Assembly: GCA_963682175.1 (NCBI GenBank) | Contig: OY821775.1 | Coordinates: 30,316,053 to 30,380,052 of the forward strand | DNA length: 64,000 bases | Direction: 5' to 3' | Source of the DNA: Triglochin maritima | Taxonomy: Eukaryota; Streptophyta; Magnoliopsida; Alismatales; Juncaginaceae | In this document: piece by piece, positions 1-64,000 of the stretch | How the letters are laid out: each line of letters opens with the position of its first letter | Numbering within the stretch: position 1 is the stretch's first letter | Notes under the pieces: generated by a model | Seen by the model: only the letters and a program-made list of their open reading frames with translations | The model's database searches: none | Told to the model about the DNA's origin: nothing | Position numbers and translations under genes: made by a program

Positions 1-593
1 TCTCCTACTATCGACAAAGTGGGCAACGCCGATCAGGTCATGACGGTCGGGACCGGATCACTCTCCTAATGCGCCCGAAATCCTTAGGGCCAATGTCTAC
101 TTGATTTTAAAAATTAGGCTCTTTATTAGTGTGGTTTGTGGGGTGAAGGAAAGGGTGATGAAATCCCCCACCTTATCTTTTATGGGACAACCCCTCCTTA
201 GTAGCGTTTTGGAGTCCTAATCTAGCAATCAACTCTCCAAATAAACGCTCAACTCACACTTGTTGCAATGCACTTCCTACTAACTAATGCATGTCATACG
301 AAATGCATGAATGAGAGTAGAAGGTGCGTACCTCACGCCAGCACTCATCAACTGAAAATAAAGCTAAAATAAAAGACAATCTAAATGCTTAAGTCACATA
401 CATGGTGCATGACCTAAACAAGAAAGAATGCCTAGTCTTTTGCTTTGAGTTTTAGGGTCCAAGTTGCTTAAAGGAGGTTTGATTATGGATCAGGGAACAA
501 ACTGTAAGTCAAAACATGCCAAATTGAATCCCAGATCACTACATCAATTATGCAAACAGACCAAAGAAATAAGAGAGCCAACAGAGCTTACCA

Positions 594-632
594 GACCGCC
601 AATTGGCGGTCTCGGGCCGCTGATTGGCGGTC
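594..632. promoter_or_regulatory. Paired dyads in the leader of copy A
   Basis: Two 18-bp near-palindromes of the form GACCGCCAATTGGCGGTC start at 594 and 615, an offset of 21 bp. The same pair type occurs in the LTR at 1784/1805. Copy B keeps only one dyad at the equivalent leader position (about 21571). The role is unknown. Confidence 0.7.
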
Positions 633-767
633 TGAAGTTCTCAGCTTGACTCCAAACTTCTCCAGGCATTCCTCCTGATGACTCCAAGTCTCCTAAAACA
701 AAGTAAAACTACAAAAAACAAATTAAATCCACTCGAATCATCCAAACAAGAGTCTGGACTGGCACCT

Positions 768-784
768 CCCCGGCAACGACGCCA
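768..784 (-). promoter_or_regulatory. Primer-binding site, tRNA-Asp type, copy A
   Basis: The plus strand reads CCCCGGCAACGACGCCA, six bases before the LTR edge at 791. It matches the 3' end of plant tRNA-Asp(GUC) with CCA except for one G-to-A change relative to copy B. This mismatch inside the primer site may weaken priming in this copy. Confidence 0.85.
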
Positions 785-790
785 AAAACT

Positions 791-2190
791 TGTTGAACGT
801 TTTATTTAAACCGCAAGTGCACGGCCGCGATGAAGCGGTGGCAAGTACGGGTCGTCCTCAGGGAGGTGAGCAGCCTCTTGTTTATCAGAAATCAAGTGGC
901 AAAAATTGGGGGAGAAAGATTGATTATGCTACTCTACACTAAACTACGCTAAGAAGTATGAAATGCGAAAGGAAGAACCCAACAATGAAATAAGAACTAA
1001 GCTAAGAGCAAAGGAAGAATGCTGGAATACAGAAATGGAAAACCCCTAAGGGGTGGAGTGAGTGCACACATGCAAAGAGGTGGGTGTAGAATGCATTCTT
1101 TAAGCACATGAAGGTGGTGTTTATCAAGCATAGGAAGTGTCTAAATGTTATGGCAAAACCTATCAATCTATTCGCCAACTTAGTCGATTAACATTTACAT
1201 ATGCAAGTTGTTTATTTTAGAACCTAAACAAGCATGAGAGTTGTCTAATAATTTTGGCAAAACTCATCAAGTTATAAATTATATCCTAAACAAGCAAGCA
1301 TACATTCACGTTTTATCAACACATCAAAAATAAAGCATTCATCCCATTCTCTAATGCATGTATGTACATCTACTCCACCCCCCAAAGGGGATGAAACTAC
1401 TCACTAAACATTACACTAATTATTAAACTAAACAAAGAAAGCATATTAACTAAGCTAATAAAACTAATGGAATGAGATTAAGCAAAGCAAAACAAGAAAC
1501 ATAAAACAAACAACATAATAAAGAAAACTTGTATTAAAATGACTCACATTAAAAGTAGAATCCTCCTACTTTAGTGTGTGCTTCAAGGCCTCACTTCTAG
1601 TAGGAAGAATAGCCACTTAAAATATGGAGTGATTACAAAGGAAGGTGAAGAGTTCTATTTATAGGCATGGAAAAAGCTAATCCGAGACAATCCCCCGATG
1701 TGGGACTAAACCAATACCACAAATGGACTAAGCATACACTAATACACATGCTACAGAAAACTAAGCGGATCCTGGGCTATATGGACCGCCAATTAGCGGT
1801 TCCAGACCGCCAATTGGCGGTCTATAAGCTTTAGATCCGTCTGGTTTTCTTTGTGGGCTTTGCTTGAAGTATTTCTTGGTCTTGGATGCATCTACTTTGT
1901 TTATTGGAGCTCCGACCCGAATCCAATTGCTAAAATACTCCCCATGATGGTGTGGAGTATTTTGTTTTGCTATTAGGTCCTTCTATCTTGCGTTCAGGTC
2001 CTTCTCCCTTGCATTTTGGTCCCCAGATCTCATAATCCAGTCCTTTTCCCAGCTTTTGGGTCCTTTTATGTTTCATGTCTTCAAACCTATTTATTCCTGA
2101 AAACTAAATATAAAACTCGTAACACAGCATTGTTTAGGTGAAAGATAATGGATATAAGATACAAATATAAGCATGAAATGATGTCAATCA
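791..2190 (-). repeat. 5' LTR of copy A
   Basis: A 1400-bp LTR bounded by TG at 791 and CA at 2190. In its own sense it begins TGATTGACATC and ends CAACA, like copy B. It differs from the copy B LTRs by scattered substitutions and small indels, so it is a distinct, somewhat older insertion. A TATA box (minus sense) lies near 1660 in the segment reading tctatttatagg. Confidence 0.9.
1784..1822. promoter_or_regulatory. Paired LTR dyads, 21-bp offset, copy A
   Basis: Dyads start at 1784 and 1805, each matching GACCGCCAATTGGCGGTC with at most two changes. In the sense of the element they lie upstream of the TATA box (near 1660), in the presumed U3 promoter region. Confidence 0.75.
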
Positions 2191-3081
2191 CATACCGAGG
2201 GATTGTCCTGTATTACCTTTTTCTATGGCTATAAATAGAACTCTTCCTCCTCCTTTGTATCCCATCTCTCTCTTGGTGGGCATCCTCTCTACTAGGAGTA
2301 AAATCCTTGCAGCAAAAAACCTAGTGAAGAGAGGCTACTTTTAATTGAGTCAGTAATAATAGATGTTTTGTTATGTTTTCTTCATATTGTCTCTTTTCAA
2401 TTCTTGCATACTTAGTTAACTTGTTTGTTTTAGTCTTCTTATAATTAGTTTAAGCATGTTTTCTTTCCTTAGTATAAATGTTAGTTTAAATATGTGTGAG
2501 TAGTTCCATCACCCTTAGGGGGTGGAGTAGATGTCTATACATGTTATGTAGATGGTATGAATGCTAACATTGTTGTATGTGAGAAATGTTAGTATGCTTG
2601 TTTGAATTAATAAGAACTCTTACTTGATGGTTTCTGCCATAATGTTTAGGTACATTCCATGCTTGTTTATGTTCTTAATAACAAACTTGTCTTGCTCATA
2701 TTAATCACCTATGTTAGTGCTTTGAATGATAGTTCTTGCCATTAGGTACTTCTTATGCATTAACAAACACTAACTACACTTGAGATTATTGTATGCATTC
2801 ACCACAATTATTTCATGTGTACACACACTCCACCCCTTAGGGGTTTTCCATTCCTGATTTGTATCTTCTTTTATTAGTTGCTTAGTTTTAGTTCGTTTTG
2901 TGCTTTCATTTCCTTCCTTGTTGCTACTAGTTTAGTGTAGTTTAGTTTAATCAATCTTTATCTCATTTGTTTCCTACTCGCCTTTGAACTAACCAAAGTC
3001 GACACACCTCCTTGTGGATCAACTCGTATTTGTCACCGCTTCAACGCAGCCGTTCACTTGCGATTATTATAAAACGTTCCA
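2191..3081 (+). repeat. LTR fragment (plus sense) that was the target of copy A
   Basis: The stretch aligns with the downstream two thirds of the solo LTR at 52549-53811: the GGGATTGTCC block, the TATA box at 2230-2237 (TATAAATA), the block around the CCCTTAGGGGGTGGAG motif, and the U5-like end with CCACCGCTTCAACGC. The first part is missing because copy A inserted here; it should lie beyond the left edge. The end is eroded (CGTTCCA instead of CGTTCAACA). Confidence 0.8.
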
Positions 3082-3387
3082 GGCTCCTATAGGTCAGAGA
3101 CCATTCATATCAATTCTCTTCACTATAAAGAATCTCATCTTGATTCCAAATCAAGGTGACTACTTCATAATGCACTAATCTCAAATCCTTCACAAAAGAT
3201 CATTCGAAATTGTCTCATCTCTGCTCGCTACCCAGGCACCAGAGTGAATGCTCATGAGAGTAAGTCATTCTTTCAACCAATTGACATATCATGTTTTAGG
3301 GTACAATAACAAGCAACGATAATGTATATAACAATATAGTCGAAATAAAAAATTAATCCAAATATCAAGCAGTCAAACATGTGAATA
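3082..3387. other. Unassigned stretch
   Basis: No open frame, terminal repeat or recognisable protein homology. It lies between an LTR end and a Copia RNase H remnant, so it is probably eroded retroelement sequence. Confidence 0.4.
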
Positions 3388-3740
3388 CATCACAATCTAT
3401 GAAAACCCAAGGACTTCATATGACACAGAAACGGATCCTTTACTGTTTCCTTGGTAAGTAGGTTGACTACCATTTGACTTATAGACATGTTTCAACATAA
3501 CTTCTCTTCTTGCTATAATGTCTCTCACAAAATAACATCTAACTTGTATGTGCTTGGTCTTCGATGATACTCGTGGTCTTAAACATAGCAAATCACAACA
3601 ATACTATCACAATAAACAACAACTAACTCAACAAATCCATGTGTCAATCTAGTGTGTTATAAGAACCTTCAAAACCAAGTAGCTACTTGTACCAGAGAAA
3701 ATCATGCAACATACTTCATTCCATGGTCTACAAGACAATA
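3388..3740 (-). pseudogene. Copia RNase H fragment
   Basis: Minus-strand frames contain the signature of the C-terminal end of Copia polyproteins: a block like SxTKHIxVRxxFVRDII (about 3480-3570), then a leucine- and threonine-rich block near LLTK and a final block ending GFHRL near 3400, as in the usual RxKHIDxRYHFIRE...ADxLTK arrangement. A frameshift separates the two blocks. Upstream, a TEAEY-like trace at about 3700-3730 fits the RNase H core. Stops and shifts show it is dead; no LTR can be tied to it. Confidence 0.65.
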
Positions 3741-3789
3741 CAAGCTTGGTAACACACCTGTAGTTAGTCATCCTTTTGAGATGCCTCAT

Positions 3790-5210
3790 AATTTTCTCAA
3801 TCATTTTCCAATATATACTCCATGCCTGGCTTGGATTGATATCAACTCACCATGCACACAGTATCCTTTTGGCCTTTTTAGGCAAGACATATAATACAAT
3901 GCTATTGGAGTGAGAACCGAATTAATCATCGTGATTTGACCTCTGATTGACAAGTGCTTCGTAGTCCAACTCTCAATTTTGTGTTCAATCTTTTGCAAAA
4001 TTGAGTTCCATTTTGATTGTGGCCCAGATTTAGGTTGCAAGGGAATGCCGAGATATTTAAAGGGCATTGTACTTAAAGTACCTCCCAAAATATTTTGGAG
4101 TATCAACGTGTCCGATTCAAGAACGTGGACACTAATGATGTTGGATTTTTTGAAATTTATTTTTAATCCCAATATTCCTTCAAAGATAACTAGGATTCTT
4201 TTTATGTTAATCATGATGAACAAATTTGGCTTAAGAAATAGGATAGTGTCATTTGCAAATTGAAAATTGAGAAAAGCTTCTTCTCTGATCTTAATACTCT
4301 CAAGAATCCCATTCTGGGCTCCCAATTTTAAGATACTATTTAGGAAATTTGCCGCTATGATGAACAAAAGTGGAGATAAAGGATCCCCTTGTTGAACTCC
4401 ATTTTTTCCCATAAAATAACCTTCAGGATTGCCATTAATTAGTATCAATTCCTTGGAAGTGGATATTCAAAGTTCAATCCAGTCACACCAAACTTTGGGG
4501 AATCCTAACCCCTTCAAATTAGCTAGAGAAAATTCCAGTCTAGTTTGTCGAAAACATTCTCAAAATCCAATTTTAGAACGACACCAAGTGTTTTATTTTT
4601 GTAAAGATTATGTGTTTCTTGGGCAACTATCATAGTGTCTGTAATTTGCCTGCCTTTTAAGAAGGCGATTTGAGAGTAAGGGATTATATCAATGTCAATG
4701 CTAACACTTTTGAGATGATCTTATAAGAGCTTGATATTAAAAAGATTGGGTGTAGATCTTTAACTTATTCAATAGTACTTTTTTGGGAATTAAAGCAATG
4801 AAACCTTGGTTGAAATTGAGAAAGTCCTTCTTGGTGAGTTGCTTATTGTGTAGTTGTAGCAAAAGTCAGAAAATGTCTCCTTTTCGGAGTGCCCAGTACT
4901 ACTGGATGAATTTGAATACTGCTTCCTTGATTTCATCTTCATAAAATGGTTTAATGAAATCTTCTCATTCGTAGATTTTATTTGGGGGCACCAGATCCCA
5001 CAAAATTGGAATTTGTACATTGGGGGTCCATTGAACAACTTATAAAAATGTTCAATAATTTCTCTATTGATTTTGTCTTTCGAGAAGCAGTTGGACAATC
5101 TATTTTAAGAGATGAAATGTGATTTTGTCATTTTTGGCATTAGGTGTCTGATGAAACAAGTTTGTGTTAAGATCACCCTCTTGTAACCATTGAATTCCTA
5201 GTACAAGACA
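3790..5210 (-). pseudogene. LINE (L1-type) reverse transcriptase pseudogene
   Basis: The longest open stretch (4448 down to 3801, 215 aa) holds the RT fingers-palm block GVQQGDPLSPLLF and further palm blocks ending in a PFKYLGIPL-like motif and a SIRGQITMINSVL-like motif typical of plant LINEs. The active-site box reads FANDT where functional LINEs have F/YADDT, so a catalytic aspartate is changed to asparagine. Upstream, in other minus-strand frames, a LKLDFENVFD-like box (near 4580), a GRQITDT-like box (near 4640) and a WLQEGDLNTNLFH-like box (near 5180) mark the preceding RT segments. Several stops and frameshifts separate them. No endonuclease or poly(A) tail is visible, so it is a truncated internal piece. 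Confidence 0.85.
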
Positions 5211-5379
5211 ACATACATTAGGCTTCCGATAGTGTAGGTGTATGGAACTCTGTCCACTTTGGCTTTCTTCTTAGGAGTCTTAGGATGTAAATTAAGGCTC
5301 AAATGCAAACACTCCCAGTAGGAGTAACGATTGCTTTGCATATTTTTCATTTAGTGTCATTCAAAGATATGGTTAATGA

Positions 5380-5830
5380 AAATACAAGAAAAACATGGTT
5401 CACTGACGGATAGCTATCCATCAGTGAACTATTTGTCAAAGCAAATAGTCGTACAACGATACATATCAATATACGTCGATCTATTTTAGCACAGATGGAT
5501 GGGATGAGAAACATGGACAAACAAATGTCATCGGTTATTAGCTTTTATTTTTGCCATCGAAGCATATACTACCACTGATGGATATATACCATCGGTGTAG
5601 GTTTTGGAATATTTAGATGGTGACAAACCAAATTTTATGGCTCCAAAACACTACGGATGAATGAATTAACCAACACCGATGGAGAATGTTCATTGGTGTT
5701 AGTTTATTAACATTAACCGATGGATAATGTCCATCGGTGCAAATTTTAAAATGTGATAGTTAATTATCTCCAACGAATGATAAAAAAATCACCGACAGAT
5801 AAGTACCATCAGTGGTTCTTTAAATTGGTT
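5380..5830. mobile_element. CACTA-like terminal region with CCGATGGA inverted repeats
   Basis: Five imperfect inverted repeats occur, each with arms like CACCGATGGA and TCCATCGGTG around a short AT spacer, near 5401, 5573, 5670, 5716 and 5790. Such clustered subterminal repeats are characteristic of plant CACTA (En/Spm) transposon ends. Just before the first repeat, aatacaagaaaaac resembles a degraded CACTACAAGAAAA terminus. I found no matching second terminus or transposase, so this is one end of a broken element. Confidence 0.55.
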
Positions 5831-6170
5831 ACCCGACTTGGCATCCCCTTCATTCGTCTTCTTCTCTCAAACCCTAATCTCCTCCCCGCCTTTTGCCCCA
5901 CCGCGCCACCACTTGTTATGCCTAATCTCCTCTACGCTGCATTGCTAACTCCGTCTTATCACCGACAATAACCATCCTTCTGTCCTCACTTCTGATCACC
6001 TCTTGCACCTCCACACCCCTGACCACCTCTTCTCCAAACCTCCGACCACCTCCTCCACCACCGCACCGCGGACCTCCTCCAGACCGACCACCACACCCCA
6101 TCCACCTCCGTCCTACCCAGTGATAATATATCATTTTTATCTTCACTATTATCTTATTTTTATATTTGAA
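5831..6170. other. C-rich, gene-leader-like stretch
   Basis: The stretch begins with a pyrimidine-rich, CAAACCCTAATC-containing sequence typical of plant 5' leaders, followed by a strongly C-rich segment. Open frames here are low-complexity (for example glycine-rich on the minus strand) and I do not trust them as genes. It could be the 5' exon region of the CACTA-like element or a captured gene fragment. Confidence 0.3.
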
Positions 6171-6892
6171 TAATGCTTTGTCGTGTGTTTTGTTTTCATT
6201 TGCAGGTTAAAAGAAAATAGATACAATTGTTGAAAATATTGAAAAGTGAAAGGACCTAAATGCAAAATCTAATATGTAAAATGAAAGTTCAAGGGCATGA
6301 TACAAGAAATCCACTCCACATGTCTATGCTCTACTGTGCTGCAAATTGATGGGAAAAATACTCAAATTATAGGTGTCGATTCGGATTATTCAATTAACAT
6401 CAAATAGGAATGTTCGGTAAGGAAAATCTGAACTGCTAGCATATGCCGCTTGTGTTATTCATAACATCGACATCCAAATACAAAATTTGATGATTCCAGA
6501 TCTGTTGGAACAAAAATTTAAAAGGTAAAATATTTGTGTCGCGTATGACTAGCAAAATTTTGAGGATACGAGGGTGAAAAACGTGTGTCAAGACAGACTG
6601 TATCTGGAAACTAGACAATCGACAGATCATCAATAATTTGTGCATAAATGTCTTCTCCAATATCCAAATAAGGGGATTCCAGGCTCATTACAAAGATGAT
6701 TTCAGAATACGCAACGTTTGTATTTTACATATGTCCAAATTAGGATCCTAATGGGTTCATAAAGGGCATGGACGTTAACTAATTTGAGGAAACATGAAAC
6801 CCTACTTGTATTGGATATATAAAGGGCTGCAAAGGAGAGAGTACCTCTTCCTCCACAACCCAATCTTTCTTGTTTCCTTTTTAACAAGTGTA
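6171..6892 (+). repeat. Probable LTR remnant
   Basis: The phrase GTGAAAGGACCTAAATGCAAAA resembles that near the start of the other Gypsy-type LTRs in the window, and a promoter-like GGATATATAAAGGGC lies at about 6814 followed by a short leader. Neither terminus is preserved and no target duplication can be found; the Copia sequence starts abruptly at about 6893. Confidence 0.4.
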
Positions 6893-6988
6893 TGTACACC
6901 AAAAACCAAAATGGTTTGGGTACAAATAGCTAATGTCGAAGAATCCAAGGTTATTTGGGTTCCAAAATCTTCACTTGTAGATACTTAG
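6893..6988 (+). pseudogene. C-terminal tail of a Copia gag
   Basis: The frame ends in the repeated PKTKMVW...VWVPKSS pattern followed by a stop, the same tail as the Copia gag at 37745-39219. Only about 30 residues remain; everything 5' of it is lost. It belongs to the same family as the element at 36194. Confidence 0.7.
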
Positions 6989-7513
6989 TAGGAGGATGAT
7001 CGGTAGTGATCAACTCAAACAATAAAAGCTTGATCTTAAGCTTCAAAGAAAATATTTGGATTGAATTCATAAAGCCGTCGTCGCTATTGAAAGGAGATTG
7101 GAACCAATACGATCAAAAGTTGGTTAAAATGTTTCAATCCTCTTAGTCTTATTGAATTGGTTCTAATATAGGGCTACTAAATGATAAAATGTTATCATAC
7201 ATCATCTCTTTTAGGCCTTAGTGATAAGGTGAGCATATAATGTTTTATCATCCAATTAAGGGGGAGAGCTTACTTATGTAATCCTAACATTTGCCTCCTA
7301 TGCTCATAATGTTTTGATGTGATTGATGTCAAAAGGGAGAGAATGATAAGGATTGAGCTTCAATTGTTTCATACTATGCATATTAATAATGGAGTATTAT
7401 ATACATGCATAGTTTACATATATGAAGGGGGAGAATCATATAGAAAATGGGAGAATTTCAATTGAATCTCAAGCATTAAGATATAGGTTTGCCATTATTA
7501 AAAAGGGGGAGAT
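6989..7513 (+). other. Copia 3' non-coding region with repeated GGGGGAGA tracts
   Basis: No coding sequence. Five purine tracts of the form A/GAGGGGGAGA occur at about 7260, 7332, 7425, 7448 and 7503; the last abuts the LTR start TGTTGGC and is the polypurine tract. The same arrangement is found at 40817-41101 in the more complete family member. Confidence 0.7.
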
Positions 7514-8160
7514 TGTTGGCTTTTAGGCCATAATCTATATTAATTTTGATGATTAATCAACTTAATCTTAATCAATCAACCTAATCAATCAAAGTGAGCA
7601 AACATGATTCCATGCATTGCACATATACTTGTATACTTGCAATCATCTTAATAGGTTGATCAAGATTCATCAAGAAAAGGAGCATTGGATAAAGGCATCA
7701 AGACTCAAGACTTGTAATCAAAGCTTTGGACCAAGACATGTAATTTTATATTTATTGAGGGCAAAACTCGTGCTAACTTTGGTCATCCGAATCGCATGTG
7801 GTCAATACGCTTATATAATCAGAGACTGACCTATGGTTATTGTCAACCTTGAAATAGTGAACCAAACTCCATTCAGTGAATTGAACATAAATAGGTTGAA
7901 ATTAGAAATTGTTATTGGAAGTTGGTGAACGGTGATCCGAATCCAATTCGGCCAACTGAATGCTTATTTCAGACCAATCCAACCATCATGTTTCAGACTA
8001 CCGTTCCTTAAATGGTCGACCAAACCTACCTTGAAATCTACCCGAGCTTAAAGCACATTCTTGCTTCTCATTGGTCCAAATCTGGTCAACTCCCAATGAC
8101 TAGTAGAGCTTGAAAGCTTATAAATAGGGTCTCCAGTTGATAGTTTGGTTGTGTTTGTTG
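7514..8160 (+). repeat. Truncated Copia 3' LTR
   Basis: It starts TGTTGGCTTTTAGGCC right after the polypurine tract and follows the 36194 LTR to its TATA region (ATAAATAGG near 8117), then stops at hAT sequence. It is strongly diverged. Even so, dyad pairs of the family survive at 7930/7949 and 7994/8013, both 19 bp apart. Confidence 0.75.
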
Positions 8161-8177
8161 ATGCTACAAAATGACTT

Positions 8178-8944
8178 TTGGGTACAAAGTATCCTACTTT
8201 AAACTACTATTTTAATGAAATATACATTGTTCATGTTTCATTGAAAACTTGGTGTGACAGTCGACATCCTTTCATCTTTGCCATGGCACAAACAATGACA
8301 CTAAAGAAGGAAAAATATTGGGGCAAAATTAATTTTTTGTTCACCGCCGCTTGTATACTTGATCCAAGGTTCAAAATGAAATCAGTAGAGTATTTCTTTG
8401 GGTTTGTATATGAAACTTGGGAGGTAGATAGAATGGTTGAATATGTTCATACCAAATTTGTGCGGCTATATGGAATGTATAAATCAGAATTTGGCAGCAC
8501 TTCAGTTAATCAGAATTTGAGGTCTTTTGACAAAGAACAAGGCTCTAATGTGTAAGTTCATGCATCGGAAAGAAATTCTAAACCGTCTCTACATAAAATT
8601 CTTGGTCAGTTTCTTCAAAACACATCATCGCAGCATCAAAATCAGATTTAGATATTCATCTAGATGAAGGGATTGTAATGTCGAATGATGATGATTTTGA
8701 TGTGATGGAATGGTGGAAGTTAAATGAGGCCAAATATTCCATTCTTTTGATAATGGCTCGTGATATTTTGGCTATCTCCGTATCAACGGTTGCTTCTGAA
8801 AGTGCCTTTAGTACCAAAGGAAGGGTGGTCGATCAATATAGAAGCCATTTGGATCCAAATACCATTGAAACTTTAATATATGGGCAAGACTGGCTAAGAC
8901 ACGAAGTGAGAGGTATTAAGTTAATGAATGCCTCTCATATATGA
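8178..8944 (+). pseudogene. hAT transposase C-terminus (RICESLEEPER type)
   Basis: Residues of the first open part (8178-8555) contain CILDPRFKMK, the hallmark of the RNase-H-like domain of plant hAT transposases, followed by a YETW...LYGMY-like stretch. The second part (to 8944) carries the hAT dimerisation domain: a WWKLNEAKYSIL-like block, a DILAISVSTVASESAFS block and a final block ending in EALIYGQDWL-like sequence, the usual hAT C-terminal order. A stop and a short frame disruption between 8555 and 8670, and the absent N-terminus, make it non-functional. Intact family members run to roughly 650-700 aa; about one third is left. Confidence 0.85.
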
Positions 8945-9200
8945 ATCATTTGTAAAGTTTGTATTATTTCCTAGTGTTTTTGTTTTACATGCAGATTCTA
9001 CTCTTCATGAATCAGAAGATGCACACTCTCAACACTCTTCTCAAGCTTGGAATGTGTTGATGTTCAAGAGAATTTGTCGGATGACAATTGTACCACTTAG
9101 ATGCATGTACTTGTTATACTTACAAGTATATAGCTTCTCCTAATCTGCCATTTTGATTTGTATGTCCTCACTAACTTTGGTAATGCAGGTGTTGGTAAAG

Positions 9201-9518
9201 AGTAGATGCTAATGAGCATGAGTTTCTTTTTGTGAAGACAGGATGAAGCATAGATATGTCAAACACAAGATATATAAAGTATAAGCTAATTTTTGGTTGC
9301 TATTCAAAGAGTAGATGCTGATGAACAAGACTTTCTTTTTATGAAGACAAGATAAAGCATAGATATGTCAAACACAAAATATATAAAGTATAGGCTAACT
9401 TTTGGTTGCTATTGAAAGAGTAGATGCCGATGAACAAGACTTTCTTTTTGTGAAGATAGGATGAAGCATAGATATGTCAAACACAAGATATATAAAGTAT
9501 AAGCTAACTTTTGGTTGA
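9201..9518 (+). repeat. 109-bp tandem repeat, about 2.9 copies
   Basis: Units start at 9201, 9310 and 9419, each beginning AGTAGATGC and containing TTTCTTTTTGTGAAGACA-like and GATATGTCAAACACAA blocks. The copies differ by a few substitutions. The array lies downstream of the transposase frame in the hAT 3' region. Confidence 0.9.
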
Positions 9519-10309
9519 TGAATAGCAAGGCTAAACGTTTTTGTTGTAATTTGACTAAGAATTATGTTTGTTTAAACTATTTTGGATCCTAGATGTTGGA
9601 TACTTCATACTTGGATGGTTTTGATCTCAATGGTTAATGGTTGGATGTTGTATATTTATTGCCTTGTGAATCTTTGATGTAATTTAAGCAGGTTAAGCTT
9701 TTAAATATATTATGAGTCTGTGTTATTTATTGATGCAAACATGCCAAACTACATATATTTTTGTTCAAATAGGGTAAATATTATAGGTTTTACTTTTGTT
9801 TATCAACCAAGTTGAAATTGAAGATTTGTTCAATTCAATTTCGGAAAATATCCAAATATCAATTAGTATTCAAAAATTTTGAAGTTTCGGATTTGAATTC
9901 GGATAGTTCTACTGATTTTGGATTCACATTCGAATTTGGTAATGCATTACGGAATTCAGATTCAAATTTGGATATACTATATATCCGAGTCAAAATATCT
10001 AGTTTGCACCCCTACAATGACGAATTCATACTTTAAAGAACAAACTCGTGTATTTAAAGGACATACATGTCCTTAAAATGACATCCTTGTTTTGTAGTTA
10101 ATAATTTTTGTAGTTCTGGATGCTAGAGGGAAGTTGATGGAAAATATTTCTGTTTCCATGAATGACAAAAACACAAGGAAATGTTATTTTTCAATGGGAA
10201 ATTGTATTTTTCGTATTGATAGGAAACAAATATTTAATACACAAACAAAAACACAAATAATTTGTAATCTCTTCCATAGAAATTAAGGGGAAGAGAGGTT
10301 TCTAATTAG

Positions 10310-10697
10310 GCACTGCATGAATACCCACAAAATAGTGTGCTCCGCCTCTATTGTCTGACACAACTTCGCCCTTGAACATAGCATTTTACGCAGCCCTAGG
10401 TCCATTACTTTATGGTCGGGTCCCTCCACCAGTGGTGCTAGTGTGCCATCGTCTTAGACGAAGTATCAGCAATAAAGGGTTGGCATCTCTGAGTTGCAGA
10501 TGCAGAATTTGCGGCTAATTGTGTAGGGGGGTGGCAGACCATAACTCTGTGGCCTTGAAACTGCACCTACATGTGCAATAGGGTAGTTGTGGGACCCCCG
10601 GTATATCAACAAGGGGATACCCTCCCCATATTGGTCCACCGAGTAGGTTCTTGTCATCACTTGAGTACTCGAAGATAGAATTTTGTTGGAAGGCCAT
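10310..10697 (-). pseudogene. GRF-type zinc-finger protein remnant
   Basis: Starting at the ATG at 10697, the minus strand opens with MAFQQNS, a serine/aspartate-rich segment, then a PYCTCRCSFKATELWSATP-like block, a CICNS-like block after a frameshift, and a HYFVWIHA-like end near 10330. The order CxC, C, then C-or-H followed by YFVW matches the GRF zinc finger, where four metal ligands surround a conserved aromatic-W end. Frameshifts and the weak final ligand show decay. The plus-strand homologue at 12701 supports the frame choice. Confidence 0.5.
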
Positions 10698-11169
10698 TTT
10701 TTTACTGGAGTAGTGGTAGTTGGACTTGTGTTGGAAGGGTTTAGGGTTTAGGAAGTATGAATGGAATATACTACATCCAATGATTTTATAGAAGGAATGG
10801 AACTATGGAAGGTTGAGCATCTTGGCATACCATGAACTGAAATGTTGTCTCCCTTCGTAACGACTACCAATGCAATAAGTCGCCAAATCTGAAAGGGTTT
10901 TTCGAAAAAACATGATTGTAGGTGACACAGTTTGTCATGAGTTTTTTCGCATTTCATTAGATGGTTATTTAGCTTTCAATAACTACTATCGGCTTTTGGA
11001 TACTCAAAAGTTTCCTTTAAAACTCAAAAGAGTCCTTAAACCACAAGTCTGCCCTTTGAAGGACACATGTGTCCTTTAAAGAATATGCATGTCCTTTAAA
11101 GGAAAGCACTTGTCTTTTCTTTAAAGAGTAGTTAAACCACATGCATGCCCTATAAAAGGCACAACTATG

Positions 11170-12290
11170 TTCTTTAAAGCAAGGATCTATCCATTGTACT
11201 CAAGTCTGTGGCAATTTTAAATCACAAAAAACATAAAAAATGGCTCCAACTTGCCAACCAAGGCACACATAAGCGTCCTTTGAGAGACATGGTGTCCTTC
11301 ACTGGACACGATCCATTGGAAACACGAGTGTCCTAATTAAAGGCGTGTTAACACTTAATAGGAGTTCAAACATCAGTTTCCTTTATCTTATATTGACTGA
11401 ATGTATTTCGATTTTCCAAACTCATGATTCTAGTTAGTGATTTTGGTGGATCGATATTTGTCCAGTCGTCCTTGTAGCACATTTCGGTGTACCGTAAGGA
11501 TTTTGGTCAACCACCTAGGATGGGTTTTTGTTTCTTTCCAACCTCAAACGTTTAGAAAGGAAAGAAAAAAGTGTGAAGGAAGTTATATATATGTGGCAAT
11601 GACTACTTCGACAGTTAGACCCAACCCCTTATTACCATACTTAAACCGAAAATTTGACATGGTATGTCCTAATAGGAAAATAATTTATGGACTGGTGTGT
11701 GTTCCACACTGGAATGCTGTGTCCTGCGAAGGACCGGTGTCTGTCCCACACAAGACATATGAGTATGTTACTTAAAGCAAGGATTTGTTCTTTGAACTCA
11801 AGTCTTTGGCAATTTTAAATCACAAAAAACATAACAGTGGCTCCAACTTGCCAACCAAGGCACGCATAATTGTACTTCGAGAGACACGGGTGTCCTTTGA
11901 AGTACATAGTCCGTTGGAGACACGAGTGTCCTAATTAAAGGCTTGTTAACACTTAACAAGAGTCCAAAAATTGGTTTCCTTTGTCTTATATTGACCGAAT
12001 GTATTTTGGTTGTCCGAACTGGTGATTCTAGCTAGTGATTTCGATGGACCGATATGTGTCCAATCGTCCGTGTAGCACATTTCAGTGAACCATAATGATT
12101 TCAATTGATCACCTATGATGGGTTTTTGTTTCTTTCCGATATCAAACGTTTATAAAGGAAAGGTAAAAGTGTGCAGGAAGTTCTATATCTTTGGCATTGG
12201 CTACTTAGACAGTTGTACCCAACCCATTATTGTCGAATAGATAAGTGTCTCGTGTGGGACTGGTGTGTCTCGTGAGGAACTAGTGTGTGA
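11170..12290. repeat. 598-bp direct tandem duplication
   Basis: The sequence from about 11170 recurs 598 bp further on: GCAATTTTAAATCAC is at 11211 and again at 11809, followed in both by the same succession of GGCTCCAACTTGCCAACC, GAGTGTCCTAATTAAAGGC and a GGTTTTTGTTTCTTTCC block. The copies have diverged by many substitutions and small indels, so the duplication is old. Confidence 0.8.
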
Positions 12291-12700
12291 TCCATGCGGG
12301 ACAGATGTGTGTTCCTTCTTTGTATTTAAAGTGTGTTACTTTATGGGAAAGTCAATCATATCTTACTTTATCGGAAAGCGTAATTTTTAATAATAAAATA
12401 AAAAACACAAATGATGACATTGATGGTGATGTGGTGCGTGTCTGTGTATTAAGACTCAAATTTTTTACGGCTATTAGGAGTCGTAATGAAAGGACACAAC
12501 ATTCTATTACATGGTATGCGAATAGAATCAACCTTTCATTACACGGACACAACCTTCCTTTATAGGGTATGCGAAGAGACTCATCCTTTTGTTACAATGT
12601 CTATAAAATCATATGTTGTAGTGTATGTCATTCATAGTTCCTAAACCCTAAACTATATTGCATTCGTACTTCCAATGGTGTATTCGATCCATTGAAAATA

Positions 12701-13131
12701 ATGGTCTTCCAACACAAATCCAACAACGACTACTATAGTGATGAAGATGAGTACATAACTGGTGGACCAATATCCGCTTGTTGAAATACCAAGAGTTTCA
12801 CATCTACCATATCGCACTTGCAAGTATGGTTTCAAGGAGAAGGAGTTGTGGTCCAACACTCTGAACAAACTTAGCAAGAAGTTCTATGTTTGTGGCTCCT
12901 CGAAGCCAACGTATTCTGTCGGTACTTCGTCTGGGACGATGGAACATCGGTACCACAGGTGGAGACACCCAATAAGAGCATAACAGACCCACGGACGTGG
13001 AAACTTCTCTGGAAGCTTGCAAAGTTGAGTCAGGCCCAAGAGGTAAACAAAACCATCTTTTGGGCTTGCAGGCGATATGTGATTGGATCACTCTATTCCA
13101 ATGACTTGGAAGAGATTTATAATATTTTGTG
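12701..13131 (+). pseudogene. GRF-type zinc-finger protein remnant
   Basis: ATG at 12701 starts a frame with an acidic, tyrosine-rich segment; a shift leads into a block with PYRTCKYGFKEKELWS and KKFYVCGS, and another shift into CRYFVWDDGT followed by a helix-forming WKLLWKLAKLSQ stretch. Together these give the C-x-C, C, C-x-YFxW pattern of GRF zinc fingers. Three reading frames are needed, so the copy is dead. The leader (12620-12700) and start context match the minus-strand copy at 10697. Confidence 0.5.
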
Positions 13132-13354
13132 TGTTTTTGTGTGTGTTTGTGTTTCTATTTTTGTTTGTCTAATATATATATAGAGGAGAGATCCACAAAC
13201 CTGGAAAATTTTGACACTCATGTTACACTCCATTTGAACCACACATCAACTTCTAGATCAATGGTGCATATTTGTCAACTCACCTCCCCCGACTCAAGAC
13301 AAAAGAATAAAAGGAAAAAGTTAACAATAACTTCTTATTAAAATAAAACATGAT

Positions 13355-14528
13355 TGTTGGCTTTTTGGCTAATAATCGTTAATCCATTTTGATGATTAAT
13401 TAACATATCAATAAACACATATATTTATCATAACATCTCATGCATATGTACACATATATTTGGTTTACTAACCATTTCAGGAGACAAGTGCTACACAAGA
13501 CAAGAAATCAAGTTGAAGAGTAGATAGGATTTATGTTTCTTGTACTTAGGATTATATTGTAACTTGGGCACTTGGAATATTGATTGAATTGCATTGCATG
13601 GTCCATATAAACCTATAGAAGTCTCATACATATTTCCATATCAATCCGACTTTGTTAGGTGACCGATTACACATAGAAATTCCACTTAGAACAGAATTTT
13701 GCTTCTTTCGGTCGACCGATAGACCATCTAGTTTGACCAAATTTTCACAGAACTCTAAGTTCTTTCCCAGAACGGTTGCCCGGTAGTTCTTGTGGTTCGA
13801 CCGATTTTAATAGGCTCTTACCATGTCTAAATCGGTCGACCGAATTTCCATCCTAGTTCGACCATTATCTTGTGTCAACCGATATATCCCAGTTCGACTG
13901 ATTCTATCTTCTTCATAGGTTATATCTCGACACGTGTCGCGGTTAGTGCACAAACTAGTCGACCAAAACTTGACTTTGGTTCGACCATTTGACACTTCAT
14001 ATTTCATTTAAATATGACCGTTATACTTGTCGTATTATACAACGGTCATGTGCATATACTTCAACTAACCCAATTCGTATTTTTGGCCACCGATCAAACA
14101 ACGCCACAATGGCGGTCGACTGGATCAAGAACAATTCGAACTCCCAAACTCCCTGTTATTTTTGGTCGGACTGGATCCTTATTCTGTTCGACTGTCACTT
14201 CAATTGTTTATTATTATTCTGGCCAAAATCCTCTAAACGGTTTATCGTTCTTTTATCTGGTTCGACCGTTCACTTAAGTTCTTGCCTTGGTGTGTCGACT
14301 GGTATGCACTTCATCTTGACCATTTTCTTATTTACAAGAAACCGGTCGATCGTTTAGCCTGATACGGTCGACTGATTGTGTCCTGATTTGAGTTCTGAAC
14401 TTCCCTGTTTTTTGTATCTTACTCAAATCACTACCACTTCAATCCCAACGGCTAGATTAAGTTTAGATATTATAAATAGAGCTTAGAACAACTCTTTCAA
14501 GGTTACCAATCCTTTCTCTAAAGCTCAT
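13355..14528 (+). repeat. Copia LTR, left part (interrupted by copy B)
   Basis: It begins TGTTGGCTTTTTGGC, like the 36194 family, and carries many dyads of the CGGTCGACCG type. A TATA-like ATTATAAATAG lies near 14470. Copy B inserted at CTCAT (14524-14528) and the LTR resumes at 23159. No internal Copia sequence adjoins it, so it is a solo or truncated LTR; no target duplication was found at its outer ends. Confidence 0.75.
13709..13986. promoter_or_regulatory. Dyad pairs in the diverged Copia LTR
   Basis: Dyads or their decayed forms start at 13709/13729, 13773/13793, 13833/13854, about 13871/13890 and 13956/13977, so pairs are 19-21 bp apart. The intact form is CGGTCGACCG; decayed ones show CG-to-TG or CA changes, as expected from loss of methylated cytosines. 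Confidence 0.65.
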
Positions 14529-15941
14529 TGTTGAACGTTTTAATTAAACCGCAAGTGCACGGCCGCGATGAAGCGGTGGCAAGTACGGGTCGTCCTCAGG
14601 GAGGTGAGTAGCCTCTTGCTTGTACGAAATCAAGTGGCAAAAAGAGGGGGAAGAAAGTTGGTTATGCTACTCTACTCTATACTACGCTAACAAGTACGAA
14701 ATGTGAAAGAAGCAAACAAGCGATGAAATAAGAACTAAGCTAAGAACAAAGGAAGAATGCTGGAATTTTAGGAATGGAAAACCCCTAAGGGGTGGAGTGA
14801 GTGCACACAAGCAAAGAGGTGGGTGTAGAATACATTCTTTAAGCACATGAAGGTGGTGTTTATCAAGCATAGGAAGTGTCTAAATGTTATGGCAAAACCT
14901 ATCAATCTATTCACCAACTTGGTTGATTAACATTTACATATGCAAGTTGTTTATTTCAGAACCTAAACAAGCATGAGAGGTGTCTAATCATTTTGGCAAA
15001 ACTCATCAAGTTATAAATTCTATCCTAAACAAGCAAGCATACATTCTTGTTTAATCAACACATTGAAATTAAAGCATTCATCCCATTCTCATTTGCATGT
15101 ATGTACATCTACTCCACCCCCCAAAGGGGATGGAACTACTCACTAAACATTACACTAATTATTAAACTATGGGAAGAAAGCATATTAAAACTAAGCTAGA
15201 ATTAAAAGACGATTAAACTAAAACATGCATAAACAATAAAAGAAGCATAAAACAAATAATGAAAGAAACACAAAACTTTATTGATAAAATGACTCACATT
15301 AAAAGTAGCATCCTCCTACTTTAGTGTGTGCTTCAAGGCCTCACTTCTAGTAGGAAGAATAGCCACTTAAAATATGGAGTGATTACAATAGGAGGTGAAG
15401 AGTTCTATTTATAGGCATGGAAAAAGCTAATCCGGGATAATCCCCCGATGTGGGACTAAACCAATACCGAAAATAGCCTAAACAAACATTAATACACGTC
15501 CAGGAGAAAACTTGGTGGATTTGGGCCCAAAGTGACCGCTAATTGGCGGTCTTGGACCGCCAATTGGCGGTCCAAATTTTCCGGATCGAGTTGAATCTTG
15601 TTCTGGGCTTTGCTTGGTGTATTTGGTGGTCTTGGATGCATCTACTTTGTTTATTGGAGCTCCGACCCGAATCCAATTGCTAAAATACTCTCCATGATGG
15701 TGTGGAGTATTCTGTTTTGCTCTTAGGTCCTTCTGTCTTGCGTTCAGGTCCTTCTCCCTTGCATCTTGGTCCCCAGATCTCACAATCCAGTCCTTTTTCC
15801 CAGCTTTTGGGTCCTTTTATGTTTCATCTCTTCAAACCTATTTATTCCTGAAAACTAAACATAAAACTCGTGACATAGCATTGTTTAAGTGAAAGATAAT
15901 GGATATAGGATACAAATATGAGCATGAAATGATGTCAATCA
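14529..15941 (-). repeat. 3' LTR of copy B
   Basis: 1413 bp, TG at 14529 and CA at 15941. In element sense it starts TGATTGACATC, has a dyad pair (15534-15572), a TATA box at 15406-15413 and ends CAACA. Small open frames inside it (62 and 101 aa) recur in the other LTR only because the LTRs are copies; they have no protein features. Confidence 0.95.
15534..15572. promoter_or_regulatory. Paired LTR dyads, 21-bp offset, copy B 3' LTR
   Basis: Two dyads, GACCGCTAATTGGCGGTC at 15534 and GACCGCCAATTGGCGGTC at 15555; the second sits in a perfect 22-bp palindrome (15553-15574). They lie about 120 bp upstream of the TATA box in element sense. The same pair is at 22751-22789 in the 5' LTR. Confidence 0.85.
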
Positions 15942-15957
15942 AATACCCCCACACCTA
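15942..15957 (-). promoter_or_regulatory. Polypurine tract of copy B
   Basis: On the minus strand the bases just before the 3' LTR read TAGGTGTGGGGGTATT, a purine-rich tract where plus-strand DNA synthesis would start. The same tract precedes the copy C LTR at 62292. Confidence 0.75.
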
Positions 15958-17538
15958 ACTTTTGCTAGTCCCGAGCAAAACAAAGAAAGAGAAAAGCAAA
16001 CGAAAAACAAGAAATCCTAACTCACTTTCGTAGGAATCACGGTTGCACTTAGCACGTGCAACAAGCCGTTAAACCTCCTTGTCGCCAAGGAGGAGGAGTG
16101 TTGTCTCCTGAGGGTTTTCAGCGGATACACCCACAAAATCCGAACAAGATGCGTTAATCAATCTAGCTACACGACTCGTTGGACTTATTTTGTCGATCAT
16201 GGGATGCGGTAATACTACGGGTCGACTCTATATATGTAATTAGTCCACACACCTAGCCTAATGAGTTATTCGTGAGAGTTAACTAAGGAATTAAGTGAAA
16301 GACATGGGCAGCCTTAACTTCTAAATGTGATACAATGTGTAAAGTCCATTTTGGTTCTTATTTGACTCCTTTTTTTTCTTTTTCTTTTTTTTCTTTTTCT
16401 TTTTTTTTCTTTTTTTTTTCTTTTTCTTTGGAGCATTTTATTGGTAGGTGTTTGATTCTCTCAGGATCAGGTTTCGTGCATCATTGCCCATGAGGACTTA
16501 CACTATCACGTACACCTTCCCCCAAATCTCCACATAGGGCGATCCCTACCACCCGTGTAACGGGAGTTCGGTCGATGCATCCCAAGTCAGATGACTCGAA
16601 AGCACCAGGCACAAAGTCCCCTCAGACCTACTTTCCCGAGTGATAGGAGCCGTGCGAGAAGAGAGAACACCACTTATTTATTTATCTACATGGGAACCAA
16701 AAACCCTACACTTAAGTTTCACAAAAAGAGATTAAGGGCCCTTGACTACGACAAACTTCCTTATACTAACAGACACGAATTATTTACTCACTAGGTTCAG
16801 GGTGGACTTCTTTAAATGTTTGAGTACTGAAACCCTATGATTACACGCCCCCCGAGGGAAAACCGGGGTGCACCCTAACGACTCGATAAGACCTAAAGCC
16901 AGTAAACTAGAAATCCTAATGCATCAAGTTCAAGACAATTTTGGGAGCTTTCTTTTTACTTTGCCTCTCAACGGTTTTGCACATGCTAAACACACGCAAA
17001 ACCCACAAAAACATTTTCTTTCGCAAACACATGAAGATTTTGAAAGAAATGTGAAAATTTTAAAGCACTCGGCAAGCAAAAGGAGACAAGTCACCCAAGG
17101 ATCATGACAAGCAGATATATCAATGTTAAATGCGGCACACTAACATGACCCTAGCAGTACAAACAAACGAAAATAAAACCAAAGGAAAAAGACTCGACTA
17201 TGTACACACGTAAAACACCCCCCCACACCTACTTCATGCATTGTCCTCAATGAATGTGAACAAGATACTACATGGATACATGCATGAAAAAGGAACTATC
17301 TCACCAACATGAAGTACAAAGGGACGTTCGGGGTCATGTTGATGGACACAAACCCAAATTCCCTCAAAACCTGTGAGAAGCTGAAGAAGGGAGATAAATA
17401 CGTGAAGAAATTGGGGCCCAAGTACACAAGGGTTGGGGCCCACAACAATCGATGCTCACTGAAGGAGTCTTTATTACACACTTTTTTTTTTTTTGACAAG
17501 ATATATACATCAACCAAGATATTCTCATAATCATTTGG
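15958..17538 (-). other. Long 3' untranslated region of copy B
   Basis: About 1.6 kb between the gag stop and the polypurine tract, without a credible ORF on either strand. It holds a long T/C microsatellite (about 16366-16432) and a T run near 17482. It is conserved in copy C (62308-63841), showing it belongs to the family. In related autonomous elements pol and sometimes an env-like frame occupy this interval; none is visible here. Confidence 0.8.
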
Positions 17539-20500
17539 TCAAGGAACATCAAATGAGAACATCAAGTCATGAGGACCAGAGACTTGCCGAGATGGGCAAA
17601 CTCCACTGGTACTCTGAGGTGTCATGAGGGGTGAAAGGTCAAAGCTGAAAGGCTCGAACCCCTCATGATATTGGTTGGTTGTGGGCAACAAAGAATGAAG
17701 TTGTGTTGCCTCACTAGGGTTTAATTGCTCATCGAAGAAAACCCTCCAACCAATAGGCGGGTGCATCGGAATGAGTTCCTCAAGCTCATTCGATGGATGC
17801 AGCAGACCTGCATCACTCAAAATGGGGCTTCTCCCCAAGTCATCCAACAAGGACCTCCCACCATCATTTAGACCATCAAGCATAAGCTCGGTCATAGGTG
17901 GGTCCTTGTTGGAGTCAAAATGAAGCTCAAATGGCTCAATGGCCATGGGACATGAGGTAGAGACACCTTCTGGTATAGGCATATGGTGAGGTGTCTCACT
18001 CTCACTAGTACTCTCAACTGAATCATGCAACGAACACTCCCTTTGGACATTCATGTTTGAGGCCAGCTCACTCTGTTGCATTGCAAAGACAGGAAATGAG
18101 TCTTCGCTGGGCCCACGAACATTCTCAATGGGTTGCAATGGGGTTAGGGGTGTTCGTTGATTTTGTGGTGCTTTCTCCAATTGGCGGATGAGATTTAGAT
18201 TTAAAGGTTCATCCATGGGTTCCTGTTGCCTACCAGAGTTGAACACATGAAACTCGGCACTCATGTTACCGAATGAGAGCTTCATGAGACCATTTCTACA
18301 ATTAATCAAGGCATTGGAGGTTGCCAGAAATGGTCTACCCAAAATCAAAGGTATTTGAGAGTGGGTGTTCGCAACAGGATTGGTATCGAGGACAACAAAA
18401 TCGACTGGAAATATAAAATCTCCAACTTTGATAAGCACGTCCTCAATAATCCCCATGGGAATACGAATGGATCTATCCGCTAATTGGAGGGTGATCTTAG
18501 TTGGTTTCAATTCTCCCAAGTTCAACTGTTGATAAACAGAGAATGGGAGGAGGTTGACCGCTGATCCTAAATCAAGCAAAACATTGCTCAATCTAGTGTC
18601 CCCTATCGTACACTGAATAGTAGGACACCCAGGGTCCTTGTATTTTGTGTAGGTAGGATTGGACAAAAGTGAGCTGATATTTGCAGCCAAGAATGCTTTC
18701 TTAGGAACATTGGTCTTCCTCTTGGTTGTGCAGAGATCCTTCAACACTTTGGCATATTGAGGTATTTGTTGGATGACATCCAACAAGGGGATGTTAACCT
18801 TCACTTGCTTGAATACCTCTAATACCTTGTCCATGTTGTCACTCTGCTTTTTGTTTAACCTACTTGGATAAGGAGCTTTTGGCAGGTAGGTTTTCTGCTG
18901 TGCCTGAGAAGAAAGCTTTGGTGTATTACCCTCACCCTCAGCTTCTTCTTCACCACCATTCCCACTGAGGGGCTGCATAGATGGTGGTGGGTGTGGCAAG
19001 GAAATGTGATTGTCAACCTGTTTTCCATTCCTTAAGGTTACAATGGAATTGACATGGTGAACAGGTTCCTCCACATGGTTCACTTGCCTCCCCCGAGGGA
19101 CCACATTCTCATTTTGCATGTGTTGTTGCTGGTACACACGGGGGTTAGCCTCAGGCTGGCTAGGAAAAGACCCTCTCTCTCTTTCATGTACAGACTGAGC
19201 CAATTGGCCCATCTGAAGCTCTAGAGATTTCATGGTCTGCTGATTTGAAGTGAGAACTTGACTTGTGGTAGACATAAAATTTTTCATTGAGTTTTCAAGT
19301 CCACGAGTCAAGGTCTCAAGCGAATTGAATCGGGTTTCCATATTATTGGAATTTGGGAAACCCGATGGATTGGTGGTTTGCGCTTGGGGTGGCTGATAGG
19401 AATGTGCATGCATGGGAGGTTGGTGTGATTGGTAAGGTGGTCTAGAGGAGTTTGAAGGACCACCCGGGGCACTATTTTGGTTCCATGAAAAATTGGGGTG
19501 GTTCCTCCATCCAGGGTTATAAGATGATGAGTATGGGTCATTCCTAGCTCTGTCATAGATGGCGTTGACACGCTCCATCTCAGGAGGAATGGACTCACAC
19601 TCGCTCTCTACATGACCTATCCTACCACATGAATGACAAGGAACTGGACCAGATGTGGACATGTGAGGTGCACTTTGTTGGTTTTGGAGCTCAATCGAAT
19701 CCATACGGCGCATTAAGGCCGCCATGCGTGCCTCGGTGGCCGTAGTGGTATCGATAGCAAATGCGGAACCCGATCTAGTTGAGTTTGCATTCGCGATCCT
19801 CGCTCCTATACTAGATGATGCAGGTGGTTCCCTCACACTCTCCCACTGCATGGTTTTCTCAGCGAGGTCTTCTAGGAAGGCCCATGCCTCCCTTTCATCC
19901 TTTCCCAAGAACTCTCCTTGACACATGGACTCAAGGAGCGTTCTGGACGGGATGTGAAAACCCTCATACACAATCTGACAAAGACGCCACAACTCAATGC
20001 CATGGTGAGGGCACGAGGATAGTAGCTCTTTGAACCTCTCAAGATATGCATGAAATGGTTCGGTCTCATGTTGATAGAACGAATTGATTTCGTTCCTCAA
20101 TTTTTGAGTCCGATGATTAGGAAAGTACTTCTTGAGGAATGCAGATTGAAACTCATCCCAAGTCCTAAAGGAATTCGCCTGGTTGCTGTACAACCACTTC
20201 TTGGCATCATCCTTTAGTGCAAAAGGAACGAGCCTAAGATGGATGGAGTCTGTGCTAAGATGTTGCAGCTTGAACATAGCACAGACCTCCTCAAATTCCC
20301 TGAGAAAGATATAGGGGTCACCTTTCCCAGTGAAATGAGGGAGCATGGAAATGAATTGAGGCTTAACCTCAAAATGGTTCCCATTAGCCTCTGGTAATAC
20401 GATGCATGAGGGTAGAGCTGTACGGCTCGGGTAGCATCGATCACGTAGAGGTATGGGAACGACAACTGGGAGCACTGGTCGAACAGGTGGGTCCAGCAAC

Positions 20501-20748
20501 TGATCCTCCTCACGGAAATTAGCAGCCATTGGACCCGAACTACGTGCGACACGAGAGGAGGGAGGTGTCGAGAAATCGATGACCGAAGCCGGATTGACAA
20601 CGCTCCTCGTCAAACGACCACTCTCGTCTCGTGTCCACGAAAGCATGCACAAAGGTGCACACACAAACCACAACTCTCTTTTTTTTCTTTTTTTTTTCTT
20701 TTTTTTTTCAAATGAAGAATGTACGTAGAAGAGAAGACGAGGGAACAC
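17539..20748 (-). CDS. gag: Gag-protease polyprotein of copy B
   Basis: A 1069-residue open frame with no internal stop. The first 73 residues are basic and come partly from a T/C microsatellite (lysine run at about residues 15-24); the Met at residue 74 (20529) is a likelier start because gag-like sequence begins there. Residues about 140-300 form the retrotransposon gag domain (FTGKGDPYIFLREFEE and KKYFPNHRTQKLRNEI blocks). A CX2CX4HX4C zinc knuckle, CHSCGRIGHVESEC, lies at about 367-380. The aspartic protease is around 700-830, with the catalytic loop LLDLGSAVNLLP, where the DLGS/DLGA form is usual for Athila/Tat proteins, and an ILGRPFLAT block. The last 230 residues match no family I know. 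Capsid, RNA-binding and protease functions are present; polymerase and integrase would have to come from another element. Confidence 0.93.
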   Translation of the reverse strand: MFPRLLFYVHSSFEKKKKKKRKKRELWFVCAPLCMLSWTRDESGRLTRSVVNPASVIDFSTPPSSRVARSSGPMAANFREEDQLLDPPVRPVLPVVVPIPLRDRCYPSRTALPSCIVLPEANGNHFEVKPQFISMLPHFTGKGDPYIFLREFEEVCAMFKLQHLSTDSIHLRLVPFALKDDAKKWLYSNQANSFRTWDEFQSAFLKKYFPNHRTQKLRNEINSFYQHETEPFHAYLERFKELLSSCPHHGIELWRLCQIVYEGFHIPSRTLLESMCQGEFLGKDEREAWAFLEDLAEKTMQWESVREPPASSSIGARIANANSTRSGSAFAIDTTTATEARMAALMRRMDSIELQNQQSAPHMSTSGPVPCHSCGRIGHVESECESIPPEMERVNAIYDRARNDPYSSSYNPGWRNHPNFSWNQNSAPGGPSNSSRPPYQSHQPPMHAHSYQPPQAQTTNPSGFPNSNNMETRFNSLETLTRGLENSMKNFMSTTSQVLTSNQQTMKSLELQMGQLAQSVHERERGSFPSQPEANPRVYQQQHMQNENVVPRGRQVNHVEEPVHHVNSIVTLRNGKQVDNHISLPHPPPSMQPLSGNGGEEEAEGEGNTPKLSSQAQQKTYLPKAPYPSRLNKKQSDNMDKVLEVFKQVKVNIPLLDVIQQIPQYAKVLKDLCTTKRKTNVPKKAFLAANISSLLSNPTYTKYKDPGCPTIQCTIGDTRLSNVLLDLGSAVNLLPFSVYQQLNLGELKPTKITLQLADRSIRIPMGIIEDVLIKVGDFIFPVDFVVLDTNPVANTHSQIPLILGRPFLATSNALINCRNGLMKLSFGNMSAEFHVFNSGRQQEPMDEPLNLNLIRQLEKAPQNQRTPLTPLQPIENVRGPSEDSFPVFAMQQSELASNMNVQRECSLHDSVESTSESETPHHMPIPEGVSTSCPMAIEPFELHFDSNKDPPMTELMLDGLNDGGRSLLDDLGRSPILSDAGLLHPSNELEELIPMHPPIGWRVFFDEQLNPSEATQLHSLLPTTNQYHEGFEPFSFDLSPLMTPQSTSGVCPSRQVSGPHDLMFSFDVP

Positions 20749-21745
20749 AGGAGAGAAAGAATGACTCAGGAGAGAAGGGAAGAAGTCCTTAAGCTACGGC
20801 GGATGGGTACAGGTAGAAGCACACAAGCAAACAAGGCTCAAACAATCCTAAGGTCGCTATAGGTCCTTACAGCTAGACGACGCCTAACTGCGAGGTCACA
20901 CGGCCTCAACACGCCTCACCTCCCTACAACGAGGACCACAAAGCCCAGCAAGTGAGCCAAGATCCGGGGATCTCGTCTCTCCTACTATCGACAAAGTGGG
21001 CAACGCCGATCAGGTCATGACGGTCGGGACCGGATCACTCTCCTAATGCGTCCAAGATCCTTAGGGCCAATGTCTACTTGATTTTAAAATTAGGCTCTTG
21101 ATTAGTGTGGTTTTTGGGGCGAAGGAAAGGGTGATGAAATCCCCCACCTTATCTTTTACGGGACAGCCCCTCCTTAGTAGCGTTTTGGAGTCCTAAATCT
21201 AGCAATCAACTCTCCAAACAACGCTCAACTCACACTTGTTGCAATGCACTTCCTACTAACTAATGCATGTTCATACGAAATGCATGAATGAGAGTAGAAG
21301 GTGCGTACCTCACGCCAACTCTCAGCAACAGAAAATAAAGCTAAGATAAAAGACAATCTAAATGCCTAAGTCACATACATGATGCATGACCTAAACAAGA
21401 ATGAATGCCTAATCTTTTGCTTTGAGTTTTAGGATCCAAGTTGCTTAAAGGAGGTTTGATTATTGATCTGGGAATGAACTATAAGTCAAAACATGCCAAA
21501 TTGAGTCCCAGATAACTAGATCATTTAGAGCAACAACAGCAAGAAATTAAAAGATGAACAGAGCTCACCAGACCGCTGATTGGCGGTCTGAAGTGCCTAG
21601 GTCGTCTGGAAATTTCTCCAGTAGCCTCCACTTGCTATTCCCAGTCTCCTGAAACAAAGAAAAACTACAACACACAAATAAATCCACTCGAATCGTTCAA
21701 ACAAGAGTCTGGACTGGCACCTCCCCGGCAACGGCGCCAAAAACT
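20749..21745 (-). other. 5' leader of copy B
   Basis: About 1 kb between the primer site and gag, without a convincing ORF. It includes a single dyad near 21571 and the block shared with copy A (1-790). Packaging signals would be expected here, but I cannot point to one. Confidence 0.75.
21723..21739 (-). promoter_or_regulatory. Primer-binding site, tRNA-Asp type, copy B
   Basis: The plus strand reads CCCCGGCAACGGCGCCA, identical to the 3' end of plant tRNA-Asp(GUC) including CCA; on the element's strand this is the complementary priming site. It lies six bases inside the 5' LTR edge. Confidence 0.92.
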
Positions 21746-23158
21746 TGTTGAACGTTTTAATTAAACCGCAAGTGCACGGCCGCGATGAAGCGGTGGCAAG
21801 TACGGGTCGTCCTCAGGGAGGTGAGTAGCCTCTTGCTTGTACGAAATCAAGTGGCAAAAAGAGGGGGAAGAAAGTTGGTTATGCTACTCTACTCTATACT
21901 ACGCTAACAAGTACGAAATGTGAAAGAAGCAAACAAGCGATGAAATAAGAACTAAGCTAAGAACAAAGGAAGAATGCTGGAATTTTAGGAATGGAAAACC
22001 CCTAAGGGGTGGAGTGAGTGCACACAAGCAAAGAGGTGGGTGTAGAATACATTCTTTAAGCACATGAAGGTGGTGTTTATCAAGCATAGGAAGTGTCTAA
22101 ATGTTATGGCAAAACCTATCAATCTATTCACCAACTTGGTTGATTAACATTTACATATGCAAGTTGTTTATTTCAGAACCTAAACAAGCATGAGAGGTGT
22201 CTAATCATTTTGGCAAAACTCATCAAGTTATAAATTCTATCCTAAACAAGCAAGCATACATTCTTGTTTAATCAACACATTGAAATTAAAGCATTCATCC
22301 CATTCTCATTTGCATGTATGTACATCTACTCCACCCCCCAAAGGGGATGGAACTACTCACTAAACATTACACTAATTATTAAACTATGGGAAGAAAGCAT
22401 ATTAAAACTAAGCTAGAATTAAAAGACGATTAAACTAAAACATGCATAAACAATAAAAGAAGCATAAAACAAATAATGAAAGAAACACAAAACTTTATTG
22501 ATAAAATGACTCACATTAAAAGTAGCATCCTCCTACTTTAGTGTGTGCTTCAAGGCCTCACTTCTAGTAGGAAGAATAGCCACTTAAAATATGGAGTGAT
22601 TACAATAGGAGGTGAAGAGTTCTATTTATAGGCATGGAAAAAGCTAATCCGGGATAATCCCCCGATGTGGGACTAAACCAATACCGAAAATAGCCTAAAC
22701 AAACATTAATACACGTCCAGGAGAAAACTTGGTGGATTTGGGCCCAAAGTGACCGCTAATTGGCGGTCTTGGACCGCCAATTGGCGGTCCAAATTTTCCG
22801 GATCGAGTTGAATCTTGTTCTGGGCTTTGCTTGGTGTATTTGGTGGTCTTGGATGCATCTACTTTGTTTATTGGAGCTCCGACCCGAATCCAATTGCTAA
22901 AATACTCTCCATGATGGTGTGGAGTATTCTGTTTTGCTCTTAGGTCCTTCTGTCTTGCGTTCAGGTCCTTCTCCCTTGCATCTTGGTCCCCAGATCTCAC
23001 AATCCAGTCCTTTTTCCCAGCTTTTGGGTCCTTTTATGTTTCATCTCTTCAAACCTATTTATTCCTGAAAACTAAACATAAAACTCGTGACATAGCATTG
23101 TTTAAGTGAAAGATAATGGATATAGGATACAAATATGAGCATGAAATGATGTCAATCA
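21746..23158 (-). repeat. 5' LTR of copy B
   Basis: 1413 bp, the same length as the 3' LTR and without a visible difference in the parts compared. The TATA box is at 22623-22630 and the dyad pair at 22751-22789. The right flank CTCAT completes the target duplication. Confidence 0.95.
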
Positions 23159-23163
23159 CTCAT

Positions 23164-23595
23164 ACTCTCATACTACACTCAATTGCTCTAAACTTCTCTT
23201 TGTGCTCAATCTTTCCACTTGAACACTCATTGCATTCATCATTCATTCAAGTGCTCAAGATTAGAAGTGGTTACTCAAATTCTCCAGAAAAGTGATGTAT
23301 TAGCTTCCGGAGTGAAGCTCTTCTCGAATTGTGAGAAGGTGGTCCAAACTTGGCGAGGGTGTTCACAAGCTTGAAGTGTAAAGGCTTGATCTCGGCCCGG
23401 AATGGAGATCGGAATAGTAGAGTACACGAATTTGCTCGATGAAGAGCAACTTGTAAGAGAGGACTAGGATCCGGTGGTTGGATCTAAACCTCTATACATC
23501 CGTGTCGTGGTTTACATCTCTTTCTCATTTACATTATATTGTTCTTGCTTTAAATTGTTATACATCATGCATGTTTGGTTTTTCTTTGTTGCAAG
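23164..23595 (+). repeat. Copia LTR, right part
   Basis: Continues the LTR begun at 13355 after the copy B insertion, with the GGCTTGATCTCGGCCCGGAA and GAGGACTAGGA blocks that also mark the 36194 LTR (near 37470 and 37545). It grades into MULE coding sequence near 23596; the exact terminus is unclear. Confidence 0.65.
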
Positions 23596-24187
23596 ATGAC
23601 ATAGAGGAGTCATATGAATGGTTATTCAAAACGGGGTTGGAAGGAATGAATGGAAAGGCACCCATGTCAATTTTAACCGACCAAGATAAGGCTATTGGAA
23701 ATATGGTTAGGCATGTTTTCCCCACAACTACTCATAGATTGTGTCTTTGGCATATCATGAAAAAGTTTCCAGAAAAAATATGGGCATCTATATAGAAAGA
23801 AGTCACAATTCAAAAAATATGAAGAAGTGCTTACATCAATTAGTAGCAACAGAGCAGTTTGAACAAGAATGGGATGCAGTTATGTCAAGGTACATTTCTC
23901 GTTTTATCACCTTCTCTTTTATGTTAATGGCATTTTTATTTATAATTTTTGTAACATTACTTGAAGGTATAATATAGTGGGAGAATTAAACATGGCTCCA
24001 ACAACTATTTGAAACTCGCAGTTCTTGGGTTCCAGTTTACAACCGAACAATATTTTTTGCTGGTATGAACACCAGACAATGATGTGCGAGCATGCACTCA
24101 TTCATTGAATCTTTTGTGCATAGTGGCACTACTTTGCGAGAATTTGTTGTGAAGTACGAGAAAGCTCTCATGTGTAGGTACAAGGAT

Positions 24188-25398
24188 CACTAGTGCAGAA
24201 TGCTCGATAGACGTCACCAAATAGACGTCGGATGTCCAAACAACCGACGTCTATAGGTATATACGTCGGATATTTGGACATCTGACGTCTATAGGTTTGT
24301 AGAAACGTCGGTTGTTTAGTATAACCGACGTCTATACATCCTGAAAGAAGAAAATATTTTTTGTTTATTTTTTTGGATTTATTCCGTATAAGAATTTATG
24401 TGGATTTCTTTCGTATCAGAAATAACGCAATTTTTTGGGATTTATTTAGTGTAAAAATTAACATATTTTTTTGGAATTTATTTTGTATAAGAAATAACGC
24501 AATTTTTAGGATTTATTTCGTGTAAGAATTTATGTGTATTATTTTGTATAAGAATAATGTGGATTTAAAAATAATTACAATCACATGTGTGTTGTGTTGT
24601 ACACATGTGTGTGTATGGTGACATGTTTAGTCCCACATTGGAGAAAGTTTTTTATTGGTGGAGTTGAAGTACTCCACCACTCCTTTACTTCTAAATGGTA
24701 GTTTGGTACCGCACTACAAAATGCAAGTGAGATACATATATATATTTAATGGTCAAAAGATTGGCACTTGGGGCACTTGGGCATCTTGGGCTCAAAATGG
24801 TTGCAACGTTTCTTTTTTACTATTAACCCATGTATAGACGTCGGATGTATAGCATGGCCGACGTCTATAGGGTGTATTTTTTATTAATTATTGATATATC
24901 AATGTATAGACGTCGGATGTATAGCATGACCGACGTCTATAGGTCGTGCCGTATGAATAGACGTCGGTCAAGCTATATATCCGACGTCTATTTGGTGTAA
25001 TAGTTTAGTCCCACATCGGAGAATTTAGTTTTGTTGGTGTGGTTGATGTACTCCACCACTCCTCTACTGCTGAACGCGAACGACTTGAGGCACCTGGGCA
25101 TGTTTGGCTTGATATACGTGGTTATTTGTCAAAAGATTGGCACTTGGGGCTTGATTAATGTGAGTGCAGAATGCCCGATATAGGTTGCAATGTATTTTTT
25201 TGTTGTTAATTAACATATAATAGACGTCGGTCGTATAAAGCCGACGTGTATACACTGTATAGACGTCGGTCGTATATAGCCGACGTCTATACAACAAGGA
25301 ATAGACGACGGGGAAATAGACGTCGGGTACTTGGACCATCGAAATCCGACGTCTATACCACCATATATCCGACGTATATGGACTTTTCTGCACTAGTG
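24188..25398. mobile_element. Non-autonomous CACTA element
   Basis: A 1211-bp element with perfect 13-bp terminal inverted repeats, CACTAGTGCAGAA at 24188 and its complement ending at 25398, and a 3-bp target duplication GAT (24185-24187, 25399-25401). All three are diagnostic of CACTA transposons. At least ten TAGACGTCGG / CCGACGTCTA subterminal motifs in both orientations crowd the ends (24210-24330, 24835-24990, 25215-25380). An inner segment (TAGTCCCACATTGGAGAA to CTCCACCACTCC) occurs twice, near 24628 and 25006. No transposase frame is present. Confidence 0.93.
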
Positions 25399-26333
25399 GA
25401 TGAGGGTCAGGAACATTTTGCATTTAAGCACATGCACCTTGTCCCTAAGATTAGGCCCCAATTGCAGATCATGCCGCAACTATTTACACGAGAAACATCT
25501 TCAACATTTTTGAGGATGAGATCTTGGAAAGCCTTCGATTGACCAATGAAAAGTGGGAGAGAAATGAATATTTATGTACTTGGTAACAGGTAACAATTTC
25601 CAAATATGAAATTCATTGTTTCAGTTGATACTGTCATGGGATGCTTTATGTGAATGTCATCATTTTGAGTTGAAAGGTATTCTATGCCGACATGTATTAG
25701 TGATTTTTTCAAAAGAAAAATGTGGGATCCTAATCCTAATTTAGTTTTTATGGTGTTTTAGGTGGTGTTTAGGAGGAGATGAGATGGACGGCTGAGATGG
25801 AGTGGTGTGGATGGACGGTTGAGATTGGATGGATGGAAGATATTTTAGGTGAACTCTCCCCCCTCTCTCTAACGTTTCCCTTACCTCTCTCTCTCTCACA
25901 CACACTCTCCCTCAGTTGTTCTCCGGTGTGGCGGTCGGAATTGGTAGTGATCTCCGGCAAGTTGGGGTGATCGGAGCCGTTTAGTGGTGGAGGTGAGTTG
26001 GTTGGTTGATAAACTCATCTCGTTGGTTTCTTCTTTTTATCCTCTCTCAACATACCTCATTTTCAGCTGTTGAGGTTGGTGTGGAGATCGACGAAGGTGA
26101 AGGAGTGCTCGAGATTGTTGAGGGGTGGTGATCGTTGATCGAGCGGGAGGTTCGTCGACAGATCGTGTTTTGAGGAGAAGTGCTCATGGAAGCGTCGTCG
26201 TAGTTCTTCGAAGGTTTCTTCAAACCTTCACGGTATGTCAACTCTCTCACTTTAGTAGTGTGAGTATTTGGAAGTCAACGGTAGGCCTTCCGGCTCGTCA
26301 CAAGTAAACATGCAGTAGATTTTACTGCCTGAT

Positions 26334-26904
26334 CGGTCGACCGGTTGGTGCAAACGGTCGACCGTTCTTAATGAGATTTCGGGTTCTGCCTCACACCGGT
26401 CGAATGATGCCCTTGGGCGATCGACTGGTTGTGGATTTGAGGCAAGCCTGGTTGGTTTCGGTCGAACGAGTCTCCTTTGCCGTTCGACCGTGTGCACTGT
26501 CATAGGTCGGTTGGGGCGTTGACCATCTAAACAGTCGACCACCTGTGTGACTTTGTCCGACCGGTGACTTAAGTTGGATTGGTGGTTTGTTCCACCGAAG
26601 GTGGTTCGGTCGACCGGACTTGATGTGAGCGTGAGGGAATTCCCTGGTGGAATTCGGTCGACCGAGAGTGCTCGGGCGTTCGACCGGATTCGTTGGTGAG
26701 AGTTGGGGGAATTCCCTTGTGGAATTCGGTCGATCGAGAGTCCTCGGGGGTTTGACCAGATTCGTTGTTGTGCGTGAGGGATTTTTCCCTGGTAACTTTC
26801 TGTCGAACGGGGCCCCTTTGTCGTTCGACCGATTGGTCGTTTTGTTCGTTGAACCTGGGAGGCGACTTCTAAACGGTCGACCGGTCCTTGACTTTGGTTC
26901 GACC
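26334..26904. promoter_or_regulatory. Array of nine dyad pairs in the solo LTR
   Basis: Pairs of CGGTCGACCG or variants start at 26334/26355, 26397/26418, 26459/26481, 26532/26554, 26587/26607, 26655/26677, 26727/26748, 26800/26822 and 26874/26895. Offsets within a pair are 20-22 bp; pairs follow one another every 55-74 bp. Confidence 0.8.
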
Positions 26905-27124
26905 GAACGAGTGTGGTTGGTGGGAATTGGTTTACCGATGGAGTGCCAGTCGAGGCAATTGCGTTGTGTTTGTGAGATTCGGTGGACCGAGCCTTTTGGT
27001 TCGGTTGGCCGTTTGTGTCCAGTTTTGCACGTTGGAGGTGCAGTTGTTGTGGTCGTCCGCGTTGGGTGAGTTGTGGTGCCGATGTTCTTCCGGCAAGTAT
27101 GTTAGTGAGCACGAGTGTTGTGGT

Positions 27125-27475
27125 GGTTGGGTGAAAGAACCCTGGAGCCCCGTAACTGTGTTAGAGTTGTGGTTGGGTGAAAAAGCCCTCGAGCCCAGCT
27201 TAGAAATGTGTGTGTTACGGCGGTTGGATGAAAGAGCCCTGGAGCCCATCAAGTCTGTGCGGGGTTGGGTGAAAAAGCCCTGGAGCTCCGTAGTGCGTTC
27301 AGGTTGGGTGAAAGAGCCCTGGAGCCCGAGCATGAACCGCGTGCTAAGGGTTGGGTGAAAAAGCCCTGAAGCCCTTGGTCGTGTCATGGTAGCTGCGGTT
27401 GGATGAAAAAGCCGTGGAGCCCAGCTTGGGGACGAGTGTGTTGCGGTGGTTGGGTGAAAAAGCCCTGGAGCCCAG
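27125..27475 (+). repeat. Minisatellite of eight units
   Basis: The unit core GGTTGGGTGAAAAAGCCCTG plus GAGCCC starts at 27125, 27171, 27222, 27263, 27302, 27349, 27397 and 27448, with variable 15-25 bp spacers. Cores differ by one to three bases. It lies downstream of the dyad array in the same LTR. Confidence 0.85.
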
Positions 27476-28470
27476 CTTGGTTATGCTACTTTTCTTGTTT
27501 GTAGAGACTGCATGCTAGGGTGTTTCAGTTCATGAATTGTAGAGTTTGGCATACAGTGTTTCCTTCTGGAAACTCAGGCATTGTTGCATGTTTGCTTTTC
27601 AGGTCGTGATCGGCGATAGGGGGTGGTGACCGAGGAGAGGAGCGCTGCTACCTGATCCCGCTTTCTCTCATTTGAGGTCAGAGTGATTACTTGTATCTAT
27701 TGTTTAGCCTTTTGAAATGTAATCACACTTTTGTAATACTCCAATATATATTATATATATATGGTGCACCTGTTTCCTTTTATTGCGTAATATCCTCTGT
27801 TGATTGTGTGTTATTAAAATTTTAAATTCTTCCGCTATTTGAGGATGTTACAAAAAATGTTCAAAAGATACCACCCCAATATATTCTCGAGAGGTGGATC
27901 AAAGAAGCAGCTGACGGCATCCCGATGCCTTTGACAATAGAGGCAGATAAATCATCCATTTTCCGCACTTTGCATTTTCAACGCAAAACAAGTTTATTAC
28001 TGTCGTATTTACATGAGTCAGAAGAATCTTACCAAGTCATAATGGATGCATTGGATAAAGCATTTGAAGAAGTTATCAAATTGAAGAGTACAAGCACTGA
28101 GCCGATTCAGGTGGAGAAAAGACAATTCCAATTGAAGCCATACCACTTCTTGATCCTCTAGTCGCAAAAACAAGGTCGTAAGAAAATTTCAGAAAAAGAA
28201 TCAAATAGTGGGAGGCTCAAAAGTGGGCTTGAGATTGGAATGGGCATCACCGAGAAACAAAAGCGAAGGTGTAGTATTTGTCATGAGTTAAGTCATTACA
28301 ACACTACTTGCAAAAAAGTTAATGAGGTAAATAAAATCATTAGGAAGTATATTGTTTTTTGGTATCCTACCGTGATATTAATGGTCCTTTAATCCTTATA
28401 TTTTCGTGATTGTATGCAGATCAGTACAAAAGTTCCACCTTTGGCTGCTCCTACAGGATGGGAATGAACT

Positions 28471-29342
28471 ATTCGGCTAATTTTGAATTTATACCCTTAG
28501 AGGATGATGTTTGCTCTGAATTTGTTTGTACTGAATTCTAATTTTCTGAACTATCTTTGGTGGGAGCAAAATTTGGTAGAATTGTTGTTGTACTCATTTT
28601 ATGTTTTAATTCAAGAATGATTTCTATAATCTATTTTGTAGTTGATACTCTTTTTTAGTTTCAATTGTGTACTAGTGTACTGAGCACTTCAAACAATTGA
28701 AAACTTTTGGATTCAGAACTATATGCAAAAAAAATTTTGTTTGGTGTAATGATAGATAAGATCACATGCTGTTTGCACTCATCTTACAAACAAATAGGAC
28801 ACAATAGATGAAGAATAAAGACTACAAACAAACAACACAAGATTGAGAACAAAATTACTTTATTTATCGAGAATACATCAACTAACGTCTCCATTGTCCC
28901 AAGAACAAATACTTTTAACCTCAACTAGTTATAAAAACTTCACCAAATGCACAAAAGTAGATTTGCAACACACTAGAAAGTAAACTTCATCTTCTATGAA
29001 AATTAATTTTACAAGCTTACAATCAAATATTTCCCAGTGATACAGAGGCGTAGATGATCCTATTTGCTAATTGTCAACTTGGTAGAGAGGACGGAATGAT
29101 GATGAAGATGGAGAATGAAGATTCAACCCCACTACATGCTCTAGGTCGAAACTCTATAGTTGACGGTGAAGGAGATGGATCCAAGTTCTATCTTAGGGGT
29201 GTCATCGTTGATGGCGTTATGTGTGAATAAATATAGTTGTTGTAGATTTTGCAGGTGTGAATGAATACGCCATCATTGTGGTTGCAGATGCCGTTCTTGT
29301 AGATAGAAGTTAATGGTGGGTGCTAAGCTCGATGGCACTAAC
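28471..29342. other. MULE 3' region and GRF-family sequence
   Basis: AT-rich, with no open frame of interest. The first part is presumably the MULE 3' untranslated region; the remainder precedes the tandem duplication and likely belongs to the GRF family on the minus strand. I see no terminal inverted repeat. Confidence 0.35.
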
Positions 29343-30580
29343 ATGGGAACGTCAACAGTCAAGTTTTATTCTAATAAGAAGTTATTGTTAACAAATATGC
29401 ATCATTGATGAGTGTCAAAAAAATTCAGGTTAATGGATCCCTCCTCATATATACATATATATATGTATATATATATACGTATGTGGATATATATATGTAT
29501 ACGTATGTATGTATGTATTATAAATAGATCTCTGATATGATTTGTAATAATTTGAGTTATATTTTGGTTGTATGCAAATTTAATATTAAATAACATATAT
29601 AACAATTTAACTTCATTGGTTTATTCGAGAAATCCAATAAAAATGTCAAATCACAACTAGAAATATTAACTTGTGGACAATTGTACATTCAACACCTTCT
29701 TGATATCACATATAAACAAGAAAAGTATCGAATAATTTTGTCCTTCCAAATAAAAAAGGATATATCACGTTGGATTTAACTGAAATTCGAACGTGGTGTT
29801 AAGAAACATAACCTTTAAAGTCTCTCCTTGGAAACTCGAAAGATCACTTTAAACCACAAATCTACCCTTTGAAAGACGAGTTTGTTCTATAAACCACAAA
29901 TAGTTCATTTGAAACTTAAATCTGTTCTTTAAAATCGAATGTGTCCTTTAAGCCATCATATATATATGGGAACGTCAACAGTCAAGTTTTATTCTAATAA
30001 GAAGTTATTGTTAACAAATATGCATCATTGATGAGTGTCAAAAAAATTCAGGTTAATGGATCCCTCCTCATATATACATATATATATGTATATATATATA
30101 CGTATGTGGATATATATATGTATACGTATGTATGTATGTATTATAAATAGATCTCTGATATGATTTGTAATAATTTGAGTTATATTTTGGTTGTATGCAA
30201 ATTTAATATTAAATAACATATATAACAATTTAACTTCATTGGTTTATTCGAGAAATCCAATAAAAATGTCAAATCACAACTAGAAATATTAACTTGTGGA
30301 CAATTGTACATTCAACACCTTCTTGATATCACATATAAACAAGAAAAGTATCGAATAATTTTGTCCTTCCAAATAAAAAAGGATATATCACGTTGGATTT
30401 AACTGAAATTCGAACGTGGTGTTAAGAAACATAACCTTTAAAGTCTCTCCTTGGAAACTCGAAAGATCACTTTAAACCACAAATCTACCCTTTGAAAGAC
30501 GAGTTTGTTCTATAAACCACAAATAGTTCATTTGAAACTTAAATCTGTTCTTTAAAATCGAATGTGTCCTTTAAGCCATC
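29343..30580. repeat. Near-perfect 615-bp tandem duplication
   Basis: 29343-29957 is repeated at 29966-30580 with a constant offset of 623 bp and an eight-base AT linker. All stretches compared are identical, including TA dinucleotide runs and the TCCTTTAAGCC end, so the duplication is recent. The identical 67-aa minus-strand frames in both copies are TA-repeat products. The unit belongs to the GRF family: its start matches, in reverse, 13190-13350. Confidence 0.93.
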
Positions 30581-31219
30581 TCCTGGTACATTGTTCTTAA
30601 GTGTCGGTGATAAATCCTTTTCCAATCGTAAATTCAGCTGCTTAATGATAGTTTTCACACATATAAAATTTGTCCAAAAACTCGATTTAGTTAATCTTAT
30701 TTTTGACGCATCTCAACTTTTATTTGAAGATCAATGCTATGTAAATACCTTGGTTTCATTCATTAATGTGGGTCGATGTTATTTTTCTGTGTTGCAATTG
30801 TGGTTAATTACATAGGTATTAGTGGTTGATCTTTGGATTTTTGCTTGTAAACAACAATAGTTGCTTCCAAAAATGATTTGTAGCTGGTAAATTGTAACGA
30901 GTAACTATGCATTGTAGATTCCAAAAAGATACAATAAAGTCTAAAATTTAAAACACATGGATCACTATTATAGACAAATGGTAGGCAACATTACATTGTG
31001 AACCAACAATTCACCACCAGAGAGATGTGAGGCAGCTCTACGTAACATTTAAACTCAATGCATCAATTACATTGTGCACTGGGCATGCTTAACTCTGCAT
31101 AACTCTATGCACACCATTAGATTAATAACTCTCACCCAATCAGCAATTCGCCACCAACTAGATGTGAGGCAACTCTGTGTAACATTCAAATTGAATGCAT
31201 CAATTGATCATTATCTGCA
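30581..31219. other. Unassigned AT-rich stretch with a short direct repeat
   Basis: No gene. A roughly 120-bp segment recurs: AACAATTCACCACCAGAGAGATGTGAGGCA (split here as ACAATTCACC and AGATGTGAGGCA) near 31003 and again near 31141, both followed by GTAACATT...AATGCATCAATT. Confidence 0.5.
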
Positions 31220-31940
31220 CTAGGATACACTGACAACGAACTTGGGAGGCTGGAGTTGTTGAAGGAGCATCAGGATTAGTTGACCACCTACATGGTAGGT
31301 TGGAGTTGTGAGTAGGTGCTTCAAAATCCGCTGAGGACCAACTTGGACTCCTTCTCCAAGATGACCTCCAATTGGTGGGCAGGAGTTCTTGTGAACTCCT
31401 TCTCCTATAGTTGGGAAGTTGGTGCTCTCGGGGACTACCTCTTCAAGATGACCACCAACTTGGGAGGCTACACTGGTGCGTTGGACTCTAGTTGCAGGAG
31501 TGCGGCCAGTTCTGCAGATGTCTCCAGTCTGTCTCTTGTGCATGCAAACAACCTCACAGTTACAATAGTGGACCTCTAGAAAATCATTGATTGGAGGGGG
31601 GGTGTTGAGAGCCTGAAAGTCGGGTGACCCTCTCCTCTAGTGATACCAACCTCTCCTAAAGTCAGTGCATGTCATTCATGTGGAGTTGCATGTTGTCCAT
31701 ACATTGGAAAATTAAGCAGGGCACAATCACTGGGTCTTCATAAACAAAACAAATACAATGGGTGACTCCCTACAAAAATTAAACCAAAATAAACGTTAGG
31801 ACCAACAAAAATATAAAAAACTTATGATGCAGAAGGCACAAAAGACGCCACCTTATTTGGAGGAGTGTGGCAGGCAAAGAATCAGGGACCAGCGGCCTCC
31901 GACGTCCCCACTCGGTCGTGCTTTGCCAACAAACCACAAA
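31220..31940 (-). pseudogene. GRF-family C-terminal coding remnant
   Basis: On the minus strand, 31940-31780 matches 45640-45790 (a NGLLxKHxxVGT-like block), and 31700-31220 matches 45880-46200. The latter encodes a potential coiled coil (a LQERLVSLEERV-like helix) and then repeated GGHxEEV...PPIGGHLGEG units. The two locations are inverted relative to each other. The product is unknown; frames are interrupted. Confidence 0.45.
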
Positions 31941-32802
31941 ATCCCATTCTTTTGAAGGACACTTATATACTTTAAATTTCCATGGAGTGAACGAAATTTC
32001 CATTCTTTTGAAGGACACTTATATACTTTAAAGAACACTAAAATCCTTTCTCAAGGAAACTAGAAAAGTGGATATGGATTCTCACTTATATCACCGACGT
32101 GAGATGTCCCTTCTAGGGTAAGATCTATGAATTAAACACAATACAGTCTATGATATTGTAGGTTGTGTAATGACTAATGAAAGGTTGTATCATAACGAAA
32201 CTCAAAAAGGAAATGCTATAGTTTTGTGACATTTATTGACAACCCGCTAAATCCAAAAGATTTGCTATAGTTTTTGATTTTTTTCCCTTTCTCAACATTT
32301 GTGGTCGGAAATGAAAAGCAACAGAAACCTTTCAGGTATGTGATCGACCGAACCTCGTTCAGTGCATCAAATTCCCTAAATAAAATCACCAATTCGGACA
32401 ACCGAAATGCATTCAGTCACTAAAGTTTGTCCTTGGAAACTTAAGTTTATCCTTCAAATTGGAAGGAATGTGTCCTTTAAACTTGTAAGAATCCTCAAAT
32501 AACAAGCTCAATCCTTTATCATGTACACATATCTCATTGCACGAGAACAACTATGAATGGAACACACTACAAACTATTTAATTGTAATAGAAGATTGTGT
32601 TGTGTTCTGTCATAACGAAACCCAACAAGCATATGCCATAGCTTTTTGAAATTGAGGGGTAATTGAGTATCTCGCAATCACTCTCTTTCATCTTCTCAAC
32701 CATGATCTTTATAAAAAGATCCTGCTGTGAAAACAATTGTTCTCTTTCGTCCAACTCATCAAGTCTTACATTTTACCAACAACTAAATAAATTTACATAT
32801 CG
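31941..32802. other. GRF-family flank with TCCTTTAAA motifs
   Basis: Contains a 49-bp direct repeat (AAATCCCATTCTTTTGAAGG type, near 31947 and 31995), several TGTCCTTTAAA motifs and decayed dyads near 32338 and 32394. Two related blocks (CATAACGAAACTCAA near 32190 and CATAACGAAACCCAA near 32610) suggest another eroded tandem duplication. No gene seen. Confidence 0.45.
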
Positions 32803-32807
32803 TCATT

Positions 32808-34219
32808 TGATTGACATCATTTCATGCTCATATTTGTATCTTATATCCATTATCTTTCACCTAAACAATGCTATGTCACGAGTTTTATGTTTAGTTTTCA
32901 GGAATAAATAGGTTTGAAGAGATGAAGCATAAAAGGACCCAAAAGCTGGGAAAAAGGACTGAATTGTGAGATCTAGGGACCAAGATGCAAGGGAGAATGA
33001 CCTGAACGCAAGACAGAAGGACCTAAGAGCAAAAAAGAATACTCCACATCATCATGGGGAGTATTTTAGCAATTCGATTCGGGTCGGAGCTCCAATAAAC
33101 AAAGTACATGCATCCAAGACCACCAAATACACCAAGCAAAGCCCAGAATAAATTCGAGCCGGATCCAGACCATATAGACTGCCAATTGGCGGTCCAAGAC
33201 CGCTAATTGGCGGTCCATTTTGGCCCAAATCCGCCAAGTTTTCTCCTGGACGTGTATTAATATTTGTTTAGGCTATTTGTGGAATTGGTTTAGTCCCACA
33301 TCGGGGGATTGTCCCGGATTGCCTTTTTCTTTGGCTATAAATAGAACTCTTCACCTTCCATTGTAATCACTCCATATTTTAAGTGGCTATTCTTCCTACT
33401 AGAAGTGAGGCCTTGAAGCACACACTAAAGTAGGAGGATGCTACTTGAAATGTGAGTCATTTTATCAATAAAGTTTTGTGTTTCTTTCATTGTTTGTTTA
33501 TGCTTCTTTTATTGTTTGTGCATGTTTTAGTTTAATCGTCTTTTATTTCTAGCTCAGTTTTAATATGCTTTCTTTGGTTAGTTTAATAATTAGTGTAATG
33601 TTTAGTGAGTAGTTCCATCCCCTTTGGGGGTGGAGTAGATGTACATACATGCATTAGAGAATGGGATGAATCCTTTATTTTTGATGTGTTGATAAAACAT
33701 GAATGTATGCTTGCTTGTTTAGGATAGAATTTATAACCTGATGAGTTTTGCCAAAATGATTAGACACCTCTCATGCTTGTTTAGGTTCTGAAATAAACAA
33801 CTTGCATATGTAAATGTTAATCAACTAAGTTGGTGAATAGATTGATAGGTTTTGTCATAACATTTAGACACTTCCTATGCTTGATAAACACCACCTTCAT
33901 GTGCTTAAAGAATGTATTCTACACCCACCGCTTTGCATGTGTGCACTCACTCCACCCCTTAGGGGTTTTCCCATTTCTGTATTCCAGCATTCTTCTTTTG
34001 TTCTTTGCTTAGTTGTCATTTCATTGTTTGTTTTTTTTGTTCGCATTTCATACTTCTTAGCGTAGTTTAGTGTAGAGTACCATAATCAATCTTTCTCCCC
34101 CAATTTTTGCCACTTGATTTCGTACAAGCAAGAGACTGCTCACCTCCCTGAGGACGACCCGTACTTGCCACCGTTTCATCGTGGGCGTGCACTTGCGGTT
34201 TTAATTAAAACGTTCAACA
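32808..34219 (+). repeat. Solo LTR of the gag-only family
   Basis: Starts TGATTGACATC at 32808, ends CAACA at 34219, and is flanked by perfect TCATT duplications (32803-32807, 34220-34224). It is colinear with the copy B LTR but in the opposite orientation. TATA box at 33336-33343; dyad pair at 33177 and 33198. The paired direct flanks with no internal region show LTR-LTR recombination removed the body. Confidence 0.95.
33177..33215. promoter_or_regulatory. Paired LTR dyads, 21-bp offset, solo LTR
   Basis: GACTGCCAATTGGCGGTC at 33177 and GACCGCTAATTGGCGGTC at 33198, about 120 bp upstream of the TATA box. The same spacing as in copies A and B. Confidence 0.85.
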
Positions 34220-34224
34220 TCATT

Positions 34225-35852
34225 TATATAATTGTATACATGAATTATTACTAAAATTTGATACCAATTTTATTTCATTTTCAAAATTTCAAAAATAAAT
34301 GTTAGAAATGATTAAAATTTATTAAAATGTAATCTTACAATATATATTCTCATGGTTAATCTTTATTATATAGTTTTATTGTATAATTTTGTAACATATT
34401 GTCATGGGTTTTTTAAACACTCCTATAGATTAATTTTTAAATTTTGATTTAGGGTTTTGGTTAATTTTTTTTTGTAATTATGGATGGTAGAAGGTTATTG
34501 AGGGAAAATATTTCCCTTTTCTACGGATTACACAAACACAAGGAACATTCCAACGTTAGATGACCTTTTGTTTGCATTGTCGACGACAATTTTTTCTTGA
34601 ATTACATAAATTATACTGGATATTCTTGTGTGACTTGTTAATTCTATTTATTTTGATTCTCTTCATTCATGAAATTGCGTTGGTAAGTATCTCAGACTAG
34701 AAGACAAATAACATTCAAATAGTACAATTTTAATTACTTTAAAACTTCAGGTTACATACACCCGACAACTAAAACAGAAGATGACAAATACTTGTGCAAA
34801 ATAACATGACTAAATTACATGTCCACGAGCCCATGTCTTGATTGTTTTGATCCGAAGGGGTCATAGATTTGTTTGCAAGATAGAGTTTTCGAAGATGGTT
34901 TTGAACCTATTCAAGCAGACATGTCTAATTAACGCTGGTTGGTTTGGTAGTTCTACAAAACCAATCTAACGTTAAAATGCTTTGCTCTAGAAGCCCAATC
35001 TAACGTCAAAAGGGTTTTCTAGCAAACCAAACTAACACCAAATCCATTGGAAGTGAGTGCTCCGAGTATATTGCGTTTGCAAGCGCACCAGATAATACGG
35101 TTACGCTTCATAGTCTGTCGGCTTCTCACCAACATCGGGTGGACTATGTTTATGCAAGATCCTCTGATTATGTAATCTTCATCATCGCTGGAGTAGGGAT
35201 CATTCTAATGTGGAAGGTCATTTTTTCGTGATAGAAGCGAACTGAAATGGTATTGGGTGTGAGACTAAGATGGCCAGGGAACACCGAAATATGACTTGCG
35301 ACGGGAGGAATTTAAATACCCCATAACGCTGTTCTGAAAGGTTACGTCCAATCACATTAAGATGTCCTCAAGAGATCCGTTGGTTTCATTTTGGTGCGAC
35401 TTTCTATTTCGTGGATTTTTTATGATGCCTCATTTCATAAGATTTGAAGCACGAATCTGTCCTTTAAACAGATGTTTGTTTATTAAACTTTAAATAGCAG
35501 ACATGTCCTTTCAAGGACGGACTAATGTGTCCTTTAAGGCACGAGTCTGCATTTGAATCTCGAAAGTCAAAAGGGTCCTAACACGACAAGCCTATCCTCA
35601 AAAGGACTCTTATGTCCTTTAAAACAAATTGCTCAGCTTTAAACCTCAAGTTTGTCCTTTACACCTCAAGTATGCCCTTTAAAGCACAAGTCCATTGCTT
35701 AACGAGGGATTTCGGAGGCCGAGGAGTGTTTGGTCGTCCAAGTAGCACATTTAACTCAATAGTAAATACTTCTAAATCCAATTTCTCAAATTCCAATTCA
35801 ATCAAAATTTTTATTTCAAATCCAAATCCCGACTAATTCTGAGGATCGTATT
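34225..35852. mobile_element. GRF-family fragment and Gypsy leader
   Basis: 34480-34560 resembles 10130-10210, and 35440-35700 is dense in TGTCCTTTAAA motifs. A minus-strand start at 35221 (ATGACCTTCC context, as in the other copies) leads into a decayed acidic segment with a SSDDEDY-like stretch. The last 120 bp before 35853 are the leader of the Gypsy element whose LTR starts at 35868. Confidence 0.4.
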
Positions 35853-35864
35853 GCTCTGATACCA
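35853..35864 (-). promoter_or_regulatory. Primer-binding site, tRNA-iMet type
   Basis: The plus strand reads GCTCTGATACCA, so the minus strand shows TGGTATCAGAGC, the standard site for initiator methionine tRNA. It lies three bases from the LTR end at 35868 and proves that this LTR is a 5' LTR read on the minus strand. Confidence 0.85.
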
Positions 35865-35867
35865 AAT

Positions 35868-36193
35868 TGTAACGTACCCGAAAATAGCGGAAAATTTAAA
35901 CAATAATAAAGACCGTCAACGGTCAACACAGGGCACGTCACGGAAAACAAACCAACATATATATAAAATATATAAGATAAAGACCCACGTGGAAGTCAAC
36001 TATATAAATGAGTCAACTGTGATTACAACAAAAGTGAATATACATGTAATCACTACCTCAAACAAAAGAAGATATAAAAGAGAACAGGATCTGATCCCGG
36101 GGGCACTCTCCTCGGTCACCACCTGACTCTAATGCTACTCGCTACCTGAAATGAAAACAAACAAACATGCCTGAGTTCCCTGCAGGAACCCCG
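35868..36193 (-). repeat. Gypsy 5' LTR, end part
   Basis: In minus sense it ends CCGCTATTTTCGGGTACGTT plus ACA, next to the primer site. The LTR is interrupted at CCCCG by the Copia element and resumes at 42649. Together the parts make 2011 bp, close to the 2132-bp solo LTR at 25721, to which it is related. Confidence 0.85.
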
Positions 36194-37691
36194 TGTTGGC
36201 TTTTTAGCCTTAATCTTTATTTAGTTTTGATGATTAAGTAATCTAATCTTAATCTATATTTAATCAATCAACCTAGACAATCAAAGTAAGCAAACATGAA
36301 TACATGCATTGCATATATATTCGCGTACTTGCGATATTCTTAATAGGTTGATGAGAATCATGCTAAGGAGCTTGGGGACAAGAAGATAAAGACTCAAGAC
36401 ATGTAATCAAGCTTTGGACCAATATGTAATGTAGTATAATTTGAGTCCTAAGGATTAATGTAAACTTGAGCACATTAGGATTCTGTCACGTATCCCCACG
36501 GTTAACAGAACCCTTCTCGGTAAATCGAATCTTGTAGAGTTCGGTCCACCAAACACCTTGCGGTCAACCGTGTAGAATCCTTTAGGTGTTCCCTGGAATA
36601 ACCACCTCGGTATACCGAACCGCCTTCGGTAGACCAAATTAGCCTGGACCGGTTTTGGACTTTGCTCCAACGGTCGTATGTAAATCTTGACCTAAAGCCA
36701 AATTGACTTATCCATATTCGGTACACCGAACTTCATTCGGTCAACCGAATCATATTGCTTTAGGTGACCAACGGCTATTTAACTTGACCATTATCGGTAA
36801 ACCAATCTCCCACGCTTTGTCAGCGCAATTCCCGCACTACTTCGGTATACCGAAGTATACACGGTCAACCGAACTTGAGTAGATCAGAGCCCAATCAATT
36901 CTACTGTCCACCTTGGAACGGTGAACCGAATGGACTTCGGTGAACCGAATTTAATTAGAGCTAAATAGATAAAAGCTACTGGAGGTTGGTGAACGGTGAT
37001 CCGATACATAATCGGTCAACCGAGTTCTTTGTTCAGACCAATGTTTCGGACTACCGTGTGGATAACGGTCGACCGAATCTGTCTCGATTTCTGGCCGAGC
37101 TTAAGTTACAGCTTGCTTTCTCATTGGTCCATTCCCCACCAACTCCCAAACGGCTAGATGAGCTTGAAGGCTTATAAATAGGACCTCATTTGGTTGCTTT
37201 GGACATCTTGAGCACTTCCTATCTATCCAATACTCAAAGCCAAATCCTCTCCATCTTCAAGCTCTCAATCCACAACACTCAAGCCTAAACTTCACCACTT
37301 GCATATCCAATTCCATATCATATCCAAGTGTGCTCAAGTATAGAGTGTTAGTTAGATTGTGATTCCAATTCCTTATTCAAGAATCACCAAGTTGTAAAGC
37401 TTCGAGGAAGCTCCCTCTCGGGTTGAGAGAGGCGAGGTTGTTCGCGAGGCTCGGTGGTGTAAACGGCGTTGGTCTCGGCCCGGAACGGAGATCGGTTAGT
37501 GGAACCGTAAGAGAGGCTCGGGGGATCGAACGAGGCTTGCGAGGAGGACTAGGACCCGGGTGTGGGTGCCGAACCTCTCTAAACTCCGGTGTCGACGAAT
37601 TTGTGGTTTGCAATTGTCTCTTCCTTAATCCTTCGATTAGTATTTTTAATTCCGTATTTTTCTATCGATTAGAGGGCCATAGATCCTAACA
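36194..37691 (+). repeat. Copia 5' LTR
   Basis: TGTTGGC at 36194 to CCTAACA at 37691. TATA box at 37173-37180, preceded by eight dyad pairs (36499-37075). Followed after two bases by the primer site. Confidence 0.93.
36499..37075. promoter_or_regulatory. Eight dyad pairs with 19-bp offset, Copia 5' LTR
   Basis: CGGTNNACCG-type dyads start at 36499/36518, 36542/36561, 36608/36627, 36719/36738, 36843/36862, 36919/36938, 36994/37013 and 37047/37066. Every pair is offset by 19 bp while the distance between pairs varies from 43 to 124 bp. The two central bases vary (TA, AA, CC, CA, AT, AG, GA, CG), whereas the CGGT and ACCG arms are kept. Confidence 0.88.
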
Positions 37692-37693
37692 AT

Positions 37694-37706
37694 TGGTATC
37701 AGAGCC
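37694..37706 (+). promoter_or_regulatory. Primer-binding site, tRNA-iMet type, Copia
   Basis: TGGTATCAGAGCC, two bases after the 5' LTR, complementary to the 3' end of initiator methionine tRNA; the usual choice of plant Copia elements. Confidence 0.93.
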
Positions 37707-37744
37707 TTGTTAGCTAAATTTATTTTCTTAATCGAAATATTAGC

Positions 37745-39219
37745 ATGGCTCAATCTAATCATAGTGAGGGTTTATCAACTAATAAACTACCTCTTTTTAA
37801 TGGCCTAAATTATGATTATTGGAAAAAGAGGATGAAAATATATTTGCAATCTCATGATTTAAATTTTGGACTTTTATTTTAAAATCATACACCCCACCAA
37901 ATGATGATGAGATTATTTCATTACCTAAACCCAAAATTAAGGAGGCGGAAATTAATGCCCGCATTATGAATATGTTATATTGTGGTTTAAATGAAAATGA
38001 ATATAATCGAGTGAGAGGGTGTGAAAGTGCATATGAAATTTGGCACACATTAGAAATGCATCATGAGGGGTCCACTAGATTAAAAGAAACTAGGATTAAT
38101 CTACTCATGCATAAATATGAATTGTTTCATATGCAACCCGGTGAAAACATAAGCGAGATGCACACTCGCTTCCCCGAAATTATTAACTCCCTTAGTGGTC
38201 TTGGAAAGATTTTTAGCAAGGGAGAAATGACAAGGAAGATTCTCCGGTCTCTCAACGACGATTGGGAAGAAAAGACAACCGCAATAGAAGAAGCGCAAGA
38301 TCTAACGAAATTGTCGGTTGAAGAACTCATGGGAAGTCTCATGACATATGAGATACAAATGAAAGACCGAAATGAGAAGAGAGTCAAGAAATCCTTAGGG
38401 CTACACGCCGTCGCCAATTCGATCAAAGAAGATAGTGATATCGAAGAACAATTGGTGACACATAAATTCAAGGAATTTCTCAAAGAAGAGAAAGAAAGAA
38501 GAAAAGAGAAGAAGAAGAGCAAGAGAAAAGAGAAGAAGAAGAAAGCTCTTAAAGCTACTTGGGACACTTCATCATCTTCATCAATTGAAGGCGAATTCGC
38601 CTCAATGTGCTTCATGGCAATAGAAGACGATGATAGTGCGGTATCTTCTTTCTCTAGTCGTGATTCAATTGATTCAAATGCATATAATGAACTTCAATGT
38701 GAATTCAATGAATTACTTGAAAATTTTGAGAAAATTTGTCAAAAGAATAAACTAGCAAGAAAGAAAATCAATGAGCTACAATCTCAAATTGAATCTATCA
38801 TGAATGATAAGAATGAATTACTTGCTAGTCATGATAAAATTGCATTAGAGAACACTCAATTGATTGATGAAATTGCAACTCTAAAGGCAAAACCTTCATG
38901 TAGTGTTGATATTCAAGATCTAATTGCTAAGAATGTTCAATTACAAAAGGATCTTGAAAAATTCACAAGTGGAAAGAAAATGCTTGATATGCTTATTGGT
39001 AGTCAAAGACAATCACTAGATAAACATGGTATAGGTTTTTATGCTAATAACTTTAAGAACCATGTTATTCACACTACTTTGAATGGAAAGCATTTTGTAG
39101 TGAATAAAACTTCCTCAAGTATTTGGGCACCTAAAACCAAAATGGTTTGGGTTCCAAAAACTAACATGATTGGACCCAAGCAAAAATGGGTACCAAAATC
39201 TTCAATTGTAGGTACTTGA
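37745..39219 (+). pseudogene. gag: Copia gag with one frameshift
   Basis: The ATG at 37745 starts the N-terminal block LPLFNGLNYDYWKKRMKIYL found in Copia gag proteins; after about 44 codons a stop is reached, and a one-base shift near 37865-37880 restores the main frame, which stays open to 39219 (417 aa from its first Met). This contains the gag-polypeptide domain (EIWHTLEMHHEGSTRLKETR, then LSVEELMGSLMTYE), a lysine-rich linker, a long coiled coil (LARKKINELQSQIESIM and following) and the PKTKMVWVPK tail. The CCHC zinc knuckle expected in the lysine-rich linker is missing, so RNA binding may be impaired. The frame ends where protease would begin. Confidence 0.88.
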
Positions 39220-39337
39220 AGGAGGAAATCGGTGGTGACCGGATGAGCTTAAAAGAAAATTTTAAAGCCGGTTGCATCACCGAATACGGGTTGAGTCAAT
39301 TCAAAGCGCCACGACGGTATAAATTTTGATTGATTCT

Positions 39338-40613
39338 TGATGCATTGCATACATTGCATCATATGTCTTTCATTTAGAGTGTTTTTATATAAATAAATGC
39401 TACTAAGGTATTGTTTTGAGCAATTGTGCAGAATTCAGGAGTTACAATGCAATTTACCAATATTCGAGCTAAAACGCGTGCAATGGACTTAGATGGATCA
39501 TAAAGACCAATTAGATAGAGATTCAAGCTCAACTTGAAGTCCAATTGATTGCATCAGAAGTCAGGGACTTGATCGCAAATTGGAAGGACTAAAATGTTAT
39601 TTTGGAGGAATATTCAAGAAGAAATCAAATTCGGATCTCCAAAGATATGCAATAATTGATTTATACACGTGGAGGCCACCTACAACATACCAAAAACACA
39701 CCCACAAAAGCACGAAGTGATCTGGACCATCCATGCGGCGGAATCGCCGCATCTAACGGTCAATATGCGGTGGAATCGCCGCATGGGTTGCGATCCGTGC
39801 CTCCTATTTTCGTCCAATTGTGTAGTAACACGTGTCCTTCCCGATGCATACTTAGGGTTTCTTGTATCGGCTATAAATAGCCCCGAAATATTGTGTAAGA
39901 GGAGCTTTTTGTATTAGATTTTAAAGCAATAAAATTCTGCCCTTTTAATTCTCCATTATCTTTGTCTTTTGTAAGCTTAGTTTTAGATTAATGTTTCTTG
40001 TTCTTAATTCCAGTAGAGTAATTTAGTTGTTCTTTATTTTTCTCTTAGAATAATTTGTTGCGTGCTTAGAATAATTGCTTTTACTTTCGTAGATCGTAGT
40101 TTAGTATAATATTTTCCTTTTTTTTTCGTATTCTCTCGATGATCTCCATGACCCCTTCTCCTCATCTTCTCCCCATGGGTTTCTAAAACCCTCCAAAGGG
40201 TGGGGGTGACGGATTTAGGGTTAGAGAAGAGAGATCGTTTTTATTTTAATTTCTTGTTAGTGTTTTGATCATATGAGTTTTTGTTAAATCAATTATCATA
40301 TGATGCTTAATATCTCACTTGATTTATAATAATTTTCGTAATCTCTAATCTAACTTGAAGATTCATAACTCCCACCCACTGGACTCTCGTCCATAGTTAT
40401 TTCTTCTTAATTTTTGTTCTTGTTGTTCTTGCTTTAGAAAGATAAAAAAAATAAAAAATTCCAAAAATCTCAAACCAACACTATTTCTCTTTTGCTTTCC
40501 TTAATCAAAGAAAATCACAAAAATATAAGAATCTCTCCCTCCTTGTGTTCGACCCGTACTTGCCACCGCTTCAACGCGGTCGTGCACTTGCGGTATAAAT
40601 AAAAATCACAACA
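39338..40613 (+). repeat. Solo LTR nested in the Copia element
   Basis: 1276 bp from TGATGCATTGC to AATCACAACA, flanked by perfect ATTCT duplications (39333-39337, 40614-40618). The U5-like end (ACCCGTACTTGCCACCGCTT region, 40551-40594) is shared with the gag-only family although the rest is different, so it is a related but separate family. TATA box at 39872-39879; dyad pair at 39733/39765. Confidence 0.93.
39733..39784. promoter_or_regulatory. Paired 20-bp dyads, 32-bp offset
   Basis: ATGCGGCGGAATCGCCGCAT at 39733 and ATGCGGTGGAATCGCCGCAT at 39765, about 90 bp upstream of the TATA box. The offset is close to three helical turns. Confidence 0.8.
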
Positions 40614-40618
40614 ATTCT

Positions 40619-41101
40619 AATCTAAATTTTAGAGCTTAATAGACATATCTTATGATATAATTCAATGCATATCTTATACCCTATTCATTGCATATCGTAT
40701 AACAACATCCATAATCATAAATGTAAAATTGTAAAATGGATGTTAAATAGGCTAAGAGGGACAATAGAAATGCACTTAATTGTTAATACTCATTGTTGCT
40801 ATTTAGCCTAATTGATAGGGGGAGCCTTAAAGTACAAAATCATATAATTAAGGGGGAGAGTTAGATATCTCTTACCTTTGCATCAAATGTTTAATGTTTG
40901 CTCTTTTGATTGATGTCAAAGGGGGAGAAGAATTATCATGAGCTTCAATTTTAAATAAACTATGCATGTTGTTAGGGGGAGAAATCTTGTAAATGCATAG
41001 ATTACATATACGTTAAGAAACAAAACATATAGAAAGGGGAGAAATACAATTGAACACAAAATATTAAGATATAGATTTGTCATCATCAAAAAGGGGGAGA
41101 T
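40619..41101 (+). other. Copia 3' non-coding region with six GGGGGAG tracts
   Basis: Purine tracts with GGGGAG or GGGGGAG cores occur at about 40817, 40852, 40919, 40973, 41034 and 41092. The last (AAAAAGGGGGAGAT) touches the 3' LTR and is the polypurine tract. The repetition is shared with the older relative at 7260-7513. Confidence 0.8.
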
Positions 41102-42643
41102 TGTTGGCTTTTTAGCCTTAATCTTTTTTAGTTTTGATGATTAAGTAATCTAATCTTAATCTATATTTAATCAATCAACCTAGACAATCAAAGTAAGCAA
41201 ACATGAATACATGCATTGCATATATATTCGTGTACTTGCGATATTCTTAATAGGTTGATGAAGAATCAAGCTAAGGAGCTTGGGGACAAGAAGATAAAGA
41301 CTCAAGACATGTAATCAAGCTTTGGACCAATATGTAATGTAGTATAATTTGAGTCCTAAGGATTAATGTAAACTTGAGCACATTAGGATTCTGTCCCGTA
41401 TCCCCACGGTTAACCGAACCCCACTCGGTAAACCGAATCATGTAGAGTTCGGTCCACCGAACACCTTGCGGTCAACCGTGTAGAATCCTTTAGGTGTTCC
41501 CTGGAATAACCACCTCGGTATACCGAACCGCCTTCGGTAGACCGAATTAGCCTGGACCGGTTTTGGACTTTGCTCCAACGGTCGTATTTAAATCTTGACC
41601 TAAAGCCAAATTGACTTATCCATATTCGGTACACCGAACTTCATTCGGTCAACCGAATCATATTGCTTGAGGAGACCAACGGCTATTTAACTTGACCGTT
41701 ATTGGTTAACCATTCTCCCACGCTTTGTCAGCACAAAACCCGCGCATACTTCGGTCTACTGAAGTAGAGACGGTCAACCGAACCTAGCATAAACAGAACC
41801 CTACCAAACTTACTGTCCATTTTGGAACGGTTAACCGAATCATATTCGGTACACCGAAAAACATTAGGGTTGCTAGTTAGAGAGCTACTGGAGTTGAGTG
41901 AGCGGTTCACCGAATAGAATTCGGTAAACCGAAACGACCATCTTCGGTAATCCGTTGGGTTAACGGTCTACCGAAGAGCGTGCAAATTCTGCCCGAACTT
42001 TTGTCACATCATCACATTTCATCGGTCAACTTTCTCACCCACTCCCCAACGACTCTAAGAGCTTTGAAGCCTATATAAGGACCTCATTAGAAGCACAACA
42101 AAAGTACTACACTCTCCAAACATCAAGTATCCTTGTGCTATCTTTCCCAAACCTTCAAAGCTCAAATCCTATACACTCAAGCCAAAACTTCACCACTTGT
42201 ATTCCTAGATCCATATCATAATCCAAGTGTGCTCAAAGTTAGAGTGTCATTAGCAAGAGTTGTGATTCCATTCTTTCATCCAAATCACAAGAGTTGTAAT
42301 AGCTTCAAGGAAGCTCCCTCTCGGGTTGTGAGAGGAGACACGGGCGAGGCGAGGTTGTTCGCGAGGCTCGGGTTTGTAAAGGCGTTGATCTCGGCCCGGT
42401 AACGGAGATCGTATAGTGGAAACCACAAGTGAGGCTCGAGGGACGAGCGGGGATTGTGAGTGAGGACTAGGACCCGGGGAGGGTGCCGAACCTCGTTAAA
42501 TCGGGCGTCGACTTCAACGTTGGTTTGCAAGTTCTCTATCTCTTAGAATAACCCTTGCATGATTAGTTGTTAGTTCGTAATTAGTTTTTAATTCCGCATC
42601 TTGTTTAATTACGATCACTAGAGGGCCCCTTAAGATCCTCACA
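41102..42643 (+). repeat. Copia 3' LTR
   Basis: 1542 bp from TGTTGGC to CTCACA. TATA-like TATATAAG at about 42072. It carries the same eight 19-bp dyad pairs as the 5' LTR although many other positions differ. Confidence 0.93.
41407..41973. promoter_or_regulatory. Eight dyad pairs with 19-bp offset, Copia 3' LTR
   Basis: Pairs start at 41407/41426, 41450/41469, 41516/41535, 41627/41646, 41752/41771, 41828/41847, 41903/41922 and 41945/41964, all exactly 19 bp apart. Confidence 0.88.
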
Positions 42644-42648
42644 CCCCG

Positions 42649-44333
42649 TATACCAAGCCTCCTAAAAATATCAAAAGGAATTAAAGACAATGCAATACAA
42701 TGCACATGATCATCCACCTCGGGCCCACAATAATGCCCTCACCGCCTCCGCGGCACTGAACCACTCCTGCCACTAGGGTCAAGTCAGTCCACCGCTGCCT
42801 CACAAGGGTCAGTCGACACCACTGCTCCCCAAAAGTGCAGGAAGGAACCCCCGGTACACGCCACCACCCCAGGAGCGAGTCAGCCCGCCGAATACATAAC
42901 TCGGGTCAGACGACAGCCGCTGCTCCCCCAAGAGCCGCCAAGTGCGCACCCTGCCGGAAAATCCTCGGCCTACCCCTAAACCCTCGCAAAATGCCCAAGG
43001 TTTACGGCACACATCCCTCACACCCTGCTCGGTAAGAGAGGCAACAGTAATACAATAATACGCCTTCGTCGAAGGTGAAATCCGTCGCTCTCAAAGCCGG
43101 TAATCAACCGTCGCCTCGGAGCCGGTAGTCGACCTATACTCAACGGATCGCGTGTGGATAAATCCACCAACCTGTGGCAGATCGGTCGACCGCTACAAGC
43201 AAACCGGTCGACCGGTCCCCCACACAGTACACAGTACTGTACAAACAAGTCTACCGGTCGAACCACGCCAACCGAACTACCGACCAATCGGTCGAACAAA
43301 AGTCATCTAGCGGTCGACCGTTTGGAAGGTCTACGCTATACATTTTATATACATATATATCCAATCGGTCAAACCAGGGTCCATTCCACCGATAAGGAAA
43401 ACTACCTGAATCCTGCCTACAGCATTCGGTCGACCAAAACCTACCTTCCGGTCGACCGATCTACAGGCACATCACTGCAGGAAAACTGCACACGGTCGGT
43501 CGACCGGATCACAACGAGCGGTCGACCGTTTAGATGGTCAACGCTCTGACCGACTTTGCGCAGTTCGGTCGACCGGGACACACACTCGGTCGGCCGAAGG
43601 CTTGTCTAACCTATCTACTGGGTTCGGTCGACCGAAACAACACCGGTCGACCGGCTAATGTAACACTTTCTTTCCCGCGAAATTTGGCATAAACGGTCGA
43701 CCGTCACAGAGACATCGTTCGACCGTTTTCGGGCAGTAAGTTTATATTTATAAATATCGGTCGACCGACCCATATACCGGTCGACCGAACAATACATCTT
43801 CCCACTGGACAAGCATCATTTAGGCGTCGTTCGGTCGACCGAACCCTCAATCGGTCGACCGAACAGGTCGTCTTCAACCTCCGTCCATTAGGGTTTTCAC
43901 CGGAGAAACGACACCAACGCCGTCCTCTACACTCCCACACCTCTTGGGGAGTTAATATGAAGACTTGACATACCTTTTGGTCGCGTGAAGAAGCCTCCCA
44001 AGCTTTGGAAACCTCTACTCAACTTCTTCTTCTTCTCCTCTTCTTCTTCTCCTTCTCTTCTTCTCCTCCTTCTCTTCTCCGAAAATCTCTCTCACTCACT
44101 GCTAGATCAACTGAAGGAAACATTTCTATTAAAACCCTATCTAACTATATATACCAACTTTAATTAACCACCTCCAAATCTACCAACCAAAGCAAGCCAC
44201 CTCATCTCTCAACTATCCTACACGTTACTCTTCATCTCATCCTTCCAACACCTCATGATTCACTAATCAAAGCTTAATTAGGTTAATTAGGTTTAGGTTT
44301 AGTTAATTAAGGGGTTTAGATTAGGTTATTACA
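42649..44333 (-). repeat. Gypsy 5' LTR, start part
   Basis: Continuation of the LTR at 35868. In minus sense it begins TGTAATAACC at 44333. It contains an array of about eleven dyad pairs (43183-43861), a run of CTTCTT repeats (44020-44080) and GT-rich stretches. The adjacent ACTTG (44334-44338) would be the target duplication; its partner is lost because the element body is truncated at the left. Confidence 0.85.
43183..43861. promoter_or_regulatory. Array of about eleven CGGTCGACCG dyad pairs
   Basis: Clear pairs start at 43183/43205, 43289/43311, 43427/43449, 43497/43519, 43566/43587, 43625/43644, 43694/43716, 43758/43778 and 43832/43852; 43255 and 43366 have degenerate partners about 19-22 bp on. 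Pairs recur mostly every 59-77 bp. Most are complete 10-bp palindromes, better preserved than in the 26-kb LTR. Confidence 0.85.
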
Positions 44334-44906
44334 ACTTGGGTCCTTCCTGAGTTACAATCCGTTTCCTGGGCATTACAAATAGGTCCAGAAACCTTCCAAA
44401 TCAATCCATACTTCTTGCATTGAGGTATTTTTCTCTTCCTTTCTCTTCTTTATTGCCTAAACCTTGAAACACATGAAATAAACACTCGAGTAGCACAAAT
44501 ATGGGGAAAAATAAATAATATATAACATGAATGCAATATATGATATGCTACTAATCAGACCCGTATTTGCCACGTCTTCACCGATGTCGTGCGCTTGTGG
44601 TTATTAAAGTGATCAATCACCGAACTCGTCAATGCACTCGACCGTCGTTTAGTAGCCATCCAAGACATGTTGGCATTAGTCACCATAGACCTTCTTTGTT
44701 ATTTTTGGAGTAGTTGCACATTATTTTTTTGGATTCTTAGGAAATTCTTTCAAATTGGAAGAAATCAATATAATGAAATAAAAGGCAATTGTAATGCATT
44801 TGCATGTTTCCTATACCAATGTTTTCGTTAAAAATCTGATATGAACCAACTAACATTCAATTCTTTTATTGCATAGTTTCATCCCCGAAGTCCTCATCAA
44901 CACCAC
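44334..44906 (+). repeat. Duplicated segment, first copy (partner 60190-60762)
   Basis: 573 bp with the same length and order as 60190-60762 and only scattered substitutions. It spans three units: 224 bp of the minus-sense LTR end (to 44557), 62 bp of the plus-sense LTR tail (to 44619) and 287 bp of flanking sequence. It therefore copies a pre-existing nested junction and cannot be an independent insertion. Confidence 0.9.
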
Positions 44907-46360
44907 CATCCACCGAGAACAACTGCCCATACTGCGGTATGACTTCCTTCGCGGAGAGACCCACTGCTGTCGAGTAGACCACCACAATGCGTACGTCTCT
45001 CCAGGCTTGGAAGACCATTCCTAGTGGACCAAAATTGTCCGAAGGTGGAGTTTCGAAGTTGGTGAAAAGTTTTGTGGGTGGAATATTTTTGGGTTTAGGA
45101 GTTTGAATGATCAGTTCTAATAGTCCATTTTTGGTTGAGAAACTTTATGTTAGAAATTGTTAACTTTATGTTCGAAACCTTTAACTTTATGTTTTTATCA
45201 AAACATTTGGCTCAAGATGGTTTACTCAATGATCATAAATTGCTTTTTCCTCATAAAATATTTACGATAACAGATTAGGATTGTAATAAATTTTCATTGA
45301 ACATATTAATTAATTGACTATTAGTGAAGAAAGCGGCCTATAATTGTGTCTTAAAAATAAGTCATTCCACGTCGGCCTTACCATTTCATTATGGCTACGT
45401 TCTATTATTCACATATGATGATACATGTTTTGGCGGCTTATTGTATTGGGAGTCATTACGAAGGGAGACAACCTTTCAGTGCACATGGTATGAATAAGGA
45501 CTCAACCTTCCATTCCTTCCATAAAATCATCGCCTGTAGTGTATTATGTTCCTACTTCCTAAACACTTGGTGTAATTTGTCCTTCCTCCCCCAAAAAGCC
45601 CACTTCTTGAAATCGCCTCCATCTCCCACCACATGCCCACTTGCTTTAATGGTTTGTTGGAAAAGCACGGCTATGTGGGGACGTTGGAGCCCCCCGGTCC
45701 TGGTGTTTTTCCTCCCCACTCCTCCAAATTAGGTAGCATTTTTGTTCCTTCTTCATCATATGTTTTTTATATTTTCGTAGGTCCTAACATTTATTTTTGT
45801 TTATATTTTTGTAGGGGTTACCCCGTTGTGTATGTTTTATTTACGAACATCCACGAACTATGCCGTGCTTAATTTTCCAATGGTTGGACAACATGCAACT
45901 CCACATGGATGACCTGGATCAACTTCAGGAGAGGTTGGTATCACTAGGGGAAAAGGTCGCCCGATTTTCAGGCTCTCGACACCCCCCTCCAATTGATAAT
46001 TTTGTAGAGGTCCACTGATATAACTGTGAGGTGGTTGGCATACAATCATGGAGTCCAGCCACCAGCGTACTATCCGAAGCTGGTGGTGATTTTGAAGAGG
46101 TAGTCCCCAAGAGTACCGGCTTCCCAACTGAAGGTCATCATGGAGAAGGAGTCGGCGAGAACTACTGCCCACCAATTGGAGGTAATCTCGGAGAAGGGAT
46201 CCGTATTAACAACCCACTAATTATATACACGTCATATGCATATAATAACCCACTAATTATATTTGTTGCCATTAATAGCAAATGCATAGCATTCTATTAT
46301 TATTCCTTTCCTTATTTAACCATATTTGTATCTAATATAAAAGTATAATTATTCCAAATA
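44907..46360 (+). mobile_element. GRF-family element remnant, plus strand
   Basis: 45390-45570 matches, in reverse, the promoter and leader at 10730-10900, including TATAAAATCA-like CCATAAAATCATC near 45523. 45640-46200 matches, in reverse, 31220-31940. Before that (44907-45360) is AT-rich sequence with TTAACTTTATG repeats and no gene. Confidence 0.45.
45633..46200 (+). pseudogene. GRF-family protein remnant with coiled coil
   Basis: ATG at 45633 opens a 79-aa frame with NGLLEKHGYVGTLEPPGPG. Further on, another frame encodes a predicted amphipathic helix with MQLHMDDLDQLQERLVSLGE (about 45908-45967) and then a glycine-rich EEVVPKSTGFPTEGHHGEG-like tail. An intron may separate the two, since the gap looks non-coding. 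Short plant proteins that join a GRF zinc finger to a coiled coil are known from repetitive families, but the finger is not visible in this copy. Function unknown. Confidence 0.4.
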
Positions 46361-47449
46361 ATTATTCTATTTTATTTTCTTCTCATGATGATTTTAGAGA
46401 ATTGATTAGGATTATGTTGTCATCCAATGACAATGATTTTGATACGATACGTATGATCAATGAAATTCAATCTATATCCAATATAATATAATATTAATTT
46501 GTCATCATGTTTATATGTAAATTCATGAGTGTCTAGATAACACTTTTGTAGGTGTGACCCATTGGGATCCATGTTATGTTGGTAATGAAATTAAATCCAA
46601 TTTAATTCCCTAAGTCATAAGTGATATCTAGCAATACATAATGACTACCCAATTGACTTAGATGATAACCAACCAAACATATTATTATGATCCATAACAA
46701 AATTGTTTCCAGAACAATTTGTTTGTTTTAATTCTTTTGTCACATGATATCATAAATAAGTCTAAGGTAGGAGTGTGTCATCCTTGCGACATTATTCTTT
46801 ACTTGATACCAGAATTGATTGTACATATGACCTAATCATATTGTGCACATACAATCACATTCCTATCACGGGCCCGATGATATCATCACTCAATGAAGAA
46901 GGACAACCGTTTCTTGATGAACACTATCACTTAGCATAAGTCCTATGTCTTGAGCTAAAACCTGTATGCCTACCTGTTGTGGTTAGCATTGGGTTCTAAC
47001 CACAAACACATATTTCCTACCCAAGTATGATGCACATCTCAACTATAGAATCCAACACAAATGAAAGATAAATGACATTAACACAATCCTTATTATATTT
47101 CATTTAACTGTCCGTCCAATGTATGTTGAAAACATACATCTATGTGATTAAATATGGCTCATGAAGCACAACCAATCATAATCCACGTACTAATCCTTTT
47201 ATGTTCAATCAATGTTCCTTGCTGATTACCAGGATTAGGGACACTTCAGAGAAAATTATCATATACTATTATAGAGTTACAATCCAAGTTATCAACTCGA
47301 ATATCTATAAAAAGATAAAATAACTCAATGAAACAAATGATATAAATAATCATCCATAATTATGAACATAAACATACAATCATCTAATGATTTGCTCCTA
47401 GATCATAAACACTAACAACACGATGCAGAAAAATTCAGATCCAAATTTC
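46361..47449. other. AT-rich stretch without a gene
   Basis: No frame, inverted repeat or LTR terminus was recognised. Text such as GTGTGACCCATTGGGATCC near 46553 recalls Copia LTR or leader sequence, but I cannot prove it. Confidence 0.35.
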
Positions 47450-49631
47450 TAGTAGAGGTGCAGTAGCTACTCGACGAGTTCTCTGATTTGATGCTTGAAG
47501 ACTGCCCTCCCGAGTTGCCACCAATGAGAGACATTTAGAATCAAATAGACCGTATCCCAGGATTGACTCTACCGAACCGTTAGGCTTCGCTCTTCCTCAA
47601 CTTAGCATATTGTTCATGCCCCACAGTTCATCCATTGTTGAGAACTTTTTGCAATACGCTTGCCTCTTATTTATCAACTCTCTAGCACTGTCCAAATTCT
47701 CCACCCGACCAGCGTACCGTCTCAGGCCTAGAGAGTCAGAAGAGTTACAACGACAAGTGGTGGATTTGCTGGAGCAAGGTTTTATCCAAGAGAGCATGTG
47801 CTCGCTAGTGGTTCTTGCTTTATTGGTTCCAAAGAAAGATGCCTCGTGGCGTATGTGTATAGACGACCGAGCTATAAACCGCATTACCGTTAAATATTAG
47901 TTCCCAATTCCTTGCCTGGACGACATGTAAGACCAGGTGTATAGTTCTAAGATATTTTGAAAGATTGACTTCAAGAGAGGGTACCACCAAATACAGATCA
48001 AGCCAAGAGATAAGTGGAAGATGGCGTTCAAGACGTAACACGATACAAGTGGATGATCAATCCATTTGGGTTGTTGAATGATCCCAATACCTTTATGAGG
48101 TTTATGCACTAGGTTCTACGCCTTTTCATGGGGAAATTCATTGTTGTCTACTTTGATGACAACCTCATTTTTAGCAAGACACCCGCGACGTATTTTGATC
48201 ACCTCCGTGTAGTTTTTAACAAGCCACGGTCGGAGTGTTTGTTCGTTAATCAGAAGAAGTGTTCATTCTTCACGAATTCTATCACTTTCCTATGTTCGTG
48301 GTATCTATCGATGGTGTTCATGCTGATCCATCCAAGGTAAATGCAATTTTGGAGTGGCGCAGACTGAAGACCCTGCATGATGTGCGGAGTTTCCATGGGT
48401 TGGCATCTTTCTACTGTAGGTCCATCTAGAATTTCAGCACTGTGATTGTCCCCATCACTAAATGCCTCAAGAACAAGAATTTCAAGTGGTCCGAGTTGGC
48501 AGAGTCTAGCTTTCAACTGGTAAAGCAGAAGATGGCAGAGACCCCTATTTTGGCACTTCCCGACTTTGAGAAGGTATTTGAGTTACACTGTGACACATCG
48601 GGAGTTGGTATTCGTGGTGTTTTAAGTCAAGAGGGTCGTCCAATATGATCTTGCGTTCCATGCTATAGTGCAGTCCTTGAAGCATTGGCGTCAGTACTTG
48701 GTGCATTGAGAGTTTATCCTCTTCACTGACCATGAAGCATTGAAATACATTAGCGACCAACACAAGCTTAACCGACGACATGCCGAGTGGGTGGCGTATC
48801 TGCAAGAGTTCACATTCACGCTGAAGCACCAAGCAGGGAGTCAAAATCGTGTTGCTTATGCTTTAAGCTGATTCACCGCACTTCATACCGCCATGAGCAA
48901 CCAAATCATCCAGTTTGAGGCATTCCCTGACTTGTATCCAGCTAACCCTTCATTTGGAGAAATATTTCAATAGGTCACCAATGCTCAGCCACACGATTTT
49001 GTTATCCATAATGGTTACTTGTTTCGTGGGTTACAGTTGTGCAGTCGGGATTGTTCGTTGAGGTAGCAGGTCACTAGCGAGTTACACGACGAAGGTCATT
49101 TCGGGTGGGACAAAACTTTGGCCCTTATATCTTCCAGTTATTATTGGGCCAAGATGACCAGCGATGTTGCCAATTATGTCGAGCGTTGCTATGTGTGTCA
49201 GCTATCAAAGGGAGTCCTCACTAATGCAGGACTATACACTCCTCCACCAATTCTTGAAGGCCCTTGGTGCAATGTCAGTATGGGCTTCGTGCTAGGTTTA
49301 CGTCGTACTCAAGGAGCCACATATTCCATTTTGGTAGTGGTAGATTGATTTTCCAAGATGGTGCATTTTATAGCATGCAGAAAGACGATGGATGCATCTC
49401 GAATTACAAACCTCTATTTCAAGGAAGTTGTGCACTTACATGGCATACCTCAATCAGTTACATCCGATTGTGACACCAAGTTTAGTAGTAATTTTTGGAG
49501 GAGTTAATGGGGAAAGTTGGGAACACGACTGATTTTCAGCATCGCCTATCACCTACGGTCAAACCAAAGTAGTTAGCAGGAGTTTGGGCAACCTTTTCAG
49601 TGTTTGGCAGGGACTAATCCCAATCAATGGG
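47450..49631 (+). pseudogene. pol: Gypsy pol pseudogene (RT, RNase H, integrase part)
   Basis: In order: a pre-RT block with LDEFSDLM (47477) and DCPPELPPMRDI, an RT start with ELQRQVVDLLEQGFIQES and VPKKDASWRMCIDDRAIN (to 47900), a GKFIVVYFDDNLIFSK block holding the YxDD catalytic site intact (about 48149), an RNase H end with LTDHEALKYI-like and HQAGSQNRV blocks (to 48870), and integrase with a complete HHCC zinc finger (HDEGHFGWDK at 49085, CYVCQLSKG at 49187) and catalytic-core traces. An unrelated roughly 150-bp stretch disrupts the region around 47550-47700. Many stops and shifts. The domain order RT-RH-IN is that of Gypsy; the text resembles chromovirus elements. It continues at 51009 after a solo LTR. 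Confidence 0.88.
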
Positions 49632-51008
49632 TGTTTGACATCATTTCATGCTTATATTTGTATCTGATATGCACTATCTTTCACCTAAACAATGTTATGT
49701 AACGAGTTTTATGTTTAGTTTTCAGGAATAAATAGGTTTGAAGAGATGAAGCATAAAAGGACCTAAAAGCAGGGAAAAAGACTGAATTGTGAGATCTGGG
49801 GATTGAGATGCAAGGGAGAAGGACCTGAACGTAAGACCGAAGGACCTAAGAACAAAACAGAATACTCCACACCATCATGGAGAGTATTTTAGAAATCGAT
49901 TCGGGTCGGAGCTCCAACAAGCCAAGTAAATGCATCCAAGACCAGCAAATATACCAAGAAAAGCCCACAACAAATCTGAGCGCGATCCGGATCCTGTAGA
50001 CCGCACATTGGCGGTCCGGATCTTCTCGAATCCGCTGAGTTTTCTGGAGGATATGTATTAGTGTTTGTTTAGGCTATTTTTGGTATATGTTTAGTCCCAC
50101 ATTGGGGGATTGTCCCGGAGAGCCTTTTTCTATGGCTATAAATAGAACTCTTCACCTTCGAATGTAATCACTCCATATTTTGAGTGACTATTCTTCCTAC
50201 TAGAAGTGAGGCCTTGAAGCACACACTAAAGTAGGAGGATGCGACTTGAAATGTGAGTCACTTTAATAAAAGTTTCTTTATTATGTTGTTTGTTTCATAT
50301 TTCTTGCTTTACTTTGTTTAATTTCATTTCATTAGTTTTAGTAGCTTAGTTAGTATGTTTTCCTTGCTTAGTTTAATAATTAGTCTAATGTGTAGTGAGT
50401 AGTTCCATCCCCTTTAGGGGGTGGAGTAGATGTACATACATGCAAATGAGAATGGAATGATTGCTTTATTTCCAATGTGTTGATAAAACATGAATGTATG
50501 CTTGCTTGTTTAGGATAGAATTTATAACTTGATGAGTTTTGCCAAAATGATTAGACACCTCTCATTCTTGTTTAGGTTCTGAAATAAACAACTTGTATAT
50601 GTAAATGTTAATCAACTAGGTTGGTGAATAGATTGATAGGTTTCACCAAAATATTTAGACACTTCCTATGCATGATAACGCCACCTTCATTTGTGCTTAA
50701 AGAATGTGTTCAACACCCACCTTTTTGCATGTGTGCACTCACTCCACCCCTTAGGGGTTTTCGATTTCTGAATTCCAGCACTCTTCTTTCATTCTTAGTT
50801 AAGTTTTAGTTAATCTTTTGTTGCTTTCTTTCGCATTTCATACTTCGTAGTGTAGTGTAGCGTAGAGTAGGATAATCAAACTCACTTCTCCATTTTTGCC
50901 ACTTGATTTCGTGCAAATGAGAGCCTGCTCACCTCCCTGAGGACAACCCGTATTTGCCACCGCTTCAACGCGGCCGTGCACTTGCGGTTTAATATAAAAT
51001 GTTCAACA
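49632..51008 (+). repeat. Solo LTR inserted in the integrase sequence
   Basis: 1377 bp from TGTTTGACATC to GTTCAACA, flanked by perfect ATGGG duplications (49627-49631, 51009-51013). It belongs to the gag-only family. TATA box at 50137-50144; one good dyad at 49999-50016 (GACCGCACATTGGCGGTC), with only a degenerate partner. Confidence 0.95.
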
Positions 51009-51500
51009 ATGGGATTCGACACTATCACATGTTGAGTTTGTGTACAACCGGTCGACAAACAGAACCACAAGGTTTAGTCCATTTGAGATTGTCTATGAGC
51101 TGAACCCATCAGGGGTGCTGGATTGACCTCAAATCCTACGGATCGGTCGACTGAACACAAAAGCAAATGAGATGGCCAAGCATCTACATAGCATCCATGA
51201 GCAGGTGAAGCAAGCTATTCGTAGGAGCAATGGCAAATACATGGCTCATGCTGACGGTCATTGTCGTCAAGTACTTTTTGATGTTGGTGATTTTGTGTGA
51301 GAGGTATTGACTTGTGATCGATTTTCAGATGGAGAATATAATAAACTGATGGAGCGAAAGATTGGACCCTGTGAGATACTATAAAGGATCAATGATAACG
51401 ACTATAGCTAGGTTGCGTCTTCCTATTCATTTGAAGACCTCCGACGTGTTTAATGTAAAACACCTGGGCCCTTGCTTTGGAGAGACTGACAAAACTGATG
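51009..51500 (+). pseudogene. pol: Gypsy integrase C-terminal part
   Basis: Removing the solo LTR and one ATGGG copy joins the integrase frame across 49631/51014. The second part has RFSPFEIVYELNPSG, a VKQAIRRSNGKY-like helix, a DVGDFV block and the GPY/F-type module RKIGPCEIL at about 51355, followed by VFNVKHL-like traces. These are the usual end blocks of Gypsy integrase. Confidence 0.85.
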
Positions 51501-52380
51501 CGAACTAGATGGCAAGTTCTTTCCAATCAGGGGCGACTGATGCAGGAGAGTCAGCCCCATGTAATACTGCTAATCATTAGTTAAAGCGGGCACAAAATAA
51601 CAAGCAACAAGTGCCGAATAGCAAGAATCCCACCAAGATTTGTTTCCTTGATTTAATTTAGCTTTATAGTAAGTTTCCTATTTAGTTCATGTCCCGATTT
51701 AGTTTTTGAATAGAAACTTCTTTGATGGTCATTTTTCCTTTGGTGTGTTGTTTTTAATTTGCGTAAATAATAAGGAAGTTGCCAATATCGGCTAACGTGC
51801 CAAATACCCTATATTGCAAAGCTATTTAGACCTAGCTTGTAGGTCAAAAGAGGAAGATTTTTTCGATTGCCTTTTGTGTTAAAAAAGAAGAGAATAATTT
51901 AATCTCTATCTTGGCATTTTTCGTATATTGTTGGTGTAACATGCCTATCGAATCACCCATAATTCTACCCAGCGTCAGATCCTGCATTTTTTGAAGTTAA
52001 TTGAGCTTTTCTAGTTGAACAAAAAGGAGGTCAAGTTAGTCGACCGATTAACATAATAAAATGAGAGTTCATTTTTTATAAATATCTCTAAATATGGATC
52101 ATTATGGGATCTTATAATTTATAGGTTTTGGCATGTTGATGGTTTTGGTATATAGGTTGGCATGGAGTGTCCTTGCATCAACCCTAGCTACCACTGACAA
52201 CATTCTCTCGCCACTGCCATGCATCACTACCTTGTCATCATCTTTGGCGACCAGGTGGAAGGCATCTCCACCGAGCTCAAGCAACCTTGCCAAGAAGAGT
52301 TGCACGTAGGAGGAGGCCTACATCAACTTTTCCAGCGATCTCTGGGCATCTCTCCATCTGAATCAGGTATGCCTTAGGCC
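51501..52380. other. Gypsy 3' end and unassigned DNA
   Basis: The first 150 bp continue the decayed polyprotein end. The rest is mixed sequence with no ORF. A 3' LTR of the pol element would be expected but was not recognised. Confidence 0.4.
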
Positions 52381-52548
52381 CAAAGGTAGAATAAAGGGTG
52401 GGAGTGTTGGTTGGAGGGCCGGCCAAACACCAAGGAGGCTGGTAGTGTAGCCAGTTGCACCACCAATCCAGTGCCAACCAGGCAGGCGCGCTGGTGGCTG
52501 GCTGTTGGGCAGCCAGGCAACACTGGGGCTCCGACGAGCCAGGATGAG
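52381..52548 (+). repeat. Large GC-rich LTR, left part
   Basis: GC-rich sequence dense in GGCTGG/CCAGCC; the same type of sequence resumes after the solo LTR at 53812. The true start of the LTR could not be set. Confidence 0.5.
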
Positions 52549-53811
52549 TGATTGACATCATATCATGCATATATTTGTGGCTTATATCCTCTATTTTTAG
52601 CCAAAGCAATGCTATGCAGCAAGTTTATGTTTAAGTTTTAGGAATAAATATGTTTGAGAAGAAGAGATTCAAAAAGGACTCAAAAGCAAGGAAAATGACT
52701 AAGTTGCAATACTTATGGACTGAGATGAAAGAAAGGACCCGGATGTAAAACCAAAAGGATTAATTTGCAAATCAAGAAGCTCCACACCTAAATGAGGAGT
52801 ATTTTGGCAATTAAATCCGGCCCAACTATCAACAACCAAATCGAGTTCATCGAACACCAACAAATCAAGCCAGAACCGAGCCACCAAAATCCAGACTCGA
52901 TCAGACACATATAGACCGTCAATCGACGGTCCAAGAACGTTAGTCAGCGGTCCAAATGTCTCCAAATGCGACATGGTCAAGTCGGGTCATGTATTATGTT
53001 GTCTTATGTCCATTTATAGTGTGCGTTTAGTCCCATACCAGGGGATTGTCCCCGGTTACCTTTTTATGCCTATAAATAGAACTCTTCCTCCTCATTTGTA
53101 TTCACCCACCTAGCATTTTGTCTTAATGTTGTCTTTATTTTAATGCTTGCTTGTTTAGTGTGTTTTGTTTTCTTTATTGTAGTATAAGTAGAATGTCTTC
53201 TTTTCTTAATGTAGTTTATAGTTTAATGAGTAGTGAGCAGTTCCATCCCCCTTTGGCGGTGGAGATAATGTTCATAAATGCATTAAAGAATGGAAATGAA
53301 TGCTTGATTTTAAAATGTGTTGATAAATGTGAATGTATGCTTTCTTGTTTGGAGTAGAACACTTCACTTAATGGGTTTTTCCACAACTACTAGACGCCTC
53401 CCATGCTTGTTAAGTTCTTAAATAACCAACTTGTGTATGTGAATGTTAATCAACTAGGTTAGTGATTGGATTGATAGGTTTTGCCATAAACTTTAGACAC
53501 TTCCTATACATGAAAACACTACCTACATTTGTGCCTATTGAATGCATTCTTCACCATCTTACTTCATATGTGCACACATTCCACGCCATAGGGGTTTCTC
53601 TTTTTCATTTCCAATCTTTCGTTGCTTTCTTTCGCATTTCTTAGTTACTAGTTTAGTGTATTTTAGCTTAGCATAACCAAATCTCTTTCCCCTCTTTCAC
53701 CACTTGCTTTCTGACAAACCAGAGACTACTCACCTCCCTGCGGATCGATCCGTACTTGCCACCGCTACATCGCAGTCGTGCACATGCGGTAATTAATGAA
53801 ATGTTTAAACA
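52549..53811 (+). repeat. Solo LTR, diverged subfamily of the gag-only element
   Basis: 1263 bp from TGATTGACATC to TTTAAACA with perfect ATGAG duplications (52544-52548, 53812-53816). Compared with copy B it is clearly diverged, yet the TATA box (53071-53078) and the dyad pair (52914/52935) remain. Confidence 0.93.
52914..52952. promoter_or_regulatory. Paired LTR dyads, 21-bp offset, diverged solo LTR
   Basis: GACCGTCAATCGACGGTC at 52914 is again a perfect dyad, although two positions differ from the family form: both arms changed together. The partner at 52935 is degenerate. Confidence 0.75.
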
Positions 53812-55654
53812 ATGAGGTCTAGCCAAACTCCAGTCAGGCACCTCAAGCGAAGGCCGGGAGACCATGATTTGGGTCAAGTGCGGCTAGCACGCACATGTCT
53901 CTTAGGTTCTTCTCTCGCATACTTAGGCGTGTAACCACCGGGCAGCCCGCTGGTGCAGCTAGATCCCATGTGGTGGCTGCCCTCTGGTGGCATGGAGTGG
54001 GACCAAAGGGAGGTGGAGTTCAGGCATGGCTAGGGTGAGCCAAATGCTGGTCAGTGCACAGTGGGCGCGCGTGATGCATACCCTTTGCTCGGTCGGTGCC
54101 ATGCGTGTCGCTCTTGTGCGGTGGGCTGGCCTATTCGTCGTGCCTCGCTATGTTTGTATCCTCCTTAGCCTGAGTTCATCATGGAGGAGAGGTATGGAAG
54201 TGTTGTTATGGGCTGGGACATGCATGTGTGTGTGATTGTATATTGTTAATTGGGATTTAGTACATGTATTGAATGTAATGTTGTTGCTCGACTCTCGTTT
54301 GTGCTTGCTGATCTTATGATCAGATCTGAATGCGTAATAGTATGTGTACTGCCTAACATAATCATGTTTACAACTATATTCATGAATCTGAAATATGCCT
54401 TGCAAATGAATTAAGGTTGTAATACATGTATCCCATGACTAGAGTCGCATGTCGCGTAGCTTCCGGTTGTATGTCTAAGTTTCATGAGCTAAGACCATTA
54501 TTGCATGTGCTTTATATTATGTTATAGTTGTTGTTGTTGCTGCTGCTTATGAGAGTGTGGTATGGTAGATACATGCATGTAAATTCAGGATTCGATATTA
54601 TGACTATATCTTATGACCCGTAGATAGCAAGATTATTTGTTGTGTTTATTTATGTTGATCTTGTTATGACTATTTGATTGCACCCTTACTGTCTCTTAGT
54701 TGTCATTACATTGATATTTCTGGTGTCCTACGAGCCTTGGTGGTTGTGCTTTCAGGCTAATTGCGTTAGGCATGAGTTTCACTATTTAGCTATGGCTCAG
54801 ATATGTTGCCATTAATAGCATTGCATTTGCACACTTGTTAATGTAATTAATTTGGGTACCATTGTTAAGGGCTGACGGGCCTGATTGTAAGAACTCTTTC
54901 TAGAGAGGCCAGGCATAAGATAAGACTTGAACGTGGGCACTATCATTTGCTACAAGATGGGCATTCCCAATTTCACGATGAATCATGTACGTCATTGCCA
55001 CAAGTTGGGGTGTCAATCTGAAAGGCTGTTGTGTGCAAGCGGTGGGTCGCTCATTTGGGTGACCCACTTCTGGATTAGCCCAGTATGGCTGGTGGTCAGA
55101 TTCCTATGTAGAGGAATCACTTCGAGTGGAATCCAAGCAGCGCAACTATGTAGAGTTGTTGCCTGGCGTAGCCATGTAGAGTTGTCTTTCTGCCTTGCAT
55201 GTGTGGTAGATAAGGCTCATGCATGAGTTCTTATTCCATTTTCTGACCCAGGGCATACGAGGTTTTCTTATTAAAACTTATGCATGTTTGTTGATGTTTT
55301 GCCTCAAGTACTTAGGTTTCCTACAAGGGTTAGGCTAGACAAGTTTCAGACGATTTTGTACACGCGGGACACGTTGACCAGATTCTTCTAGTTAGCTATT
55401 GGCTTCCGCATTATTTTATGTTGTATTTCTGTTATTGAACTTGATGTAATGCAATTGATAATACTTTCCATATATGGATAATTTCCCTTTTTAGTGTATG
55501 TCTCATTTTTGTCTATCCATGTATGTTTTTATTTTGTACCTCTAGTGTGCGTCGTGTTTTACTGTAACTCCTTTGGTCGTCGTGGATGACTCTGATCGCA
55601 ACAATTCGCTTGGTTTCCCTAACGTGTGTATCCACGAGATCGGGGAGCGTTACA
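53812..55654 (+). repeat. Large GC-rich LTR, right part
   Basis: Ends CGGGGAGCGTTACA at 55654, the type of terminus seen in the other large Gypsy LTRs. No primer site follows, so it is a solo LTR or a 3' LTR. The long frames in it lack protein features. Confidence 0.55.
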
Positions 55655-57209
55655 TAATGATTCACTCAATGTGATATCTGTTGTTTTTTCGTGAAAAATT
55701 GCGGACACTTTTATATTAGTGGATTTGCTATAGTTTTCGTAGTAAAAAATTGTTGCTTTCGTCTATCATGATTCACATATATAATATTTAGTAATAAGGT
55801 GTCACTCTCACATATACCCACATTATCTATTGTTTCATCTAAATTGGACATCAATTTTTGAAATGTAAAGAATGATTATTGAGAGTTAAGTTTATGCAAT
55901 AAGTTCCCATAAATTTTGATAGACTTTATTGGTATATTGTTTCCCTTTCTGGAGTTAATTACACAGTTTAGGTGGTTTAGAGCATTTCCGTGCTATTAAT
56001 TTGGCACAAAACTATGAAAAGCAATTAAATATTGTGATAGTTAATATCTTTTAGATCATGCCAACTTGGAAATGAAAATAAAATGTTTGAAAAATACTTC
56101 ACATTGTTTTGTGACTAAATAAGAAATTCGATGAATCTTGATATATAAAAAATTGACCCTTTTGTACAAGTGCCATAACTACTCATCATTGATGTGTCAT
56201 ACATTATCTCTTAGACAATCCATATTCCTGAATTGTCTTAAAAATCCATATTATTTTTTTTCTTGTAGTATAATCATGTATGCTCTATATTGATTGAATG
56301 TCTTTTGGTTGTCCGAACTTATGTTTCCAGTTAGGGGTTTTGGGCGACCGCATACGATAAGTGTCGGATGCTTTTTTCTGACGAGAAGGAAAATTGGGCA
56401 TGGATTCGGTGCATAAACAAGTGCAACAACCCCCCTCCACTGTTCCGAAATTCCATACGTGAATTTAGAATTCACTGTCCACACATTTTGGAGGACCGAA
56501 GAGGTTGCGGTCGGCCGATGAGGTGTGGAATTAAGGCGTTAGATGAAGTGTCTTTTCAAGGAATATAAATGTCCTTTAAAAGAACTAGATATCGGTGCAT
56601 TTGGTGGAAATTTGGAAATTGGAATCCATGAACACTTTTCCTTCACATATCACAATGTTTGAGGGTAGAAATCGAAAGAAATTTAAACCATACAGGTAAG
56701 CGGTCGACCGAACCCATTTTGGTTCATCGAACGTGCTACACGGACCACCAATGAGGGAATGAGTGAATGACCAAACATATCTTGGCCACCAAATATCCTC
56801 ACAAAGCAACAAACTCATTATTTAAAGGACATACTTGAGGTTTAATGGACAAACATGGGGTTTCAAGTTTAGTATCGTGTTTTAAAGGACATAGGTGTCC
56901 ATTTGAGGGAAGGCTTATTGCCTTATCGTTTAAGGACCCATTCGAGTTTCAAAGACAGACTCATACCTTAAAGGACACATCAGTTTTTTAATGAACATGC
57001 CCACCCTTAAAAAATGCCCTTTAAAGTTTAATGGACAAACATCATATTAAAGGACAGATTGGTGCTTTAAATCCAATGAAACGAAACGTAGTAAAAAATC
57101 CAAGATATAAAAAGTTGCACAAAAGACAAATAAAACCGACATTGGGAACAACCTCCGGTCTCCCTGGTGGTTGTGAGGGAGTACACACAAGTTGGATCAA
57201 CTTGCCGAA
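55655..57209. other. AT-rich DNA and GRF-family fragment
   Basis: 55655-56250 shows nothing recognisable. 56270-56470 resembles 11395-11560 and 11995-12150, and 56560-57060 has over ten TCCTTTAAA/TTTAAAGGA motifs, marking the GRF family. Dyad pairs lie at about 56488/56507 and 56701/56720. No gene. Confidence 0.45.
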
Positions 57210-58792
57210 TGATTGGTGGCATATCATACATTGCATTCATGCTATATATCCTTTCCTTTACCCGATACTTGTGCTTCTTGAGTGTTTATTTAATGTGTTT
57301 CAGGGTTTAGGCAATAAAGAAGAGAAAGGAAGAGAAAATGACCTAAATGTAAGAAGAATAGACTGATTTGGAAGGTTTATGGACTTGTTTGTAATGGCCA
57401 AGGACCAGATTGTAACTCAGGAAGGGTCCAAGTGAAAACCCAGAGGGACCTAAGTGTAAAGAAAAATATGGTGGTTTCAAAAGTCCAAAATCTCCTGAAC
57501 ATGGGGAGCAATTCAACAATTAAAACCATATGGGTTTGAATCAACGACTTCGGGTGCACCCCACGTGCTAAAATGGTACCTTAAAGCTACTGGTTAAATT
57601 AGAGATTGATCCGACCCAAATGATCTGCTAATGGTAGATCCGGTTGGACGGTTTGACCCCAAATTTCTGTAGTGGGTCGAGTTCTCGGGTCAGATCAATA
57701 TGCAACATCCAGATATGATTTACAGTCGTCTGATCGCACCCAAAGTCATCCAGACTCTCTAATCTTCTAATACAGTTGTAATCCTCCCTCCCTCTCTTCT
57801 TCCTTCCTCTCCTCCTTAGATTAGTTTCCATTCTTGTTTAGTAGAGTAGGTTTTATTTCTTGTTTATTAGAGTAGGGGTTTAGTTTATTGATTAGTAGGT
57901 TAGTGGAGGAGAACAGGAGCAACTTTGTAATCTTCATTTTCTTAATTAAGTTTTTATGTTCTTCATGTTGTTATCTTTCATTTGATGCAATTTTTTTCAC
58001 TTGCATTGGTTAACTTTACTTTTCTTTATTTGCTTATGGTTTTTTTCTTGGTCATGGAGATGAGTAGAGAGTAGTCCATCCCCATTGGGGAGTGGATGGT
58101 GATGTGAAGTGTAGATGTATTGTATTAGTGTGTGTGTTTAATCCAAATCTTGGAGCCTCACATGAATTCCATAGCCATTTTGTTGGTTTCCTCACTATTG
58201 TCTTTGATGTGTTAATGGTCTTAATTGATAGTTAGCACATGCGTTGGATAGTGACCCACTTTATGGACAATGATGAGGTGATGATAAGGTTGGAATGGTA
58301 AAAAGATAACGATGGCATGTGGGAGCATGTGCTCTTGTTGGCCTCATCTTAATTAATGTCTTGTAAGTTTTAATGATAATGTGATATCTTAATTCATGTG
58401 GAGACATAGATGGGTTTGGTCATTATGGATTCCATGTTATTTATGTCATTAAACATGTAATCATGTGGTTGTCTTTGTCCTCATCTTGAGTAGTATTTTG
58501 TATGTTTTAATGATGATGATAAATCTTAATCCATGTAAAAACACAGTTAGGATTGTAGCATTATAAGATTTCCATGCCATGCATGGCAGGAGTACTAAAT
58601 GGTACACATACTTACGACTACACACCTACACTTTTGCATTCATTCTCCACCTCCTACGGGATTCATTTTTTGATTAGTTGTTATTGTTTCATGTCACATT
58701 TGTCATCTAGATTAGGTAACCTCATTCTCCTCTCATTTCCCACTCGAGTATGGTAGTCACAACAACACTCCCAACTCCTTGTGGTTCGACCT
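57210..58792 (+). repeat. Plus-sense LTR, main part (tail at 60414-60475)
   Basis: Starts TGATTGGTGG at 57210 after CCGAA (57205-57209). It is interrupted at GACCT by a related LTR in the opposite orientation; its last 62 bp are at 60414-60475, followed by CCGGA, a target duplication with one mismatch. Total 1645 bp. No internal sequence, hence a solo LTR. Confidence 0.88.
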
Positions 58793-60413
58793 TGATTGAT
58801 CGTTTTTATAACTGCAACTGCACGACGTCGGTGAAGACGTGGCAAATACTGGTCCAACCTCAAGGAGTTGTGAGCATTCTTGTGACTACCATACTCGAGT
58901 GGGAAAGAAGAGGAGAATGATGGGATTATTCTAAAATAACTAAACTAAACTAAAAAGAGAATGTGACATAAATCAGAAACAACTAATCGAAAATGGGTGC
59001 CATAGGAGGTGTAGAATGAATGTGAAACTGTAGAACTGTATTCGTGTATGTCTAAGATTTAGTGCTCATGACATGCATGACGTGGAAATCTTATAATGCC
59101 ACAATCGTAAGTGTATCTCTACTTTGCTTAAGATTTATCACCATTATTAAAACATACAAAATACTACTCAAGATGAAAGCAAAGACAACCAAATTATTAC
59201 AAGTTTAATGACATAAAGAACATGGAATCCCTAAATACCCAATTATGTCTCAACATGAATTAAGATGTAATATTATAATTAAAACATACAAGACATTAAT
59301 TAAGATGAGGCCAACAAGAGCACATGCTCCCACATGCCATCTTTATCTCTTTACGATTTCAATCCTATCCTCACCTCATCATTCCCCATAAAGTGGACCC
59401 ACTAGCCAAAACATGTGCTAATAAGCATCAATTAAGACAATTAGCACAACAAAGGCAAGAGTGAGGAACCCAAAAAAATGGCTATGGAATTCACGTGAGG
59501 CTCCAAGATTTGGATTACACACACACTAAAACAACACATCAACACTTCACATCACCCTCCATCCCCCAATGGGATGGACTTCTCTCTACTAAAGCAAAAC
59601 AACCTATAAGAAAATAAAGAAAACGAAAGTTAACCAAAGCAAGTGCACAAAATTTGCATCAAATGAAATATGACAAGATGAACAACATAAAAACTTAACT
59701 TGATTAAGAAAATGAAGATTACAAAGTTGCTCCTCTTGTCCTCCACTACACTACTAATCAATAAACTAAAACCTACTCTACAACACAAGAAAGGAAACTA
59801 ACATAAGGAGTAGAGGAAGGAAGAAGAAGAAATAAGGCATTACAAGTCTATTTATAGATGATTAGAGAGTTTGGATGGATTTGGGCACAATCGGATGGTT
59901 GTAACTCAGATATGGATGTTGTATATTGCTTTGACCCGAGAACCCGACCCGTTAGGGAAAATTGGGGTTGAACCGATCAACCGGATCCACCATTGGCGGA
60001 TTATTTGGGTTGGATCGACCTCTAATTTCACCAGTAGCTTTAGTGCACCATTTTAGCACGTGGGTGTACTTGGAGCCGTTGGTGCAAACCCGTTTGGTTT
60101 TAATTGTTGCATTACTCCTCAGATTTAGGAGATTCTAAACTTTTGCAACCAATACATTTTTCCTTACACTTAGCTGCCTCTGGATTATCACTTGGGTCCT
60201 TCCTGAGTTACAATCCATTTCTTGGGCATTACAAATAGGTCCAGAAACCTTCCAAATCAATCCATACTTCTTGCATTGACGTCCTTTTCTCTTCCTTTCT
60301 CTTCTTTATTGCCTAAACCTTGAAACACATGAAATAAACACTCGAGTAGCACAAATATGGGGTAAAATAAATAATATATAACATGAATGCAATATATGAT
60401 ATGCTACTAATCA
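58793..60413 (-). repeat. Minus-sense solo LTR nested in a relative
   Basis: 1621 bp from TGATTGATCG to CTACTAATCA, flanked by GACCT (58788-58792) and GACCC (60414-60418), four of five bases matching. TATA box (minus sense) at 59849-59856; a weak dyad at about 59983-60003. Because host and insert are homologous, 57210-60413 forms a large inverted repeat with arms of about 1.5 kb. Confidence 0.88.
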
Positions 60414-60762
60414 GACCCGTATTTGCCACGTCTTCTCCGATGTCGTGCGCTTGTGGTTATTAAAGTGATCAATCACCGGACTCGTCAATGCACTCGACAG
60501 TCGTTTAGCAGCCATCCAAGACATGTTGGCATTAGTCACCATATACCTTCTTTGTTATTTTTGGAGTAGTTGCACATTATTTTTTTGGATTCTTAGGAAA
60601 TTATTTCGAATTGGAAGAAATCAATGTAATGAAATAAAAGGCAATTGTAATGCATTTGCATGTTTCCTATACCAATGTTTTTGTTAAAAATCTGATATGA
60701 ACCAACTAACATTCAATTCTTTTATTGCATAGTTTCATCCCCGAATTCCTCATCAACACCAC
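60190..60762 (+). repeat. Duplicated segment, second copy (partner 44334-44906)
   Basis: Contains the complete nested junction from which the 44-kb copy must derive or with which it shares origin. It is cut on the right by insertion of copy C at 60763, where the 44-kb copy continues with unique sequence. Confidence 0.9.
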
Positions 60763-62291
60763 TGATTGATCGTTTTATTTCAACCGCAAGTGCACGACCG
60801 CGTTGAAGCGGTGGCAAATACGGGTCGTCCACTGAGAGGTGTGTCGACGATTGGTTTGTTCGAAGGCGAGAGGTAAAAAGAAGGAGAGAAATGTTGATTA
60901 CACTAAACTACACTAAGATGCAAAAAGGAAATGAAGATAAGCAATAAAACTAAGCCCCAAAGGGGGTAGAGAAATAATGTGAACATAAAGAAGTGTGTGT
61001 GTGTTCATTAAGCTCCTCACAACATGTAGTGCATGAAATCATAAAACTACATCGAACTTTGCCTCCACATGAATTAAGATAAGACTACATCATTAAAACA
61101 TACAAGACAATAATTGGAATGAAGCTACATGAACTCAAGTATAAAGACTATACCCTACTATGCCTCCACATGAATTAAGATTTCACTACATCATTAAAAC
61201 ATACAAGACAAGCTAAGGTAAAAGCAACAAGAGCACATACACTACAAATTGTGTTTACAATATTAATTCCTATCCATATCCTAACCTTATCATTCCCCAT
61301 AAAATAGATCCACTAATCAAAGCATAGGCTAAACTTCATTCAAGAGCATTAGCATATCAAAGATAAGAGTGGAGACCCAGTAGATGGTTATGGAAATCAA
61401 TTGAAGCTCAAGGGATTAAGATAACACACACTTAATAGACTACATGATTATATCACATATTTCTCCACCCCCCAAATGGGGATGGAACTACTCACTACTC
61501 ATTACACTAATTATATTAACAAAAGAAAGCATAATACTGAAATGAAAGTTAACTAAGAAGGCAAGAAGTATTAAAGAAACATAAAAGGAAAGGAAAGACT
61601 AAACAAACATGCACAAATTAAAAGACAAGATTAAAAGAAACTAGAAAAATTATTTTATTAACAAATGACTCACATTGAAGGTAGCATTCTTCTCCACCTT
61701 GAGTTTTTGCTTCAAGACTCACTCCTTAGTAGAGAGAATGTCACCAAGCAATGAGTACAATGGGAGGTGAAGAGTTCTATTTATAAGCATGGAAAAAGCT
61801 AATCCGGGACAATCCTCCGATGTGGGACTAAACCAATACCAAAAATAGACTAAGCACACGTTAATACAAGTCCAGGAGAAAATTAAGTGGATCTGAGCCA
61901 ATCCAGACCGCCAATTGGCGGCCTATATGATCCAGATCCGTCTGGATTTGTTTGTGGGCCTTCCTTGTTGTGTGTCTTGGTCTTGGATGCATCTGGTTGG
62001 TTTGTTTGAGCTCCGACCCGAATCGAATTGGCAAAATACTCCCCATGATGGTGTGGAGTTTCCTGGTTTGCTCTTAGGTCCTTTGGTCTTACGATCAGGT
62101 CCTTCTCCCTTGCATCTTAGTCCCCAGGTCTCACAATTAAGTCCTTTTTCCTGCTTTTGGTTCCTTTCATGGCTCTTCTCTTCAAACCTCTTTATTCCTG
62201 AAAACTAAACATAAAACTCGTCACGTAGCATTGCTTAGGTGTAAGATAATAGATATAAGATACAAATATAAGCATGAAATGATGTCAATCA
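60763..62291 (-). repeat. 3' LTR of copy C
   Basis: 1529 bp; in element sense it starts TGATTGACATC and ends CGATCAATCA. TATA box at 61778-61785, one dyad (GACCGCCAATTGGCGGCC) at 61906-61923. Its end resembles the 57210/58793 LTRs more than copy B, linking the two groups. Confidence 0.88.
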
Positions 62292-63841
62292 AATACCCCC
62301 ACACCTAAGTTTTTGCTAGTCCTGAGCAAAACAAAGAAAGAGAAAAGCAAACGAAAACAAGAAATCCTAACTCACTTTCGTTGGAATCACGGTTGCACTT
62401 AGCACGTGCAACAAGCCGTTAAACCTCCTTGTTGCCAAAGAGGAGGAGTGTTGTCTCCTGAGGGTTTTCAGCGGATACACCCACAAAATCCGAACAAGAT
62501 GCATTATTCAATCTAGACACTCTACTCGTTGGACTTATGTTGTCGATCAATAGACGCGGTAATCCTACGAGCCGACTCTATATAGGTAATCAGTCCACAC
62601 ACCTAACTTAATGAACCATTCGTGTTAGTTAAATAAGGAATTAAGTGAAAGACATGGACAACCTCAAGATCCTCAAGTGATACAAAGTGTAAGGTCCATT
62701 AAGGTTCTTATTTGCAATACCATATTTTTTTTCTTTTTGTTTCTTTCCACATTTTTTTCTCTTTTTTTTCTTTTTATTAGTTGGAGCTTCGTTCTCCCAA
62801 GGTCAGGTTTCGTGCATCATTGCCCATGAGGACTTACACTATCACGTACACCTTTCCCCAAATCTCCACATAGGGCAATCCCTACCACCCGTGTAACGGG
62901 AGTTCGGTCGGCGCATCCCAAGTCAGATGACTCGAAAGCACCAGGCACACAATCCCCTCAGACCTACTTTCCCGAGTGATAGGAGCCGTGCGAGAAGAGA
63001 GAACATCTACTCACTTATTTCTTATCCACACATGAACCAAAACCCCTACACTAATTTCTCACAACAAGATTAACAGGGTCCTTGACTACAACAAACTTCC
63101 TATATTAACAAACACGAATTATTGACTCACTAGGTTCAGGGTGGACTTCTTTGAATGTTTGAGCACTGAAACCCCATGATTACTCACCCCAAAGGAAAAC
63201 TGGGGTGCATCCTAACGACTCGATAAATCCTAAAGCCACAGTACTAGATATCCTAATGCATCAAGACAATTTTGGGAGCTTTCTTTTTACTTTGCCTCTC
63301 AACGGTTTTGCACATGCTAAACACACGCAAAACCCACAAAACATTTTCTTTCGCAAACACGTGAAGATTTTGAAAGAAATGTGAAAAATTTAAGGCACTA
63401 GGCAAGCAAAACAAGACAAGTCACCCAAGGATCACGGCAAGCAGATATATCGATATTAAATGCAGCACACTAACATGACCCTAACAATGCAAACAAAAGA
63501 AAGCAAAATCAAAAGAAAAGACTCGACTATGTACACACGTAAAACACCCCCCCACACCTACTTCATGCATTGTCCTCAATGAATGTGAGCATGAAACTAC
63601 ATGGATTTATGCATGAAAAAGGAAAGATCTCACCAACATGAAGTACACAGGGGAGTTCATGGCTATGTTGATGGACACAACCCAAATTCCCTTAAAACCT
63701 GTGAGATGCTAAGGAAGGGATACAAATACATGAAAGAATTGGGGCCCAAATACTCAGGGGTTGGGGCCCACAACAATCGATGCTCACTGAAGGAGTCTTT
63801 TTTTTTAACTATGTACAACAATAGGCTTCCATCTTCATATG

Positions 63842-64000
63842 TCAAGGGACATCAAATGGGAACACACCATCTCTTGAGCCAGAAATGCACATGCATGGGC
63901 TCGCAACATACACAACAGAGTTGCTCGACCACCTGACACCCTTATTAGCATTGTGGTCGTTCGATGCCTCTCGAGAGTTATCAAAAGAGGAGGCATGAAT
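63842..64000 (-). CDS. gag: Gag-protease C-terminus of copy C (partial)
   Basis: The minus-strand frame is open from the window edge to a TGA at 63842-63844 and ends FPFDVP, against FSFDVP in copy B; the preceding 45 residues differ from copy B, so the tail of this protein evolves fast. The 5' part is outside the window. Confidence 0.75.
   Translation of the reverse strand: MHASSFDNSREASNDHNANKGVRWSSNSVVYVASPCMCISGSRDGVFPFDVP

Follow-up and report, generated by a model that had tools for sequence, protein, structure and literature searches.

Paired CGG-CCG dyads with a preferred spacing in LTR promoters of Triglochin maritima

A Sirevirus-type element and its array

The window, that is, the whole 64-kb stretch of the Triglochin maritima genome that was analysed (G000:C7:30316053-30380052), contains an LTR retrotransposon on its + strand (36194-42643), bounded by a 5-bp target-site duplication, CCCCG (36189-36193 and 42644-42648). 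Its 5′ LTR (TGTTGG...CTAACA, 36194-37691, +) carries a TATA box, TATAAATA, at 37173-37180 (+), and gives way to the internal domain through ATTGG and the primer-binding site (PBS) TATCAGAGC at 37692-37705 (+). The 3′ LTR occupies 41102-42643 (+). The internal domain (37692-41101) is just 3.4 kb long. It holds an open stretch for gag (PF14223, 37858-39219, +), and pol was absent from the open stretches of this domain that follow gag. Next comes a linker with five copies of the polypurine tract (PPT) AGGGGGAG (40817-41099, +; starts 40817, 40851, 40920, 40974 and 41092), the last of which is flanked by an inverted repeat (41080-41143, arms 41080-41091 and 41132-41143). By its sequence, the element is a non-autonomous or deleted one. 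Homologues of the gag product number 323 proteins; among the 120 listed, the closest two (84% and 90%) are unnamed and many of the named ones are plant UBN2/CCHC proteins.

Sixteen CGGTNNACCG dyads stand in the 5′ LTR as eight pairs, the two members of each pair being offset by 19 bp without exception: 36499-36527 (starts 36499/36518), 36542-36570 (36542/36561), 36608-36636 (36608/36627), 36719-36747 (36719/36738), 36843-36871 (36843/36862), 36919-36947 (36919/36938), 36994-37022 (36994/37013) and 37047-37075 (37047/37066). The starts of successive pairs lie 43-124 bp apart, as irregular as the original prediction had them. A 17th dyad, with one mismatch and no partner, lies at 36795-36804. 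The 3′ LTR repeats the arrangement (41407-41973), again with eight pairs of which all eight are at 19 bp, 14 of its 16 dyads being perfect. A decayed third LTR piece of the same Copia family (7514-8128, +) aligns with the last four pairs; by alignment it keeps the 19-bp offset in 4/4 (7780/7799, 7855/7874, 7930/7949 and 7994/8013), with none of its eight dyads perfect. The central claim of the original prediction, eight pairs all at 19 bp, is thereby confirmed in both LTRs and in what remains of the third. The word that it proposed holds for the sixteen paired sites as a type; an exact match is found only in ten of those in the 5′ LTR, the other six having one mismatch, and the unpaired site at 36795 has to be added to its count.

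Chance does not produce such a pattern readily. The window has 48 exact dyads (0.16 expected from 100 shuffles), which makes CGGT-N2-ACCG its commonest palindrome of that shape; the runner-up, built on ATAT, reaches 18. When 17 sites were placed at random in the span of the array, none of 100,000 trials gave one gap value eight times, the maximum being six. If perfect sites alone are counted, three gaps of 19 bp are left in the 5′ LTR, a number that 1,361 of 100,000 random placements attain, and six in the 3′ LTR, attained by none of 100,000.

The main text of the description of Sireviruses (Bousios 2010, PMC2829016) lists a set of structural marks: palindromic CGG-CCG repeated motifs (RMs) forming a CpG-rich block ahead of the LTR's TATA box, with at least eight copies starting 200-400 bp into the LTR; a PPT octamer, AGGGGGAG, that precedes the 3′ LTR by 10 bp, with AT/TG, and several copies upstream of it; an inverted repeat round the PPT/3′ LTR junction; a 5′ junction CA/ATTGG-TATCAGAGC; and, some 21 bp from where the LTR ends, a poly-C integrase signal, reported in 17 Sireviruses. 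In the present element the octamer at 41092 is followed by AT and then by TGTTGG at 41102, which puts its start exactly 10 bp ahead of the 3′ LTR. Five octamers are clustered inside 283 bp, with no others on the + strand of 37692-41110, and the inverted repeat at the junction has 12-bp arms (one mismatch at most being allowed). The expected 5′ junction is found at 37690-37705. Sixteen dyads begin at base 306 of each LTR, before the TATA box, in blocks of 577 and 567 bp (300-500 bp in the paper). Where the poly-C signal is expected, inspection by eye finds short C runs only, GGCC in the 5′ LTR and GGCCCC in the 3′ LTR. For RT-RNase H phylogeny, another criterion of membership, the copy at 36194-42643 yielded no pol. 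Because the PPT, the inverted repeat, the junction, the TATA box and the RMs agree with the published marks, the array belongs to a known kind: as far as these marks tell, it is the block of repeated motifs in the U3 promoter of a Copia element of Sirevirus type that has gag only. This supports the Copia LTR promoter setting that had been proposed, including its promoter-proximal position, the last dyad ending at 37075, about 100 bp before the TATA box as foreseen.

The suggestion that the arrangement was undescribed must be given up, since arrays of CGG-CCG palindromes ahead of the TATA box are a published feature of Sireviruses (PMC2829016, main text). The motif of Vitis given there, CGGTCGACCG, is the same word, and those of Osr8, Osr10 and Inga are close to it. 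What we add to that text is the fixed 19-bp pairing and the spacing rule: we found no statement of a fixed dyad-to-dyad distance in the sections of PMC2829016 consulted, nor in the titles and opening lines of abstracts among the matches listed. The array type is thus already known, and the spacing rule is the part for which we found no description, which is not a proof of novelty.

The two LTRs make a mosaic in identity, although they belong to one insertion with a common CCCCG duplication (36194-37691 and 41102-42643). They are about 98% identical up to approximately 36780 (13 differences in 585) and about 70% identical beyond, and the 3′ LTR array is nearer to two copies elsewhere in the genome, L185 and L186 (6% different outside the arms), than to its own 5′ partner (19%). 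Such a mosaic could stem from gene conversion or from mixed templates.

A spacing rule across the genome

The spacing extends well beyond this element. In the genome searched (1,063,122,952 bp), exact pairs with offsets of 10-40 bp number 155,471, as against 2,715 for the reversed word, GCCANNTGGC, used as control; these counts are lower bounds, restricted to exact dyads, and the pairs are not independent, being inflated by copy number. There are 35,680 pairs at 19 bp (control 3) and 54,349 at 22 bp (control 3), while the eight spacings of 10-17 bp together have only 222 (control 9) and the fifteen spacings of 26-40 bp have 15,730 (control 23). Subtracting these last two classes from the total leaves approximately 139,500 pairs at 18-25 bp. 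The rule is therefore that dyads pair mostly at 18-25 bp, with peaks at 19 and 22 bp and very few pairs closer. Among the control pairs, 38 of the 2,715 can be placed in these classes; the remainder fall, by subtraction, nearly all at 18-25 bp except 19 and 22. Pairs belonging to another LTR were considered as the source of this excess and discarded: the window and the loci L160-L195 contain no exact pair of that word.

The first 100 pairs listed at 10-40 bp, all of them from the first 0.47 Mb of contig C1, are distributed in the same way: 3 at 18 bp, 21 at 19, 7 at 20, 12 at 21, 33 at 22, 5 at 23, 7 at 24, 5 at 25 and 7 at 31-40 bp. Sixteen 10-kb stretches, evenly chosen on contigs C1, C3 and C7, hold 74 exact dyads, in six of the stretches; distances up to 30 bp are of 16 bp (1 case), 19 (10), 20 (1), 21 (3), 22 (7), 24 (3) and 25 bp (1). 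Exceptions below about 18 bp are the 222 genome pairs, one pair at 16 bp in locus L182, and gaps of 12 and 7 bp between sites with one mismatch in L190. Within the Copia family the distance stays at 19 bp in the other members, in line with the original prediction: all eight pairs have it in both LTRs of the window and in the copies L184, L185 and L186, of which L185 and L186 are 99.6% identical; in the copy L187, three 19-bp gaps alone are still recognisable (one mismatch at most).

The two commonest spacings go with unlike cores. A CG core is present in 10/40 dyads of 19-bp pairs as against 30/32 in pairs at 20-22 bp, half of the 19-bp pairs here coming from the window; among the first 100 listed pairs the figures are 25/42 and 97/104. 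This may mean that the 19-bp and the 22-bp modes correspond to two factors.

Could such figures result from no function whatsoever, a short unit having been multiplied and homogenised so that the spacing is inherited from one ancestral pair? The inflation of the genome counts by copy number would agree with such a history, and indels are too few to show statistically a constraint on the length of pair interiors beyond descent. The sequences between the dyads speak against it. At their five central bases the eight inner spacers resemble one another no more than random sequences would (0.257 vs 0.256). Clustering at 70% identity divides the spacers of the first 100 listed pairs into 56 clusters, of which 51 are at 18-25 bp, with 14 clusters having their mode at 19 and 17 at 22 bp; spacer clusters are not families, since one LTR with several pairs can yield several of them. 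The slower change of arms than of spacers, described below, goes the same way, and we find this explanation barely credible.

We also looked for the array outside the plant genome. A 19-bp pair was found in 11 stretches of viral contigs and in at least 120 stretches of genome contigs. As relatives of the element these were rejected: in the densest of the 159 loci, 6 exact dyads in 700 bp accompany a single PPT octamer, the locus with most octamers (3) had 2 dyads, and we take them for unrelated bacterial or phage DNA. The gag had no match in the viral contigs. The PPT and PBS words occur there in 14 stretches each; 25 of these 28 are without an exact dyad and 3 have one.

Conserved arms, and the same word in other repeats

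Comparison of the two LTRs of the element separates the dyads from their surroundings. In the divergent half of the array, differences affect 4/64 positions of the arms, 10/16 of the core, 15/36 of the inner spacers and 53/169 of the stretches between pairs (arms vs the rest, p 1.4e-6), which bears out the proposal of conserved arms around a free core. When the mask formed by the dyads is slid along this half, none of 329 positions is equally conserved. The order is reversed in the near-identical first half, which records change after insertion: 4/64 in the arms vs 9/521 elsewhere (p 0.04). Because arms are slower in the divergent half and this order is reversed in the near-identical one, we read this as arms that were probably guarded while the lineages were active and are unguarded in the copy at 36194-42643. 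Against the decayed third copy, the two LTRs differ at 16/63 and 20/63 arm positions and at 53/140 and 64/130 positions between pairs, so that the gap is not sharp.

The rate of change of arms and spacers, proposed at the outset as a check, could be compared in the available copies; the comparisons are overlapping rather than independent, and loci other than the two LTRs, E43, L180 and L182 were picked for containing a 19-bp pair. In the Copia family (both LTRs and L184-L187), 25 of the 30 directed comparisons show slower arms at p < 0.05. Each of the remaining five sets side by side two copies that are about 6% apart or closer, and three of these have arms at least as different as the rest. 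Three further groups behave alike: F2 (L163, L188, L189, L195) with 10/12, F3 (L161, L193, L180, L182) with 8/12 and F4 (E43, L166, L191) with 6/6. For these three together, 0-5.6% of arm positions differ vs 3.9-20.9% of other array positions, with p < 0.05 in 24/30. Arms evolve more slowly than spacers, as anticipated.

At least four repeat groups contain dyad pairs of this word, and at a threshold of E 1e-20 over 150 bp none of these groups matches another. Two further arrays lie in the window. The one that we call E26 (26334-27011) belongs to a 2,133-bp TG...CA LTR (25718-27850) flanked by AAAAA, and its close gaps are of 21-22 bp in 4/4 cases. The other, E43 (43183-43861), belongs to an LTR on the - strand (LTR end 35868, PBS 35853-35864), into which the Copia element 36194-42643 has inserted, and its close gaps are of 19-22 bp in 8/8. 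E26 and E43 have similar ends. Between the Copia LTR and E26, the only match with E < 1e-3 covers 31 bp, at dyad pair 3 of the former; among the matches listed, the Copia LTR has none with E43. The junction of E43 reads CA/ATTTGG-TATCAGAGC, that of F3 (in L169) CA/GTGG-TATCAGAGC and that of L183, whose end looks E43-like by eye, CA/ACTTGG-TATCAGAGC, all three departing from the Sirevirus sequence. The main text of PMC2829016 has RMs absent from classic Ty1/copia, while here they are carried by LTRs that lack the Sirevirus junction and may or may not be Copia.

Several observations on these and neighbouring repeats deserve mention. Locus L169 has, within 1399-5155, a Copia pol (PF07727, PF13976, PF22936) and after it dyads at 4652-5155, an order like that described in the main text of PMC2829016 for the linkers of env-bearing Sireviruses. 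E26 (25718-27850) is apparently a solo LTR that splits coding pieces, FAR1/MULE-like by eye, at 23457-23795 and 27826-28161. A second palindrome, CCGCYAATTGGCGG, imperfectly kept, comes in pairs 21 bp apart, three of which (1786/1807, 15536/15557 and 22753/22774) are inside a 1.4-kb LTR family, the fourth (596/617) standing just before one such LTR. Two 1,414-bp repeats (14528-15941 and 21745-23158), 100% identical, surround an open frame of 1,084 aa on the - strand and are probably a very recent insertion. Finally, a 3.2-kb stretch (57210-60413) has an 80% match to its own reverse complement, and a perfect, near-tandem duplication of 615 bp is found at 29343-29957 and 29966-30580.

Candidate readers of the paired dyads

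What would recognise such sites? The factor that binds the RM boxes of Sireviruses could not be named in 2010 (PMC2829016, main text). On our preferred reading, which relies on sequence and which we hold to be rather likely, a sequence-specific host protein would bind each dyad as a dimer, with one subunit on each CGGT half-site and the two core bases presumably unread in the Copia family; two dimers would dock side by side on each pair, with steric hindrance preventing spacings below about 18 bp and 19 bp suiting the contact in the Copia family; and the eight docked pairs would enhance the TATA box 100 bp downstream. Two adjacent dimers per pair are suggested because the arms are identical in every pair and the core is apparently unread in the Copia family, because a lower limit near 18 bp goes with a 9-bp spacer fixed in length and free in sequence, and because the word is common to several repeat groups. 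Side-by-side dimers, already proposed in the original prediction, would thus still be the best reading. Some points stand against it: 19 bp is 1.8 turns (19/10.5), making the initial "about two helical turns" a loose description; the 19-bp and 22-bp modes, unlike in their cores, may point to two factors; pairs closer than the lower limit do occur; the dyad at 36795 is unpaired; all eight pairs of E43 have complementary cores; and the excess of the reversed word (2,715) is unexplained.

Two protein families were considered as reader and dropped. LOB-domain proteins came to mind for their CGG half-sites; the literature search for them gave no result. Dyads with a CA core contain GGTCAA, which we take to be WRKY-like, and WRKY proteins were set aside since cores vary.

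Among the roles first offered for the array (enhancer, target of a host silencer, site of an element-encoded factor), the enhancer with a host factor is favoured, because arms are conserved between lineages and the word is common to other repeat groups. An element that brings its own reader has an Arabidopsis precedent in the VANC proteins of VANDAL elements, which are DNA transposons with an anti-silencing function. Their VANC-binding motif arrays likewise repeat a short word that a DNA-binding protein recognises. Every array that could be placed sits in repeats, as such a factor would have it. The copy at 36194-42643 has gag only, though perhaps by deletion, and the word is common to repeat groups without mutual match, so that an element-encoded factor seems to us very unlikely.

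The dyads might instead be the target of silencing, bound by a host repressor or attracting siRNA-directed methylation. Windows of the array are CpG-rich (observed/expected 1.1-1.6) in comparison with the adjoining 150-bp windows (0.23 before, 0.28 after), a limited contrast, other LTR windows also reaching 1.1-1.4. After insertion the arms changed more than the rest, three of the four changes being C-to-T or G-to-A if the perfect sites of the 3′ LTR are ancestral. A 2016 study of maize Sireviruses by Bousios et al. in Genome Research reportedly has palindromes in the cis-regulatory part of the LTR, the emphasis being on small RNAs and hairpins. The array described here has a similar position; the maize word, CACCGGACNNNGTCCGGTG, is a different one (as quoted in a passage of PMC10760457), and the maize palindromes are small-RNA hotspots according to portions of PMC5311732 and PMC10760457. 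A pure silencer target should nevertheless be expected to vanish, and the arms are kept between divergent lineages and the word in several repeat groups. We consider this explanation unlikely. The sites were retained in lineages that went on amplifying, which favours activation or anti-silencing as their role.

Palindromes could also be kept for the hairpins that they form in the 3′ LTR transcript, as single strand or RNA, whether as small-RNA template or for packaging or stability. Compared with 20 shuffles, the 3′ LTR array has the better fold (z -7.7), and so has that of E43 (z -15), where complementary cores in 8/8 pairs make dyad-dyad pairing feasible. Good folding is, however, expected of any repeated palindrome. 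A partner hairpin needs complementary cores, and the Copia family has them in none of 16 pairs (12 different); the stem word is constantly CGGT/ACCG rather than varying; and a hairpin would do well with loops of 3-7 nt, whereas few pairs are spaced at 10-17 bp. Overall, RNA structure strikes us as quite unlikely to account for the array, although it may play a part in the CG-core class, since the cores of E43 are complementary in all eight pairs and both arrays fold well.

Coming back to paired host dimers, repeated short sites in a Copia U3 have a parallel in Tnt1 and Tto1, whose U3 has repeat boxes, few in number and with other words; to our knowledge they do not form fixed palindrome pairs. 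Tnt1 is named in the main text of PMC2829016. One may go further and imagine a grammar common to the whole genome: paired CGG-N4-CCG dyads, with a lower limit of about 18 bp on their spacing, would have arisen convergently in several LTR families, Sirevirus and others, or passed between them, and a single host dimer-of-dimers would read them. The 19-bp class with its looser core and the 20-22-bp class with its CG core would then be two binding modes or the sites of two paralogous factors. This extension is tentative, and we would put it at somewhat less than an even chance.

In practical terms, a dyad pair whose spacing is defined and whose core is free makes better bait than a lone palindrome, and the rarity of spacings below 18 bp leads to a quantitative prediction on the footprint and contact geometry of the protein. 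If a single host factor does serve several LTR families, a large part of the mobile DNA in a 1.06-Gb genome would be under its control.
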